Shown here in pieces: positions 1 through 64,000 of a stretch of DNA of 64,000 nt; within the stretch, counting starts at the first letter, position 1; each line of letters begins with the position of its first letter. The translations under genes were made by a program, and so were the position numbers. The DNA comes from Caenorhabditis elegans (Eukaryota; Nematoda; Chromadorea; Rhabditida; Rhabditidae). The stretch covers positions 14,012,001 through 14,076,000 of the forward strand of contig NC_003283.11 in NCBI RefSeq assembly GCF_000002985.6. The letters are read 5' to 3'. The notes below the pieces were generated by a model. That model saw nothing but the letters and a program-made list of their open reading frames with translations. It did not search any database and was not told the origin of the DNA.

Positions 1-489
1 AACGGACGGATTGAAGAGACCCAAATTTTCGACGAAATTCGGTTGTTTTACCCTATAAAACACAAGTGGGGCCAAAATAACCAAGTGAGTATTTTGCGTC
101 ACACCGTGCAAGAAGGGGGAAAAATAATGGGAAAAACAACTTTTAAATCGTTCGAAAAATCGAATTTAGAAAGAAAAAACAGAAAAAGATGAAAGGTTTT
201 GGGACAAATGCGAGAGACGAAAATCAAAAAAAGCGGGAGAAGGAGGTGCAAAGCGGTTTCGCTGTGAGACCCACCGCACGTTTAATGTCATGCGCCTTTA
301 ATCCAGCTGTACGCAGTGACGTCACGAAATACTGAAAGCGTCACGTTTTCTAGCGAATCAGCTGATATTGATTTCAAAAATCTTGAAATTGAATTATTCA
401 ATTTTTTCTCGTTCTAAAAAGTCCAAAAGCTTTCAATAATATATAAAAATCAATAATTTCGTAACCCGATGTCTGGCATTTCTGGTAAA

Positions 490-513
490 TTCTAGAATTT
501 TTCCAATTGTCAT
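490..513 (+). promoter_or_regulatory. Candidate HSF-1 and SKN-1 sites upstream of aip-1
   Basis: TTCTAGAA at 490-497 is a compact heat-shock element core (inverted GAA units). ATTGTCAT at 506-513, followed by C, fits the SKN-1 consensus WWTRTCAT. Both lie within 90 bases of the aip-1 start. Stress induction of aip-1 by arsenite is known for the gene; assigning it to these two sites is inference. The rest of 1-578 shows no gene. Confidence 0.45.
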
Positions 514-578
514 CATTTCTTGTGTTTAAAAGTCTATATTCTCTCGTTTCCTATCAATATCGTTTGCTTTATTCAGCT

Positions 579-1440
579 ATGGCGGAGTTCCCAAATCTCG
601 GAAAGCACTGTGAGAGCACAGTTTGCAACAGACTTGGTAAGTCAACATTTAAAAAAAATTAATTAAATAAAAAAATAATTATTTCAGATTTTCTTCCAAT
701 CAAATGCTCCGGTTGTGGACATTTCTACTGCTCAGAGCACTTCACATTTGAGGCTCATAATTGTCCGACTGGCTCAAGAATTGTAAGTGTTTGAAAATCT
801 TTTTTTAGATTAAAATTATTAAATTTCAGTCCGTTCAAGTTCCTATTTGTCCTATATGTGAGAAGCCAGTTCCAACGCCGAAAGATGTCAATGTTGATCA
901 ACAAGTAATTATTTTGAAATTATTCCTGCAAAAATATTGATAAAAATTGTTTCTTTTTCAGGTCAATGAGCACATTCAGAACAATTGTCAGACTCCGAAA
1001 CGTGCAAAAGTATATTCAAACGCGTGTACCGTCCCAAAATGCAAGAAGAAAGAGCTGGTAGCCATGAATTGCTCAAAATGTCGAAACAACTACTGCCTTT
1101 CTCACAGACACGAGCGGGATCACAGTTGTGAGCGAAAAGTTGGCGAAATGAAGATAAATCAGAAAAAGAGCTGGACGGATTCGTAAGTTTATTGTTTTGA
1201 ATAAATCGAATTTCAAGGTATTTTTCCAGAATCACATCAATCGCGCGTTCCCGAATGAATCCATGTTCCGCACAAGCAAGAACAGAGGTTTGTATCTATT
1301 TTCAAAAAAACAACTAACTAAATCACAAATGTTTCCAGGGAGATGAAGCTCTGGCTCGTTCTCTACAACAAGAAGAATACAATCGAGTTGCACCGCCGCA
1401 TCAAACAAGAAATTCCAATTCCAACTGCACCGTCTCATAG
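579..1440 (+). CDS. aip-1: AN1-type zinc-finger, arsenite-inducible protein AIP-1
   Basis: Six exons (579-636, 688-782, 830-904, 962-1182, 1230-1287, 1339-1440) give about 202 residues. Two AN1 zinc fingers are visible: the first in the N-terminal ~60 residues (Cys pairs, CSGCGHFYC, then His/Cys) and the second around residues 95-135 (CSKCRNNYC, HRHERDHSC). A ubiquitin-interacting-like helix DEALARSLQQEE lies near the C-terminus. The protein ends in CTVS, which fits a CaaX prenylation box as in AIRAPL-type proteins. Family knowledge: AIRAP/AIRAPL proteins associate with the proteasome and VCP and protect against arsenite and misfolded protein. All splice sites are canonical and the reading frame is intact. 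The start is the first ATG in the AN1 frame. Confidence 0.93.
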
Positions 1441-2445
1441 CATCCAATTTAGTGTATATTTATTTCCCTTCTCATATTTTCTGTACAATTTGCATTTCTC
1501 TTCAACCTTGTTCTAGTTCATATCCGTGTCAAAACTTTTATTCATTTCACTTCGCCAACTTCAGTCCTACTAAAATATTGATTCTTTGTACAATGTTGAA
1601 TACTTTTTCTTTTTTCTTGATATATGAAATTGTTCACCTGCTTTGAACTGTTGTTAATGGGTGTTCTGGGGTTCACAAAGTAAAATAAGAGTTTTGCAAA
1701 CTTTTGACTGAAACGAAATTTGGACTTTTCAAACATTTTTTACCTAATTTTGAGAAATGCATCTTTTGGCTCAAAGGTGAGACTCACTGTGTAGGTCTCG
1801 ACGCGAACAAAAAATATTTCGCGCAAAGGCGTGTGTTCCTTTAAATAGTACTGTCGCCAATTAATTTTTGCAGTTTCTACAGTATATCCCACGTGGTGTC
1901 AGAGTGTCCCATATCGGTTTGATCTTCGTAGATCTACGGGAATAGCGGTAATTTGACGCAGATTTCTCAACTACCAAAAATATTTGTTGGTTGAGAATTG
2001 AACAGAAAAAGAAGAAGAAAATACAAGCATGTCGAGCTTTACACAACTTTATCTAATAAATATTCAATTAATTTGGATCAGTTTTCTCTTTCAGCAATTA
2101 CAAAAAATTTTGTTCCGTTAAAATTGTGAATGATTGGATTTGGAGAGAATCGAGTTTTTGGAAAAATAAAAAACAAGAGCAACGTGTTATGGTATTATTC
2201 ATGTGATCTTTTAAAATGCAAACGTGTATTTTAATTTAATTGTTCCCCTATCAGAACCTCTCTAAATTTCACGTGTTTCAAATTCCCTCTTTTTCTCTCT
2301 ACTCTTTCACTCTCGCACGTGAAAAACTTCTTTCCGAATGATAATTTGTGTTTAAAATGGAAATTTTATTGAAGTAAAATTTATGAAACAAATACTTTTA
2401 GTTTAAATCCGAGATGCACTTCTATTTGAGAGAGCCCACGGTAAA
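1441..2445. other. Intergenic region aip-1 to end-3
   Basis: No supported gene. It includes repeat-like DNA near 1775-1860 (GTCTCGACGCGAACA type, a common dispersed motif in this genome). A ~75 bp block at about 1980-2056 reappears at 35635-35708, in the palindrome spacer. Small ORFs here have no coding signature. Confidence 0.6.
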
Positions 2446-2460
2446 TTAAAAAAGAAGTAA

Positions 2461-2621
2461 AAGTATACCAAACAAGTATGTTCCAAGTGTTCCGATGGCT
2501 CCGACAAAAGAGTATACACTGATTGTATAATCGGTTAGATGAATAGCTGAAAGTATACCACGTTCAAAGCACACCCCGCCTTGTGTCTCTTCTAGAAAAA
2601 GGCGGTTGCTGAAAAGTATAC
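2461..2621 (+). promoter_or_regulatory. Cluster of four MED-type GTATAC sites upstream of end-3
   Basis: RAGTATAC occurs at 2461-2468, 2510-2517, 2551-2558 and 2614-2621, all within 240 bases of the end-3 start. MED-1/2 GATA-like factors bind AGTATAC, and end-3 is a known direct target in the endoderm cascade. Four sites in 160 bp is far above chance. This is the best-supported regulatory element in the window. Confidence 0.88.
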
Positions 2622-2700
2622 GGAACGCTGAGGCACGCCCTCTTCTTACCATGATTTGCTCCAAGATAAATGAATAGGCATTCTCATTCAAAGTATAAAC

Positions 2701-3850
2701 ATGTACTCGAACTCATTCTCTTCATCATCTTCATCTTCCAACTCACCAATGTCTTTTGATTTTGGATTCCCTCAGTTTCCCGAACAAGTCCAATTCAATG
2801 AAGAAGGCTACGGGACACCATCTCCAGATGTCCTCCAGAATATGAATTATCATCATTATCCGGCACAAGATATGACGACAAATTCATACAATGGAGGCTA
2901 TGACAATTCAATGCAACAGAATTTTATGCAACCAGATAATGGTGCAGGATACTACAGTGAGTTTTAAAAAACTATTTTATTTTACTTTTATATTTAAAAT
3001 TAATGTTTCAGATGAAAACTATCAACAGATGCCTGATTTTCAATTTCCAGTTCAAAATTTTGATTTTACAAATCAATTTGAATTCACGACGCCTATTAAT
3101 GGTATAATTAACTATGAAACTTACAGCCTAATCTTAAATTTATTTTAGACCTCCAGCAATCTCAAACTTCCATCAACCACACCAATCCCGACAACAATGA
3201 AAATTCCATGCCAGAGATACCAATTGACGGGGGCTTCAACTTTTTTCCAGCTCAAGAAGTTCAAGAATGGAAGCCAGCTAGAAAAGCTTCGAAAAATAAA
3301 ATCAAGAAGATTTCCACAATGCATATCAACTCTTCGTGCTCCAATTGTGGATGTCGGGAAACGAAATTGTGGAGGAGAAATGAGCAAGGAGAAACTGAGT
3401 GCAAGTAAGTTTGAATTATTTTGAATGTTCTATTTAAATTACGATTACAGTCAGTGAGAAAATGTTTAAAAATCATTCCTATGCTGATAAAGTTACCAGA
3501 TACCGCAATGAAACTTTTTATCATCTTTTTGAAATGTTTTATTCATGTCGAAAAGTAGTAAAAACTCTTTTTTTAACCACTTATCGAGAAATTCAAAGCA
3601 TTGTCTGTTTTTTGATCGACGATTTTCAAAAAAAAATTGGTGGAAATTTTTTTCACTATTTTTTGAGGGCTCTCTAGGTGTAAAAGTTTTGAACTTGAGT
3701 TTTTTAAATCTCATATTTTTCAGTCCGTGTAATCTTTACGAACGAGTCAAAGGACATAAAAGACCACAACATCTTTGGAATAAGCCAGCTGCCAAGAGAA
3801 GACGCCGTCCAGTTGCTCCACTTGTTGACTCTAATGCTTTTAATTTTTGA
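2701..3850 (+). CDS. end-3: Endoderm-specifying GATA factor END-3
   Basis: Four exons (2701-2956, 3012-3101, 3149-3404, 3724-3850) give about 242 residues. The N-terminal half is Ser-, Asn-, Gln- and Pro-rich with no fold signature, as expected for an activation region. A single GATA-type zinc finger lies near residues 160-200: CSNCGCRETKLWRR, then C-x2-C split across the last intron, followed by a basic tail (KRRRRP). Family knowledge: END-3 acts in the E blastomere downstream of SKN-1 and MED-1/2 to start gut fate with END-1. The upstream MED-site cluster supports the assignment. Intron 3 (3405-3723) is larger than the others and holds only AT-rich sequence. Confidence 0.95.
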
Positions 3851-3977
3851 TTTAACTGATCAACTCTGTGCAATAAGCATTATTATTTTTCTAATCAAAC
3901 ATGACCTTTCGGTTATAATTTAACTATTTGTTTTATTTCCCCTCTGCTGGTTTCCATAATAAATAAATAAAAAAACT

Positions 3978-5576
3978 TCATGCTCTTGATACTACAGTTT
4001 TCCAGATCAATTGTGAATTTCGAACAGCTTGTTCAGATTTGAAATGTAGTGTTGCAAGAATTGATTTCCTGTGTGGAGTGTGAACAATAAGCATGACTAT
4101 AGTGGAAAGAACTCCATGACATGCAATTGCAATCATCGCAATGTTTGTGGCAGCTGGAAAAATGATTTTTTTTTTCAAATTTCAGCTTAATTTTACCTTG
4201 ATTATAGTAATCATTTTCCGAAGCCATGACAAAATATGAAACTGGTAATGAGATGAATGCAACTGGAATAAATATTTGAATACACATTGAATAGAAGAAT
4301 TGCTTTTGTAAGCGAGCAGTAGTTGCCGAGAGAGACACTGTTTGGGAAAAGTATCGAAAAATTGCTCCGAGAAAATACAATTTTTGGGGAAGACATATGA
4401 AGAACATGCTCAAAAGACAGGCATTGACTATTGTATTATCAGTGGCAAATACAAAATATTCCCGACGATTGAGAACTTCATTTGGAATACATGGATTTAT
4501 CTGTAATTCACTTTTTGGTTAAAGCTTTCAAAAAAAAAACGAAAACTCACATTTTTCACATATTGCTTTGCTACTTCAGGATTCGGTAGTTTTAAATATG
4601 CGGGAATAATAAACGTCACTGATATAGTATAATTTAATACAACATATAAGGTACGTTTCCAGTTCAGTGATCCGTTTGTTGTATGCCCATGTATTAGTCG
4701 GTGATAGCGATCTTCGAAGAATATGGTTACAGCCACGCACATCACTGAAATATATTGAATTGTTCGGTTCCTCTCAAATTGAATAATTTAAAAAGGAATA
4801 GTAGCTTGAAAACCCTAGAGTAAACATTAAATTCGTAACTTGGGGAACTTGCTGTCAAACTTTGGCAGTTCTCTGTCCAACCTTCCAACAAACTTAGTCA
4901 ATCTTCTGCCAAACTTTGGAAACTTTTGGTCAAACTTAGACAACCTACTGTAAAATTCTGGGATTTTTCTCTCAAACCTTGACAACTTACTCACTCTCGG
5001 AAGTTACAAAGGTTCGACAGAAAACTGCCGAAATTGGACAGAAAGTTGTCAAAGGTGCGTTGCCAAAATTTGGCACGAAGTTTTCTTTAAATAAAAAGCC
5101 AAAGACATCACAAAAAAATTGGGAATCAAATAATTTGTTATTGAGATTAGATTAATTCATATCGAAACTGAAAACATAATAAAGCTTCTGTTTTCAATAA
5201 GACGTTTTATATTTATTATACTATTACCATTAGTTAGCCAATTCAAAATAAACTAACCCCCAACAAAAACACATCCAAGATAAACCTGAACATCAGTTGG
5301 AATACCTAATATTAAAGAGAATCCAAGAGGATATCCTGAACTGACAGGTAGTGTTAGCATTGGAGATGCAATAAAGCTTAGATATAAATCGACGATTGCT
5401 CCCACAATGTGCAATAAGACCATGTTGAACTTTACAGAACATATTTTGCGCGGAGTTTTAGTTAAAATAATATATGCTCCGAACAATTGAACGGTCACTT
5501 CGATGGCTGTAGGTACGTGAAGAATTCCAGCATAGAACTCATCAGTCGCAAATAAATTAATATCCTCGGTGCACAT
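3978..5576 (-). CDS. Serpentine (7TM) chemoreceptor, srh/str-type
   Basis: Four exons on the minus strand (5576-5258, 4744-4551, 4500-4197, 4153-3978) join with canonical sites into about 330 residues. The protein has roughly seven hydrophobic segments, for example LFGAYIILTK, VLLHIVGAIVDLYLSF, TLYVVLNYTISVTFIIPAYL and TNIAMIAIACHGVLSTIVML. The last of these is followed by a cytosolic VHTPHRKSI. The HGVLSTIVMLxVHxPxR pattern and the length fit nematode SRH-class receptors, which sit in ciliated sensory neurons. The exact class is inferred and no member name is assigned. The reading frame appears intact. Confidence 0.8.
4800..5100. repeat. Degenerate short tandem/inverted repeats in receptor intron 1
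   Basis: Intron 1 of the receptor gene (4745-5257) contains repeated variants of TCTGTCCAACCTT / TCTGCCAAACTTTGG on the plus strand. They are followed by complementary variants (TTCGACAGAAAACTG, TTGGACAGAAAGTTG), making a loose foldback. No terminal duplication was identified. Confidence 0.55.
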
Positions 5577-6370
5577 TTTGAGGTATTGAGGTAATAAAGT
5601 AAATCACGGAGAGAAATTAAAAAGGGATAAAAGCTCATAATTTAGCTAGGAAACGTTTTCACCTGTTCTAAAACTGATCACTCAATAGGATAAGCTTTTC
5701 GCGTCTGAGATCTTTTGCACATGTTCTTTGGTAGTTTCCATCTAAACCCATTCAAACATATGAGATCAAAAGTTAGTAAATACTTTAAGCAAATTTCCAA
5801 CAAAAAAATTCCAAAAATTTCCAAATGTTCGAGATATTGAAAATTGATAACCTCATTAAAAGTTTGGGCACAATTTTTAAATTTTCAGTCGCACTATTTG
5901 TAGTTTTTAACAATTTGGTTGATGCATTAATTGATTTATTAAGTGAAAAGCAGCTGAAAACAAACCACACAAAAATGTTTTTTCCTGGTTCTGAGATCTT
6001 TTGAATTAAGAAATAACACCTGACCCATTTGGGTCAAATGATTTTTCGTAATTTTCAAAATTGTCTTAACTTGATAAATGTTTTCCACTGTCTATAAAAT
6101 TGATAATGGATTCAGTCTGTTCGGAAAAAGATTTATATTTTACTTGAAAAGGAACAAATCGTGTGAAGATCAAAAGTGATGATCAAAAGTTTTCCTTGAA
6201 TTTTATCGCGATTCCCATAATTTTTGCTTCTGGTCGTTGACAAGGAAGACAGTTTAAAAATCTAAGAAATTACAATAAATATTTAACATTTATTTCAGCT
6301 TTCAAGAAAAAACCTCGAACAATATCAATTAGTAGGAATTTGTTTCAAAGGGAAGAGTATTAATTTCAAA

Positions 6371-6619
6371 TTAATGAGCAGCCTGAGCACATTCGCAGTT
6401 GGCACACTTGCATCCTCCGGCACATCCAGATTTGCAGCATTTCTTCTCACTGGCAGTTGGGCAGCAGTATTGCTCACAGCACTTGGCGTCGGAGCAATCG
6501 CAATCTTTAGTTCCGGTGTTGCAGGAACAATTTTGGTTTTTGCAGTCTGGGAAAGGGGGTTTCATTCAAAATTAATTAAAAGCGTAATGAAATTTCAACT
6601 TACCACACTTGCAGACCAT
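6371..6619 (-). CDS. mtl-2: Metallothionein MTL-2
   Basis: Two exons: a 16-base first exon (6619-6604, MVCKC) and 6546-6371, giving 63 residues. The protein is packed with Cys in C-x-C, C-x-x-C and CC pairs and is free of aromatic residues apart from one Tyr. It matches C. elegans metallothionein MTL-2 as I remember it. It binds Zn/Cd/Cu thiolate clusters in intestinal cells. The short first exon and small intron match the known gene organisation. The protein is intact. Confidence 0.96.
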
Positions 6620-6663
6620 TTTTGAGTAGAGCCTTTGAAGCTTGATTCTCATGTCTGCTGGTA

Positions 6664-6750
6664 GGCCTTTTATATAAATTTTCAAGCGACAACCTATTTG
6701 AGGCAGCTGATAACAGCACAAGCCTATCACAATGTACAGTCACTGATAAA
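6664..6750 (-). promoter_or_regulatory. mtl-2 TATA box and GATA sites
   Basis: Upstream of mtl-2 (reading the minus strand) there is a TATATAAA-like box near 6668-6680. Two TGATAA GATA sites, on the plus strand, lie near 6706 and 6743. Metallothionein genes in this species are intestine-restricted through GATA factor ELT-2; the link to these exact sites is inference. Confidence 0.6.
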
Positions 6751-7199
6751 AGCTTTGAAAACTTCATTCAAATTTATCCAATTCTTCTGAACTTTATGAA
6801 GCAGTAAGTACATTGCGTGCACAATTATTTGGATTTTTGAAAATAAAATTTGATAGATTTTGAGCTATATTCTGAGAAGTTGAATTTTCCGTCACAACTC
6901 TAGTTTGTGATAGAGGCCTTTATCAGTTAGGTGTGTGAAGTCATGCCTCAAACATACTTGGTCACCTGCAGTACATAAAATTTCAGGTACAAACAAGATT
7001 ACGGTAATTACTAGCTTTTCCTTGAAAATTAGAAATGAAACATGTAATTTTCCAACTACTGTACTTTTTAGAATAAAGTAGTCTCTGATCTACTCAGCTT
7101 CAGCTCATTAGCTATTCCATCAATTATTCTCACTTCCATGGTTACATCCCACGTTTGTTTCGTTCCACTGAACCATTTTCGTCTCTTTTTGTATTCTCT

Positions 7200-8332
7200 A
7201 TGGGACAAAAAAGTTCCAGAACCGCTCCAGAACATGTAGAAGGTTTGAAATATTATTTAATTTAGAAAAGAAAACTGAGATTTCAGAAGATAGACATAGC
7301 GCCTGGGGAAGTGATATTGATGAAACATTATGTGGCCCAGGAACTCTTTGTGCAGGTTTGTAATTTTATTGTTTAACTTATGTTTAACCGTAATTAAAAA
7401 ATTACCAATGTCAAATAATACTACACCGGTAAAGCGGGGTCCCCAAAAACAACCCTTCTGCGGCTGACTGATGAATAGGCTATTTCGGGCCAGCGGGCAA
7501 ACTTCGAGGCTTGCTATTTTAATCCTGAAACAATTCCAGGCAGAAAACAAGAAAAAATTCTTCCTCCTTTTAGACACTATCGTGATATCCTGCCTTACCC
7601 GTAAAAGTGATTCAATTTTAAAATTTCAGACGACTGGACCCCATTCAACTCTGTGCCAACAAGCCCTGATTCTGTCAGAAGGCGCTTTAGTGAAGCTCGT
7701 CTTCAGGAAGATGTTATTACAGAGCAGCCAAGATTATTTGACAATCATTCTCGTGAACAAGATGACGATAGAATGATGAATTACGAAGTGATGACTATTC
7801 GGGAAGTTGAATCACCGATTATTCTACCTGGTCCAATTTACACAACGGAAACACATAAGAAGAAAAGAAAAGTGAAGAAACAGCCAAAGCGAATAGTTAG
7901 AAGAAAAATGAGAAAGCAAAGAAATACTTCAACTTCTCGAAATACTCAAAATAACGAGGATGTTACTGTATTAAGAAACTTTAATAGTATAAAGCACCAT
8001 CAAAAACCCAGAAACATTGCATATCGTCCAAGACATCACTCCAGAAAAATTCGGTGAGCTCTGACACTCATTACACAACCATTTAAAATTTTTCAGAGTA
8101 CATCAAGACCCACGTTATCCAACAATTCCTCCACCTACTATCAACTATGGTCTTAAATTCAGGAGGTGCCATCCGGATGATGTAAGTTTTGTGGATTTTA
8201 TAGGCTAAATAATTCAAAATTTTCCAGAAAAATCGATTTGTAAAAGCAGTGCCACCGAGTCATCTGAAAGGAAAGTCAATATCCGCAAAACAACCATTTA
8301 GATATCGGGGAATCCCAAAAATTATAATGTGA
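7200..8332 (+). CDS. Unrecognised basic protein with N-terminal MGQ
   Basis: Five exons (7200-7242, 7287-7355, 7630-8053, 8097-8181, 8228-8332) with good splice sites give about 240 residues. I do not recognise a domain. The N-terminus MGQKSSRT could be N-myristoylated. An acidic/neutral first third is followed by a strongly basic middle (HKKKRKVKKQPKRIVRRKMRK, shown in part) that could be a nuclear/nucleolar signal or membrane-binding patch. The C-terminal third is rich in Pro and Arg. The frame is intact across all junctions, which argues for a real gene. The 274-base intron 7356-7629 holds no clear insert. Confidence 0.75.
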
Positions 8333-8627
8333 TTCCTGCTTTAATTTTTGAAAGTTGTATAATCAATTAAAGAATTTGAGAGCTCAAAAAATACCTTTTT
8401 ACTTTTATAAAAGAAGAACAAATGAATATTTTATATGTAGTCACGTATAGATAGTAACACAAAATTAACGAATTTAATAACTAAATCTGAAATATAGAAC
8501 TACAAACGTCTCTAGTATAAAAAGTAATCTGGCGACCACTGTTTTTTTAGAAATTAGAAACTTGATACTGAACCTTCAATTAAAATGTATAGTTTTGAGT
8601 TTAGCTTGTACTTGAAAAAATAATTTA
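8333..8627. other. Intergenic, nothing recognised
   Basis: AT-rich sequence between a plus-strand and a minus-strand gene, presumably holding both 3' ends. No gene or repeat was identified. Confidence 0.5.
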
Positions 8628-9770
8628 TTAACATATCCATGCTTGAAGTCGAGAATTCAAAAACATGTGATATCGCTGATAAGCCCTCATATTGCACGTG
8701 TTCCGAACTTCTTCCATCGAGCAACTGCTCACAGATTGAAGTTTTGAGCATTTCAACTCATGAAAGATTCTATCTGAAAGATTTGAGAAAGTTTTGAAGG
8801 CTCAACCTGATCCCAAATATCAATTTACCACAAACAGACAAAAAACTCAATAAATTTGCCAAATATTACTTTTTTTGAAATTCTACAATTCTTTCTAATT
8901 TCCTCATTTGAATTGCATCTGAATTTGACTGAACCACACTTATTTTCCCGTGACTCACTTTCGTTTTTATCATTTTTGCAACAATTTGTTTTATTTTTTG
9001 ATATTTTTGATATTTTTTATTAGAGGGAAATGTATCACAAAATAATTTTTTTCACAGAAAACTCTAAAAAATATTTATCAAGTTTGTTGAATTCGAGAAT
9101 ACTTAATGTTTATTGGAGATAAAAAATTAAAAACTTAAATTTCTTTCAAACTTAATAAACTGTTCAAATTGTTTTCATATGGTGTTTCATTTTTTATTTT
9201 GTTTTATTTTTCAACATCTTTCAAACTCACATTAACATCGAGAACTGTTTCCATTGACTTTTTGAAGCATTTTCCATATTGGTCCTTCATTTTTAGAGCA
9301 CATCTCCAGAAGATTTTGCTTGCAAAAAATTGGTAAAAACTGCAAAAGGATAGTAACTTCTCAACGGATTTCGCATCGTAGTCCATACATCTTTTGAGTA
9401 CTGGAAAATTTGCCTAAAACTAAAATTTGGGTAGAAAAAATTGATTTGATTCACCAACCTCTATTGTGGAACAATATCCATTCATTCGTTCAATTTTTTT
9501 CGGGTTTTGTAGACTTGTTGAATTTTTGAAAGCAGCAACGCCATCAAAAGCATTGAGACATTTTTCTAATGCTGCCTGAGTTTTCGCTGATGTGCAGAAT
9601 GAAAATTGATAGGCCGTGGTTATCTTCGAGTTTTGCGTGGAGCTTTTTTTAAAAATTTTATTGGGAGTTTTTGTATAGCTTGGAAATGATTTAGTTGCAG
9701 AAGTAAAATTAGCCACAATTTTTACATTTACTGTAACCAAAATAATAAGAAATTGAAAATAAAATAGCAT
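8628..9770 (-). CDS. Secreted T20D4.11-like (DUF19) protein, last junction doubtful
   Basis: Minus-strand exons are 9770-9455 (signal peptide MLFYFQFLIILVTVNVKIVA, then a Ser/Thr-rich linker and first Cys), 9400-9231 (LKRCMDYDAKS...SFCSFYQFFASKIF) and about 8773-8628 (KCSKLQSVSSCSMEEVRNTC). The Cys spacing and order match the neighbour at 10282-11143, so the two are tandem paralogues of the nematode DUF19 family of extracellular Cys-rich proteins of unknown role. The obvious acceptor before the last exon (CAG ending at 8774) puts it out of frame and gives an early stop. Either a weaker acceptor is used or the copy is decaying. Confidence 0.6.
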
Positions 9771-10281
9771 ACCTTTAGAGTTTGAAAATAAAAAAACTAG
9801 TGCTACAAAGTGTGGCCATTAATCATAGTTTCAATGTTTTTATTTATATAATCCCAGATTTGATCACTGTATTTTCAATCTTTGTTCAACATTCTACCAT
9901 CCATTGGTTCAGTGTTTGACCATTCAAAAATATTTTTCAAGTTTGAATGATAGGTTTGGTAGTCGTGCCCTGTTGTGTATATTCACGTTAACTTTAATCA
10001 ATTCTGAGGCAGCGAATTTTGAACAGGCTGACTTGAACTCGGCCAGGAGGCACAGAAACAAAAATAATTTTCAGATTTCATCTGTTTTCAAATAAATAGA
10101 ATTGAAAGTGTACTTGAACATTGAAAGGTTCTCATAAATATTTTAGAGGATAACATTGTTTTTATCAAATATTCTCGAAAAATCTATCAGATGTTTTACA
10201 ATCATCATATTAATATAGTTTTACACATTTACACAATAAATATTTACATTGAAATCATGAATACAACCAGGATAAAAATAA
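9771..10281. other. Intergenic, nothing recognised
   Basis: Between two tandem minus-strand DUF19 genes. AT-rich, with no coding signature, RNA gene or repeat structure that I can support. Confidence 0.5.
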
Positions 10282-11143
10282 TTAACACATCCATGTCTGT
10301 ATATGACGATTCAAGAACATTTGGTAGCTTTGAGTTCCTCTCACGTTGCACGAGCTTTCTACTTCTTTCACTGAACAACTATTCACTGCAATCAGCTTTG
10401 CACACTTCACAGGAATCGTTGACTGAAAAAATTGAGGTTAATTATTTTCCGAAAACTCTGTAACTTACATTAAAATCCAAAATAATTGATGTTGCATTGT
10501 CTGTGCATGGAGTTGATGTTCCTTCCAAAATAAGAGAGCACGGTAGGAAAAACTTTGTAGTGACAAATTGATAAAAGTCACAAAATGTTTTGATGATACC
10601 GATTGAATACGAATCGAAATCCGCGCATTTTTCGATTTCAGGGTAGCAATCCTGAAATGAAAATGATTTTTCCTGCTAGTCTAGTTTTCTATTTTCGTAT
10701 ATTTTTCTAAATTTCCATAATGAGAAACTAAAGGTGATATTTTTGCATTCATGAAATCCCGCTGAACTCACCGTAAATGTAGAACAGTATCCATTAATTT
10801 CTTGAATAACATCTGGATCAGTCAAACTCATTGCAGACATACTTGAATCAAGTCCTTCAAGAGCATAATAACACTGACTGGATTGAACCAGGGTGTCGAG
10901 GGATTCGCAGGTTTTCGGAAATTTCGTGACAGCTTTTGCAGTTGTGGTAGCTACCTGATGGCTGCTTGTGGTTAGGTTTTGCATGATGGTTTTCATTGTC
11001 GTGTGTGGAGTAGACATGGTAGTAACTGTTGGACCATGTGGCGGAGCTACAGTAACTCCAACTGAAAGGTTAAGACCGATGGAGCTTGGCGAAGTGACAA
11101 TCCCATTGGAAGTAAGTAGAAGAACAAAAACTTGATATATCAT
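10282..11143 (-). CDS. Secreted T20D4.11-like (DUF19) protein with Thr-rich linker
   Basis: Three exons (11143-10772, 10651-10469, 10422-10282), all in frame, give about 231 residues. A signal peptide (MIYQVFVLLLTSNGIVT) is followed by a Thr/Ser/Pro-rich, mucin-like stretch to about residue 80. The Cys-rich domain then shows C-x8-9-C, NGYCSTF, EKCADFDS, KTFCDFYQF and KCAKLIAVNSCSVKEVESSC. This is the DUF19 architecture: extracellular, function unknown, expanded in nematodes. It is a close paralogue of the gene at 8628-9770 with the same exon boundaries. There is no terminal membrane segment. Confidence 0.82.
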
Positions 11144-11482
11144 TTTAAGTTAGAGAAATAATAGTTTGAATTTTATATTCCAAAACTCGTGCTATTTTAT
11201 AGTCTGAATTACCTTGTTATTTCATCTATAGTCAATAGTCTTTTAATCCTGCTGTTTGCTAGATGACGCAAAACTGCCCCAGATAATTCAGTCTATTCAA
11301 TTAAAACTTCTATAGAAATTTTAAATGAATCACTTCAATGATTCATGTAAATTTGCATATCTGATAGAAAATATTTTCTTCCGACTTAAATGTTATATCA
11401 TTTAGAATTTTTTGCTAGCTTCAGATTTTCCGGTGTTTCAAATAAATATTTGTATTTATCTTGAATAAAAACCTCAGTTTAT
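11144..11482. other. Intergenic, nothing recognised
   Basis: AT-rich gap upstream of a DUF19 gene and downstream of the kinase-like gene. No supported feature. Confidence 0.5.
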
Positions 11483-12535
11483 TCAAACAAAATCACTTAA
11501 AAAATCAAATAAAAGCAAGTTCAATTCTTGATTTTGTACTTGTCCATCTGGAAAATTATATAATTGGGCAAATTCAAAACTACGAAATTTTCCCATTTTT
11601 TGTAACGATGCTACGATTGATCTTCTATCCTCGTTTTCTTTAGAACGTGCAAATATTGCGCGATATTTAACATTTCGGAATCTACAAATCATCTTTTTAT
11701 CGTCAAAAATTAAAAACGATTACCTGGCATGTTTGAAGATAATTTCAAATTCCATCTGAATCTGCGGACGTTCCGGGTTATGAAGTGAGATCTGCCAAGC
11801 CGATTTGTCGACTGGAATTTTTAGGAAAATGTTTTTAAAGTGTAGCTCAGCAGCTGAAATGAATTAATATCTTGAAACAAAAATGAGCAAGTATTAGAGA
11901 AAAAACAAACACTAGAAAATTTGAAATACATGTTTTGGCAATTTCCACACCGAAATTGGTACAGAATCTCCTCAAACTGCAATAATCTCACCTCATCTTT
12001 GCCCAATGCTTCTGGCACTCGTTCTCTTGGTCCGTACTCTCCAAAAGGTTCATAAGCTTTATGAAAAACTTCAAATATCAATACACTGAATGCATAAACA
12101 TCACTTTCCTTTGTACTTATCATCTTTTCGACGGCTTCTGGTGCCATATATCTGAATTTAAGATTGAGTCCGAATTACACTCCGCAAGCCACTAACCTTA
12201 CTGGAACCATCTCTGCTCTGTGCTTGGTGCCTCCTTTATCAGCTGATAACCCAAAATCCGCAATTTTCAGAATGTCATCATCGGTGAGCAAGCAGTTTCT
12301 CACAATTCCTAGCTCATGAAGATAGTCAAGACCGTTGGCTGCTTGGAAAAGATATCGAATCTTTTCAAAATCTGTGATGGGCTGAAATTCATTTAGATGT
12401 GAACTGGTTTCAAACAAAATGTTATCTTACCACTTTCTTAAGCTTATTCTCCAAAGAGTCGGCTGCACAGAATTCGATAGCAATCATGAAAGGATCTCGT
12501 GAAGCGGCGATTCCAAAGAATTTGACAACGTTTGG
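11483..12535 (-). pseudogene. Truncated protein-kinase-like gene lacking the HRD catalytic motif
   Basis: Minus-strand exons are about 12535-12431, 12381-12197, 12151-11992, 11976 downward, ~11812-11725 and ~11683-11483. Order of kinase elements: NVVKFFGIAASRDPFMIAIEFC (hinge, in part), GLDYLHELGIVRNCLL, KIADFGLSADKGG (DFG present), VPVRYMAPEAVEKM (APE present), DVYAFSVLIFEVF, and a late NPERPQ. The loop that should read HRDLAARN is collapsed to IVRN, so the catalytic Asp is gone. No N-lobe (glycine loop, VAIK Lys) is visible upstream, where 12540-12840 is non-coding. The exon near 11976 reads poorly against the family. It is either a pseudokinase fragment or, more likely, a pseudogene. Confidence 0.65.
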
Positions 12536-12654
12536 CTGAAAAGGTTCATTAAGAAAATACCCAAAAAATGAAAAGAAAATGGTTAAAATTCTTTCAAAAA
12601 CATATTCAGCGTATTTATTGAAATATGGAGGTTATGGAGTTTATGGGAATCTGG

Positions 12655-12686
12655 ATTAAGCCTAAGCCTTAGCCTATGCCAAGTTG
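12655..12686 (-). repeat. Short degenerate interstitial telomere-like repeat
   Basis: On the minus strand this reads as imperfect TTAGGC units (TAGGCTAAGGCTTAGGC). Nematode telomeres are TTAGGC, and short internal tracts are common. Confidence 0.5.
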
Positions 12687-12845
12687 TCGGCAGTCGGCAC
12701 CTCTGTTTCTTACCGCAGGCAGGTAATCAATATTCAACAATGATAAAACATCCATAAACATAAAAAAACCAATTTTCAAATATTTATAAACAGTTTACAT
12801 AATTTACATGGAATGTTAGGATTGAAGTAATTTTTCACTTTTAAA

Positions 12846-13652
12846 TCAACATTTCATTCGTATCATTTGTCTATCCAAAAGTCTGTCAAAATCGATTGCA
12901 TAGTCTGGAGAACACGTGGAATTGATGACATTTGATACACAAGCTCCATCTGAATGCAGTTTTGCACATCGCTCATCAGAATTTAGCTGGAAGTTTGGAA
13001 TTTTCAGCGGTTTTTTAATGTTTAACTCACCATAAAGTATGGAGAGTTGACAAGATAGTCTTGTACACATGGATCCTTCTGATTCCTATCGATTTTGACT
13101 GCACATTCATGGAAATTTCCAGTGAAAAACCGGTATGAATCGCAGAAATCTTCGAGCCATAAAATGTCATCGTCTTCGAAAACAGAGCAGTTGTCGAGCA
13201 CGTGGAGGCAGTTCTAAATTTTAAGAGTTTTAAGAGTTCAAGGAGACATAAATTCGAATAACTTTCGATAAAATGTAGTGTCAAAGTATAGAAAAATATC
13301 TAATAAATCTTAAAATAATATCCATTTCAATTTAAACAAAATGGAGAGGTGTGCTAAAGTTGTGTCAAAGCTGTAATATATCGAGAAAAATTTCTTAACG
13401 TCTCAGGTCATTTAACCCAAAACAAAAACTTCAACTTACCATTGCCTCATCACATTTTCGATTCAGTTCTCCAGCTGTCTGTGGCTCAAGCCATTTGTTC
13501 CCATCCATTCTTTCATGAGTTCTTTGAAATTCGTGTACAGTTTGAGTACATTTTCGAATTTCACTTCTAACCAAATTACTTCTACAGTTTACAGAATATG
13601 AATCAAAAATGGGAAAGGTCAAAAAAACAGTGACGAGTATCAGGTTTAACAT
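12846..13652 (-). CDS. Secreted Cys-rich protein, DUF19-like
   Basis: Three exons (13652-13440, 13213-13031, 12986-12846), all phase 0, give about 178 residues. A signal peptide (MLNLILVTVFLTFPIFDSYS) is followed by NCRSNLVRSEIRKC, a long helix-like stretch, CDEAM / NCLHVLDNC, DFCDSYRFFTGNFHEC, DPC, RCAKLHSDGACVSNVINSTC and a final MKC. The FCDSYRFF and C-x6-C pairs match the DUF19 neighbours, so this is a more diverged member of the same cluster. No transmembrane tail. Extracellular; function unknown. Confidence 0.75.
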
Positions 13653-14292
13653 ATTTATTTTTGAAAACTAGAGGGAAAAATGTACCCATTAGTTTCTTTA
13701 AAATGGGCAGTTAGCAAATATTTGGGATGTAGTGTGGGTTTGTTGTTTTGACAATATGACATACATCAGTTCCTCACCAGAAGAAGATCAATATGGGATC
13801 AGTTATTTTGTTCATTCCGGCCGGGTAGGTAGGTGTGGTGCGGCAAGTATGTACAAAGCTGTGGAATTCGGTACACTAATCTATCTTTTTAAATAAAATG
13901 TTAATAAGTAACTGTTGGATTAATTTGAAAAAATTAATAATTTTTGTTCGAAGATTCGGGAAATTGAATATCTCGCTGAAGGTTTTTTTTGGCAAAATAA
14001 AACTTCCAGACACTATTTGAAGTATTTTGTTTAATTTTCAACAAAATTAAGTGTTTTTTTCAAAGCAATCGAACATTAATCCATAATTATTTGATTTAAC
14101 AAATTGTATTAATACAAAGAAAAAATTGCTTCAAAAATCTAATGATAACGTGAAGTAAAAATTTTTATATTTGAACATGGGGCTCTTTTTGTTCCTCAAA
14201 ACAGGCATATGTTCTAAATAAAATAGATCCAAAAATGGCCAAAACGATTTTCAAAAGTTCTTGGATTTTTCTAGCAATTTTTGCATTTTTGG
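13653..14292. other. Intergenic, nothing recognised
   Basis: AT-rich gap between two DUF19-type minus-strand genes. No coding, RNA or repeat feature that I can defend. Confidence 0.5.
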
Positions 14293-15412
14293 TTAGATGT
14301 TAATGTCACGATCATTGAAACAATCACGGTAGACAACCAGCTTAGACATGTTTATTCTGGGAGTTTTCGGCAAAAATTGAATTTCAAAAGTCAAACAATG
14401 AGTATTTACTTGAGCTTTGAGCAACAATAAAAATATAATCATAAATGAGATCAACATTTGTGCATTTTGAGTTCGACGTCGAAGTTCTGGAAAAAATAAC
14501 ACTTTAAGTTTATAGTCATATTCAATCAGTTTGGATCTGTCCTGAAAGCCGAAAAAAACACGAAAGTTCTTCAGCTGTTTCGAATTTGTTTTTCAAAATT
14601 TCAAAAATTACTTACCTCTTCTAAAACCTTTCCCATTTTATCACCACATGCATTTTCAACTTCTTTCCTTGCACAAACTCTATGTTCCTTTAATGAATCG
14701 CATTTCTCATTGGATGTTTTCTACAAAATAGATCGATTAGATTGAAATCTGTTGTTGAAGACATTCTCACTTTTAAAGATTTCGGTCCGAATACCTCATT
14801 GACACACTCGATCTCTGTTAAATTATTGAGTTTTGGTACACAATCTGTGAACTTTTCAATTATAAAATTGAAACGGGAACACATGACATCAAGCTCGTTG
14901 GTGACGGCTTCTGGGAAGTCTGGACAACTGGTTTTCACTGAGCTGAAGCATTTCTGAAATTAAACATAAAATTAAACAAAAAAACTATATATGATTGATT
15001 AAATGAAAAAATGAGGAGGAAAAATTACTATAATCGTATTCTCTCTAATGGTCGCACAAAAAGTGAACAATGATTGAAACTATCATTTTTTATTTTTCAA
15101 AATTTTACAGGTCTTTCATAAATTTCGAAGTTTCTCACCTGTGTTTCTAAGCACTTTTCTCTGAACTCTTTCTTTTCTTCTTTGTCAAATTTATATTCTT
15201 GATCCACCCATCTTGTGATTTTCTCCACAGTGGATACAAGGTCCTGGAAGTAGTTTAAAAAATGTTTAATTCAAAAAAAACTTTCAACTTACTTTCAGAC
15301 ATTCTCCAATTTGATCTATTTTTTCAGCAGGACACTCGGATGAACTAAGAGGAGCTGATTCAGTTAAATTAATAAAGAGAGCGACAAGAGCAAAAAATAA
15401 AAATGTTTTCAT
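14293..15412 (-). CDS. Secreted or tail-anchored DUF19-like Cys-rich protein
   Basis: Five minus-strand exons (15412-15293, 15243-15139, 14953-14771, 14720-14616, 14541-14293). A signal peptide (MKTFLFFALVALFINLTES) is followed by regular Cys pairs: SECPAEKIDQIGEC, KCFSSVKTSC, MCSRFNFIIEKFTDCVPK, IECVNEVF, KCDSLKEHRVC and NACGDKMGK. These fit the DUF19 pattern with extra N-terminal exons. The last exon reads through a very hydrophobic stretch (MLISFMIIFLLLL) that could be a membrane tail or GPI-type signal, then about 40 unlikely-looking residues. The 3' end is therefore uncertain. Confidence 0.72.
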
Positions 15413-15956
15413 AATTTTAATGAATCAGAAATAAAATTAATTAATGAATTTTCTGTTTGTTGAGACACAAAAGGACTGTCTAAACCGATAGGATCTATCA
15501 TGGAGGTAGGCGGACAAAAACTGGATGATGAAAATAGAAATGAGGGAAAGAGGAATCCAGTTCAAACTAAAATCGCATGCTTGCGAGATTTTAGTGGTTG
15601 ATTAATAATTTTCAGGTACAAAGGAGTAGTGTCAAAATTCAGAAAAAATAAATTGTAAAACAGGTTCTTGCGTTCACTCATGAAGTTTTTCTTAGATTAA
15701 AAAAGTTACAATTATGTAGAACTATACAGTTAAAAAATTAATCACATTTTTGAATTAGCTTTCTTTTTAATTCTGGCATATCTGAACTATTTTGCATAAT
15801 TTACTTTTGTGGTTAAAATACTCCCCATTATCAAAGTACAAACTTCAACCTCAAAAAAATCAGTTTTCAATTTCTCTGCCTAATCCCACAAATATTTTTT
15901 GTGCCATACCTTTCAACATTTACAAAGTGGTTTCATAAGTCAAAACAATCCGATTC

Positions 15957-16394
15957 TTACCAAAAATTAAGAATACCCTGAATTTGTGGAAGTCTCAAAA
16001 AGCACAACAATAAAACTGAAATTTGTACTAATGCATGTTCCAAAGAAAATAAATTCAGGTGCACATATTCAGAATAAGTTGAAAGCAAACCGATTGTATC
16101 ATGAATCCCAATATAAAATGCATTCCAGAACCCATAAGAATCACGAGATGCCTGACTAGAACCTTCACATAAAAGGTAGGTCCGCTGGAGAATTCTAGAA
16201 GGCACTAGTGATTCATAAAAGAGGATAAAGTAGACTCTCCGAGAAACAAAATAAATCGAAAAGTTCAAGCTACATAGCCAAAAACATAATTCCAAGGAGC
16301 TGAATGGCGCCAGTAAAATGTCTGTAACTGTCCAACTGTCAAAATAAACTTGAAATAGCATCAGTTGTCGAGCACGATGGAAGATAGTAGCCAC
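15957..16394 (-). CDS. Hydrophobic ORF, possibly a membrane-protein fragment
   Basis: An uninterrupted minus-strand frame of 145 codons is rich in Leu, Phe and Tyr (for example LELCFWLCSLNFSIYFV and EHALVQISVLLLCFLR). This suggests two to four membrane spans. I do not recognise the family. The ORF length is notable for AT-rich DNA, and a decayed serpentine receptor is possible. No confident splice partners were found on either side. Confidence 0.3.
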   Translation of the reverse strand: MATIFHRARQLMLFQVYFDSWTVTDILLAPFSSLELCFWLCSLNFSIYFVSRRVYFILFYESLVPSRILQRTYLLCEGSSQASRDSYGFWNAFYIGIHDTIGLLSTYSEYVHLNLFSLEHALVQISVLLLCFLRLPQIQGILNFW

Positions 16395-16471
16395 AGATCG
16401 TATTATCTAAAGAATCAATAGAACTTTCCAAAACTTAGCTGAAACGATTTAACCATGTAATTCGATATTTT

Positions 16472-16635
16472 TCAGGGCCGCGCGCACGCAGCCCCGATAC
16501 GCAAAAATAAAGCTGTTGGCGAATCTCAACTCGAGACTGCCACACAGGTCAGCCCGCCCAAAAGTGCAATGGGTAGGCCTCACCATGGGGATTCCGCCTT
16601 CTTGATCGCGAAATAACCCCCAGCCAGGTAAGTTT
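16472..16635 (-). ncRNA. U1 spliceosomal snRNA
   Basis: Reading the minus strand from 16635, the RNA begins AAACTTACCTGG, the 5' end that pairs with 5' splice sites. It continues GCTGGGGGTTATTTCGCG..., with stem-loop I/II elements (AGGCGGAATCCCC, CCCATTGCACTTTTGG). Near the 3' end is the Sm site AGCTTTATTTTTGCG, followed by a GC-rich terminal stem. The 164-base length is right for nematode U1. The gene is intact and most likely expressed; C. elegans has several dispersed U1 genes. A candidate proximal sequence element (ATGTCGGAACACACG on the minus strand) lies about 35-55 bases upstream, at about 16668-16685. Confidence 0.93.
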
Positions 16636-16904
16636 GTGAGACGGTGGGTGGAGAGAGTGGTGTGCTCGTGTGTTCCGACATTTTGCGGGTTCCGCATCTC
16701 TCCATGCTTAGCGTGCAGGAGGCGGAGTAACAGATGGAGAAGGAGTAGAAGAGACGGAGGCAACCTGTAATATTAATATTATGATTAAATTTTCTGATTC
16801 TTGTTGGAATATTGATAGTTTCATCTCAATGAATGAAAAAAAAACTTGAATTTAATCAGAAAAAACCGTGAACGATTTTAAATTAAAAGAAACTATCTAA
16901 AAGA

Positions 16905-17330
16905 GCTTAAAATTTACTACAAAGTTTCTGAAAGAAATTTCAAAAAAAGTTACTTTGAAGAGTTTTATGAATTTTCAAAGTTTGGAAAATCCATCTATTT
17001 TTGCCTATAAATGGTAGATTTCATTAAATAATAAAATACGCACTAAAAGGTAGGGCTGAACATGTACTATTTCTGTAACTACGTGAAGCTTCTTGTACCT
17101 ACTGGAATATTGTTGGTAAATTCTAAAAGAGCTTAAAGTTTACTACAAAGTTTCTGAAAGACATTTCAAAAAAGGTTACTTTGAAGAGATTTATGAATTT
17201 TCAAAGTTTGGAAAATCCATCTATTTTTGCCTATAAATGGTAGGTATAGTACATGTTCAGCCCTACCTTTTAGTGCGTATTTTATTATTTAATGAAAACT
17301 ACCATTTATAGGCAAAAATAGAAAAATAGA
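16905..17330. repeat. Compound direct and inverted repeat
   Basis: A ~115 bp block (16905-17030) recurs in direct orientation at 17125-17245. It contains CTACAAAGTTTCTGAAAG and CTATTTTTGCCTATAAATGG. The segment from there through TTTAGTGCGTATTTTATT is also present inverted (about 16990-17070 against 17245-17330), giving ~75 bp arms. It resembles a palindromic non-autonomous element that has partly duplicated itself. It lies directly before a mariner remnant. Confidence 0.65.
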
Positions 17331-17379
17331 TATGTGCAGTGTTAGGCAAGAACTCTGTCACCTATAACACCATAAAGTT

Positions 17380-18100
17380 TTGATTTGAAAAGTTCACGAA
17401 AAGGAACTACGAACCCGATGATATACCAAGATACGGTCGCCCTCGTTTGGATATCGATGAGGATATTTCGAGAGCCCTGGAAGATGATGCAAGATCAACG
17501 TCACGTGAACTTTCTCAGAAAATTTTGCGTAGTGACCACTCTCTTTTGCTGTTCTCTAGGAAACGAACGACGGACTGGGTTAAGGATATTATTACTGGAG
17601 ACGATAAATGGGTATTGCATGTTAACCGTACCAGAAAGAAACAGTGGGCCCCGGTCTAGGAAACCGTGAAACCTGACCTCAAAGGGGAACTTCACGGGAA
17701 AAAGTGATTCTCTCAATTTGGTGGGAGAGTAAGGGTGTAATTTTCCGAGGGCTTTTTCCAGACTTCGTTACAATCAACGCTGGCCTATACTCTATTCAAT
17801 TGGAAAAGATGGTCCGTGCTCATCGATTACATCACCCTAGAGGATCAAAATTGTTTCTGCTCTATGACAACGCATGACCGCATAAAACTTTGAAGATCCG
17901 CCAGAAGCTCCAGACACTCGGAATCCAAATTTTGCCTCACCCAACGTATTCACCGGGCTTGGCTCCTACTGACTAACATTTGTTCCGTTCTCTCCAGAAT
18001 TGCCCTACCAGACAGAAGTTTCATGATCGAAGGGTCGTCGAAACGTGGTTGGACGACTTCTTTGCCTCCTAATCTCAGGAGTTCTGTGCGGAGAGTATTG
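17380..18100 (+). pseudogene. Mariner transposase remnant
   Basis: The conceptual plus-strand translation, across several frames, shows PRYGRPRLDIDEDI, then SRELSQKIL, then DWVKDIITGDDKWVLH (first catalytic Asp region), LLYDNA*PHKT (second Asp) and HPTYSPGLAPTD*HLF (third Asp of a D,D34D mariner triad). In-frame stops and shifts make it dead. No paired terminal repeats were identified. It ends just before a truncated lectin/CUB gene. Confidence 0.8.
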
Positions 18101-18183
18101 CTCAACTTCCGTTGTGTTGGCAAGGTTTGAATTGGTTGAATCTTGTTAGCTTTGAATAAATATTCTTTCCAAAAAAATTCAGA

Positions 18184-20582
18184 ATGTTGCAAAGACTTTT
18201 TGCTCAACCTAATAGTAAGAATGCCAAGAATTTCCAAAACTCTGGATTTTTAGACGAGCCAAGTGTAAACGGTGATTGCGTGACTTTCAAAGGAGCAACT
18301 CCATTTGGACTACAAGTCACACAGTGCTACCAATTCCAGCCAGCGTTTTGCAAACAGACTCCTGCACTGTGAGTTATGGTTTGATGAACTGTTGTAATCG
18401 GTTACAATACAAAATATAATGCACAAAAACATTAGCGTAGGACTTCGAGTGGAATGTCTAAGTTAATTTGAACAATATTGCCACGAACCTGGTAGAAGGC
18501 GAATCAACAAATTTCATTACAAAAAATTATTTTACGAGAACAATAATTTCAGCTGCAATGGTGGAGTTTTCGGTGGCTCAGACAAGTGGACAGGAACTAT
18601 TCAATCTCCAGGATACCCAGTACAGTACTACAATAATCTCAATTGCAACTACCTTATCATTTGTAAGAGATCCTCTACACATATCTTGATAATTTTTTAG
18701 AACATTTTAGCCCCGAACAATACGTTCATCACAATTCTATTTTCCCCATTCTTGGTTGAAGAATGGTATGATCTCGTGGATGTTTTTATTTATTTATATT
18801 TATTCATCAGGCAACAATCATAATGATACAATTACAACAAAGCAGTGAAGTGAAGGAAAAAAGAATGAATAAATAGATATAAAATAATCATTTGGACCCG
18901 CAAGAGTCCGGTGACTAAGTATGAGGGGGGAAGAGGGTAAAACATTGTCAACAAAAAGTTGACCGAGACGTTTTCCGAACAAAATTTCTGAGACAGGCTT
19001 GGGGAAATAAGGTACTATTTTATTCCAGTAATTAAAATTTTTATGCAGGAAACTGTCATTTTTAACGCCGCATAGCTTAATTCTGTAAGGGAACCGGGTT
19101 GAAGACGCAGGCTGGATAAACTGGGATAGGTTGGGGAAATGGCACCGGTGAGTGACGATTTTGAAATAGAGTTTGAGGATTAGGAAGAGACGTCTAGAAA
19201 ATAGAGATTTTTGGGAAGAAAGGAATAAACGACGCTCGTAAGGGGTGCGAGTATCGTTTTTGATGAGGGGTTGAAAAGATAGGTTACAGCGCAAGAAAAC
19301 CTTACGCGAGAAAAATTTTAGAGGTTGTTCTAATTTGGCTGACATTTTCAGTGATGATGGGTGAAATATTTCGCAGCAATATTCTAATGTGGGTCTAATG
19401 TAGGTATTAAACAGTTTGAAATAAAAAGCTGAATTTGTAGATCTGAATGAAGCGAGAATCTTACGACAGTTGAAAACTGCGTTATTGACTATCTTATTGA
19501 TGTGAGTCTGGAACTTGAGAGAGTTGTCTACAATGAGACCTAAGTCTCTCGTGCATTTTGACTCCATTATAACCTGCTCATTAATCTAGTATAAAGAGGA
19601 GGACAGTAATTGAGTCAGAACATTTCTTAATGATGAGGAAGTTTATATTATCTATTTTGATGGTAACTCAACAAGTTATGTTGACCATATAGGACAGTAG
19701 GCTGAATTCTGTAACCACCCACCAATCAATAAATATTTTCAGAGTATCTTCATACAATTTGGCTTGTGGATTTGAATCGTCTTCGAACATGATGTCTGTT
19801 AGATTCAAGACAAATTATGATCTTACCGATAAAGGATGGTTGGCGACGTGGAAGGCAATGAAGAATATGCCAGTTATAAGTCAAAGTGGATCAAATGGGG
19901 CAATGATTTCACCCAATTATCCATTAACCTATGATTCATACGATGAACAAGTCTATCAAATAAGTGTTGCCTGGGGAATGCAGGTCAATTATCAATTGAT
20001 GTATTCCGAACGCAGAACAAAAATGATTATTTAAATATTTATAACAGCACTACACAGTCGAATAGTACTCTTGTAACCACGTAAGTTTTTACTTTTTAAT
20101 AAATGACGGGTTGGTACGACCATCTGAAGACGTGCCTGTCTACTATAAAAGTTTCAATTTTCCTCATTAATAATATTTCTAAATGTGTTTTTAAAAAACT
20201 ATAGATACAACAACGACGTGACTTACATTTCTGAACTAATTGAACTTTTCCAAAATTGTTGACTAAAAGAATTGCTATCAATGTTTGAAAATAGTTTAAT
20301 CACTTTTTATTGCTCCCTCTCGAGTTTATCGACCCTTCACCATTTTTAAATTTTGAAAATATTAGACTATGAATACAATAGCACGGAGCAAAACCAAACT
20401 TCACAATTTTCTCGTTAAAAATAGTTTAAATATACCAATCAATATTCCACTCATTCAGATTATCCGGACAATCGGTAGCTCCATTCAACTACATTTCTCC
20501 AAGAAGCTACATGTCAATGAAATTTGTATCTGATGGATCACTTCAATACACTGGATGGCATGCATTTTGGAGCATTTGCTAG
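18184..20582 (+). pseudogene. Broken C-type lectin/CUB domain secreted-protein gene
   Basis: Exons at about 18184-18368 carry the end of a C-type lectin domain (NGDCVTFKGATPFG, QPAFCKQTP). Exons at 18553-18662 and 18711-18785 begin a CUB domain (CNGGVFGGSDKW, SPGYPVQYYNNLNCNYLI). After 19741 the rest of CUB 1 (MSVRFKTNYDLTDKGW) and CUB 2 (GAMISPNYPLTYDSYDEQ) follow. A final exon, 20459-20582, has SPRSYMSMKFVSDG and GWHAFWSIC. A LINE fragment splits CUB 1 at about 18786. A frameshift occurs near 20025. The lectin N-terminus is missing, with a mariner corpse in its place. C. elegans has many CLEC/CUB secreted proteins linked to innate immunity; this copy cannot make an intact one. Confidence 0.78.
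18787..19690 (-). mobile_element. 5'-truncated CR1-type LINE fragment inserted in the CUB gene
   Basis: A 249-codon minus-strand frame (19567-18818) encodes the C-terminal end of a non-LTR reverse-transcriptase protein: DLGLIVDNSLKFQTHINK, CRKILASFRS, FYFKLFNTYIRPTLEYCCEIFHP, LEQPLKFFSRKVF and HFPNLSQFI. It is clearly related to the LINE in the large palindrome (TYIRPILEYGCEIYHP, LEQPLRYFSRHVF) but diverged. The 3' end at 18787 carries TAAATAAATAAA-type tail sequence. The 5' truncation is typical of target-primed insertion. It is absent from the intact CUB fold, so it is the disrupting insertion. Confidence 0.82.
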
Positions 20583-22007
20583 TTGAAATTCCCTAACATT
20601 AAATTCGATTCAATTTGATCGAAATACGACTAGTGATCAGTTACATTTGTAGTGAAAATGTTTTACAGAATTTTTCATTGACGCACACAGTGTGCATACA
20701 ATAAATATCAATCAAAACAAATTTGAATCGTTTGAAAAACTTTGAGTAATACATTTTCTTTCTTCGAGTTTACTAAAATTTTAGGTCAGCTTCTCATTAC
20801 CAGAAGCTAGGGTATTTATACTTTTTCTGACAACATCTACAATATTTGTCCTACCATAATTCAAAACTCTCAAAAGTATTATGACGTCATCTATTTTCAT
20901 GTACAAAACTTGTAAATGTATATGTTTTTCTGTTTTAACAACTTCTACGTCTTCTCGTTCGTCCAGAAGTTTCTCCGATTTCTGATCTTGGAATGTTTTT
21001 GTCGTCGATTTATGTCGTAAAGAGCATCGTCATCAAATATCCAATTACTAATAATATGCCCTTTTCTTTCGGATCATGAACCAAAATTGGAGAAAAAAAA
21101 TGTAGTAGGGGGTGTGTGACTATCATCTGTTTATGTCGGTGTCAAATTTCGTTCATTTTTTCATGTTTTAAGTTTTTGATTCCGTGACAAATCCGACAAA
21201 TTCCGAACAAAAAATCAAACTTCCAAACGTGGAAAATAAGGAACTGATCATATTTCAGACTGGGAAACTTTGTTCCATCAAATTGGTCAGAGAGAGATCC
21301 AATTACCAAAAACGTGGAAAGGAACTTTCTATGAACTTTGGCATAAGATTATGATTTTCTGAAATAGAAAAAAATGTTGTGTCAATTTGGAAAGCCGAAA
21401 TGTTGTCTTTACGATTTTTATTGTTTAATTTTGTTTTAATTTTCGAAAGTCACAATTTTTGAAAATTTGGCAATTTTCCAAAAATTCCGCTGAATTCTTT
21501 GAAAAATCTTTGCAGCAAATTGTCGTCTTGGGTCCTCGCACGAACAAAACTTCTCACCTACCGTAACCCTGCTGCTTTTGCATCCTGGGTACGGTAGTTT
21601 GAAAAAACTTTGTTCGTGTCAGGACCTTGTTTCGTAATATGAAGACTCTTATCAAAAATAAAATTTGATAACCTTATTACTAAATTATGAAACTCAAGTT
21701 TCAGAAAAAATTTCCAATTTTTAAACATAAATTTCAAAAAAAAATTCCTGATCTGTATGTCTGTTAGTCTAGATGTCGGGAATTCTTCTTTAAAAGTATA
21801 TCCCCATTTCCTTATCCTCCAGACAACTTCTTCTCAAGTTTCTCCACCCTCTGAATCTCGTGATTCCATTAAAACTCGGCGCCGCCCATTTCCACTTTTC
21901 CAGAATGCTTCCAAAATCAGAGCTCCACCCTCGGTTTGTCCTTGGATTTAATACATTTTATTTGCCCGTTCATTTGGACTTTATCACAATTTCCAGCACT
22001 TCTAACA
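20583..22007. other. Intergenic region with a small hairpin element
   Basis: No gene is supported. At about 21530-21630, AGGACC...CACGAACAAAA faces TTTTGTTCGTGTCAGGACC, an imperfect hairpin of ~25 bp arms enclosing ACGGTAG repeats. The rest is AT-rich, including the presumed promoter of the insulin-like gene. Confidence 0.5.
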
Positions 22008-22321
22008 ATGTCACTGCATTTCTCCACTATTCAAAAAACAATTCTTCTAATCTCATTCTTGCTCCTCGTAACATTGGCTCCCAGAACAAGTGCAGCTTTT
22101 CCATTCCAAATTTGTGTCAAAAAAATGGAAAAAATGTGCAGAATCATCAATCCAGAGCAGTGTGCACAAGTAAATAAAATCACTGAGATTGGTAAGTTGT
22201 TGAGAAAATAATTTTTTAAAAGTTCCTATTCAAAATGAAATTTTCAGGAGCATTGACAGACTGTTGCACCGGACTGTGCTCCTGGGAAGAAATCCGGATC
22301 TCCTGCTGCTCCGTTTTATAA
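22008..22321 (+). CDS. Insulin-like peptide precursor (candidate)
   Basis: Two exons (22008-22191, 22248-22321) give 85 residues. The first ~30 residues form a signal peptide (MSLHFSTIQKTILLISFLLLVTLA, shown in part). The mature part has a B-chain-like ICVKKMEKMC...C segment. The A-chain-like segment CCTGLCSWEEIRISCC exactly fits the insulin A-chain spacing CC-x3-C-x8-C. The extra Cys pair suits the nematode beta-type insulins. There is no dibasic C-peptide, as in many worm INS peptides. Worm insulins are secreted DAF-2 agonists or antagonists. The family is inferred from Cys spacing, and I do not assign a member number. Confidence 0.72.
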
Positions 22322-22592
22322 TATATAATTCGTCGTTTTGCCTTTTCATTGAATTATTTTGAATTTTGTAAAATGGAATAAATGGACAGATTTGTATACA
22401 AGAGAATGTTACACGTACAATAAAAGTGAGTGCGCTGGAATGAGAAAAAAGTAAAAGGGGACTAGAAGACATGTGATGTGACAAGTTGTTACAAGGATAA
22501 AGGCACATAAAATCAGTAAAAAATCTATACAAAAATACGTCTTATAGATACAAAAATTAGTACATTTCAGGTACTAGGTACCGTACTTCCTT

Positions 22593-25500
22593 TCAATTTC
22601 TGTTTCCTCCTTGAGAATCATTATGGCAGTAGAGATGTGCCAATCGACCATCCGGATACCGGACAAATGCGCTTACAGCGATTTTCTTCTCACAAACAAC
22701 ACATTCACTTGAGAAATTGACGATGATTTTAGTAGATTGCGCCTTGTTTTTGCGCTCCAGCTTCTTTGACATTGCACATTGGGACACAGATTTTTCCATT
22801 TTTCGCTGAAAATTTTCTAGATATAAAGCTTAAAGATTGGAGGTTTTGTAAACAATTTTATCTACGTAGAGTATACGCAACAGTTTGATCATTGAAAGTG
22901 TGTTTAATTCTGTAAACATCCTAAATTCAACCGGAAATTCGATCAGAGTCCAAGATATTGCTTATTGTAATTTCACAAAATTTGACATGCCTGCTTAAAG
23001 GCGCATAGTCTTTTTCAAATGGGTCTCTACGCGCAAAAAAGTTTAATGTAGTCTTTTTTTTTCGGCTGCTCTCTCGCCGATTTCCTTTTTTAAAAAGATA
23101 AATTATATGTTTACGTTTCATTTTCTGATAAAAAATTATTAAAATCAATTTTTAAAGTGAAAAATATGTTTTCCAATTTAAAATGCGCATTTTTTCTGTT
23201 TGTAGGCCTTAAAAAAATATTAAGAAAAAATTATGAAAAAGCTCAGGGAAAATAAAAGATAACGCAGCTGCAAAAAAGACTACCATAAACTTTATTGCGC
23301 GCCAAGACCCATCTGAATACATTCGTGCGCTTTCAAGAAGGCATGTCAAAACCTTGGACAATTATAATAGAAAAGAAAATAATGAACGCATCTCTGAAAC
23401 TTACAGTGCTCGCTTGTCGTCCGGTAGTTTGAATCACCGCGTTAATTGCCGAGAACACGACTCTGAGCGGAGTGGTGGCTGGAAGCATATTCAATGCTCC
23501 AACTGTATCGATTTTATCTGCATGTTTTGCCAGAATCTTGATTGCTGTATTGACATCTGGTTGATACGATGATGTAGAGTTGACTAACGTTGATGCTTCA
23601 GAAACATCATCACGATATGATCCGAATGGAGTCGAATCGGCGTGATAAGGAATCGAGTGCAGTTGTTGCTGATTTGGATGTACCAGAGTTCGGAAGAGCA
23701 TCAGATACACCTGTGAATTGGTCTCATCGTGTGCATTGTAGTAGAGTCTACAGTACTCCTCTGCTGCAGGCACATTCTTCAGTGTATTCACATATATAGC
23801 AAGCGCCTGCTCGTGTTGTTTCAGTCGTCCAAGAATCAGAGCTCTTTCCTCGTAAAATGCATGTGGTGCTAGTTGAAGAAGCACTGTTTGTGGACTGTAT
23901 GAATGGGAAACTTCGAGAAATTTCAAAAGTCGTTTTCGGTAGAGGCCCAGCTCGCCATCCTCGTCTCCCGCGCGAGTGATATTCTCATCTGAAAATGCTT
24001 TTAGAGGTTGTATTTTTTTTTTGTTGTGCTATGAATCAACATACCGTCTGGGAAAGCGTGTACATAATCCTTAAACAAAGTGTTGACTCGTGCCACATAG
24101 AATTCCAAAAGTGTCTCGTGAAAATATGAAGAAGGTTCTTCCCATTTGAAAATCACGTGCTCCAAGTACGGAATCAGTGCATCCGGGCATTCGGATTTCA
24201 AAAATTCCACGACGGCTTTTCGATTTAAATTTCTAGCCATTTCTGTTTCGTCACTAGTGAATATTTGAACTCCGGCTTCCAAATTTTTGGCTAGTACCCA
24301 TTTTGCGTACTTTAGAATTAGTGGCAAATTGCTATTTCCAAGACTTTGAAGATATTCGACAATTTGTTGAATAGCATCATCGAAAAATGGATCAGCATCC
24401 GGGCGGCTAGATTGATCGATAAACAAATCGAGAGCCATTTCATGCTTTTTGCGGGTTTCGTAAAGAATGAATAAAGATCGGAGACGTCCTTCAGATTCGA
24501 GGATCTTCTTTGCATCCTCAAATGTGCACGCGTTGCTTTGAAGACGAATTAGAGAATCCACAAGCATTGGTTTCGTCTGAAATTTTAATTTGTTTTAATT
24601 TTCCATAATTATTCGAAAAACCTTAATATAACACTTTAGAAGTGTTGTATCTACAACTCTCAATGTCAACAAGAGCTTTGCCTTCTCATCTTCATCAGTT
24701 TTCTTTGCCGCTCCCGATGAGTACAAACGATTGTATAATTCAATATGCTTCGCGTGTTCAGTTCGAATTTCAGATAGATAACTACCGAGAGCCAAAAGAG
24801 CACGCATTCTGTCGTTAGCAGGCATATCACTGACAACTCCGGTCATTGATTGAAATCCATCTGGAAGAAGCTCGGGAAACATTCGAATAATTGAGAGCAC
24901 TTCTGAAATATCTCAAAAAAAATTTTAATTTTCTTATGTGAAATGAAGCACTAACCGGTTTTAATTTCTCCAAATAATGCGAATGACTCGTCAAACTTCT
25001 TCTGATTGAATAAATTCAATGCAGCCTTCTTTTTAATTTCTAATTTCTGTTCTTCTGCAAATAAATTCGAATTTTCAGCCAATTGAATTGCTAGCTCGAA
25101 ATGACGTTCCTGTATCAAATGAGACACGTTTTTTCGAAGATTTTGTGAAGTATCAAGAATCCAAATATCGGAAAGAGCAGCGACGAACACTTGTCCACGA
25201 GCACCACTGCAGAGTGTCATAGCCTTCGGGAGGGACATTGTCTGTACAAGTTGACCATCGAAAATTGAACGAACTTCGACGCGGCCTTTTGAGAGCATTC
25301 CAACCAAGTAAGGTGAATCGTATACTGGAAATTTATAGGTAACTAATTAAATAATTTAATTCCACAATAAAGTTACCGATTTGCATGGGAACTTCGCTGA
25401 ACTTGTACTCGTCACTTAATACATTTGCCGGACGTTGTCCCCAAATATCAGTGGTTACAACTATTTCATTCCTCACAAATGCAACTCTTCTTCGATCGAT

Positions 25501-26349
25501 CATTGGCACAATGCCAGGCTGACAGTTGAAATTTAAAAGACGAGTTACAAAACCATTCCATCCTTCCGGAGTTGAACCTTCACTTGGCGAAGTGGTTGTC
25601 TTATCTTTTTGCATTGTCATAGAAAAATACTCGTTTCGAACAGAAAAGAATACCATTTCACCAACGCATCTGTAATTTATTCTATCTTTAATTTGTTTCA
25701 TAAACTTTTGTACCTTATAGATGTTGGAGTATCCAAGAAAACTGGATTATAATCCAATGCAACTTCTATAAATTCTTTGTGGCCATCTTTCTCTCCCCAT
25801 TTGAATAAATATAACTTCTTTCGTGACGAAACAATTACGTACAGGTCTCCAGATGTCTGAAAACAAAAATATTGAATAGAAAATTCGGAAAGTTTCCAAT
25901 GAACCTTGGGTGAAAATCTTGCAAAAGTCTGAACAGGCTTCACTTTGTGAATTAATGTTTCAACTTTATACTCTGGATCGCTGAGCTTGTGAGCCATCAA
26001 TTGACCGTCGGACACGCACAAAAGGAGATCTTCACGTTGGCAAACTTTCAGTTCCATTACTGCTTTCTTGTGAAAGCTTTTGCAGATATTTGTGAGCTCG
26101 AATCCACGACGATCTGTAATTTATCAATATTTAGAAATAGATTTCTTGACGATTAAATATTACTAGCTGAAATTGTGTATGCATAGAGATGTCCTGCTCT
26201 TCCACCGGCTAACAAGGTTTGATTCGATTCTGAAAGCAATCATGATTGTAAATTCCAGTGATTTGATATTGAAAACCTTGAAATGCAAGACATGTTACTT
26301 CTACGGGTAATCGGAGAGCTACTTCGCAAGGCGTGTATGCATCGTACAT
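22593..26349 (-). CDS. vps-39: VPS39, HOPS tethering-complex subunit
   Basis: Ten minus-strand exons: 26349-26277, 26229-26164, 26113-25905, 25856-25714, 25669-25377, 25324-24956, 24902-24622, 24576-24045, 23988-23405 and 22805-22593. They join in frame into about 920 residues. The N-terminal half is a citron-homology/beta-propeller region (DAYTPCEVALRLPVEVTC, VKPVQTFARFSPK, FSVRNEYFSM). The middle is an alpha-solenoid (HERHFELAIQLAENSN-type, KMLVDSLIRLQSNAC). The C-terminus has the Vps39 zinc-binding segment (ECVVCEKKIAVSAFVRYPDG, YCH). It acts with Rab7 in late endosome/lysosome fusion. The start lies only ~130 bases from the edge of the giant inverted repeat. Intron 9 (592 bases) hosts a palindromic element. 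Confidence 0.93.
22979..23352. mobile_element. Palindromic MITE in the last vps-39 intron
   Basis: Inverted arms of about 75 bp: TTTGACATGCCTGCTTAAAG...GTAGTCTTT from 22979 matches, with a few differences, the reverse complement of 23275-23352 (TTTGACATGCCTTCTTGAAAG on the minus strand). The AT-rich centre has no ORF. It is a non-autonomous foldback element that enlarged this intron. Confidence 0.75.
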
Positions 26350-26505
26350 TTTGCTTTGGTGGGTCGAAGTACCTGAAATGAAATTAAAACTGAAAATTAT
26401 GACAGTAATATAGAGAAGAATAAATTTTCGCAAATAAATAATGCCGAATAATCAAAACAATTATTTGTGTCTCGAAAAAACAGACTTCAAATTATCGTTC
26501 CCGAA

Positions 26506-26903
26506 GAGGGGGTACGCTTTCGTAAGGGGATTTTTTCGTAAGGAACGCTTTCAGTAGGGCAATGTGCGGCGCGCCTTTTCGCAAGCCCGCCGCACAGTCC
26601 TTCGCAATCGATTCGAAATCGATTGAAACCCGTTTTTGTCATCGAAAATTCTGAAAATATCCGTATTTAGCTCGAATAAAACTAATTAATTTCCATTAAA
26701 AATCCGTTTTTAATTGAATTCCGTTCGAAATTTCCTGTTGGAAAAATAAATAAATAAATACGAAGAAGCGTGCGGCGCATTGCAAAAAGCCGTGCGGCGC
26801 ATTGCGAAGGACTGTGCGGCGGGCTTGCGAAAAGGCGCGCCGCACATTGCCCTACTGAAAGCGTTCCTTACGAAAAAATCCCCTTACGAAAACGTACCCC
26901 CTC
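26506..26903. mobile_element. hAT-like non-autonomous element, left arm only
   Basis: The 398 bp element starts GAGGGGGTACGC and ends with its near-complement GTACCCCCTC. Terminal inverted repeats of ~100 bp include GTGCGGCGCGCCTTTTCGC. The 8 bp TTCCCGAA occurs immediately outside both ends (26498-26505, 26904-26911), a target duplication of the hAT/P size. The mirror site in the right arm is empty, so it inserted after the arms were duplicated. No ORF. Confidence 0.88.
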
Positions 26904-27389
26904 TTCCCGAAGTGCTCGACGAGTAAACGCGCTCCATTGAACACTTTTTTCGCGCGCATTCAAATTTAGTTTTTTCATGCCTCCAATATTTTTGTATGGA
27001 AAATTGATCGTTTCGCACTGAATTTGTAAATTTTGGAAGAAAATTTTTAACCAAAAATGCTGAAAAAAAAAATTAAAATTAAATTCTTGAAAAAAAATAA
27101 ATTTTTTTCACATTCCAAAAATCACAGATAAGACTACAAAATATCATGAGGGCCACTCCTCGGAAAAAGCTGGGAAAAAAGACAATATTCAAGTCGACTT
27201 GGAAACATTCGTAGCCTGTTTTTTTTCAGGAATCGAAAATCAGCAGAACTCTACACATCATCAGTGCATTGAGAAGACAATATAATACGTTTATAAATTG
27301 GAAAATTTATTATTAATATTATTCACTTTATTATAATTAAACTTAAAAAAAATAAATATTAACAAAGTTATTAAGAGAGCGGACGCATT

Positions 27390-28242
27390 TTGTGCAGTGG
27401 AGGTGGGTCGCCCTTTTCTGCAAAATCCAGGAGTTCGAGACGAAGAAGTGGATGAAGAAGGCGGTGGAGGTGGACTATCTGAAAATTTTCCAATTTAAAA
27501 ACCTAGGGGAGACTGAATTTTCGGACTTTTACATAAATCTGACTGACCAAGAGAAAAAAATCCGATTTTTGTAGGAAATCCAGGAGTTCGAGATGAAGAA
27601 GTTGATGAAGATGTTGGTGGTGATGAAATATCTGAAATGTTTTAATTTAAAAACCTAGGGAAGGCTGACTTTTCGGATTTTTACATAAATCTGACTGACC
27701 AAGAAAAAAAAATAGGGGTTTTGGCAGATCCAGGAGCTGGAGACGAAGAAGCTGATGAAGATGGTGGACGTGGTGGACGATCTGAAATGTTTCAATTTAA
27801 AAACCTAGGAAAGACTGAATTTTCGGAATTATACATCAATTAAACTGACATAGAGAAAAAATCCGATTTTTGTAGAAAATCCCGTCGTTCCAGGCGAAGA
27901 AGTGGATGAAGGTGTTGGTGGTGATGGAATATCTGAAATGTTTCAATTTAAAAACCTAGGAAAGACTGACTTTTCGGAATTATACATCAATTAAACTGAC
28001 ATAGAGAAAAAATCCGATTTTTGTAGAAAATCCCGTCGTTCCAGGCGAAGAAGTGGATGAAGGTATTGGTGGTGATGGAATATCTGAAATGTTTCAATTT
28101 AAAAACCTAGGAAAGACTGACTTTTCGGAATTATACATCAATTAAACTGACATAGAGAAAAAATCCGATTTTTGTAGAAAATCCCGTCGTTCCAGGCGAA
28201 GAAGTGGATGAAGGTGTTGGTGGTGATGGAATATCTGAAATG
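27390..28242 (-). repeat. ~140 bp tandem array (possible micro-exons), left arm
   Basis: About five adjacent units of ~140 bp lie here, and further units follow the LINE at 31966-32170. On the minus strand each unit reads as a strong acceptor (ACATTTCAG or AATTTTCAG), then a Pro/Ser/Thr-rich segment (PSPPTPSSTSSPGT, RPPRPPSSSASSSPAPG, SPPPPPSSSTSSSRTPG). A possible donor (GTCAGT, GTAAAA or GTATAAT) follows, then a short intron containing CCTAGGTTTTTAAATT. Units do not all keep one frame. It may be a repetitive Pro-rich exon array or its relic. The mirror copy is in the right arm. Confidence 0.65.
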
Positions 28243-28852
28243 CCCCTCTACTGAACCGTCAATTCTTTCAAACAGCAATGTCTACAATCAGAAGCCAGCG
28301 AATCGTGATCTATATTCCTCGGTGATGAAGAAGAACCCTGTGCTGAAGAAAGTTGTCGAATCGATTAATCTGGTATCTACTGCTCATTCCTTTGAGAAGA
28401 AATCGAATCTAGCTGTTCTGGAAAACCTGCCCGATGCGAAAAACCCGGATCAAGTTAGTTCCGATTTTAATCTGGTTAAATCTTTCTCCCTTGAATTCTC
28501 TCTCCCTGTTCCCACTGAAGTTTTTAGAGTTGCTACCAAAAATTCCAAAATCATTTCCCGGCCAACTAAAGTTCGTTTCAATTCTGAATCCCTTCGCGAT
28601 GAATTTCTTACCGGTTTCTATAAAAATTGGCGCAACTTTTCCTCTATTCCGCAATCTCCTCGACCGATCCGTGCGCGTAGGGACTTGACTCCCCTCGAGC
28701 TTGTCGCGCTTCGTGAACTCCGTAAGGAGGCCTACGAAGCGAACCAGGCTGCGGGCTGCATTGCGCACGTTATCCGGGATCTTGAAATTGTGGACCTGAT
28801 CTATCCTCGTCCTTTTCCGATGAACCCAATTTCAATCCCTCTCGCCGCATAG
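28243..28852 (+). pseudogene. LINE ORF1 remnant, left copy
   Basis: This is an open frame of about 200 codons ending at 28852, with the 5' part lost to truncation of the element. Seen: a basic and Ser-rich protein, ATKNSKIISRPTKVRFNSESL, ending in DLIYPRPFPMNPISIPLAA. ORF1 of CR1-type elements encodes a nucleic-acid-binding chaperone; here no zinc knuckle remains. The apparent upstream Met lies in flanking array sequence and is not the real start. Confidence 0.65.
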
Positions 28853-29498
28853 GGAGACGGCCGCCTGACACTGAATGATTTAACGCCTCTTTCAAATGAC
28901 ATCCCAACACAACAAACATCACAATTAAATACAAAACTTAAACATAACTCAAAGGCGGCTCTCGTCTGTGTTTCAAAGCCCAAGCTGGTTAATTGCATGT
29001 AGGCTAATGCTCGTTCCATTGCATCGCTTGAAAAACTTGAATTTGTCCATAAGTTCGTAGCCTCTAATAGTTTAGACATCTTGTTTGTTACCGAAACATT
29101 TCTAAGTAATGCTTTTACTGATTTCTCATGCTCTTCACCTCACTATACCTGCATAAGATCTGATCGGCTTGAGTGCCATCCAAAAAATGCGGCGGAGGTA
29201 CTGCTGTGTTTTTTCATAAAAAATGGGCTCTTACGCCTGTCTCAATTGCACCTTCCTTTTATCTCTCGCATTTTTGTCAAATTCTGGCATTAGACCATAA
29301 GCAATCCAAAACTAGATTTATACTGATATACCGCCCCCATCCACTACCGCAAGTAGAACCGCTGAGCTCTTTAAAAATCTAAACCAGCTTCTCGACTGCC
29401 CCTCCTATACTTATGTCCTCCTCGGTGATTTCAATTTTGCAAACACCAAGTGGAATTCAAATTTTCTTCCCACGGGCTCTGAGTATTTCTATAATTGG

Positions 29499-31739
29499 AT
29501 GAAATTTCATGATCTGGCACAAATGGTAAATTTTCCGACTCGGTTTTCCAAATTAAACAGTGGCACGTTTCTTGATCTCATATTTACAAATAATTCCGGT
29601 GTTTTACAAAATTTAAAACCGGGTACTCCATTTATAAACTCAGATCATATTTCCATTTTCTTCTCCTTATCTCTCCCCCAGCCCACTCCTGCTCATTCTG
29701 CCCCTCCCAAGTCTTTTATGAATTTCAGAAAATGTGATTTTTTCAACCTCAATGGATACATGGTGTCATACAATTGGCCTAAACAGCTATCATTCTTTGC
29801 TCCACCTGATTCTAAGCTTAATCATTTTCTCAACATTTTTAATGAGCTTATCTCTGATTTCACTCCCCAATATCCAACATTAAGAGTTCAAAGTCCAAAA
29901 GTTACAGGTAGGAAATTATACAGAAAACTTCGTAAGCATCACCCAGACACTGAATCCTCAGTTTTGAAAAAGAGAGTTAAATCAAGATTAAAATTCCTCA
30001 AAAAGAAAAATATGGCTTTTGAAAATAAATTAATTCACTCTAAGAACTCTAAAAGTCTATTCTCTTACATTAGAAATCGTATAAAGCCTTCCAGTTCTCT
30101 CACTCATTTCTCTGTAGACAATAATAATGTTGATAAACCGATTGAAATGGCGGAAGTATTAGTTAAAGAGTTTTCAAAAAGTTTTGTTACTCATGATCCA
30201 CCCTTCCCAACTTTTCCTTCCTGTGAGAGCACACCGTCCCCAGTAGATACATCGCCATTAACTATCGCGAGTACCATTCTTAAACTAAAACCCAAAATAG
30301 GTTATTCCCTTGACAACATAAATTTTTTTATTTTAAAAAAGTGCTGCGATTCCATTTCTATTCCTTTATCTCTAATTTTTAAAGAATTCATAACTACGAA
30401 TTCATTCCCATCCTGCTGGAAAACCTCAATTGTGATACCTGTACACAAAAAGGGCAACAGTAGTGACCCCAAAAACTATAGGCCCATAGCCTTGACTCAT
30501 CCATTGTCCAGATTATTCGAAAGAATAGTATTAAATCCTACCAGGAAAACATTCTCCCATAAGATATCCAAATTTCAGTTTGGATTCTTAAACAATAGAT
30601 CGTGTATAACTGCCCACCTAAATGCTTCATCTAATTACCATAAAATTCTTTCGGTACCCAATCAGTTTGTTGATATTATCCTTTTCGATTTCGCTAAGGC
30701 GTTCGATTCGGTGCCACACGAGCTTCTTTTATGCAAATTGAGAAACTTCGGTTTCGATGATAACATTTGCTTGTGGTTTAAAGCCTTTATATCAGATCGC
30801 GTCTCAAAAGTGAAAATTGGTGATTCCTTGTCAAATTCTTCCTTCAAGAACTCTTCTGGTGTCCTACAAGGCACTGTCACTGGACCCTTTCTTTTTTTGG
30901 TCTATATAAATGACCTTCTTGATCTATTCCCCCCTGATGTTCACGTTATTGCATTTGCCGACGACCTCAAACTTTTCAGCAATAACTGTCAAAGCTTGCG
31001 GTCATCTATAAAAATAATTGAAAACTGGTGTAAAATTTGGCAGCTCAAGCTAGCCGAAAATAAAACAAAGGTACTTCATGTTGGTAAGAAAAACCCAAAA
31101 TATAAATATTATGTAAACGGACAAAATATTGAATGTTGTTCTAAAGCCTGTGATCTTGGCATATGGGTCGATGATCAATTAGCTTATGAAAAACACATTC
31201 TAGTCAAAGTAAATGCAGCAATGTTTAAATGCCGCCAAATACTCAAAAACTTCCGCTCTCTTAATATGATGTTCTACTTCAAATTATTTAATACTTATAT
31301 TAGACCAATTCTGGAATACGGATGTGAAATTTATCATCCTAAATCTGCTTCCCTGACCAAAAAATTAGAGCAGCCCCTACGTTACTTTTCTAGGCATGTT
31401 TTCAAGAAATGTAAAACTCAATACGATTCATATGAGCATCGCCTCAATCAGTCAAACCAGCAGTCCTTGAAGCACAGACGAGTCTTCCTTATATTGAAAA
31501 CATTCCACAACATAATAACCGGCAAATATCATTTTCCAAATCTAGCCCTCTATCTTAAAAATTCCAAATCTCCCCGGTTTCCATATCAAATGACTGCAAT
31601 AGGCAAAACAAATAACAACAGTTTTCTCCACACACATCTTACAATATGGAATTTAGTAACAAAACATTTCCCGGTGCCAGTGTCAGGCTATACGTTCTCC
31701 AAGCGCATTTCTTGCCTCCCTCTTGAATCTTATGTATGA
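29499..31739 (+). CDS. LINE reverse transcriptase (ORF2 3' part), left copy
   Basis: The 746-codon open frame is the 3' part of ORF2. The end of the endonuclease-like region (FPTRFSKLNSGTFLDLIFTN, NSDHISIFFSL) is at residues ~10-60. The RT domain has KNYRPIALTHPLSRLFERI, QFGFLNNRSCITAHL, DFAKAFDSVPHELL (Asp ~397), VLQGTVTGPFLFLVYINDLL, AFADDLKLFS (FADD at residues 486-489) and LKLAENKTKVLHVGK. A thumb/C-terminal region follows (TYIRPILEYGCEIYHP). Catalytic residues are intact, but the upstream endonuclease is broken, so the Met at 29499 is not the native start and the element is probably immobile. Confidence 0.85.
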   Translation: MKFHDLAQMVNFPTRFSKLNSGTFLDLIFTNNSGVLQNLKPGTPFINSDHISIFFSLSLPQPTPAHSAPPKSFMNFRKCDFFNLNGYMVSYNWPKQLSFFAPPDSKLNHFLNIFNELISDFTPQYPTLRVQSPKVTGRKLYRKLRKHHPDTESSVLKKRVKSRLKFLKKKNMAFENKLIHSKNSKSLFSYIRNRIKPSSSLTHFSVDNNNVDKPIEMAEVLVKEFSKSFVTHDPPFPTFPSCESTPSPVDTSPLTIASTILKLKPKIGYSLDNINFFILKKCCDSISIPLSLIFKEFITTNSFPSCWKTSIVIPVHKKGNSSDPKNYRPIALTHPLSRLFERIVLNPTRKTFSHKISKFQFGFLNNRSCITAHLNASSNYHKILSVPNQFVDIILFDFAKAFDSVPHELLLCKLRNFGFDDNICLWFKAFISDRVSKVKIGDSLSNSSFKNSSGVLQGTVTGPFLFLVYINDLLDLFPPDVHVIAFADDLKLFSNNCQSLRSSIKIIENWCKIWQLKLAENKTKVLHVGKKNPKYKYYVNGQNIECCSKACDLGIWVDDQLAYEKHILVKVNAAMFKCRQILKNFRSLNMMFYFKLFNTYIRPILEYGCEIYHPKSASLTKKLEQPLRYFSRHVFKKCKTQYDSYEHRLNQSNQQSLKHRRVFLILKTFHNIITGKYHFPNLALYLKNSKSPRFPYQMTAIGKTNNNSFLHTHLTIWNLVTKHFPVPVSGYTFSKRISCLPLESYV

Positions 31740-32313
31740 TCTCATTTCCTCACTCATTTGTACATGATGTCATATTTTTTTATTTTTTTATTTTTTTATT
31801 ATTTTTTTCTCATCAACTTTTCTTGGAAATCATTTGTATCATCTGACCTCGGACATGTTCCAATCGTGTCACCTTATCATTCACATTTCTTACCTCATCT
31901 CATTTTTATTCCTCATTTTGCTCTTAATTTTCAAGGCAAGAAATAGTGAATAAATAAATTAAATTAAATGTTTCAATTTAAAAACCTAGGGAAGGCTGAC
32001 TTTTCGGAATTAAACATCAATTAAACTGACATAGAGAAAAAAATAGGGTTTTCTGGCAGATCCAGGAGCTGGAGACGAAGAAGCTGATGAAGATGGCGGA
32101 CGTGGTGGACGATCTGAAATTTTTCCATTTATAAACCTAGGAAAGACTGAATTTTCGGATTTCTACATGAGTTTTACTATTGAAAAATCCCGATTTTCGT
32201 AGAATTTTTTTAAAAACATTTCGAAGCGTGGGAACGTTATAGGGGGTCGTACTAGAGACAATTGGAAATTGAGATAATTAGAGAAAAGTCCTGAAAAAGT
32301 AGGTCATGGGAAA

Positions 32314-33217
32314 ATGAGCACTGAAACTCACTATAAAAGGCAACTTTTTGTAATTTTGAAACTTTTTATCATCATGTCATTCATGACAAAATGCCCAAAA
32401 TGTCCAACTTACGAATCTAAGAAGACTACCAATGTGTATCGACACCTTCGGGAAGTGCATAATGCGAGTGAGGCTGAAGTTGATCAATTCCGAATTCAGA
32501 GAAAAGAAGGTAAATCCTTGACGACAAAAGGCAGTGGAGCGTGGAAGTGTCCCGTATGCGAACTAGTTATTCCAACAGAGAAAGGCTTGAAGAACCATAT
32601 GAACCAGAAGCACAGGAAGAAGCCCATCGATCCTTCGACAATCACTCTTGCTACAACGTCGCCCACAATGGTCTCGCCTCCTCCCAAGGTATTCTATCTG
32701 AAAATTTAAAACATTAAATATAAGTAATTACGTTTCAATTATGACAATTTGATCAGTTTCAGAACAATTTTTCAGAGAATCCAGCTACCCAAATCGACGG
32801 AAAAATCGCTTGTTTCTTCAGTAGCTACAGTTCGAGCCCAACCAACTCAGAAACCAGGAGGAAGGTACAAATGCCCTGTGGAAAACTGTACTTTCTTCAA
32901 GACAAGGAAGGAATTAGCGCTTCATTTCTCAGAAAAACATGATCCTGGATCTGAGCTGGAAACTATGAGCTTCGAAACGGAAACTGAGTTCAAAGTAATT
33001 TTGCAATTTTCCGGCCAGTAATTTTAGATTTTTTTTGAAGATTTGGCTCACCTGTCGACAAGAAGAGACGTGTAGTAGCATGCAGATCTCTCTCAGCTCT
33101 CACGATGGAAACCGCATCACCCATTTTCGCCTCTGCAGACACGAAGGAGGCCAACTCTCCCTAGGGGCAACAAAAAAGGGGGCAACATTTGAACTCTCCC
33201 TGGGGGCAACAAATTAG
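32314..33217 (+). CDS. C2H2 zinc-finger protein, left-arm copy
   Basis: Exons are about 32314 (or the Met at 32374) to 32687, then about 32775-32994, then about 33039-33217. Three Cys2His2-type fingers are visible: CPKCPTYESKK...RHLREVH, CPVCELVIPTEKG...HMNQKH and CPVENCTFFKTRKELALHFSEKH. A Pro/Thr linker lies between the second and third. The tail contains a short duplicated segment (LSLGATKKGATFELSLGATN). It is probably nuclear and DNA-binding; I do not recognise a named gene. It converges on the MSP-like gene and is duplicated identically in the right arm. It could be transposon-borne. The third exon is the least certain. Confidence 0.62.
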
Positions 33218-33445
33218 GGGGCAACATTTTTAATAAGTATATTCAATGGCGAACAAGTTTTTATTTTCCAACCTTTTGATAATTTAATAAAAAATTCGTC
33301 CAAATTTGAAGACAAATTTTAAAATTTCGACAATTAAAACAAATAGAAACAAAAAAAATAACCAAATAGAAACAAACAAATAAAGCACTACTAAATTATG
33401 AAAAACCTAAATTTAGCTTAATGGAACAGAACAGAACAGTAGCAG

Positions 33446-34196
33446 TCAATCAGAATCAGAGTCCACAATGTTTCTTCTCTTGGCAGAAGGCGAAGAAGTA
33501 GATGAAGAGCCAGACGATGATGGTATTGAGTGAATTGGTGATTCCTGTGATCTTCTGAAGTGGTATTGGTTATAAAGTTTAGAATTTTTGAAAACACAAA
33601 AGGTACTTACCCTTTAATATCAATAACTATTTTTTCCATCTCTGAAAAACATCCGTTGGCCAAGTCATTATCACTATCCACTGTTTTGTAAGAGATAGTC
33701 ATTTGATCTGATTCAGACTTTCCGGTAGGTCGACAAATCAAAGCGATTTCGCATTTACTCTTCGGTATAACAGTTCCGAAAGAGGGCACAATAGTGTAGT
33801 CTCTGTAGTTTTTGTAATCAATTTTGTATTCAATTTGGAATAGCGACTCGTTTTCAAGGAAAAACTGTTGAATATCATCTGATTCGCTTGTTGTCAAAGA
33901 TGTTACATTGCTTCTTAAAAAAGCAGGCTCAGGAATACTATTTTCAGTTGATTCCGATAGACGTTGTCTCTTTTGCTTGTTTCTGAAAAGTACTTGATAG
34001 TTGACACAGTAAAAAGTCTGAAATACCTCAAACGAGAAGATCGACGACATTGCCCCTACGCATTTTCACCGGTGAAGCTGACAATGCTGGTTTCACTACT
34101 GAGAGATTCATCTCCAAGCACTCCATCAGTCGTGGTGAGACTATCATTGGAATATATCGCCTGCGACATAGAAGAATTTGCCGGACTTGTATGCAT
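33446..34196 (-). CDS. Small protein with MSP-like segment, left-arm copy (fuller 5' context)
   Basis: Minus-strand exons 34196-34060, 33982-33611 and 33554-33446 join in frame. The N-terminal region is Ser/Thr-rich (SNDSLTTTDGVLGDESLSS). Next comes KQKRQRLSES (basic, NLS-like). The middle segment FQIEYKIDYKNYRDYTIVPSF...ALICRPTGKSESDQMTISYKT resembles the beta-sandwich of major-sperm-protein domains. The tail is Ser-rich, ending KRRNIVDSDSD. MSP resemblance is by pattern only. Upstream exons probably continue into the spacer (34326-34959), which only this copy retains. Confidence 0.55.
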
Positions 34197-34325
34197 CCTG
34201 CAAAAAAATTGTTTTAAGATAAATCTACGAATGGATACCCAAGGAGGGATCGGGAATGATTTCCTTTCGAACGATATTTGTACTTTCTTTTATGTCTTCT
34301 AGCTTGAGTTTTGTTAATCATTGTT

Positions 34326-34959
34326 CTCTCTCAATATCCGACTGAAAATGTTGATGCATAGACGACATGTGAATTGAATGCTTTCTTTCGGAAATCACTA
34401 TCGGCATTAGCAATCACTGCGCACCTAAATAAGAAAAACACTTTAACCGCAAATAGCCTTTTCCTCACAAGTGGATTAGGGCTGTGCGGCTGATGACTCG
34501 GCTGTTGGAGCAAATCAACGTTTTTCAACGTATTAGCAATGATCAATTAGGGAATACTTGTATTTGCCATATCGGCTGAGTCTTGAGCTTCTAATTCTAG
34601 AAAAAAGTTTTTAAAAAAGTGCACACACCTTCCAGAAAAACTCGTTTTTCCAATCAGCCGACAGCCGACAGCCGAGTTACTCGGCTGATTCAAAAAGCCG
34701 ACTGTTTTGTCAAGGTGTGTGCACTTTATAAAAACTTTTTTTCTAGAATAAGAAGCTCATGACTCAGCCAATACTGCAAATACAAATATTCTTTAATTGA
34801 TCAGTGCTAACACGTTGAAAAACTTGATTGTCTCCATCAGCCGAGTCATCAGCCGCACAGCCCTAAAGTGGATACACATTTTTGGAAGATTTGCTTTGCA
34901 TTTCGTAGATGAGCAATTCATGAGTTTTGTGTCTTCATCAATTTGAACAGTTACAAATC
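34326..34959 (-). pseudogene. Exons with SWIM-like Cys/His motif split by a transposon
   Basis: On the minus strand an exon opens at 34959 after an ATTTTCAG acceptor: FVTVQIDEDTKLMNCSSTKC, then KANLPKMCIH, where a 389 bp element interrupts it at 34866. Beyond the element (34476 downward) a GTGAGG donor, a 44-base intron and a second exon (34424-34331: AVIANADSDFRKKAFNSHVVY) follow. The spacing C-x4-C-x6-C-x-H, then AV, resembles SWIM zinc fingers found in Mutator-type transposases and some nuclear proteins. It lies upstream of, and in the same orientation as, the MSP-like gene. Confidence 0.5.
34477..34865. mobile_element. hAT-like palindromic MITE in the palindrome spacer
   Basis: The 389 bp element has terminal inverted repeats starting TAGGGCTGTGCGGCTGATGA and extending, imperfectly, over most of its length. 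The centre has CAGCCGACAGCCGAC...GTCGGCT. The 8 bp AAGTGGAT is present on both sides (34469-34476, 34866-34873). The target duplication size suggests hAT-type mobilisation. It interrupts an exon. Confidence 0.87.
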
Positions 34960-35019
34960 TGAAAATTGTTAGTGGCTTAAAAAATACTTCAAACTCGGCA
35001 AACACTCTTTGATTACCTT

Positions 35020-35350
35020 CTCTTTGACTACCTTTTGCTCATTGACTATCTCAGATCAATTACTACCTTTCGGCTCATTGACTTCCTTTGCTCATTGACT
35101 ACCTCAGATCATTGACTACCTTTCGGCTCATTGACTACCTTCAGTTGCTCATTGACTACCTTTATCTAATTTTTCAGAATTTTCAGTTTTTTTCGCTGAA
35201 AAATCAGGATTTTCAATAACATGTTACTTTTTGATGTCTAAGAAGGTCGTGCACTTTCTCATTTCCTGAAATTCCGGAAAAAATGGAGATGAGATCTGAT
35301 ATATAAATGCTCATTGACTACCTTCAAATGCTCTTTGGCTACCTCTATCT
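35020..35350. repeat. Tandem CTCATTGACTACCTT repeats
   Basis: About eight imperfect copies of a ~17-24 base unit, CTCATTGACTACCTT(T/C), lie at 35020-35165 and resume at 35310-35350. Simple local expansion in the spacer; no coding potential. Confidence 0.75.
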
Positions 35351-35559
35351 AATAAAATTTTCCAAAATTTATTTTTTTGAAAACTTTTCAAAATTTGATC
35401 AGATATTATAGAAAAGTGCAATTTTTGTCGTTTTTCTAGTTCGGATGTTCTGCACACTATTGCAGACGAAAACCTGAGGTATAGTAGAACACCTAAGCTC
35501 AAAAAACGCACTCACTTCGGATGCCGATATCTCCGTGGAAAATTTTTTTATGACAAAGT

Positions 35560-35757
35560 GATCAACTACAAAGTTGTATATCTTAATCTGAAGTACAACT
35601 TTGTAGTTGATTGTTTTTTATCAAAAAATTTGTTGGTTGAGATATGAACAGAAAAAGAAGAAGAAAATACAAGCATGAAGGTGCCAAACTTTACACAACT
35701 TTATCTCGACTAACCAATTCTACTATACTCTCTACTCGTTCGTTCGTTCGTTCGTTC
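35560..35757. repeat. Small hairpin, dispersed repeat and TTCG microsatellite at the inner junction
   Basis: CAACTACAAAGTTGTA faces TACAACTTTGTAGTTG at 35563-35612. The block 35635-35708 is shared with 1980-2056. A (TTCG)n tract of about seven units at 35731-35757 abuts the start of the right arm; the left arm has just one TTCG at the mirror position. The microsatellite sits exactly at the inner breakpoint. Confidence 0.75.
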
Positions 35758-35837
35758 GTTCGTTCGAAAGGAAATCATTCCCGATCCCTCCTTGGGTATC
35801 CATTCGTAGATTTATCTTAAAACAATTTTTTTGCAGG

Positions 35838-36588
35838 ATGCATACAAGTCCGGCAAATTCTTCTATGTCGCAGGCGATATATTCCAATGATAGTCTCACC
35901 ACGACTGATGGAGTGCTTGGAGATGAATCTCTCAGTAGTGAAACCAGCATTGTCAGCTTCACCGGTGAAAATGCGTAGGGGCAATGTCGTCGATCTTCTC
36001 GTTTGAGGTATTTCAGACTTTTTACTGTGTCAACTATCAAGTACTTTTCAGAAACAAGCAAAAGAGACAACGTCTATCGGAATCAACTGAAAATAGTATT
36101 CCTGAGCCTGCTTTTTTAAGAAGCAATGTAACATCTTTGACAACAAGCGAATCAGATGATATTCAACAGTTTTTCCTTGAAAACGAGTCGCTATTCCAAA
36201 TTGAATACAAAATTGATTACAAAAACTACAGAGACTACACTATTGTGCCCTCTTTCGGAACTGTTATACCGAAGAGTAAATGCGAAATCGCTTTGATTTG
36301 TCGACCTACCGGAAAGTCTGAATCAGATCAAATGACTATCTCTTACAAAACAGTGGATAGTGATAATGACTTGGCCAACGGATGTTTTTCAGAGATGGAA
36401 AAAATAGTTATTGATATTAAAGGGTAAGTACCTTTTGTGTTTTCAAAAATTCTAAACTTTATAACCAATACCACTTCAGAAGATCACAGGAATCACCAAT
36501 TCACTCAATACCATCATCGTCTGGCTCTTCATCTACTTCTTCGCCTTCTGCCAAGAGAAGAAACATTGTGGACTCTGATTCTGATTGA
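35838..36588 (+). CDS. Small protein with MSP-like segment, right-arm copy (5'-truncated)
   Basis: Exons 35838-35974, 36052-36423 and 36480-36588 are the mirror of 34196-33446 with the same reading frame and no disabling change seen. Unlike the left copy, sequence upstream of 35754 is unrelated (microsatellite and dispersed repeat), so any upstream exons were not carried along. If it is expressed it needs a new promoter or the Met at 35838. Domain content is as in the left copy. Confidence 0.5.
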
Positions 36589-36816
36589 CTGCTACTGTTC
36601 TGTTCTGTTCCATTAAGCTAAATTTAGGTTTTTCATAATTTAGTAGTGCTTTATTTGTTTGTTTCTATTTGGTTATTTTTTTTGTTTCTATTTGTTTTAA
36701 TTGTCGAAATTTTAAAATTTGTCTTCAAATTTGGACGAATTTTTTATTAAATTATCAAAAGGTTGGAAAATAAAAACTTGTTCGCCATTGAATATACTTA
36801 TTAAAAATGTTGCCCC

Positions 36817-37720
36817 CTAATTTGTTGCCCCCAGGGAGAGTTCAAATGTTGCCCCCTTTTTTGTTGCCCCTAGGGAGAGTTGGCCTCCTTCGTGTCTGCA
36901 GAGGCGAAAATGGGTGATGCGGTTTCCATCGTGAGAGCTGAGAGAGATCTGCATGCTACTACACGTCTCTTCTTGTCGACAGGTGAGCCAAATCTTCAAA
37001 AAAAATCTAAAATTACTGGCCGGAAAATTGCAAAATTACTTTGAACTCAGTTTCCGTTTCGAAGCTCATAGTTTCCAGCTCAGATCCAGGATCATGTTTT
37101 TCTGAGAAATGAAGCGCTAATTCCTTCCTTGTCTTGAAGAAAGTACAGTTTTCCACAGGGCATTTGTACCTTCCTCCTGGTTTCTGAGTTGGTTGGGCTC
37201 GAACTGTAGCTACTGAAGAAACAAGCGATTTTTCCGTCGATTTGGGTAGCTGGATTCTCTGAAAAATTGTTCTGAAACTGATCAAATTGTCATAATTGAA
37301 ACGTAATTACTTATATTTAATGTTTTAAATTTTCAGATAGAATACCTTGGGAGGAGGCGAGACCATTGTGGGCGACGTTGTAGCAAGAGTGATTGTCGAA
37401 GGATCGATGGGCTTCTTCCTGTGCTTCTGGTTCATATGGTTCTTCAAGCCTTTCTCTGTTGGAATAACTAGTTCGCATACGGGACACTTCCACGCTCCAC
37501 TGCCTTTTGTCGTCAAGGATTTACCTTCTTTTCTCTGAATTCGGAATTGATCAACTTCAGCCTCACTCGCATTATGCACTTCCCGAAGGTGTCGATACAC
37601 ATTGGTAGTCTTCTTAGATTCGTAAGTTGGACATTTTGGGCATTTTGTCATGAATGACATGATGATAAAAAGTTTCAAAATTACAAAAAGTTGCCTTTTA
37701 TAGTGAGTTTCAGTGCTCAT
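36817..37720 (-). CDS. C2H2 zinc-finger protein, right-arm copy
   Basis: Mirror copy of 32314-33217 with no protein difference seen: three Cys2His2-type fingers and the duplicated LSLGAT tail. Exons are about 37720-37347, 37259-37040 and 36995-36817. Both copies keep open frames, so either or both could be expressed. The expected transcript pair is complementary through the shared inverted repeat. Confidence 0.6.
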
Positions 37721-38294
37721 TTTCCCATGACCTACTTTTTCAGGACTTTTCTCTAATTATCTCAATTTCCAATTGTCTCTAGTACGACCCCCTATAACGT
37801 TCCCACGCTTCGAAATGTTTTTAAAAAAATTCTACGAAAATCGGGATTTTTCAATAGTAAAACTCATGTAGAAATCCGAAAATTCAGTCTTTCCTAGGTT
37901 TATAAATGGAAAAATTTCAGATCGTCCACCACGTCCGCCATCTTCATCAGCTTCTTCGTCTCCAGCTCCTGGATCTGCCAGAAAACCCTATTTTTTTCTC
38001 TATGTCAGTTTAATTGATGTTTAATTCCGAAAAGTCAGCCTTCCCTAGGTTTTTAAATTGAAACATTTAATTTAATTTATTTATTCACTATTTCTTGCCT
38101 TGAAAATTAAGAGCAAAATGAGGAATAAAAATGAGATGAGGTAAGAAATGTGAATGATAAGGTGACACGATTGGAACATGTCCGAGGTCAGATGATACAA
38201 ATGATTTCCAAGAAAAGTTGATGAGAAAAAAATAATAAAAAAATAAAAAAATAAAAAAATATGACATCATGTACAAATGAGTGAGGAAATGAGA

Positions 38295-40535
38295 TCATAC
38301 ATAAGATTCAAGAGGGAGGCAAGAAATGCGCTTGGAGAACGTATAGCCTGACACTGGCACCGGGAAATGTTTTGTTACTAAATTCCATATTGTAAGATGT
38401 GTGTGGAGAAAACTGTTGTTATTTGTTTTGCCTATTGCAGTCATTTGATATGGAAACCGGGGAGATTTGGAATTTTTAAGATAGAGGGCTAGATTTGGAA
38501 AATGATATTTGCCGGTTATTATGTTGTGGAATGTTTTCAATATAAGGAAGACTCGTCTGTGCTTCAAGGACTGCTGGTTTGACTGATTGAGGCGATGCTC
38601 ATATGAATCGTATTGAGTTTTACATTTCTTGAAAACATGCCTAGAAAAGTAACGTAGGGGCTGCTCTAATTTTTTGGTCAGGGAAGCAGATTTAGGATGA
38701 TAAATTTCACATCCGTATTCCAGAATTGGTCTAATATAAGTATTAAATAATTTGAAGTAGAACATCATATTAAGAGAGCGGAAGTTTTTGAGTATTTGGC
38801 GGCATTTAAACATTGCTGCATTTACTTTGACTAGAATGTGTTTTTCATAAGCTAATTGATCATCGACCCATATGCCAAGATCACAGGCTTTAGAACAACA
38901 TTCAATATTTTGTCCGTTTACATAATATTTATATTTTGGGTTTTTCTTACCAACATGAAGTACCTTTGTTTTATTTTCGGCTAGCTTGAGCTGCCAAATT
39001 TTACACCAGTTTTCAATTATTTTTATAGATGACCGCAAGCTTTGACAGTTATTGCTGAAAAGTTTGAGGTCGTCGGCAAATGCAATAACGTGAACATCAG
39101 GGGGGAATAGATCAAGAAGGTCATTTATATAGACCAAAAAAAGAAAGGGTCCAGTGACAGTGCCTTGTAGGACACCAGAAGAGTTCTTGAAGGAAGAATT
39201 TGACAAGGAATCACCAATTTTCACTTTTGAGACGCGATCTGATATAAAGGCTTTAAACCACAAGCAAATGTTATCATCGAAACCGAAGTTTCTCAATTTG
39301 CATAAAAGAAGCTCGTGTGGCACCGAATCGAACGCCTTAGCGAAATCGAAAAGGATAATATCAACAAACTGATTGGGTACCGAAAGAATTTTATGGTAAT
39401 TAGATGAAGCATTTAGGTGGGCAGTTATACACGATCTATTGTTTAAGAATCCAAACTGAAATTTGGATATCTTATGGGAGAATGTTTTCCTGGTAGGATT
39501 TAATACTATTCTTTCGAATAATCTGGACAATGGATGAGTCAAGGCTATGGGCCTATAGTTTTTGGGGTCACTACTGTTGCCCTTTTTGTGTACAGGTATC
39601 ACAATTGAGGTTTTCCAGCAGGATGGGAATGAATTCGTAGTTATGAATTCTTTAAAAATTAGAGATAAAGGAATAGAAATGGAATCGCAGCACTTTTTTA
39701 AAATAAAAAAATTTATGTTGTCAAGGGAATAACCTATTTTGGGTTTTAGTTTAAGAATGGTACTCGCGATAGTTAATGGCGATGTATCTACTGGGGACGG
39801 TGTGCTCTCACAGGAAGGAAAAGTTGGGAAGGGTGGATCATGAGTAACAAAACTTTTTGAAAACTCTTTAACTAATACTTCCGCCATTTCAATCGGTTTA
39901 TCAACATTATTATTGTCTACAGAGAAATGAGTGAGAGAACTGGAAGGCTTTATACGATTTCTAATGTAAGAGAATAGACTTTTAGAGTTCTTAGAGTGAA
40001 TTAATTTATTTTCAAAAGCCATATTTTTCTTTTTGAGGAATTTTAATCTTGATTTAACTCTCTTTTTCAAAACTGAGGATTCAGTGTCTGGGTGATGCTT
40101 ACGAAGTTTTCTGTATAATTTCCTACCTGTAACTTTTGGACTTTGAACTCTTAATGTTGGATATTGGGGAGTGAAATCAGAGATAAGCTCATTAAAAATG
40201 TTGAGAAAATGATTAAGCTTAGAATCAGGTGGAGCAAAGAATGATAGCTGTTTAGGCCAATTGTATGACACCATGTATCCATTGAGGTTGAAAAAATCAC
40301 ATTTTCTGAAATTCATAAAAGACTTGGGAGGGGCAGAATGAGCAGGAGTGGGCTGGGGGAGAGATAAGGAGAAGAAAATGGAAATATGATCTGAGTTTAT
40401 AAATGGAGTACCCGGTTTTAAATTTTGTAAAACACCGGAATTATTTGTAAATATGAGATCAAGAAACGTGCCACTGTTTAATTTGGAAAACCGAGTCGGA
40501 AAATTTACCATTTGTGCCAGATCATGAAATTTCAT
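38295..40535 (-). CDS. LINE reverse transcriptase (ORF2 3' part), right copy
   Basis: 746-codon frame identical in translation to the left copy, with an intact FADD catalytic box, DFAKAFDS and YRPIAL motifs. The upstream endonuclease section (40536-41060) carries the same stop and frameshifts as the left copy. Function is probably lost at element level. Confidence 0.85.
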   Translation of the reverse strand: MKFHDLAQMVNFPTRFSKLNSGTFLDLIFTNNSGVLQNLKPGTPFINSDHISIFFSLSLPQPTPAHSAPPKSFMNFRKCDFFNLNGYMVSYNWPKQLSFFAPPDSKLNHFLNIFNELISDFTPQYPTLRVQSPKVTGRKLYRKLRKHHPDTESSVLKKRVKSRLKFLKKKNMAFENKLIHSKNSKSLFSYIRNRIKPSSSLTHFSVDNNNVDKPIEMAEVLVKEFSKSFVTHDPPFPTFPSCESTPSPVDTSPLTIASTILKLKPKIGYSLDNINFFILKKCCDSISIPLSLIFKEFITTNSFPSCWKTSIVIPVHKKGNSSDPKNYRPIALTHPLSRLFERIVLNPTRKTFSHKISKFQFGFLNNRSCITAHLNASSNYHKILSVPNQFVDIILFDFAKAFDSVPHELLLCKLRNFGFDDNICLWFKAFISDRVSKVKIGDSLSNSSFKNSSGVLQGTVTGPFLFLVYINDLLDLFPPDVHVIAFADDLKLFSNNCQSLRSSIKIIENWCKIWQLKLAENKTKVLHVGKKNPKYKYYVNGQNIECCSKACDLGIWVDDQLAYEKHILVKVNAAMFKCRQILKNFRSLNMMFYFKLFNTYIRPILEYGCEIYHPKSASLTKKLEQPLRYFSRHVFKKCKTQYDSYEHRLNQSNQQSLKHRRVFLILKTFHNIITGKYHFPNLALYLKNSKSPRFPYQMTAIGKTNNNSFLHTHLTIWNLVTKHFPVPVSGYTFSKRISCLPLESYV

Positions 40536-41181
40536 CCAATTATAGAAATACTCAGAGCCCGTGGGAAGAAAATTTGAATTCCACTTGGTGTTTGCAAAAT
40601 TGAAATCACCGAGGAGGACATAAGTATAGGAGGGGCAGTCGAGAAGCTGGTTTAGATTTTTAAAGAGCTCAGCGGTTCTACTTGCGGTAGTGGATGGGGG
40701 CGGTATATCAGTATAAATCTAGTTTTGGATTGCTTATGGTCTAATGCCAGAATTTGACAAAAATGCGAGAGATAAAAGGAAGGTGCAATTGAGACAGGCG
40801 TAAGAGCCCATTTTTTATGAAAAAACACAGCAGTACCTCCGCCGCATTTTTTGGATGGCACTCAAGCCGATCAGATCTTATGCAGGTATAGTGAGGTGAA
40901 GAGCATGAGAAATCAGTAAAAGCATTACTTAGAAATGTTTCGGTAACAAACAAGATGTCTAAACTATTAGAGGCTACGAACTTATGGACAAATTCAAGTT
41001 TTTCAAGCGATGCAATGGAACGAGCATTAGCCTACATGCAATTAACCAGCTTGGGCTTTGAAACACAGACGAGAGCCGCCTTTGAGTTATGTTTAAGTTT
41101 TGTATTTAATTGTGATGTTTGTTGTGTTGGGATGTCATTTGAAAGAGGCGTTAAATCATTCAGTGTCAGGCGGCCGTCTCC

Positions 41182-41791
41182 CTATGCGGCGAGAGGGATT
41201 GAAATTGGGTTCATCGGAAAAGGACGAGGATAGATCAGGTCCACAATTTCAAGATCCCGGATAACGTGCGCAATGCAGCCCGCAGCCTGGTTCGCTTCGT
41301 AGGCCTCCTTACGGAGTTCACGAAGCGCGACAAGCTCGAGGGGAGTCAAGTCCCTACGCGCACGGATGGGTCGAGGAGATTGCGGAATAGAGGAAAAGTT
41401 GCGCCAATTTTTATAGAAACCAGTAAGAAATTCATCGCGAAGGGATTCAGAATTGAAACGAACTTTAGTTGGCCGGGAAATGATTTTGGAATTTTTGGTA
41501 GCAACTCTAAAAACTTCAGTGGGAACAGGGAGAGAGAATTCAAGGGAGAAAGATTTAACCAGATTAAAATCGGAACTAACTTGATCCGGGTTTTTCGCAT
41601 CGGGCAGGTTTTCCAGAACAGCTAGATTCGATTTCTTCTCAAAGGAATGAGCAGTAGATACCAGATTAATCGATTCGACAACTTTCTTCAGCACAGGGTT
41701 CTTCTTCATCACCGAGGAATATAGATCACGATTCGCTGGCTTCTGATTGTAGACATTGCTGTTTGAAAGAATTGACGGTTCAGTAGAGGGG
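41182..41791 (-). pseudogene. LINE ORF1 remnant, right copy
   Basis: Mirror of the left ORF1 remnant, open for about 200 codons with the 5' part lost. The silent or conservative base differences from the left copy seen here are the clearest evidence that two physical copies exist. Confidence 0.6.
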
Positions 41792-42740
41792 CATTTCAGA
41801 TATTCCATCACCACCAACACCTTCATCCACTTCTTCGCCTGGAACGACGGGATTTTCTACAAAAATCGGATTTTTTCTCTATGTCAGTTTAATTGATGTA
41901 TAATTCCGAAAAGTCAGTCTTTCCTAGGTTTTTAAATTGAAACATTTCAGATATTCCATCACCACCAATACCTTCATCCACTTCTTCGCCTGGAACGACG
42001 GGATTTTCTACAAAAATCGGATTTTTTCTCTATGTCAGTTTAATTGATGTATAATTCCGAAAAGTCAGTCTTTCCTAGGTTTTTAAATTGAAACATTTCA
42101 GATATTCCATCACCACCAACACCTTCATCCACTTCTTCGCCTGGAACGACGGGATTTTCTACAAAAATCGGATTTTTTCTCTATGTCAGTTTAATTGATG
42201 TATAATTCCGAAAATTCAGTCTTTCCTAGGTTTTTAAATTGAAACATTTCAGATCGTCCACCACGTCCACCATCTTCATCAGCTTCTTCGTCTCCAGCTC
42301 CTGGATCTGCCAAAACCCCTATTTTTTTTTCTTGGTCAGTCAGATTTATGTAAAAATCCGAAAAGTCAGCCTTCCCTAGGTTTTTAAATTAAAACATTTC
42401 AGATATTTCATCACCACCAACATCTTCATCAACTTCTTCATCTCGAACTCCTGGATTTCCTACAAAAATCGGATTTTTTTCTCTTGGTCAGTCAGATTTA
42501 TGTAAAAGTCCGAAAATTCAGTCTCCCCTAGGTTTTTAAATTGGAAAATTTTCAGATAGTCCACCTCCACCGCCTTCTTCATCCACTTCTTCGTCTCGAA
42601 CTCCTGGATTTTGCAGAAAAGGGCGACCCACCTCCACTGCACAAAATGCGTCCGCTCTCTTAATAACTTTGTTAATATTTATTTTTTTTAAGTTTAATTA
42701 TAATAAAGTGAATAATATTAATAATAAATTTTCCAATTTA
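41792..42740 (+). repeat. ~140 bp tandem array (possible micro-exons), right arm
   Basis: Plus-strand mirror of the left array; further units lie at 37865-38068 beyond the LINE. The last unit (from 42556) reads SPPPPPSSSTSSSRTPGF, then KGRPTSTAQNASALLI, and runs open to a stop near 42740. This suggests that this end is the 3' end of a Pro/Ser-rich gene. The three units nearest the LINE are almost identical (one or two changes), so the array was expanding recently. Confidence 0.62.
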
Positions 42741-44119
42741 TAAACGTATTATATTGTCTTCTCAATGCACTGATGATGTGTAGAGTTCTGCTGATTTTCG
42801 ATTCCTGAAAAAAAACAGGCTACGAATGTTTCCAAGTCGACTTGAATATTGTCTTTTTTCCCAGCTTTTTCCGAGGAGTGGCCCTCATGATATTTTGTAG
42901 TCTTATCTGTGATTTTTGGAATGTGAAAAAAATTTATTTTTTTTCAAGAATTTAATTTTAATTTTTTTTTTCAGCATTTTTGGTTAAAAATTTTCTTCCA
43001 AAATTTACAAATTCAGTGCGAAACGATCAATTTTCCATACAAAAATATTGGAGGCATGAAAAAACTAAATTTGAATGCGCGCGAAAAAAGTGTTCAATGG
43101 AGCGCGTTTACTCGTCGAGCATTTCGGGAACGATAATTTGAAGTCTGTCTCGAAAAATTACAAAATCATGTGACATTGTTAAAAGAAAATTAGGTGCTTG
43201 TTGTCCGTATGGAGTACACGGCTGCGTGGCCGATATTTCTTCGGCCACCATGCGGCGAAAGACCACAGGGCAGACGCAACGCAGACAAACATACAAAATT
43301 ATCACAAGATTTGGAATTTCTTCTGATTTACATTTAAATTACCAGCCGCTGACCGTGCCTCCGGCGCCGCCAACAACTGGATCACAGCGCCTCAAATCGG
43401 GAGAGAACAACGAAAAAAGTGGTTTTGGCGCGGGAGCGCGTTTGCTGCAGACGTCGCACGAATTGGAATTAATGTGTAGCAAAACAGTAAAATATCGCGT
43501 TTTTGCTGGATTTTAGGGATTTTAAAGCAATTTTCAACATGCGGGACCGCCCAGAGACTGTTCGCGATGCGATTTACTTCATTTTAATATAAATTTTTCC
43601 CCAAATAAGCTCGAAATGAGCTCTGAATTTCGGCGAATCTGAAAATTTTTTTTGACCAAAAACAGAATTTTGCAAATAAAAATTGATTTTAGAGCAATTT
43701 ATTGCATAAATATTCCATTAGAATTTTTACTAATAGTTTGAATCTTTTTAAAGAGTTTTAGTCATTAATTTGACTGATAACACAGAAAAATGATTTTTCT
43801 TTACAACGAAATCGATAAAAAAGTAAAGCAACATTTATCAAGGGAAATCTTGCACAATTGGTTAAAAACTTTTATGAAATCCAAGATTTCACTAGAATAA
43901 AGCTACAAATTAATCAAAATCACTAAAAATACAAATAATTCTGATCAAATTTCAATGTTCCAATCTACCAATGGATCTATGCCACGCCAAATTTCTTATG
44001 TAAGTGTTGTCTCCAATTTTCCTTAAAAAATGACTCAACTACTCACATAAATGATCAAATTAACATTTTTTACAAGTTTGGTGTTATATTTTCTTTTCCT
44101 TAATAAGAAACCATCAGGT

Positions 44120-44480
44120 TCTTCCTACTCTCTACGGCTCTAGATACCTTAACTTCGACAACTCCTATCTTTTCGGAGAGGCGAGATATCAACAAGTGAT
44201 CAACTGAAAACTTGTTGAGCACATCAAAAACTATAATATTCAATTTAACCTACGTTTTTATCTTTCAAGATGGGGGAGTTAGACTTACATTTGTATTGCA
44301 TACTTTTTGTTATTCTACTGGCTGCTCTAACTCCCTCATCTTAAGAGATAAACGCATGATTTGAATTAATTATTATAGTTTTTGATATGTTCTACAATTT
44401 CTTAGTTAATCACTTTTTGATATCTTGCCTCTCTGAGGAGATAGGAGTTGTCGAAGTTACAGTATCTATAGCTATACGCA
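44120..44480. mobile_element. Palindromic MITE
   Basis: Arms of about 150 bp: AACTTCGACAACTCCTATCT...GAGGCGAGATATCAA (from 44149) faces TTGATATCTTGCCTCTC...AGATAGGAGTTGTCGAAGTT (to about 44461) in inverted orientation. Complementary inner pieces also match (GGGGGAGTTAGA / TCTAACTCCCTCAT). No ORF, so it is a non-autonomous foldback. Confidence 0.75.
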
Positions 44481-45176
44481 TATGAAGAATCATATGGATT
44501 CTCATCATGCTATACTACTTATCATCTGCTTTTTGTGGGAAACAATGATTCAAAAATGTTTTTTCAAATGATCAAACAAGTTGTGATTTGATCTGAACAT
44601 TTAGAGTTGGTTTAGTGAAGATCAGCTGTCAACTAAACAGTTTCCGTTGATGTGGGCATTTTTGAACAATTTCAAGACGTGAAACCGTGTTATTTCTATC
44701 AAGCTGACGTTTAAAAATTGGAATCAAACATATTAATGCTTGAAAAAATTTGTTTCGCGTAGAAATTTTGTCATAGAGTTAACTTGTTCTAGTCGGTACG
44801 AAAATCAATGATAAATCAACCAAATCTTGAATTTGTTCAATAAAATGTTTTTTAAAACTTTTTTAAAGCAATAATAATCTCAATATTTAATTATTTTTTC
44901 CAAATTTCATCTTGAAAACTCGAATAATCGCGAAATTTCGTCTGAAACTCATTTAATACCGTAAAAGTGTGCAAGCGCGCTCCGTTGGACTTTCCAATTC
45001 TCGATTTTCTTAACTCTCCCGATTTGAGGCGCTGTGTGGATCCATTTAAAATACTTGACAAATTACTTCATTAAATCATTCAAAAAGTCTCATCAAAGTG
45101 TTTTTACTGCAGTAAAATAAAATTTGAAACACATAAAATGTTTTTGGATATCTTTATTTTGAATTGAAACAAAAAC

Positions 45177-45353
45177 AAAACTTAGAAAACATTACAGTGC
45201 ATTTTTTTTTCCACTTTCACGACATTAAAGGAGGGCGCATTTTTCGAAATGGTCTCGCCACGCGCTTCAAAAATCAACGGACGGCGCGTGGCGAGATCAT
45301 TCCGCTTAAATGCGACCCCCTTAAAGTCGCAGAAGTGGAAAAATTACACTGTA
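45177..45353. mobile_element. Small CAGTG-ended palindromic MITE
   Basis: About 177 bp flanked by TA on both sides. It starts CAGTGCATTTTTT...CCACTTTCACGAC and ends GTCGCAGAAGTGGAAAAA..CACTG. The GC-rich core GTCTCGCCACGCGC / GCGCGTGGCGAGA folds back. CAGTG ends with TA flanks fit a Tc1/mariner-mobilised family. Confidence 0.7.
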
Positions 45354-45499
45354 TCAGGAATAAAAAATCCGCAAACCTTTAAAATCTTTCTGAAATGTTC
45401 TGATGTTTTTGGAAAGTTTTGAAAATTTGATAAGTAAATGTTTAAAAGTCTTTGGAATACTCCCGTAGCAAACAGAATAAAAAATCCTACACCGCGACA

Positions 45500-45810
45500 A
45501 TGTCCTCACTCACCCTAACTCAATACCGCTTCCAAAGCTAAAAGCTCAAACTTTCTCAAACCACAGTTATTCTACAGTACCCCTACAGTACTGCTACAGT
45601 ACCTCGACATTATACCCCACCAACTTCCAGCTCAATACCTCTTCAAAAGCTATAATTCAAAATTTCCCAAACTACAGTACCCCTACAATAATCCTACAGT
45701 ACCCCTACAGTACTACTACAGTACCTTGACATTATCTCCTCTAACTCCCAATCCAATACATCTTTAGAAGCCAAAAATTCAAATTTTCCCAAACTACAGT
45801 AACCCTACCG
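45500..45810. repeat. ~130 bp tandem repeat rich in CTACAGTAC
   Basis: Three imperfect units, each with an AATAC(C/A)(T/G)CTTC..AAGC segment, a TTC(T/C)CAAACTACAG segment and several CTACAGTACCCCTACAGTA strings. The CTACAGTA word is a very common dispersed repeat in this genome. Confidence 0.75.
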
Positions 45811-45874
45811 TATACCTACCTACATCAGGCGGTTTTCAGGATTTTTGCTTCAAAACGGCTTCCTCGTCTTCGAA

Positions 45875-46246
45875 ATGTCAGAAACTCGACCCGACAATAG
45901 ATCTGTTCATTTTGCGAGAGTAAGTTTTATATTTTTGAAAAAAGCAATTACAAAATATTATATCCGCGGCATTTTCCAACGGTTATCTGACTTTTTTTTT
46001 CAGTTGAGTACTGACGATTCTCTTGACGACGAAACGGATGATCAAATGTGAGCTCACTTTTTCCTGAAAAAAAAATTATTTTAAAAAGTTCCCGAGAAGC
46101 TGAAAATAATGTTCCACTTTATAATTTGATTTTTAAATTAAATTTTCAGTGATGCCAGGGAAAAATGTCTCAAAAAGATCTCAATTCTAAAGAAATGTCT
46201 GCAAATTCAATCTCATGGCGCCGAAAATAGTCCAATCAATTGTTGA
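45875..46246 (+). CDS. Short upstream ORF overlapping the RCC1-like gene start
   Basis: Three exon-like pieces with good sites (45875-45919, 46004-46047, 46150-46246) encode about 61 residues: MSETRPDNRSVHFARLSTDD, an acidic patch, then KKISILKKCLQI and a stop. The stop lies beyond the ATG (46215) of the next gene, in a different frame, overlapping by 32 bases. It is either a 5' exon set of the large gene joined by a splice I cannot see, an overlapping upstream ORF, or a tiny gene. Confidence 0.4.
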
Positions 46247-49200
46247 ATTATCACTTGGTAAATTTGAAAAATTAGATTTTAAAAGTGAAAATCATAATTT
46301 CAGCGAACGATCTTCCACCGAAATTCGCTGAAGAAGCAGCAACAATTCTTGCAAATTATATCAAAGATGCCGGGTTTTACAAGAAAAGGAGACTTGCCGA
46401 GAAGGTAATAACTCCAGAACCGTGACTAATAATTAATGCTGGAAAGCACAAAAATATCAATACTAGGTCATTAATTTTCGAGCGAATACAAAAATAATTC
46501 ATCCATTCAAATTTTTAGTTGCAAAATTGGAAAAATTTAGAAAATCATATATTTTTTAATTTCAGTTTTTTTTTGGAATTTTTGGCAAAATACCGCCCTA
46601 GTAAACTTAATATCAAAATTTTCAGATTTCCAAATTCGATTTCAACACAAAATGTCTAATTATACGTCATATTCGATTAGTCGGTGTCGATCAATTTCCA
46701 GTTGATATTTGCCTTTCAAGAGCTAGTAGACGTGGAACTATAAAAGATGGAATTATGAGATTCAAGAAGCCTAGCGAGTTGTCTCTGTAGATTAAGCCAT
46801 TACATGAAGCTTATTTTCAGAATGTAAACAAGCAATGGCTCATGGAGATAATAAATATGGTCGTCTTGGTATTGGATCGAATGATGAATCGGTTTCCAAG
46901 TGGCAGCATATCAAAATATCAGGAGAAGTAAGCTGAATAAATTTCATTAAATTCTAAAAACTCAATTTATAGATTCTCCGTGTCCACATTGGACCTTGTC
47001 ACACTATTTTCGAATTGGCAAGTGGTGAATTATACGGATGTGGAAAAGCTTCAAATTTCTTAGAAGGTCCAGTTGATCCAGAATTGAATATTAATACTCC
47101 CGTCAAGTTGCAGTATTATACAGCCAATCCGATGGTAAGAAATTGAAAAAGTTGTAGAATTTTTTAAAACCAATAAGATTTTATAAAAATTCAAAATTGA
47201 GAAAAATTCTTCGATTTTTTTTTAAAGAGAAAACCAAAAAATCTCCGAAACACTTTATTTAAAAAATAACCAACAAATAAATTTTTTCCAAAAAGTTATC
47301 TATTCAGAAAATATATAACTACTCAAATAAAAGCTGTCAACGTTTTTTTCGAAATAAAATTTGCAAAAAAAAGTACTTTCCAGGTGCGCACAAAAATCAT
47401 ATTAACACCTGATTCTACCGAATTTATGGACTACAATGTTCTATCTAGTCTGATTATTGGACGATGCGAATCAAATTCAAATATTCGTTCATCTGGTGAT
47501 AACTGGAAAATTCGAACAAAAAGAGAAGCGTTGGAAGAAATTCAAGTTTTGAAGGAAATTACAACGAAACGAGTTTTAGTTTCAGCATATGACGATGAAA
47601 TGAATTTGCATTTTGAACGATTTGTGAGTTTGTCGAAAACGATTTGAACAGACTAACTTTTGACACGATTGTGTTTAAAAATTTCGCGACCATGTGTCGA
47701 TTTACGCAGCTCGTGTACACCTCAAGGAGAAGTGTGCAATTTTTCTTGCTAAACTAAGAAATTGAAACATCGAGAAACGAAAATCGGTAACCAAAAATTT
47801 CCGGTTTTTCAATTTATCCGTTTGGTTCAAAAACCCGGACCGGATCAACAAAGAAGTCAAAAACGCACTCTTCTCCTCAAGGAGTACACGAGCTTCGTAA
47901 ATCGACACTTGGCGATCCTTTATATTATGAGCCAGATTGGAAGCAAAACTGCCACAAAAAATTTGGACTAAAAAATAACAAAAGTCGGCATTTTCTCTGC
48001 TCAAAACTAGACGATAATTTTTTTGTGAAGCATCTTTTAAAATCAAAATTTTGTAACAAATCAGTTTTTGGTTAGTTTTCGAGCACAAAAATATTTCAAA
48101 TAACTTTACCAACTTCTTTTTCTTTAGATCAACGTTCGTGATGACTGCCAATGGGTCAGTTCAGACGGGAAACAAAAGGAAATTGTGTTCATTAGTGATG
48201 GGTTCCGTGTGGATTCGGAAACATTTTGGAAAAACTACACAATTTATACAAACGGGACGATTTGTGCATTCGCTGACAATAATATATACAGTGGAAAACT
48301 TGTATTATCAAAAGAAGGTGTAAATAGTTCTGACGAAGATAGTGACGATGAAGAATATGATGATGATATGTTTGATGAGAATATGAGAAACCGGGAATCT
48401 TTTAAATCATTGATTGAAAGAAATGGAGTTTTGGTGGCATTTATGAGTGAACGTATTATGACTTTTTCATTTGATGGACTCGCTATGTCGCCTAATGGTG
48501 AATCTATGTTCGTTTGGGTAAGACATGTTTAAGTTGGAAAATTGATTTAAACAACACACGCTCCGCCCCCAAACGCTGGGTCTCGTTGTGGCAGCAAAAC
48601 CCGCAATTTTAAACACTTTCAATTATTTTTTCTGAGTTAGTTTGCTTTCAAGCATTTTGCAACTTTTTTCCGTCGTTTTGAATGTTTTTTCTTTAAAAAA
48701 CTTCGACCAAAAACTAGAATTTTATTTCTCCAAAAAAGCAGAGAAAATTAATTTTTTTAAACTATAAAGCATAGAAAAAAAACGAAAGTGTTTGATTATG
48801 AGCTTCATTTCATCAATTTCAACATAAAAACAATTAAAAAAAAACGGAAAATGCTTGAAAATCTGCTTCTTCCCCAAGTTTGGGCCTTTTCAGCTTCTTA
48901 CCCAACTGTTGCCAACTTCTAACCAAGCGTATGCCCAAGTCTTACCCAACTTCAACATATTTAAAATAGAAGAATTTCAATGTAAATGAAAGAATTCACA
49001 GGGAAGCTTGTCCCTTCAAAGGCAAATTCTAAATATTTTTCTCTGATGGCTAACATTATTTTTTAAAAATGTACGAAAAAAATTTGATTTTTATTGCCAT
49101 TTTGTCTAAGACTTCGGCACAACGGGAAATGCGATCAAAGTTCAACACACAGGTATAAATTGGCTAAGAAATAGGCAAAACTTGGGTAAGACTTGGGTAA

Positions 49201-52200
49201 GACTTGGGCGGGACGACGAGGCAGTCGACGACTTTTTTCATTTTTGAGGCGGCGCCCAACTCTTGCCCAAGGTTTACCCAAGTCTTGCCTACTCCTTATA
49301 AATGTTTTTATTTTTTGGGCAAGGCTTGGGTAAGAAGTTGCGAAGCCATGGGTAGGAAGCTGGCGGCAAACGCCGAGCATAGAGCGCGATTACCGATCAA
49401 CTTCAAAAGACACAGTTTAAACTTTGAATTCTGCGCTCTCATTAGAGTGAAAACTGAGATATTTTCAGTTTTCGAATTAAAATTGTATTTTTTAAAAATA
49501 AAAATAAATATTTGTTTCAGTCGAAATTCCCCGTCAATAAACAAGTGAAAAACTATCGTCCATCTGGGAAATCAAGTCCTTTCCTGTGCTCAAAAACTAC
49601 GCCGAACTCTAAAATCAATGACGTCACTTCACTTTCGGACATTTTGAATTCAGTTTCTGAAACACCAATCTCATTACTCAATACACTATACAGAGATAAT
49701 GGTAAGCTAGAAAAATAACAATCGAACACAAATGACTATTTTCAGCTTATCCTCGATTTCCCGAGCACATCCAAGTTCTTTTGGCGTTGAGACATTTTCT
49801 AAGAATCGATGGAAATACTGGAATTCCGTTGGTTTTGGCAAGTAATCTTCAAGATGATGGAAATATTAATAAACAAAAAATGAGAAAAGAAATGCGTGCA
49901 GCATTGGATATTAGCTTCAAAATTCCAATTCTTACTGTCAAAGCAAATTGGAGCATTGAGCAGAAAAAGCAGAGAAAGGCGGAAGTGTTCGTTTTTTTCT
50001 TGTGATTACGAAAAGGCTTGATACAAACTTTCAAGCTTGCTCATATTCAAAGATGGAAAGATTTTCCAAAATCTTTAGCATGACCATGTGTCGATTTACA
50101 CAGCTTGTGTACTCCTTGAATTTTATTTGATTTTGCAGTTTTTGGCAAACTAGTTTTAGACAAATTTCTTGTTTGTATTTCCAAATTGACATATTTACTG
50201 TTGAAAAAGTACATATTCTTGTCTCTCATAGATTTTAATAGAAACTAAAACCTCTGAATCAGAAATTGAAATGGTACATACAAATACAATTAGCAAAAAC
50301 GGTCCAAAATCAAGAACTTAAGAAACAGCAAAATCGTATCGCATATTTCGCCTCGGGGACTGCACGAGCTGCGTAAATTGACGCATGACAAAAAAAATAC
50401 GGTACCGGGTCTCGACACGGCAAGTTTTCTTAAATGTGAAAGCCTTTAAGGAGTACTGTAGGTCCTAACTTTTTCTTTTATTTTCAATAATTTATTTAGA
50501 AAAAATTAATTTTCAGAAGACGCAAGGAAAACTTTTTAAAAAATCGAAGAAAATTCGGCTACAGTACTCCTTAACGGCACATATACTTTCACATTTAAGA
50601 AAATTGGCCGTGTCGAGACCCGATATCATATTTTTTAAATAAAGTAAAAAAGTAATGGCTTTGTTTTTCAAATTTTAGGTAGAGGACAAATCACAAAAAT
50701 TTTCCTCGAAATCCGAACAAGAAAAATTCAAAAATTCAAAAATTTCCTCTCACTACTACTTACTACTAAAGTAACATTTACTAAAGTAACAGTGAACAAA
50801 TCTGAAAATTTTTAAAGAAATTTTTAAAGCTAAAATCCAAGAATTTAAAAAAGACAGCATTTATTTTATAATAGAATTTTCAGAAGAGAAAAGTCAGAAT
50901 TATATTTGAATGAACTAATCAAAGATGTGTCCGCTCTTATGGAGAAATTGAACACAGTTCCATTGAAATATCGAGCAAATGGATTGGAAGTTGAATTTGC
51001 GAAATAGTAAGTTATTTTATAATTTTCCGTTGATTAATTCCACTTTACAGCATCAATGATATATTTTGTGTTTCCTTCGATCCACCAGGAGAAACCGATG
51101 AAGTTACTATAAAATCTGAAAACTGCCTGACTCCTCAAACAACAGGCGAAAAAATGTTCAAGCTTGGACATTGTGAAAGAGCATTGAATGAGAGGGTTAA
51201 AGAGGGCGATATCGATGGAAATGAGCCCAGATTCAAGCTTATTCGAGTAAGATTGTATGGAAAATTACGTTTTATTGAAAACGATTAATTTCAGGTCGAA
51301 GCTGTTCAAATTCTGACGGATCGAGGTGTATTTGTTAGTGGAGTTGAATCCAAATTTCAGACGTTTTCCGATGAAGTTACCGAATTTCGAATTAAATGTT
51401 TTGATGAAGCTTTGCTAAACCATATTGATGAAAATTATGTGTTGAATTTGAATGTGGTAAGATCTAGTTGAAAAAGAAACTTTACCACATTTTTTTAATT
51501 GAAAATTAGGGTAAAAATGTTGAAATTCACTCAGATTTATCTGAAAATGAAATTTTTTCCAGCTGAAACATTGGAAAAGGTGTTCATGAATTACTCCAAC
51601 TGTAGGGCCATTTTTGAGATTTTTCTCCAATCAGCTGATAGCTGATAGGAGTATTATTTCAAGATTAATTAAATATTTAATTTTCAATATTTTTGCACCA
51701 CCTTTTAATTTAAAAATTTAAAAACAATGTATGGTGCACTAGACCATTTTGTAGAAGTGTCGAATTTCCTCTGTTACACGGTCTTGACACGACAAATTTT
51801 AGTTGAATTCTAAAATGTGTGCGCCTTTAAATCATACTGTACATTAAAACTCTCGTAGCTACAGAATTTTCATCGTTTTGAAATAATTTTTGTTTAATGT
51901 TTTATAGCTCATGAGTATACTTTTTTTTAACTTTTGATAATTTTAATGATAATATGAAAAATTGCGTCTATTGTTCTACAGCGGTTTGAAAACTGTTTAA
52001 AATTTATATAAGAGTAATTTGGGAAATTGGTTCAAATTCTGAAAAACCTTTTAAAAAACGCGAAAGAATGAGAAATTCAATACTCAATTGTTCACTTTTT
52101 TCTGAATTTTCTTTTTGAATTCTCTCCAAAATTAGAAGCCACACCTTTTCCCAACCAATCAGCGAGTTCGAGCTCCACCCACTCCACCTGATTGGTTCAG

Positions 52201-54235
52201 AAGTGGGCAGAGCGAATCGTTGATTGGTCTTAAGATTTTTGCCGAAATAGTAAAAATTGTGTTTTTAAGTTAAATCTATCTCAATTTTTTCCGTTTTTTT
52301 TTTGGGTATTTCTAATTCTTAGGCAATATAGAGGTATTTTAAACCAAGATCTCAGCCACCTTCATTTTTCAAATTCGAGTGCTGATTTGTAATTTTAAAA
52401 AACATTATTTATAATTCCGATTTCTAGGCATACCTTCACCATGAGAACACAACCAAGTTTATTGAAGCGATGGATTCATTTTTCTTGATTCGGGAAGATT
52501 TTTATTATTTGGATAGTTTGAAATGGTAAGATCTTTACTTAAATCCCTTAATTTCTTCTTCTTGTTTTTTTTTTCAATTTCAGAAATATTGGAATTGAAG
52601 CTGCGACGTCATCACTCCCACAAAACGAAAAATACACCATCAAATGTCTGGATGGTGTAACTGTAACAGCTCCAAAAGTGCTCTTTGAAATTTATTCAGA
52701 GTACGACGCGGGACGAAGAAGACACTCGGAAACTGTCGGAGATGATCCAAATAAACTTGAGCTCAGCTTTTCGTCGGCAGCGTTGAAACTTGCATTGGAT
52801 TGTCTAATTGATACTCGAATATTCTATGCAGCCAGTATGGAATTGGTGAGTTGAAGAATGAGACGAAGATCTTTCGATATACCCTATTTACGATTCTGAT
52901 ACTGAATATTAATTTGAAAGAATTCAAAAAAATCTCTGATTTCAAATTAATATTTTTGAATTTTTGAAAATCCGAAAATCCATTGGTTACCTAATTTTTG
53001 ATATTTGGTATCAAGAACATAATAGGGTCTATAGAAAAATTTTTGTCCGAGCCGTTAATCCTCCTTCAAATTTGAATTAATGTGTCCTATTTATGTTTCT
53101 TTCTAGAAAATGGAAGTCTACACGATGGCCACATATTGCATTTTCTCGCAGATCAAGCCGGAGCTTTTAGAAATGATCGTTCTTACAGGTTTGGAGGAAT
53201 GAGAAATACGTTTTTGTTTTTATTTTTTGGGCAAGGCTTGGGTAAGAAGTTGCGAAGTCTTGGGTAGGAAGCTGGCGGCAAACGCCGAGTAGGTAGGCGC
53301 GAGGTACATAGATACATAAGAAATGTAGTAGGTATGGCATTTGCGTCGCGCCTAGGCTCTATTCCATTTGACACCCTCTTCCCCCCAACTTGACCTCCCG
53401 GGCTATAGCTGGTCCAACTGGTCATTTTACTTATTTGTCCACACATCTTTTTTCTACTTTTTTTTTATCTTAAGGTGTAGCTCTTTCTTGTGACAAATAA
53501 ACAATTATTATTATCACGAGGGAAACCTTTTTTTTCAATTTTGGCAAATTTCTCGTTTTCAGTCCGCATAGAAGTACTAGGCTATTCAATTTTTACTATG
53601 TAAAGTTGAGAAAAATATTCGATTACATTGAAAATTATGTAAAAATCGCGGCGAAAAAATTCAGACCAAAAACAAAAAAAAACATTATCAATTCAGTTCA
53701 TCGTATAATTACATAAATATTTAGCTGAAGAGCAACACTACAAACACATCAGTTACCTCGTCTGGAATCAACCTGAAGAAATGATTGAACTCATCGCAAA
53801 ACATAGACCGGATATGATTATAATGTGGAAAAATATTCCAATTCGTGACAATTATTTAATGACTTTGAATTTGTAAGCCAAAAACCTTCTCTTACATAAT
53901 AATTTATGATTGATAATTTTTAGAATAGTTCAAAAATTGAAAGGCAACTACGACACGTTCAAACTCATCCTTGGAGCGAACCTGCCAATTATGGCTTCGA
54001 AAGATGAATTTGTGAATGGAAAACAGAAAGTAAATCCGAATATCATTCTGAAATTTTTATCTCATGAAGAAAAAGACAAGGATGTCAAGTGGGAGCTGAT
54101 GGTTAGTTCGAGAAAAAAGAGTTTACGGTCAATTGAATGTATTTTCAGAAGACAATTCAGTCATGGGACAACGAGAACGCTAAAGGAAGAAAGAGACCGT
54201 TTGATTTCCCGTTCACTCTTGGTTTTGATTCTTAA
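46215..54235 (+). CDS. RCC1-repeat/BTB-like protein, about 18 exons, possibly decaying
   Basis: Exons: 46215-46257, 46304-46404, 46626-~46777, 46821-46927, 46973-47134, 47384-47623, 48128-48517, 49521-49701, 49746-~50001, 50884-51006, 51051-51246, 51295-51456, 52428-52525, 52584-52845, 53107-53188, 53725-53872, 53924-54101 and 54149-54235 (~980 residues). AMAHGDNKYGRLGIGSND and FELASGELYGCGKAS are RCC1-type propeller repeats, and a second set lies near INVRDDCQWVSSDGK. The C-terminal VTVTAPKVLFEIYSEYDA..LELSFSSAALKLALDCLID looks BTB-like. Two junctions misbehave: 46777/46821 is out of frame unless an earlier donor (GTAGAC) is used, and 52525/52584 creates TGA. No named gene is recognised. Confidence 0.6.
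48880..49390. repeat. Intronic foldback repeat with CTTACCCAA words
   Basis: In the ~1 kb intron 48518-49520, GCCCAAGTCTTACCCAACTT-type strings (48890-48960) face AACTTGGGTAAGACTTGGG strings (49170-49215) and CTTGCCCAAGGTTTACCCAA (49260). The segment GGGCAAGGCTTGGGTAAGAAGTTGCGAAG...GGCAAACGCCGAG (49317-49378) recurs almost exactly at 53227-53290 in another intron of the same gene. Confidence 0.7.
50400..50635. mobile_element. Intronic palindromic MITE (GTCTCGACACGG type)
   Basis: CGGGTCTCGACACGGCAAGTTTTCTTAAATGTGAAAG...GGAGTACTGTAG (from 50404, motif given in part) is matched by the inverted copy ending at about 50630 (CGTGTCGAGACCCG). Arms are ~65 bp around an AT-rich loop. The same GTCTCGACACG word occurs in other dispersed repeats here (for example 51780-51800). 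Confidence 0.72.
51457..52427. other. Large intron of the RCC1-like gene, nothing firm
   Basis: 970-base intron with a dispersed-repeat piece at about 51770-51845 (GTCTTGACACGACAAATTTT). No gene, RNA or intact transposon was recognised in the rest. Confidence 0.5.
53200..53520 (+). mobile_element. Intronic repeat insert with retroelement-like 3' end
   Basis: The insert has GGGCAAGGCTTGGGTAAG and GGCAAACGCCGAGTAGG, shared with 49317-49378. A GC-richer section follows (CCCCCCAACTTGACCTCC, GGTCCAACTGGTC), ending in GACAAATAAACAATTATTATTA. The AATAAA signal followed by short A/T repeats looks like the 3' end of a truncated non-LTR element. The family is not assigned. Confidence 0.5.
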
Positions 54236-54306
54236 ATAATTATTTTTTAAGATATCATTCTGATTCGACTTTCTATGACGGTTTTCTTTTTTTATATTTT
54301 AATTTA

Positions 54307-55562
54307 TTAGGTTGGCAAGAAAGTCCTGTCCTATTTTTCAATCACTTATTTCTCGTAGCAAACTAAAACAAGAAATCAGTAATATGCTTCATCATGAGCA
54401 AGAAAATCCGGCCAACGTTTGGGTAACTTTTGGATTTCTTGCCTGTAAAATGCAGCGGGTAGGGTTTCAAAGTATTGCATCAGTTCCACTATGAGATTTT
54501 TTCGTGTTGTGAAGGCTCTACCTTGAAGGGCACGAGTCTGATAGAAGAAAAGCTAATAATCATTTGGAGGAATGTCAGGAGAACACGGTAGCTGAGAGAG
54601 AACCGCTCATCCATATTTTGTCACTTCCTACATCACTTGTTTTAAAGCATGTGGTTGAGCGTTTTAATGTTGGGAATATACTTTCTTATACTGTAAGGCT
54701 GAGAAATCGACTGTTTTCTTTAAACTCCATAGTTGTCTTGAGTAGGTCTCTCCGGTAATAAATTCACCCTTAGATAACAGCTCCCTAAATATGGGGCCGG
54801 TCAGTCACAGAGAGCATACTTTTTTTTGGGTGAAGGCCGAGTTTCGGAACATACTGTGGGGTTTGTCCTTCTCCAATCCACTGGGCTCGTCTGTGATGGT
54901 TAGCGTACTACACCCACTTTCCGTTTCTAGTAATGAGCTGGTCCAAACAACGGCCACCGCCGTGGAGAGTGAGGAGATTACATGAAACATCAACTCGGTG
55001 GTTAAGGTTGGCAAGGGTCAAATCAAGAGGTACAAATGGACCAAAAATTTTACTCATGCCGAGCAATTTCAAGCCATCTGTTATAGAGTTATGAACGACC
55101 TCAAGCGCGCTTGCAAGCTTACGGGTGGGTTTAAACGGATCCGATTCAACACTGGCTTTTACTGCATTCAAATCCAACTCATGTGGTCTTTTGAGCATTC
55201 CTTTTCATTCAAAGAAAAGTTGATATTTCCGAAACGATTGAACCATCTCTGTATGGTTTTATACGAGGGAGCAGGTCTATCATAAATTTTCATCAGAAGA
55301 GTTTTTGAATCCTTCATTGTGTTGTGCGCCAAGAGAATGTATAACAGAACATGCCGAAGATGAATTGAGGTAGGTATATTTATCGCAAGAGAACTTGAAC
55401 TAAGAGAGAGGGAGAGAAGTTGGGGGGGGGGGGGGGGGGGGATAATTACTGCAAATACTTTTTTCTGCTTATCAAACATTAGGAGCCAATAAACACCAAA
55501 ATTGATATTCAGCCCACAAGGACAAAACAAAAAATTAGGACAGGACTTTCTTGCCAACCTAA
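54307..55562 (-). mobile_element. Full-ended mariner element with degenerate transposase
   Basis: 1256 bp between TA dinucleotides (54305-54306, 55563-55564). The perfect terminal inverted repeats begin TTAGGTTGGCAAGAAAGTC. Minus-strand fragments in several frames show the transposase N-terminal helix-turn-helix (LLYILLAHNTMKDSKTLLMK, YKTIQRWFNRFGNINFSL), PHELDLNAVKASVESDP and LITRNGKWV, with frameshifts between them. It is coding-dead but has intact ends. It lies ~70 bases beyond the RCC1-like stop codon. A 20-G run sits inside (55422-55441). Confidence 0.88.
55422..55441 (+). repeat. Uninterrupted 20-base G tract
   Basis: A run of 20 G on the plus strand inside the mariner element. It is long enough to form G-quadruplex structures. 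In C. elegans such tracts are deletion-prone without the DOG-1/FANCJ helicase (known for the genome class, not shown for this site). Confidence 0.9.
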
Positions 55563-55933
55563 TACTTTTCTTGCCGACTTTTTATTTCCGTTGGTTAAGC
55601 TTTACGATATGTAGTATTTAGGTGCACGAATGTTTTAATAAAACTTTTTGTGAAGTCTTTTAAATTTGTTCTATGATTATCATTCAAAGTGGAAGAACTT
55701 TCAATGGTTTTAATTCAAAAGTCAAAAGTTAAATCGATAATTTCTCGAAAATCGCATTAAAAACGTGAGCTTTAACTTTGTAACACGTTGCTCTCGTTTT
55801 TTATTTTTCCTAAAAATCGACGCAGATCTGTCGAGAATTTTCGCAAAATTCAATCATTCCCCGATTGAACGGACGAAGTGAAGTGTTCTACAACGTCTCG
55901 AGCTCTTCGTGCAAGCAAGTATTCAATACTAAA

Positions 55934-58900
55934 ATGGTGAGTTGTTCATGATGGTCTGCAAAGGTAACCATGCAGGCAGGCATACGGTCGGCAGAGATTC
56001 AAGCGCGTGTTGTAAGCCGGTAGGAAGGCAGCGTTGAGGTAGGTACGGTCGAAGGCGCGCAAATCGGTAGCAATAAAATGAATACGTAGATAGGTAAACC
56101 CTTGAGGAGTTTGGCATACGCGTTGGTAACAAGCGTTGGTTTGGTAACGTTGGTATGAGGTAGGAGGAGTGCGTGCAGGTAGGCATGAAGTGAATATGTA
56201 TACTGGTATGAAATAGGCACGTGTACAGGCCCGCATGAGGTAGGCACGTAGGGATGTCGTAGGCATCCGCAGAGACAGGCTAGAGAAAACTTTCTCTTCT
56301 TTAAGTTGAATAAACTCAATTCAAAACCCAAAAATAGATGTACATATGTAGATAGATAGGCGTGGAATGAATCAGGTAGGTACACAAGTAGGCACATAGG
56401 CAAGCATCAAATGATCACAATATTTGGTGTGAGGAAGACGCGTGTGCAACATGAGGTAGGAAAGTAGAACTTGTGGTAGGGGCATGTACATAAACAGGCG
56501 TCAAAAAGGCATTTTGGCAGGTTTAAGGCTTGTGTGTAGGCGGAAGTATAATCGAAGGCACGCAAGAATGAAGCAGTAAGATAGGAAGGCAAGTAGCTAC
56601 ACATGAGTGAAATACGTAGGTGTGTGCGTAAGGAGACAAGTACAAACAGGCATGCATGCAGGCGGAAGAAGGTACTACTTTCCCATCATAAACTCATATT
56701 TTTCAGCGAGGAAAACATTTTCTCACATTTCTCTGCTTCCTTGTTTTTGTCAACTGGACGCATGCCTCTGGGGAGTCCATTTCTTTTTTCGCATACGAGG
56801 GTAATGTCGCGTAAGTCGATTGTTGCTTGCCTTTAATGAAAAATTCGCAGTGACTTCAAATAAAAGGGCCAGAAGAGATATTCTAAGTTTTCCATAGTCT
56901 GCTGAATGAATTAGTACTCTAATCTCCACTGACTATAGCCGGATTGTGGAAGAAATGGTTTACTATATAAATATTATTAAAACCAGAATAAATTGAAATT
57001 CAATAAAAGAGTTCAGTTCACGTTTAGGACTTATCTTGAACTTAATGGCCACGTCGATAAAAATAATGCCAATTTCTTGTGTAGTTGATACATGATACAG
57101 TAGATACATAAAAAAACAATTACTGATTTGAGGAAAATTATTAGGGTTTGAAGTTGATGAAATTTGGATATGACAAGCAATACGACAAGAAACAAGCAGA
57201 CAACTTTAGTTCGTTAAGCATTTTTGATTTTAACTATTATATTTTCTTGAGACAACAAATTAGTGTAAAAAAAGACGTTTTCCCTGCTCAACCGTTAGCA
57301 TGTATCAGTATCAATTTTCAGTGTGAAATGTAGTAAGTATCTACCGGTAGATCATCGTCAAAACTTTACTATCACTCACGCACGGATTCTTCAAGTTGAA
57401 AAGGCAGGAGACAAGGATTTCAAGGTAACTCTGTGAATATGAAGTTTATAGTTCTTTTTCGGAAATTGTTTAAATTTTTAAATTTTAGTCTAATGAAGTC
57501 TTTCACATTTTTGTACTTCACGACATTCTCTGAAAAACTTTAAACCTCAAATGTTTTTCTTTCAGATTGTTGGAAACATTTTGTGTAATTTTGACAAAAG
57601 GGACACAAAGCATAGATATATAGACTTCCAACTAAAATGCGACGTCTCAAACAAGGTACTTCTTTTTTCTGTTATTTTAAAGCAAGTTAACTATGCTCAT
57701 AATGTTTGGCATCGGGGGCTGACCAATTTGTCGACATTACAAAATAATTTGTTTAATTTCTGCAGTCATTTGTCATTCTCAGAAACGCGCCTCAAGTTTT
57801 CAAAATTACTTTTTTGATTCTCGTCATTTTCATTTTTACGAAATTTTACCTAAAAAAGAATAAATAATTTTTAAAAAAAGTAAATGCTAAGAATATCCAA
57901 CGTCTTCTTTAGAAACTGTTCGTTTTTCGAAAATTATTGACACTTTTATTTGTAGTGTAGGCCCAAGTCTTCATAATTATTTATCATACCCTACAGTATA
58001 CCTCATACCTTACCTTATTTTATCCACAACTTTTCATTTCTTTACTTTTTTCATAAGTTCTTTTCTAAAAAGAACATTTTTATAGCTGATATGAAAATGC
58101 GTGAAATTGTCAGTATTACGTGAAGACATAGACAATACGTTCCCCCATTTTTTTCCTGCGTGGAAAACTTACAAATTATTTAAAGTTGTACATAATTTTC
58201 GATATCTTGTCAGTTCTAGGTTAAAGTGAGGATAACAGTTTTTATCCTCTTAAAGGCTTACTCTATAGTCACAATATTTAATTCTTTTTTTTCTGTCCAA
58301 TTATAATTGTTGTCTGCATTTAAAAAAAGCAAGAATGCTGAAATTGTATTTTTCAGAAAAGAAACATCGATCTCAATGACGAATTGACATTCGTGACTGT
58401 TTCAGTTGCTCCAACGAAGCACATGATGTCCTCTCAAATTGAATATCGTTATCAAGAAAGAGTGATGCAAATGTTCAAAAACGGCTTTACGGATCCAACC
58501 AAAATTGCTGAACAAAGTTTCACCCACGACAATAATCTTCTGATAGGCGTGATAAAATACAATGACGGAAAGGAATATAAGTAAGTATATCTTTAAATCC
58601 GTAATGATTTTATGAGATTATTGATTTTGCTTCAAAACCACACCCGACCCCTACCGGCAGCAACAGGTCCGATCGATAAGAGAACTTTGCAAAATAACTA
58701 TTATTGTTGGTGATAGGGCTGTTATGAGTGTCGTCTAGAGCTGGAAAACCGGACGATCAGATTTTTTTGTCTTTTTCCTGAATACCCGGTTTTCAGACAA
58801 TTGTTTGGGACGTCGATTGAAAAAGAGGCAATAAAAACCACACCCGTGCCTGTATTTTTTGTGCTGAACAGGGCAAGAACTTTTTCAAAAACAAAAAAAC

Positions 58901-59175
58901 AAAAAATCATATTTGCTAGTCCCGAAAATACGACACGAGAAAACTAAAAAGTATAGTACTACTTGTATGTCTACTTCTTCTAACTTAACAATTCTGATAA
59001 TTGTTAATGTAATTTCAGGCATAGAATGGATAACTGCTTTGATGCATACCCGGATAGCATTATTTCTAATCATGGCATATACGTTGCTACCATTAACAAC
59101 AAACCCGATACTATCAAATGGACTCGAATGTACTTTGATCCAAATGGCGTTGGTGAACATATCATTTTGGAATAG
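55934..59175 (+). CDS. Secreted protein of unrecognised family
   Basis: Six exons: 55934-55936 (the ATG alone, coding part), 56707-56810, 57322-57424, 57566-57655, 58357-58580 and 59019-59175, all in frame, giving about 226 residues. A signal peptide (RGKHFLTFLCFLVFVNWTHA) is encoded right after the first intron. The mature protein has scattered Cys (VKCSKYLPVDH, NILCNFDKRD, LKCDVSN, NCFDAYPDS), Tyr-rich segments and no motif I know. It ends GVGEHIILE. The unusual feature is that the start codon is separated from the rest by a 770-base repetitive intron. The frame is intact, so it is probably functional. Confidence 0.7.
55950..56690. repeat. Strand-skewed GGTAGG/AGGCA degenerate repeat filling intron 1
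   Basis: Nearly the whole intron consists of variants of short words such as GAGGTAGGTACG, GGTAGGCATGAAG, AGGCACGTAGG and GTAGGCA. It is G/A/T-rich on the plus strand and C-poor. Spacing is irregular. Because the minus strand is C/T-rich, several overlapping minus-strand frames stay open for 65-134 codons; these are composition artefacts, not genes. Confidence 0.8.
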
Positions 59176-59645
59176 CATGAACTTGTGAATTTATTGAATG
59201 AAAATAGTTTTGATGTTTTTGTTTTCTTTTTTTTCTGTTCTGAAAATGGAAATTAATTTTCAAATATATTTTTTCTAAAAAGTGGTCAAAAAAAGTTTCT
59301 GGGTGAAAATTGTATGATTGAAAGTTCTTTCTTTTTTAGCTTTCAATTTTTAGCCGGTTATTGAAAAGGTATTTTTCAAATAAATTGGCTTTTAGGTGGA
59401 AGTTAAAAATTTAACTCCTAGTCATAACATTCAATGGACCCAATAACCATATAATTATCTATTTTCTATAGTATTTCTTTGCCGACAACCTCCTTTTGTA
59501 TTCAAGTTTTCCTGTTTTTCAACCCCTTCAAATTAGAAAATTCCTATTCAAAAGGAACAAAAGAATAATGATTTCTATTTAGTAACACTATCTTTATTAG
59601 TTTTCAATTTGTATTTAAGCAAGTGCTGGAAATGGAGTACAATAC
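59176..59645. other. Intergenic, nothing recognised
   Basis: AT-rich gap between the secreted-protein gene and the Cys-rich gene. No feature supported beyond presumed 3' end and promoter functions. Confidence 0.5.
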
Positions 59646-61802
59646 ATGATTTGGCAAGTTCAATCTACAATCTACAATAAGTGTACTGTCTATTCGATAC
59701 CCACTTCAACTTCCACACAGTTTCCAATCAATGTTCCAGTTTGCCAGATGAAATGTGGAGTACCAAAGGAAATCAGAACTTACCCTACCCTAAAAAAGTG
59801 CAAAGTGTCGAACGTAAGTCACTATTTCAAACAAATATCAAGTTTCGTTTCTTACAATATGCTGGAACAGTATTTAAAAACTATAACCTTAGTTTGATTC
59901 CTCTAATTATTTTTTAAATGTTTCGAAAGTTCCAATAACTTCTATTGTTGTGAAACAATTTTTCCAAAAAGTACCGAGCATATTCTAGAAATTCGTGGTT
60001 TTCTAGGCATGTACCAAAGATGATAAATACTGTGCTGCCTCAGATCTACGTGATGTCTACTATACCGATGTGATCTGTGCCCTATCTGAGTCCGAGGTCA
60101 CTTTTATCACAGCTGATATATTAACTGAAAGTGTCTCGGTGAGCACCACTTTGCAAACAGCAACCAATGTACCATCAACATCTATTAGGTTGGTCCGGAA
60201 GTCTTTATAACTTTTTCAATCGTTTATTTCTCGAAGCAAGAGAAACGATAGGATAAATTATATTCGCTATCATTATCAACAATATACTGTCTACATGTGG
60301 GCAACTTATTAATGCCCTGCTAACAGTACCCTTCCGGGCGCGAGTCGGAATAATGCTTGAGTGCCACATTGGCACTTTTATGGGTATTGAAGATTCTCCG
60401 CTCGTGGACACGGGTCATATTTGAAAACGACTAGTATTCAGATGGAGTGAGGTCTGGAGAATACGGTGCGTGAAGGAGAACCATCCATTCATGGCTGGTC
60501 TGTTCCTACTATACTTGCTTCGAGAGATGGGGACTAGCGTTGTTTTGCTGAAAATAGAGTTGCTTGTACTTCAAGGGTCAACGATCGATGACTTTCTTCA
60601 GGTTTCATGGTTAGATAACGTAGATGTCCCCACTAATCATTTTGCCCTCAGGTAGCAGTTACCAGTAGAAAGGGCCCTAGACTCCCCTCCACACTGAGAG
60701 CATGCCTTTTTTGGGGTGAAGGTCGGGTTTGGCGGCATCCTGTGGGGTCTCTCCTTCTCCAATCCACTGAGCACGCTTGTGGTTGTTATCGTAGAGGACC
60801 CACTTCTCGTTACCAGTAATGAGTCGGCCCAACCATCGATCAGCCCCGTGGAAAATAAGGAGGGAAAATGAATCACCCACTAAAAAATCAAGGTTCGCCT
60901 GTTTCAAGGTGTGAGGTATGAATCGACCCATAAGTTTCTTTATTCCAAGAGGTTCCCAGCCTCGTATAATGTTGGTTTGACAGGACCCAAGTGTGGTTGA
61001 CAGCTCACGGGTTGTTTGGAAAGGATCCGTTGCCATGGCTTTCTGCAACGTGTCCAAATCCAATTTATGGGGTCTCAGAGTCTTCGAGAGAAAAGTCGTC
61101 CTTCTCGAAGCTTTGGAACCAATTGCGTATGATATTATAGTAGGGGACATGTGAATCATAAACATTCTTGAGGAGACTTTCCGAATAGTTCATCGTGGTA
61201 TGAGAGAGGAAGACGTACATCAAACCATATCGGATGTGGATCGCACTAGGGACATACATCGTTGGTTAACTAACTTCAGGCCAGAGGGAAGGGAATGAGG
61301 TGTTGCTTACAATGAAGTTCCTACTCTTGTTGTTATTCACTAGCAACGAGGGAATACCAAAATGCAACTGTGACGAGCGGTGGAAAAGCAAATCCAGTTA
61401 TAAAGACTTCCGGACCAACCTAATACATCAGTCACAACTGAGTTTATCTCAGGGAGCTCGATTCAAACAAGCACGCCCACATTTACAGGACCAACAACGG
61501 TTGATCTCGATGCTACACCAGCCCCTTCAGTTATAACCTTGGATTGCAGAAAAAAATTAAGTGAAACAATGGAGCATGATGCTATTGTCATTGGGCTATT
61601 TATTTACCAAAGTGAAATGATAATGGTGAGATAAATCGTTCGAATAATTGCAAGTTCGAAATTTCAGCCTATTGATTTAGCTGTATGTATGCATCTCAAT
61701 GCCTCTGATATTCCGTTGAAAAAATGTTTGATTAATTCTACCGATTTAAGGCCGTTTTATACGTTCATACCGTGCTTGATTCATTATAATTTTATTTATT
61801 AA
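59646..61802 (+). pseudogene. Secreted Cys-rich protein gene split by a mariner insertion
   Basis: Exons 59646-59813, 60007-60184 (interrupted) and 61424-61625, then 61668-61802. It starts MIWQV like its paralogue at 62666 but lacks a clean signal peptide. It shares the repeated CGVPKEIRTYPTLKKCK module and a following CTKDDKYCAAS segment. After a Thr/Ser-rich linker the exon is cut by a mariner at 60185 and resumes at 61424 in the same frame (VTTEFISGSS...). The last segments contain LDCRKKLSETMEHDAI, LAVCMHLNASDIPLKKC and FIPCLIHYN. Function unknown. With the element present, the message would be disrupted unless it is spliced out. Confidence 0.72.
60185..61423 (-). mobile_element. Mariner element inserted in an exon
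   Basis: 1239 bp flanked by TA (60183-60184, 61424-61425), with inverted ends TTAGGTTGGTCCGGAAGTC. The minus strand carries transposase pieces: LSHTTMNYSESLLKNVYDS (N-terminal helices), PHKLDLDTLQKAMATDPF, TRELSTTLG, LITGNEKWVLYDNNHKRAQW (first Asp position read as Glu-adjacent N-E-K) and GEGETPQDAAKPDLHPKK. The frame is broken in places and the C-terminal catalytic part is missing from the readable frames. It is related to, but distinct from, the 54307-55562 element. Confidence 0.88.
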
Positions 61803-61834
61803 TCAAATTTTTTGTGCTTTTTGTAATCGTAGAT

Positions 61835-62204
61835 CAGGGGAGTGCGGCAAATTTGCCGAATTTGCCGAATTTGCCGCTTGCCGAGCTCGGCAAATTTGCC
61901 GTATTTTCCGAGCACGGCAAATTTCAAAAAAGTAGATTTGCCGAATTTGCCGAGCTCGGCAAATTTAGAAATTTGCCGCACACGTCAAAAATTTGACAGT
62001 GAAATTTTTCGCCAAAAATTTAGTAAAATGACACAAAATTGAGTTATTTTGATGCTTAAGCAGACATACTGCACGGAACTTATTCAGAAACCAGATGAGT
62101 GTTAAGAATTCAGTAGTTTTGGTGCTCCAAAAGACATCAAAAAGTATCAAATTTTTCCGAGTTTGTTAAGCACGGCAAATTTTGAGATTTGCCGCACACC
62201 CCTG
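61835..62204. mobile_element. hAT-type MITE, CAGGG ends, 8 bp target duplication
   Basis: 370 bp starting CAGGGGAGTGCGGCAAATT and ending with the complement AATTT..GCCGCACACCCCTG. The 8 bp TCGTAGAT is on both sides (61827-61834, 62205-62212). CAGGG termini and an 8 bp duplication are hAT hallmarks. The left half is filled with GCCGAATTTGCCGAGCTCGG-type tandem motifs. Confidence 0.9.
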
Positions 62205-62212
62205 TCGTAGAT

Positions 62213-62665
62213 ACAATTAATGTCAGAAATTAAAAGCCAAGAGGACAAATCAAAACAACTTTTTAAGTGCCATGAACAATATGTATTATATTTTTCTCCC
62301 TGTGTTCCCTTATCCTGAATATCAAATTTATTTTGTGAATCATTTCAATTCCACATCATCATATATAAACAAAATTGATTAAATTCGTATGTTTTTCAAT
62401 CATGTATCAATATATAAACCCTTCTGAAATAGATCATATTCATCCTCAGATTTTACTTTTTTTCTGTTTCACTTTTCTGACCCCATTGTTCTAAAACTGT
62501 TGGAAGACTGAATTTCGAAAAAAGTACGATTTGTTCGTAAAGTTCTGAACTTTCAAAGTGCGAAACTTGCTCGATTCAAGCGTTTAGATTTTCCGTTTCA
62601 CAGTATTTTTAGATTTCTACTCAAACGAAAGGGAATTGAGTACACTACGTTTCGTCGTCATCAAA
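62213..62665. other. Intergenic/promoter region
   Basis: AT-rich upstream region of the Cys-rich paralogue. No distinct element recognised. Confidence 0.5.
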
Positions 62666-63678
62666 ATGATTTGGCAAGTTCTAATAACACTTGTGGTTCT
62701 GTCTGCTACTGTCTACTCGGAGTCCCCATTGACACCAAGCAAAATTGAGGAATGCCAAAAAACATGTGGAGTACCTTTGGATATCAGAACTAATCCAGAT
62801 GACACAAAGTGCAAAAAGTGGAACGTAAGTGGCGTCATGTGGTGTCAGGCTGTCCCAATACTCAACAGCACATAAAATGTCGGGAAAATATTTTTGAATT
62901 TTTGTGACGTCACAGCGAATTTCGAATAAAAGCGTCGATTTTCGTTAAATTTTTTCATTATTCAATCAAAATTTTGTGGAAATTGACATGATTTGTCTTC
63001 AATCGCATGTTGTTTCATGTTTTCAACTGATTTTTCCACTTAACTTGCTGAATCTTTGAAATTTCTTGAAATTAATATCAATTTTATAAATTAACAGAAA
63101 CAAATATTTAAAGAGTGATACAAATCTCACAAAAACGCTTGAGTTTGAAAACAATTATTCGGGATTCGATGTGACGTCACAAAAATTCAAACATATTTTC
63201 CCGCAAATTTCAAAAAAAACCTGAAATTCACAATGTAGAGAAACCAAAAAATGAAATTTAAACATTTCTAATAGATTTTTTAAAAAATGTTGTTTTCTCT
63301 TAAAATAGGTCTTTTGAAGTTATTTTCAAAGGAAAATTAAGTTCAGTTAGAGTTGTTTGTCTAACAAGGAGCAACTAATTTCAAGGACCCAATTTCAAAA
63401 CTATATTAGCGGAAAAACTCTCAACATTATTATTATTCTTAAATTCTCGTCATAAGAAGGTTAACTTCAACAAATTTCAGAACTGCGACTATGATGACAG
63501 AAAATGTGCAGCGTTCGGAAATAATGAGGAATTGTTTACATACACGGATAATGTGTGTGAAACAAGCGATAAGAAGTATGAACAATTGTCAACAGTAGAA
63601 AAAAAAGAATGTATAACTGATTGTGGAGTTCCCAACAATATTATTGCAGATGCAGAGGCAAACTGTGCTAAATGGAAG
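62666..63678 (+). CDS. Secreted Cys-rich repeat protein, continues beyond window
   Basis: Exon 62666-62824 encodes a signal peptide (MIWQVLITLVVLSATVYS) and a first module ECQKTCGVPLDIRTNPDDTKCKKWN. Exon 63481-63678 continues NCDYDDRKCAAFGNNEEL, then a second module KECITDCGVPNNIIADAEANC..KWK. The repeating unit C-x3-CGVP-x2-I-x7-12-C-x2-W is the same as in the broken gene at 59646. I do not recognise the family. The start chosen is the Met that begins the signal peptide and aligns with the paralogue. The gene runs off the right edge with an open donor at 63679. Confidence 0.7.
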
Positions 63679-63762
63679 GTAAGTTAATATCAAGTAAATG
63701 CTCTGAAACTTGTGTTAAATATGGTCACTTGCAAAAACTAAGATATCTTATATTATTTACTA

Positions 63763-63988
63763 TACCGTATATCCTCTATTAGTTTTGCACCCCTTTGCTC
63801 AACTTTGGCAGCTCATATCTCAGTAGTCGTTTGTTCTAAAGAAAAGTTGTCAACTGATAATATATTTGTTAGATGTTTTTCTATAGTATATAGTTTGTTA
63901 ATCATTTATATGTTCAAAATAAAATGAGATATGAGCTGTCAAAGTTGAGCAAAGGGGTGCAAAACTAATAGAGGATATACGTATAGTT
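63763..63988. mobile_element. Palindromic MITE in an intron of the Cys-rich gene
   Basis: ~225 bp with ~65 bp near-perfect inverted arms: ACCGTATATCCTCTATTAG...CACCCCTTTGCTCAACTTTG, CTCATATCTCA and, on the other side, TGAGATATGAG, CAAAGTTGAGCAAAGGGGTG, CTAATAGAGGATATACG. AT-rich loop, no ORF. Confidence 0.82.
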
Positions 63989-64000
63989 TTCTTTTCTCCG

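Follow-up and report, generated by a model that had tools for sequence, protein, structure and literature searches.

The foldback elements Tc4, Tc5 and Tc6 of C. elegans have long inverted repeats and are nearly palindromic, like the 16.7-kb palindrome from chromosome V analysed here, but they are far shorter and are flanked by duplications of 2–3 bp, as opposed to 9 bp. Duplications of 9 bp and terminal inverted repeats of variable length are shared by the palindrome with Mutator-like elements (MULEs), among them Tm1, a foldback type from root-knot nematodes, and a further likeness, as far as described in PMC3169594, would be a family comprising a MULE transposase together with non-autonomous derivatives. 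The elements analysed in PMC6446971 are given terminal repeats of 14–500 bp (a table entry reaches 613 bp), against 7.4 kb for the arms of the palindrome, and the cause of the length variation among MULE terminal repeats is stated there to be unclear; the palindrome copy differs from MULEs also in lacking the catalytic domain and in having a left end on both sides. In Galileo of Drosophila willistoni (PMC4168063), terminal repeats are likewise lengthened by taking in internal sequence, and also by the transfer to the other repeat of foreign transposons that have landed in the first. However, Galileo is described there as a member of the P superfamily with 7–8 bp duplications and second-longest repeats of about 1.6 kb, whereas the palindrome appears to have recruited nearly a whole half-element through one junction. 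Gap filling in Pack-TIR elements and FoSTeST (PMC8277862) resemble the route proposed below in that templates are switched while a TIR transposon is repaired or replicated, and in the microhomology at a breakpoint, but they capture foreign DNA between the repeats, whereas the palindrome would have used one of its own halves as an inverted template. Near-identical inverted arms are also present, in the same genome, in the gene-pair palindromes of PMC1803023; the examples considered there involve host genes and are reported as common to other Caenorhabditis, whereas the palindrome described here is bounded by transposon ends. In this case one genome displays the nearest asymmetric relative, the ancestral and copied sides, the junction and the retained duplication.

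Geometry of the palindrome and its nested elements

The window, i.e. the whole stretch of 64,000 nucleotides that was analysed and to which all positions refer, contains an inverted repeat that is beyond chance: 26904-34274 is reverse complementary to 35760-43130 (7,371 bp each, spacer 1,485 nt). The original prediction had the arms matching base for base with mirror coordinates summing to 70034; the equal length and the spacer stand, but the arm-versus-arm comparison reveals 3 mismatches (26912/43122, 28612/41422 and 28666/41368), the left arm contains a 398-bp insert, and the sum is valid only within 26904-43130. With 406 bp of the insert and its duplication removed, the arms extend to 26480 and 43148 and measure 7,389 bp each, and together they account for 14.8 of the 16.7 kb, i.e. 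inverted repeats make up most of the element, as in foldback transposons. The features of the region are as follows:

23336..26349, minus strand: vps-39-like host gene with Vps39_1 (90 bits) and CNH (60.2 bits) domains, far end approximate
26471..26479: left copy of the 9-bp target-site duplication CTCGAAAAA
26480..34274, plus strand: left arm, 7,389 bp without the 406 bp that the later insertion and its duplication add; ancestral side, with the homologous locus L043 colinear past its inner edge
26480..28242, plus strand: left end of the MULE-like element A, with terminus ACAGACTTCAAATTATCGTTCCCGAA and split by the 398-bp insert
26506..26903: inverted-repeat element of 398 bp, GAGGGGGTACG..., present in the left arm and absent from the right, with 8-bp duplications TTCCCGAA at 26498 and 26904
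about 27414-28242: minisatellite of 151-bp period in the left end of A
28243..31965, plus strand: non-LTR retrotransposon (LINE), endonuclease and reverse transcriptase ORF at 29316-31739 (Pfam RVT_1, 5.3e-33)
31966..33148, plus strand: continuation of A, 99.24% to the related copy L039, with zinc-finger ORFs 32278-32709 and 32728-33021 as exons of an F56B3.9-like gene
33149..33344, plus strand: terminus (GGCCAACTCTCCCT...) of a second element, B, which disrupts the A gene
33607..34065, minus strand: MSP-domain ORF (Pfam Motile_Sperm, 6.8e-9)
34275..35759: spacer, which runs on colinearly from the left arm and comprises the remaining MSP-locus DNA, a small inverted-repeat element, B internal DNA and most of the CGAA run
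34477-34865: small inverted-repeat element in the spacer, duplications AAGTGGAT at 34469 and 34866
34996..35719: B internal sequence (34996-35611 91% to the B copy L046), overlapped by a dispersed repeat at 35358-35719
35735..35766: putative template-switch junction; CGAACGA, common to the left arm, here grown into a CGAA run
35760..43148, minus strand: right arm, copied from the left arm as its reverse complement, with the A end, the LINE, the zinc-finger ORFs, the B end and the MSP ORF
35969-36427: right-arm MSP ORF
36690-36885: right-arm B end
37013-37306 and 37325-37756: right-arm zinc-finger ORFs
43149..43157: right copy of CTCGAAAAA

Long, nearly identical palindromes pose difficulties in cloning and assembly, and the reference might carry one arm copied twice; this is hardly credible in view of the 3 base differences between the arms, the insert that only one arm contains, with an 8-bp duplication around it, and the unlike flanks on the two sides. 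That insert probably entered after the palindrome had formed; Tc6 was considered as its identity, and the 8-bp duplication speaks against it. With a mutation rate of 2.7e-9, 3 differences in 7,389 bp would mean an age of roughly 75,000 generations, a figure on which we do not rely, since gene conversion could make the palindrome look younger. According to PMC1803023, conversion may keep the arms of C. elegans palindromes identical, so that the 3 differences need not mean a recent origin.

The LINE, the boundaries of which were taken from the comparison with L039, was already within A before the arm was duplicated; many of its other copies terminate at about this 3' position, and AAATG is a possible target duplication. 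Copies of B were identified at L045 and L046, with 9-bp duplications CACGTATGC and TACCTATCA, respectively. Outside the palindrome, the genome matches the MSP ORF at one other place (C5:18817974, 89% aa), which also adjoins a B end; thus, the MSP fragment lies next to a B end at two loci, with CTC microhomology at its other edge, and either locus might be the parent.

Outer ends and the classification of family A

At each of its outer ends the palindrome stops exactly at the terminus of a transposon family, A, that is dispersed in the genome, and both ends are flanked by CTCGAAAAA, while the flanks farther out differ between the two sides. The palindrome is therefore bounded by a target-site duplication, as had been predicted. 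The direct repeat of 10–12 bp reported earlier is real, but we take 9 bp to be the true length of the duplication, since the element terminates in TGT and TGT also precedes the 9-mer in the left flank. The 21-mer A terminus has 12 genomic matches at up to 3 mismatches, 6 of them exact (2 at the palindrome), and a variant terminus has 12, with 10 exact; the reversed controls gave 0 and 0 in both cases. At the other copies the A end stops at the same base and the flanks differ; running into unrelated DNA, which had been named as a sign of simple inverted duplication, was observed only in this form, as expected of a transposon end.

The genome search with the arm ends, suggested together with the original prediction, recovered further A elements with duplications: L048 has both A ends and an exact 9-bp duplication, CTTTATTAG, and L042 has both A ends and a 9-bp duplication with 2 extra bases, ACTGAAACA. 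L039, in which both ends were also examined, has no target duplication of its own. Conserved terminal inverted repeats are common to the dispersed copies, and duplications of 8–11 bp (mostly 9 bp), typical of MULEs, accompany 3 of the 4 A copies with both ends examined. L061 and L062 also have an A end, but the stretches examined do not take in both of their ends, and these loci were excluded from the left-left counts.

L039 is the closest A copy, its left end being 98.3% identical over 400 bp to the right-arm end of the palindrome (itself identical to the left-arm end). Its own left and right ends are unlike (51.9% identity; 20 shuffles of an L042 end gave a mean of 51.5% and a maximum of 53.7%), whereas in L042 and L048 the two ends are 87.2% and 88.1% identical to each other, respectively. 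Thus, the palindrome and two smaller elements (L042, L048) have two left-type ends each. The right end of L039 could be rearranged, as this copy lacks a target duplication of its own; compared with the other loci (five overlapping loci left out), its right-end stretch matches only 21–25 bp of terminus, in L048 and L061. An unrelated 40-bp match to this stretch occurs in L043 and L015.

The gene of L039 matches the database protein F56B3.9, the single homologous record among 1,155 candidates, and ends just after a DDTH motif. Pfam gave no MULE match in F56B3.9 or in the spliced L039 stretch. The chromosome IV relative of F56B3.9 (L065), linked to A by gene relationship and not by A termini, matches the MULE profile PF10551 with 34.9 bits (cut-off 27.6) when its exons are joined by guessed splicing, and its single ORFs reach at best 20.1 bits (PF21056, cut-off 27.2). 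A PF10551 profile search of the genome returned 0 candidates, perhaps because the exons were searched apart. We classify A as MULE-like on the strength of its dispersed same-end copies, their 9-bp duplications and a sister gene resembling the N-terminal part of a MULE-type transposase. The palindrome copy contains only the zinc-finger N-terminal exons and no MULE DDE transposase, and would be a non-autonomous derivative. The MULE relationship proposed in the original prediction is supported by evidence other than that offered for it. The SWIM-like Cys/His motif claimed for the spacer is not supported: the ORF presumably meant (34793-35038, minus strand) has no Pfam match at E<=10, no SWIM zinc finger was matched in it or in the arm ORFs scanned, and the Cys-Ile-His part is encoded by the duplication flanking the small transposon together with adjoining bases, a stretch absent from L043.

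Polarity, junction and the origin of the symmetry

L043 aligns in one piece from 33149 across the inner arm edge at 34274 to 34442. Since it is colinear through the inner edge of the left arm, the alignment identifies the left arm and spacer as ancestral and the right arm as the copy. At the junction, CGAA microhomology with slipped repeats is found. The B flank recurs inverted (TCCTTCGTG) and not as a direct duplication. Two separate related A elements in inverted orientation might have been homogenised by arm-to-arm conversion, a process proposed for C. elegans palindromes in PMC1803023. This is very improbable, as the single junction inside B and the inverted B flank point to one insertion, and the identical 9-bp duplication at both outer ends would have to be fortuitous (about 4e-6 per given 9-mer with equal bases).

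We consider it probable, though far from certain, that one MULE-like A element was inserted upstream of the vps-39-like gene and was later made symmetrical by inverted self-copying during template-switch repair. The insertion site is the 5' region of this gene, whose ATG is likely at 26349, 130 bp from the element. From the boundaries, nesting order and polarity we infer the following route of repair in place. A would have inserted near the gene, duplicating CTCGAAAAA, and the LINE and the second MULE-like element B, carrying the MSP gene fragment, would have come to sit in it. Either a break or the stalling of a fork on the right side of B may then have set off repair that jumped, through the CGAACGA microhomology, to the left half as an inverted template and copied 7.4 kb of it outward. 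The new strand would have rejoined the old right end within the ~15 bp common to the left and right ends of A, and because of this encounter the copy would stop exactly at the transposon terminus with the flanking duplication kept. The outcome would be an element that carries a left end on each side and terminal inverted repeats of 7.4 kb.

The main competing explanation is that the palindrome arose elsewhere by fork stalling and template switching, similarly to the FoSTeST model as outlined in PMC8277862, and that a MULE transposase moved the whole 16.7 kb here, making the 9-bp duplication. This corresponds to the mobile unit of the original prediction. It agrees with the exact termini and the duplication, and with the location in a gene 5' region, a preference reported for Pack-MULEs in PMC10015627. 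Symmetrical forms can probably move, as L042 and L048 are left-left elements with duplications at different sites. The 9-bp duplication alone does not prove mobility of the 16.7 kb, since an older, ordinary A insertion symmetrised in place leaves the same one; a ready-made palindrome moved by cut-and-paste would likewise leave this duplication and no other copy. Transposition of the unit requires two events and a mobile unit of this size, and neither a donor nor a second copy of the whole arm was found elsewhere in the genome (40 scored of 64 candidates); we regard it as possible but rather unlikely, and prefer symmetrisation in place. A query of the joined flanks for a paralogous empty site gave 35 matches, namely the 2 flanks themselves and 33 short repeats within query positions 398-473.

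Small-RNA silencing of the locus

Table 1 of PMC4367959 gives the 16 largest clusters that are silenced by germline nuclear RNAi in dependence on HRDE-1, and chrV:14039000-14055000, filed under LINE2H, is one of them. This looks like about the same 16 kb as the palindrome; the coordinates are those of WS190 and may be shifted, and short reads cannot be told apart between the arms. In that table the cluster alone is negative for the H3K9me3 (GRH) class, the other 15 of 16 being positive. The LINE alone may explain the silencing, since PMC4367959 concludes that retrotransposons, but not DNA transposons, are silenced by germline nuclear RNAi. The inverted arms could also supply double-stranded or antisense RNA that helps to make the locus a nuclear RNAi target. 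More broadly, and only tentatively, the A family might repeatedly symmetrise MULEs into palindromes with two left ends, of which this locus would be a giant, little-diverged case, the symmetry being self-silencing because transcription into the arms would yield hairpin or antisense RNA on which germline nuclear RNAi draws. If so, gap repair would leave foldback MULEs with long terminal inverted repeats as a side effect, these repeats would by their nature cause silencing of the elements, and self-silencing could explain why this cluster alone among the 16 is H3K9me3 (GRH)-negative. Many wild isolates of C. elegans have been sequenced, and therefore both the mechanism of birth and the idea of silencing are directly testable. 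For the nuclear RNAi field, the near-perfect inverted repeat over a LINE-MULE nest would offer a structural reason for a cluster filed under LINE2H; the main text of PMC4367959 does not contain 'inverted', 'palindrom' or 'hairpin'. In the open-access main texts covered, the gene names of the locus were found only in that paper, and the clone name T08G5 occurs in 17 papers.

Ends of the palindrome and the dispersed family A

The predicted palindrome is real: up to their true outer ends, with an insertion in the left arm excluded, the inverted arms are 7,389 bp long and differ at 3 positions. The direct repeat proposed to abut both outer ends is also present, as both termini read ACAGACTTCAAATTATCG... 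and CTCGAAAAA flanks each side. The inverted pair comprises:

26904-34274, left arm copy
35760-43130, right arm copy, inverted, with 1,485 nt of spacer between the two

The 398-bp insertion, bordered by 8-bp duplications TTCCCGAA, is most likely younger than the palindrome, because it is confined to the left arm. A further inverted repeat (44137-44472; arms of 147 nt, 82%, 42 nt apart) lies ~1 kb beyond the right end.

A genome search with the 21-base terminus of the outer element, A, yielded 12 matches at ≤3 mismatches, 6 of them exact and 4 of these outside the palindrome, and none for the reversed control; a variant terminus, ACAGACTTCAAATTAATGCG, gave 12 matches at ≤2 mismatches (10 exact; control 0). 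The original note proposed a search for the arm ends beside other duplications, and two other loci with A ends, L048 and L042, each show their own. A 9-bp duplication is thus found in 3 of the 4 copies of A with both ends examinable, and is absent at the two ends of L039, the closest sister copy. A is a transposon family.

Nine-base-pair duplications flanking copies of A
window element, CTCGAAAAA
L048, CTTTATTAG
L042, ACTGAAACA, with two extra bases

The outermost 400 bp on the two sides of L039 are 51.9% alike, which does not exceed the chance level from 20 shuffles of one L042 end compared with the other (51.5% on average, 53.7% at most), and the terminal ~15 bases are common to both L039 ends. 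The window element has a left-type end at both sides, its right arm being 98.3% alike to the left end of L039. L042 and L048 also possess two left-type ends (the two ends of L042 are 87.2% alike and those of L048 88.1%), which are 65–69% alike to the window end. Because all three are left-left, symmetrical derivatives of A have either had more than one origin or spread as one subfamily. The dispersed repeat of 35358-35719 forms an inverted pair within the smaller elements L042 and L048, whereas the spacer of the giant element holds a single copy; it is also present in L062 (another locus with an A end) and, in L041, outside an A end.

The palindrome is a real transposon-bounded, symmetrised MULE-like element. 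Its inverted repeats are far longer than those given for MULEs in PMC6446971 (14–500 bp in the analysis there, 613 bp at most in a table). Galileo, as described in PMC4168063, offers a precedent for terminal repeats growing by recruitment.

Nested structure and formation

Within the left arm and the spacer the following parts were identified:

start of left arm, left end of A, carrying a minisatellite of 151-bp period
28243-31965, LINE (reverse transcriptase, E 5.3e-33)
after the LINE, continuation of A, 99.24% to L039, with zinc-finger exons
33149, terminus of B, a second MULE-like element, cutting an A exon
34477-34865, small inverted-repeat element in the spacer, with 8-bp duplications AAGTGGAT

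The two loci with an exact B terminus at both ends, L045 and L046, both exhibit 9-bp duplications, and B internal DNA in the spacer is 91% alike to L046. Behind the B end lies an MSP-domain ORF, whose one other genomic match (L043) is likewise beside a B end. B together with the MSP fragment is a candidate Pack-MULE; PMC8277862 reports none in its 100 animal reference genomes and one family, Ssk-FB4, in fly populations. The fusion of a B end to the MSP-domain gene fragment spans 33149-34996 in the window and 2961-4389 in L043, and CTC microhomology is seen at the far edge of the window fragment. A ~4.75-kb stretch with CACGGT...ACCGTG ends lies within an A terminus (L050 1500-3021 plus L040 1-2979; C4:4180204-4184979), and a similar stretch adjoins an A copy in L041, on a different chromosome.

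The boundaries, order, polarity and junction of the palindrome can be read directly. L043 aligns to the left arm unbroken past the arm edge at 34274, up to 34442; hence the left arm and spacer together form the original, colinear side, and it is the right arm that was copied. The junction (left arm ...CCTTTCGAACGA, right arm ...CCTTTCGAACGAACGAACGA...) is of the microhomology type with slipped repeats. The B flank recurs inverted on the opposite side (TCCTTCGTG), with no direct duplication, so the palindrome formed after B was in place. We infer that it originated by template-switch repair of a break in B: the broken end would have switched onto the left half, and copying would have proceeded towards the outside as far as the terminus common to both ends, where the new strand could reconnect with the original right end. 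Such repair is a single event that preserves the original duplication. Or perhaps the palindrome was made elsewhere and transposed as a unit to its present site? This predicts the same duplication; no second copy of a whole arm was found in the genome among the 40 of 64 candidates scored. PMC8277862 describes two comparable mechanisms for captured sequences: gap filling and FoSTeST.

The gene of family A

The exons of the L039 gene (770,113-772,896 on chromosome IV, as judged from contig order) match the C. elegans database protein F56B3.9; C2H2/BED-like fingers are followed by a region with relatives elsewhere in the genome, and a DDTH motif lies beyond the annotated part, near the right terminus. 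In L065, a relative, exons joined with X at one frame break matched PF10551 (MULE; 34.9 bits, cut-off 27.6) and PF21056 (30.1 bits, cut-off 27.2), while its ORFs taken singly reached at best 20.1 bits (PF21056), under the cut-off. We class A as MULE-like only, because L065 matches PF10551, while Pfam gave no MULE match in F56B3.9 or the spliced L039 stretch and a direct PF10551 profile search of the genome found nothing.

L039 2614-5397 (C4:770113-772896) is an internally deleted A element, in which F56B3.9 retains the zinc-finger N-terminus. The gene seems to lose its catalytic part directly after the DDTH motif, and by analogy the truncated protein could act like the KP protein of the P element, a transposition repressor. 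Another relative of the A gene lies at C6:141089-141982, close to the X chromosome's left end. PMC4714518 lists AC8 genes on X as MuDR elements that nuclear RNAi represses during heat exposure.

Silencing and the neighbouring gene

Among the 16 largest HRDE-1-silenced clusters (PMC4367959, Table 1) is chrV:14039000-14055000 (WS190), listed with LINE2H, T08G5.9, T08G5.8, T08G5.7, F58D12.5 and T08G5.19, and the sole row of the 16 negative in the GRH (H3K9me3) column. The palindromic element occupies 14,038,480-14,055,148 in current coordinates; provided that the two assemblies are shifted only a little against each other, the bins of silencing cover the palindrome and end where it ends. The words 'inverted', 'palindrom' and 'hairpin' are absent from the main text of that paper. 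The symmetry of the element may, we infer, cause its silencing; short reads scarcely distinguish the two arms. The LINE by itself may be a sufficient cause, and a role of the DNA transposon is disfavoured, because PMC4367959 limits germline nuclear RNAi to retrotransposons, not DNA transposons.

The gene left of the palindrome encodes Vps39_1 (90 bits) and CNH (60.2 bits) domains; its probable initiation codon, at 26349, is separated from the element by 130 bp. The window (C5:14012001-14076000) belongs to C. elegans chromosome V, as seen from the F56B3.9 protein of the sister element and from a metallothionein ORF (6371-6565), which lies inside the mtl-2 coordinates given in PMC12239621 (chrV:14,018,270-14,018,673).
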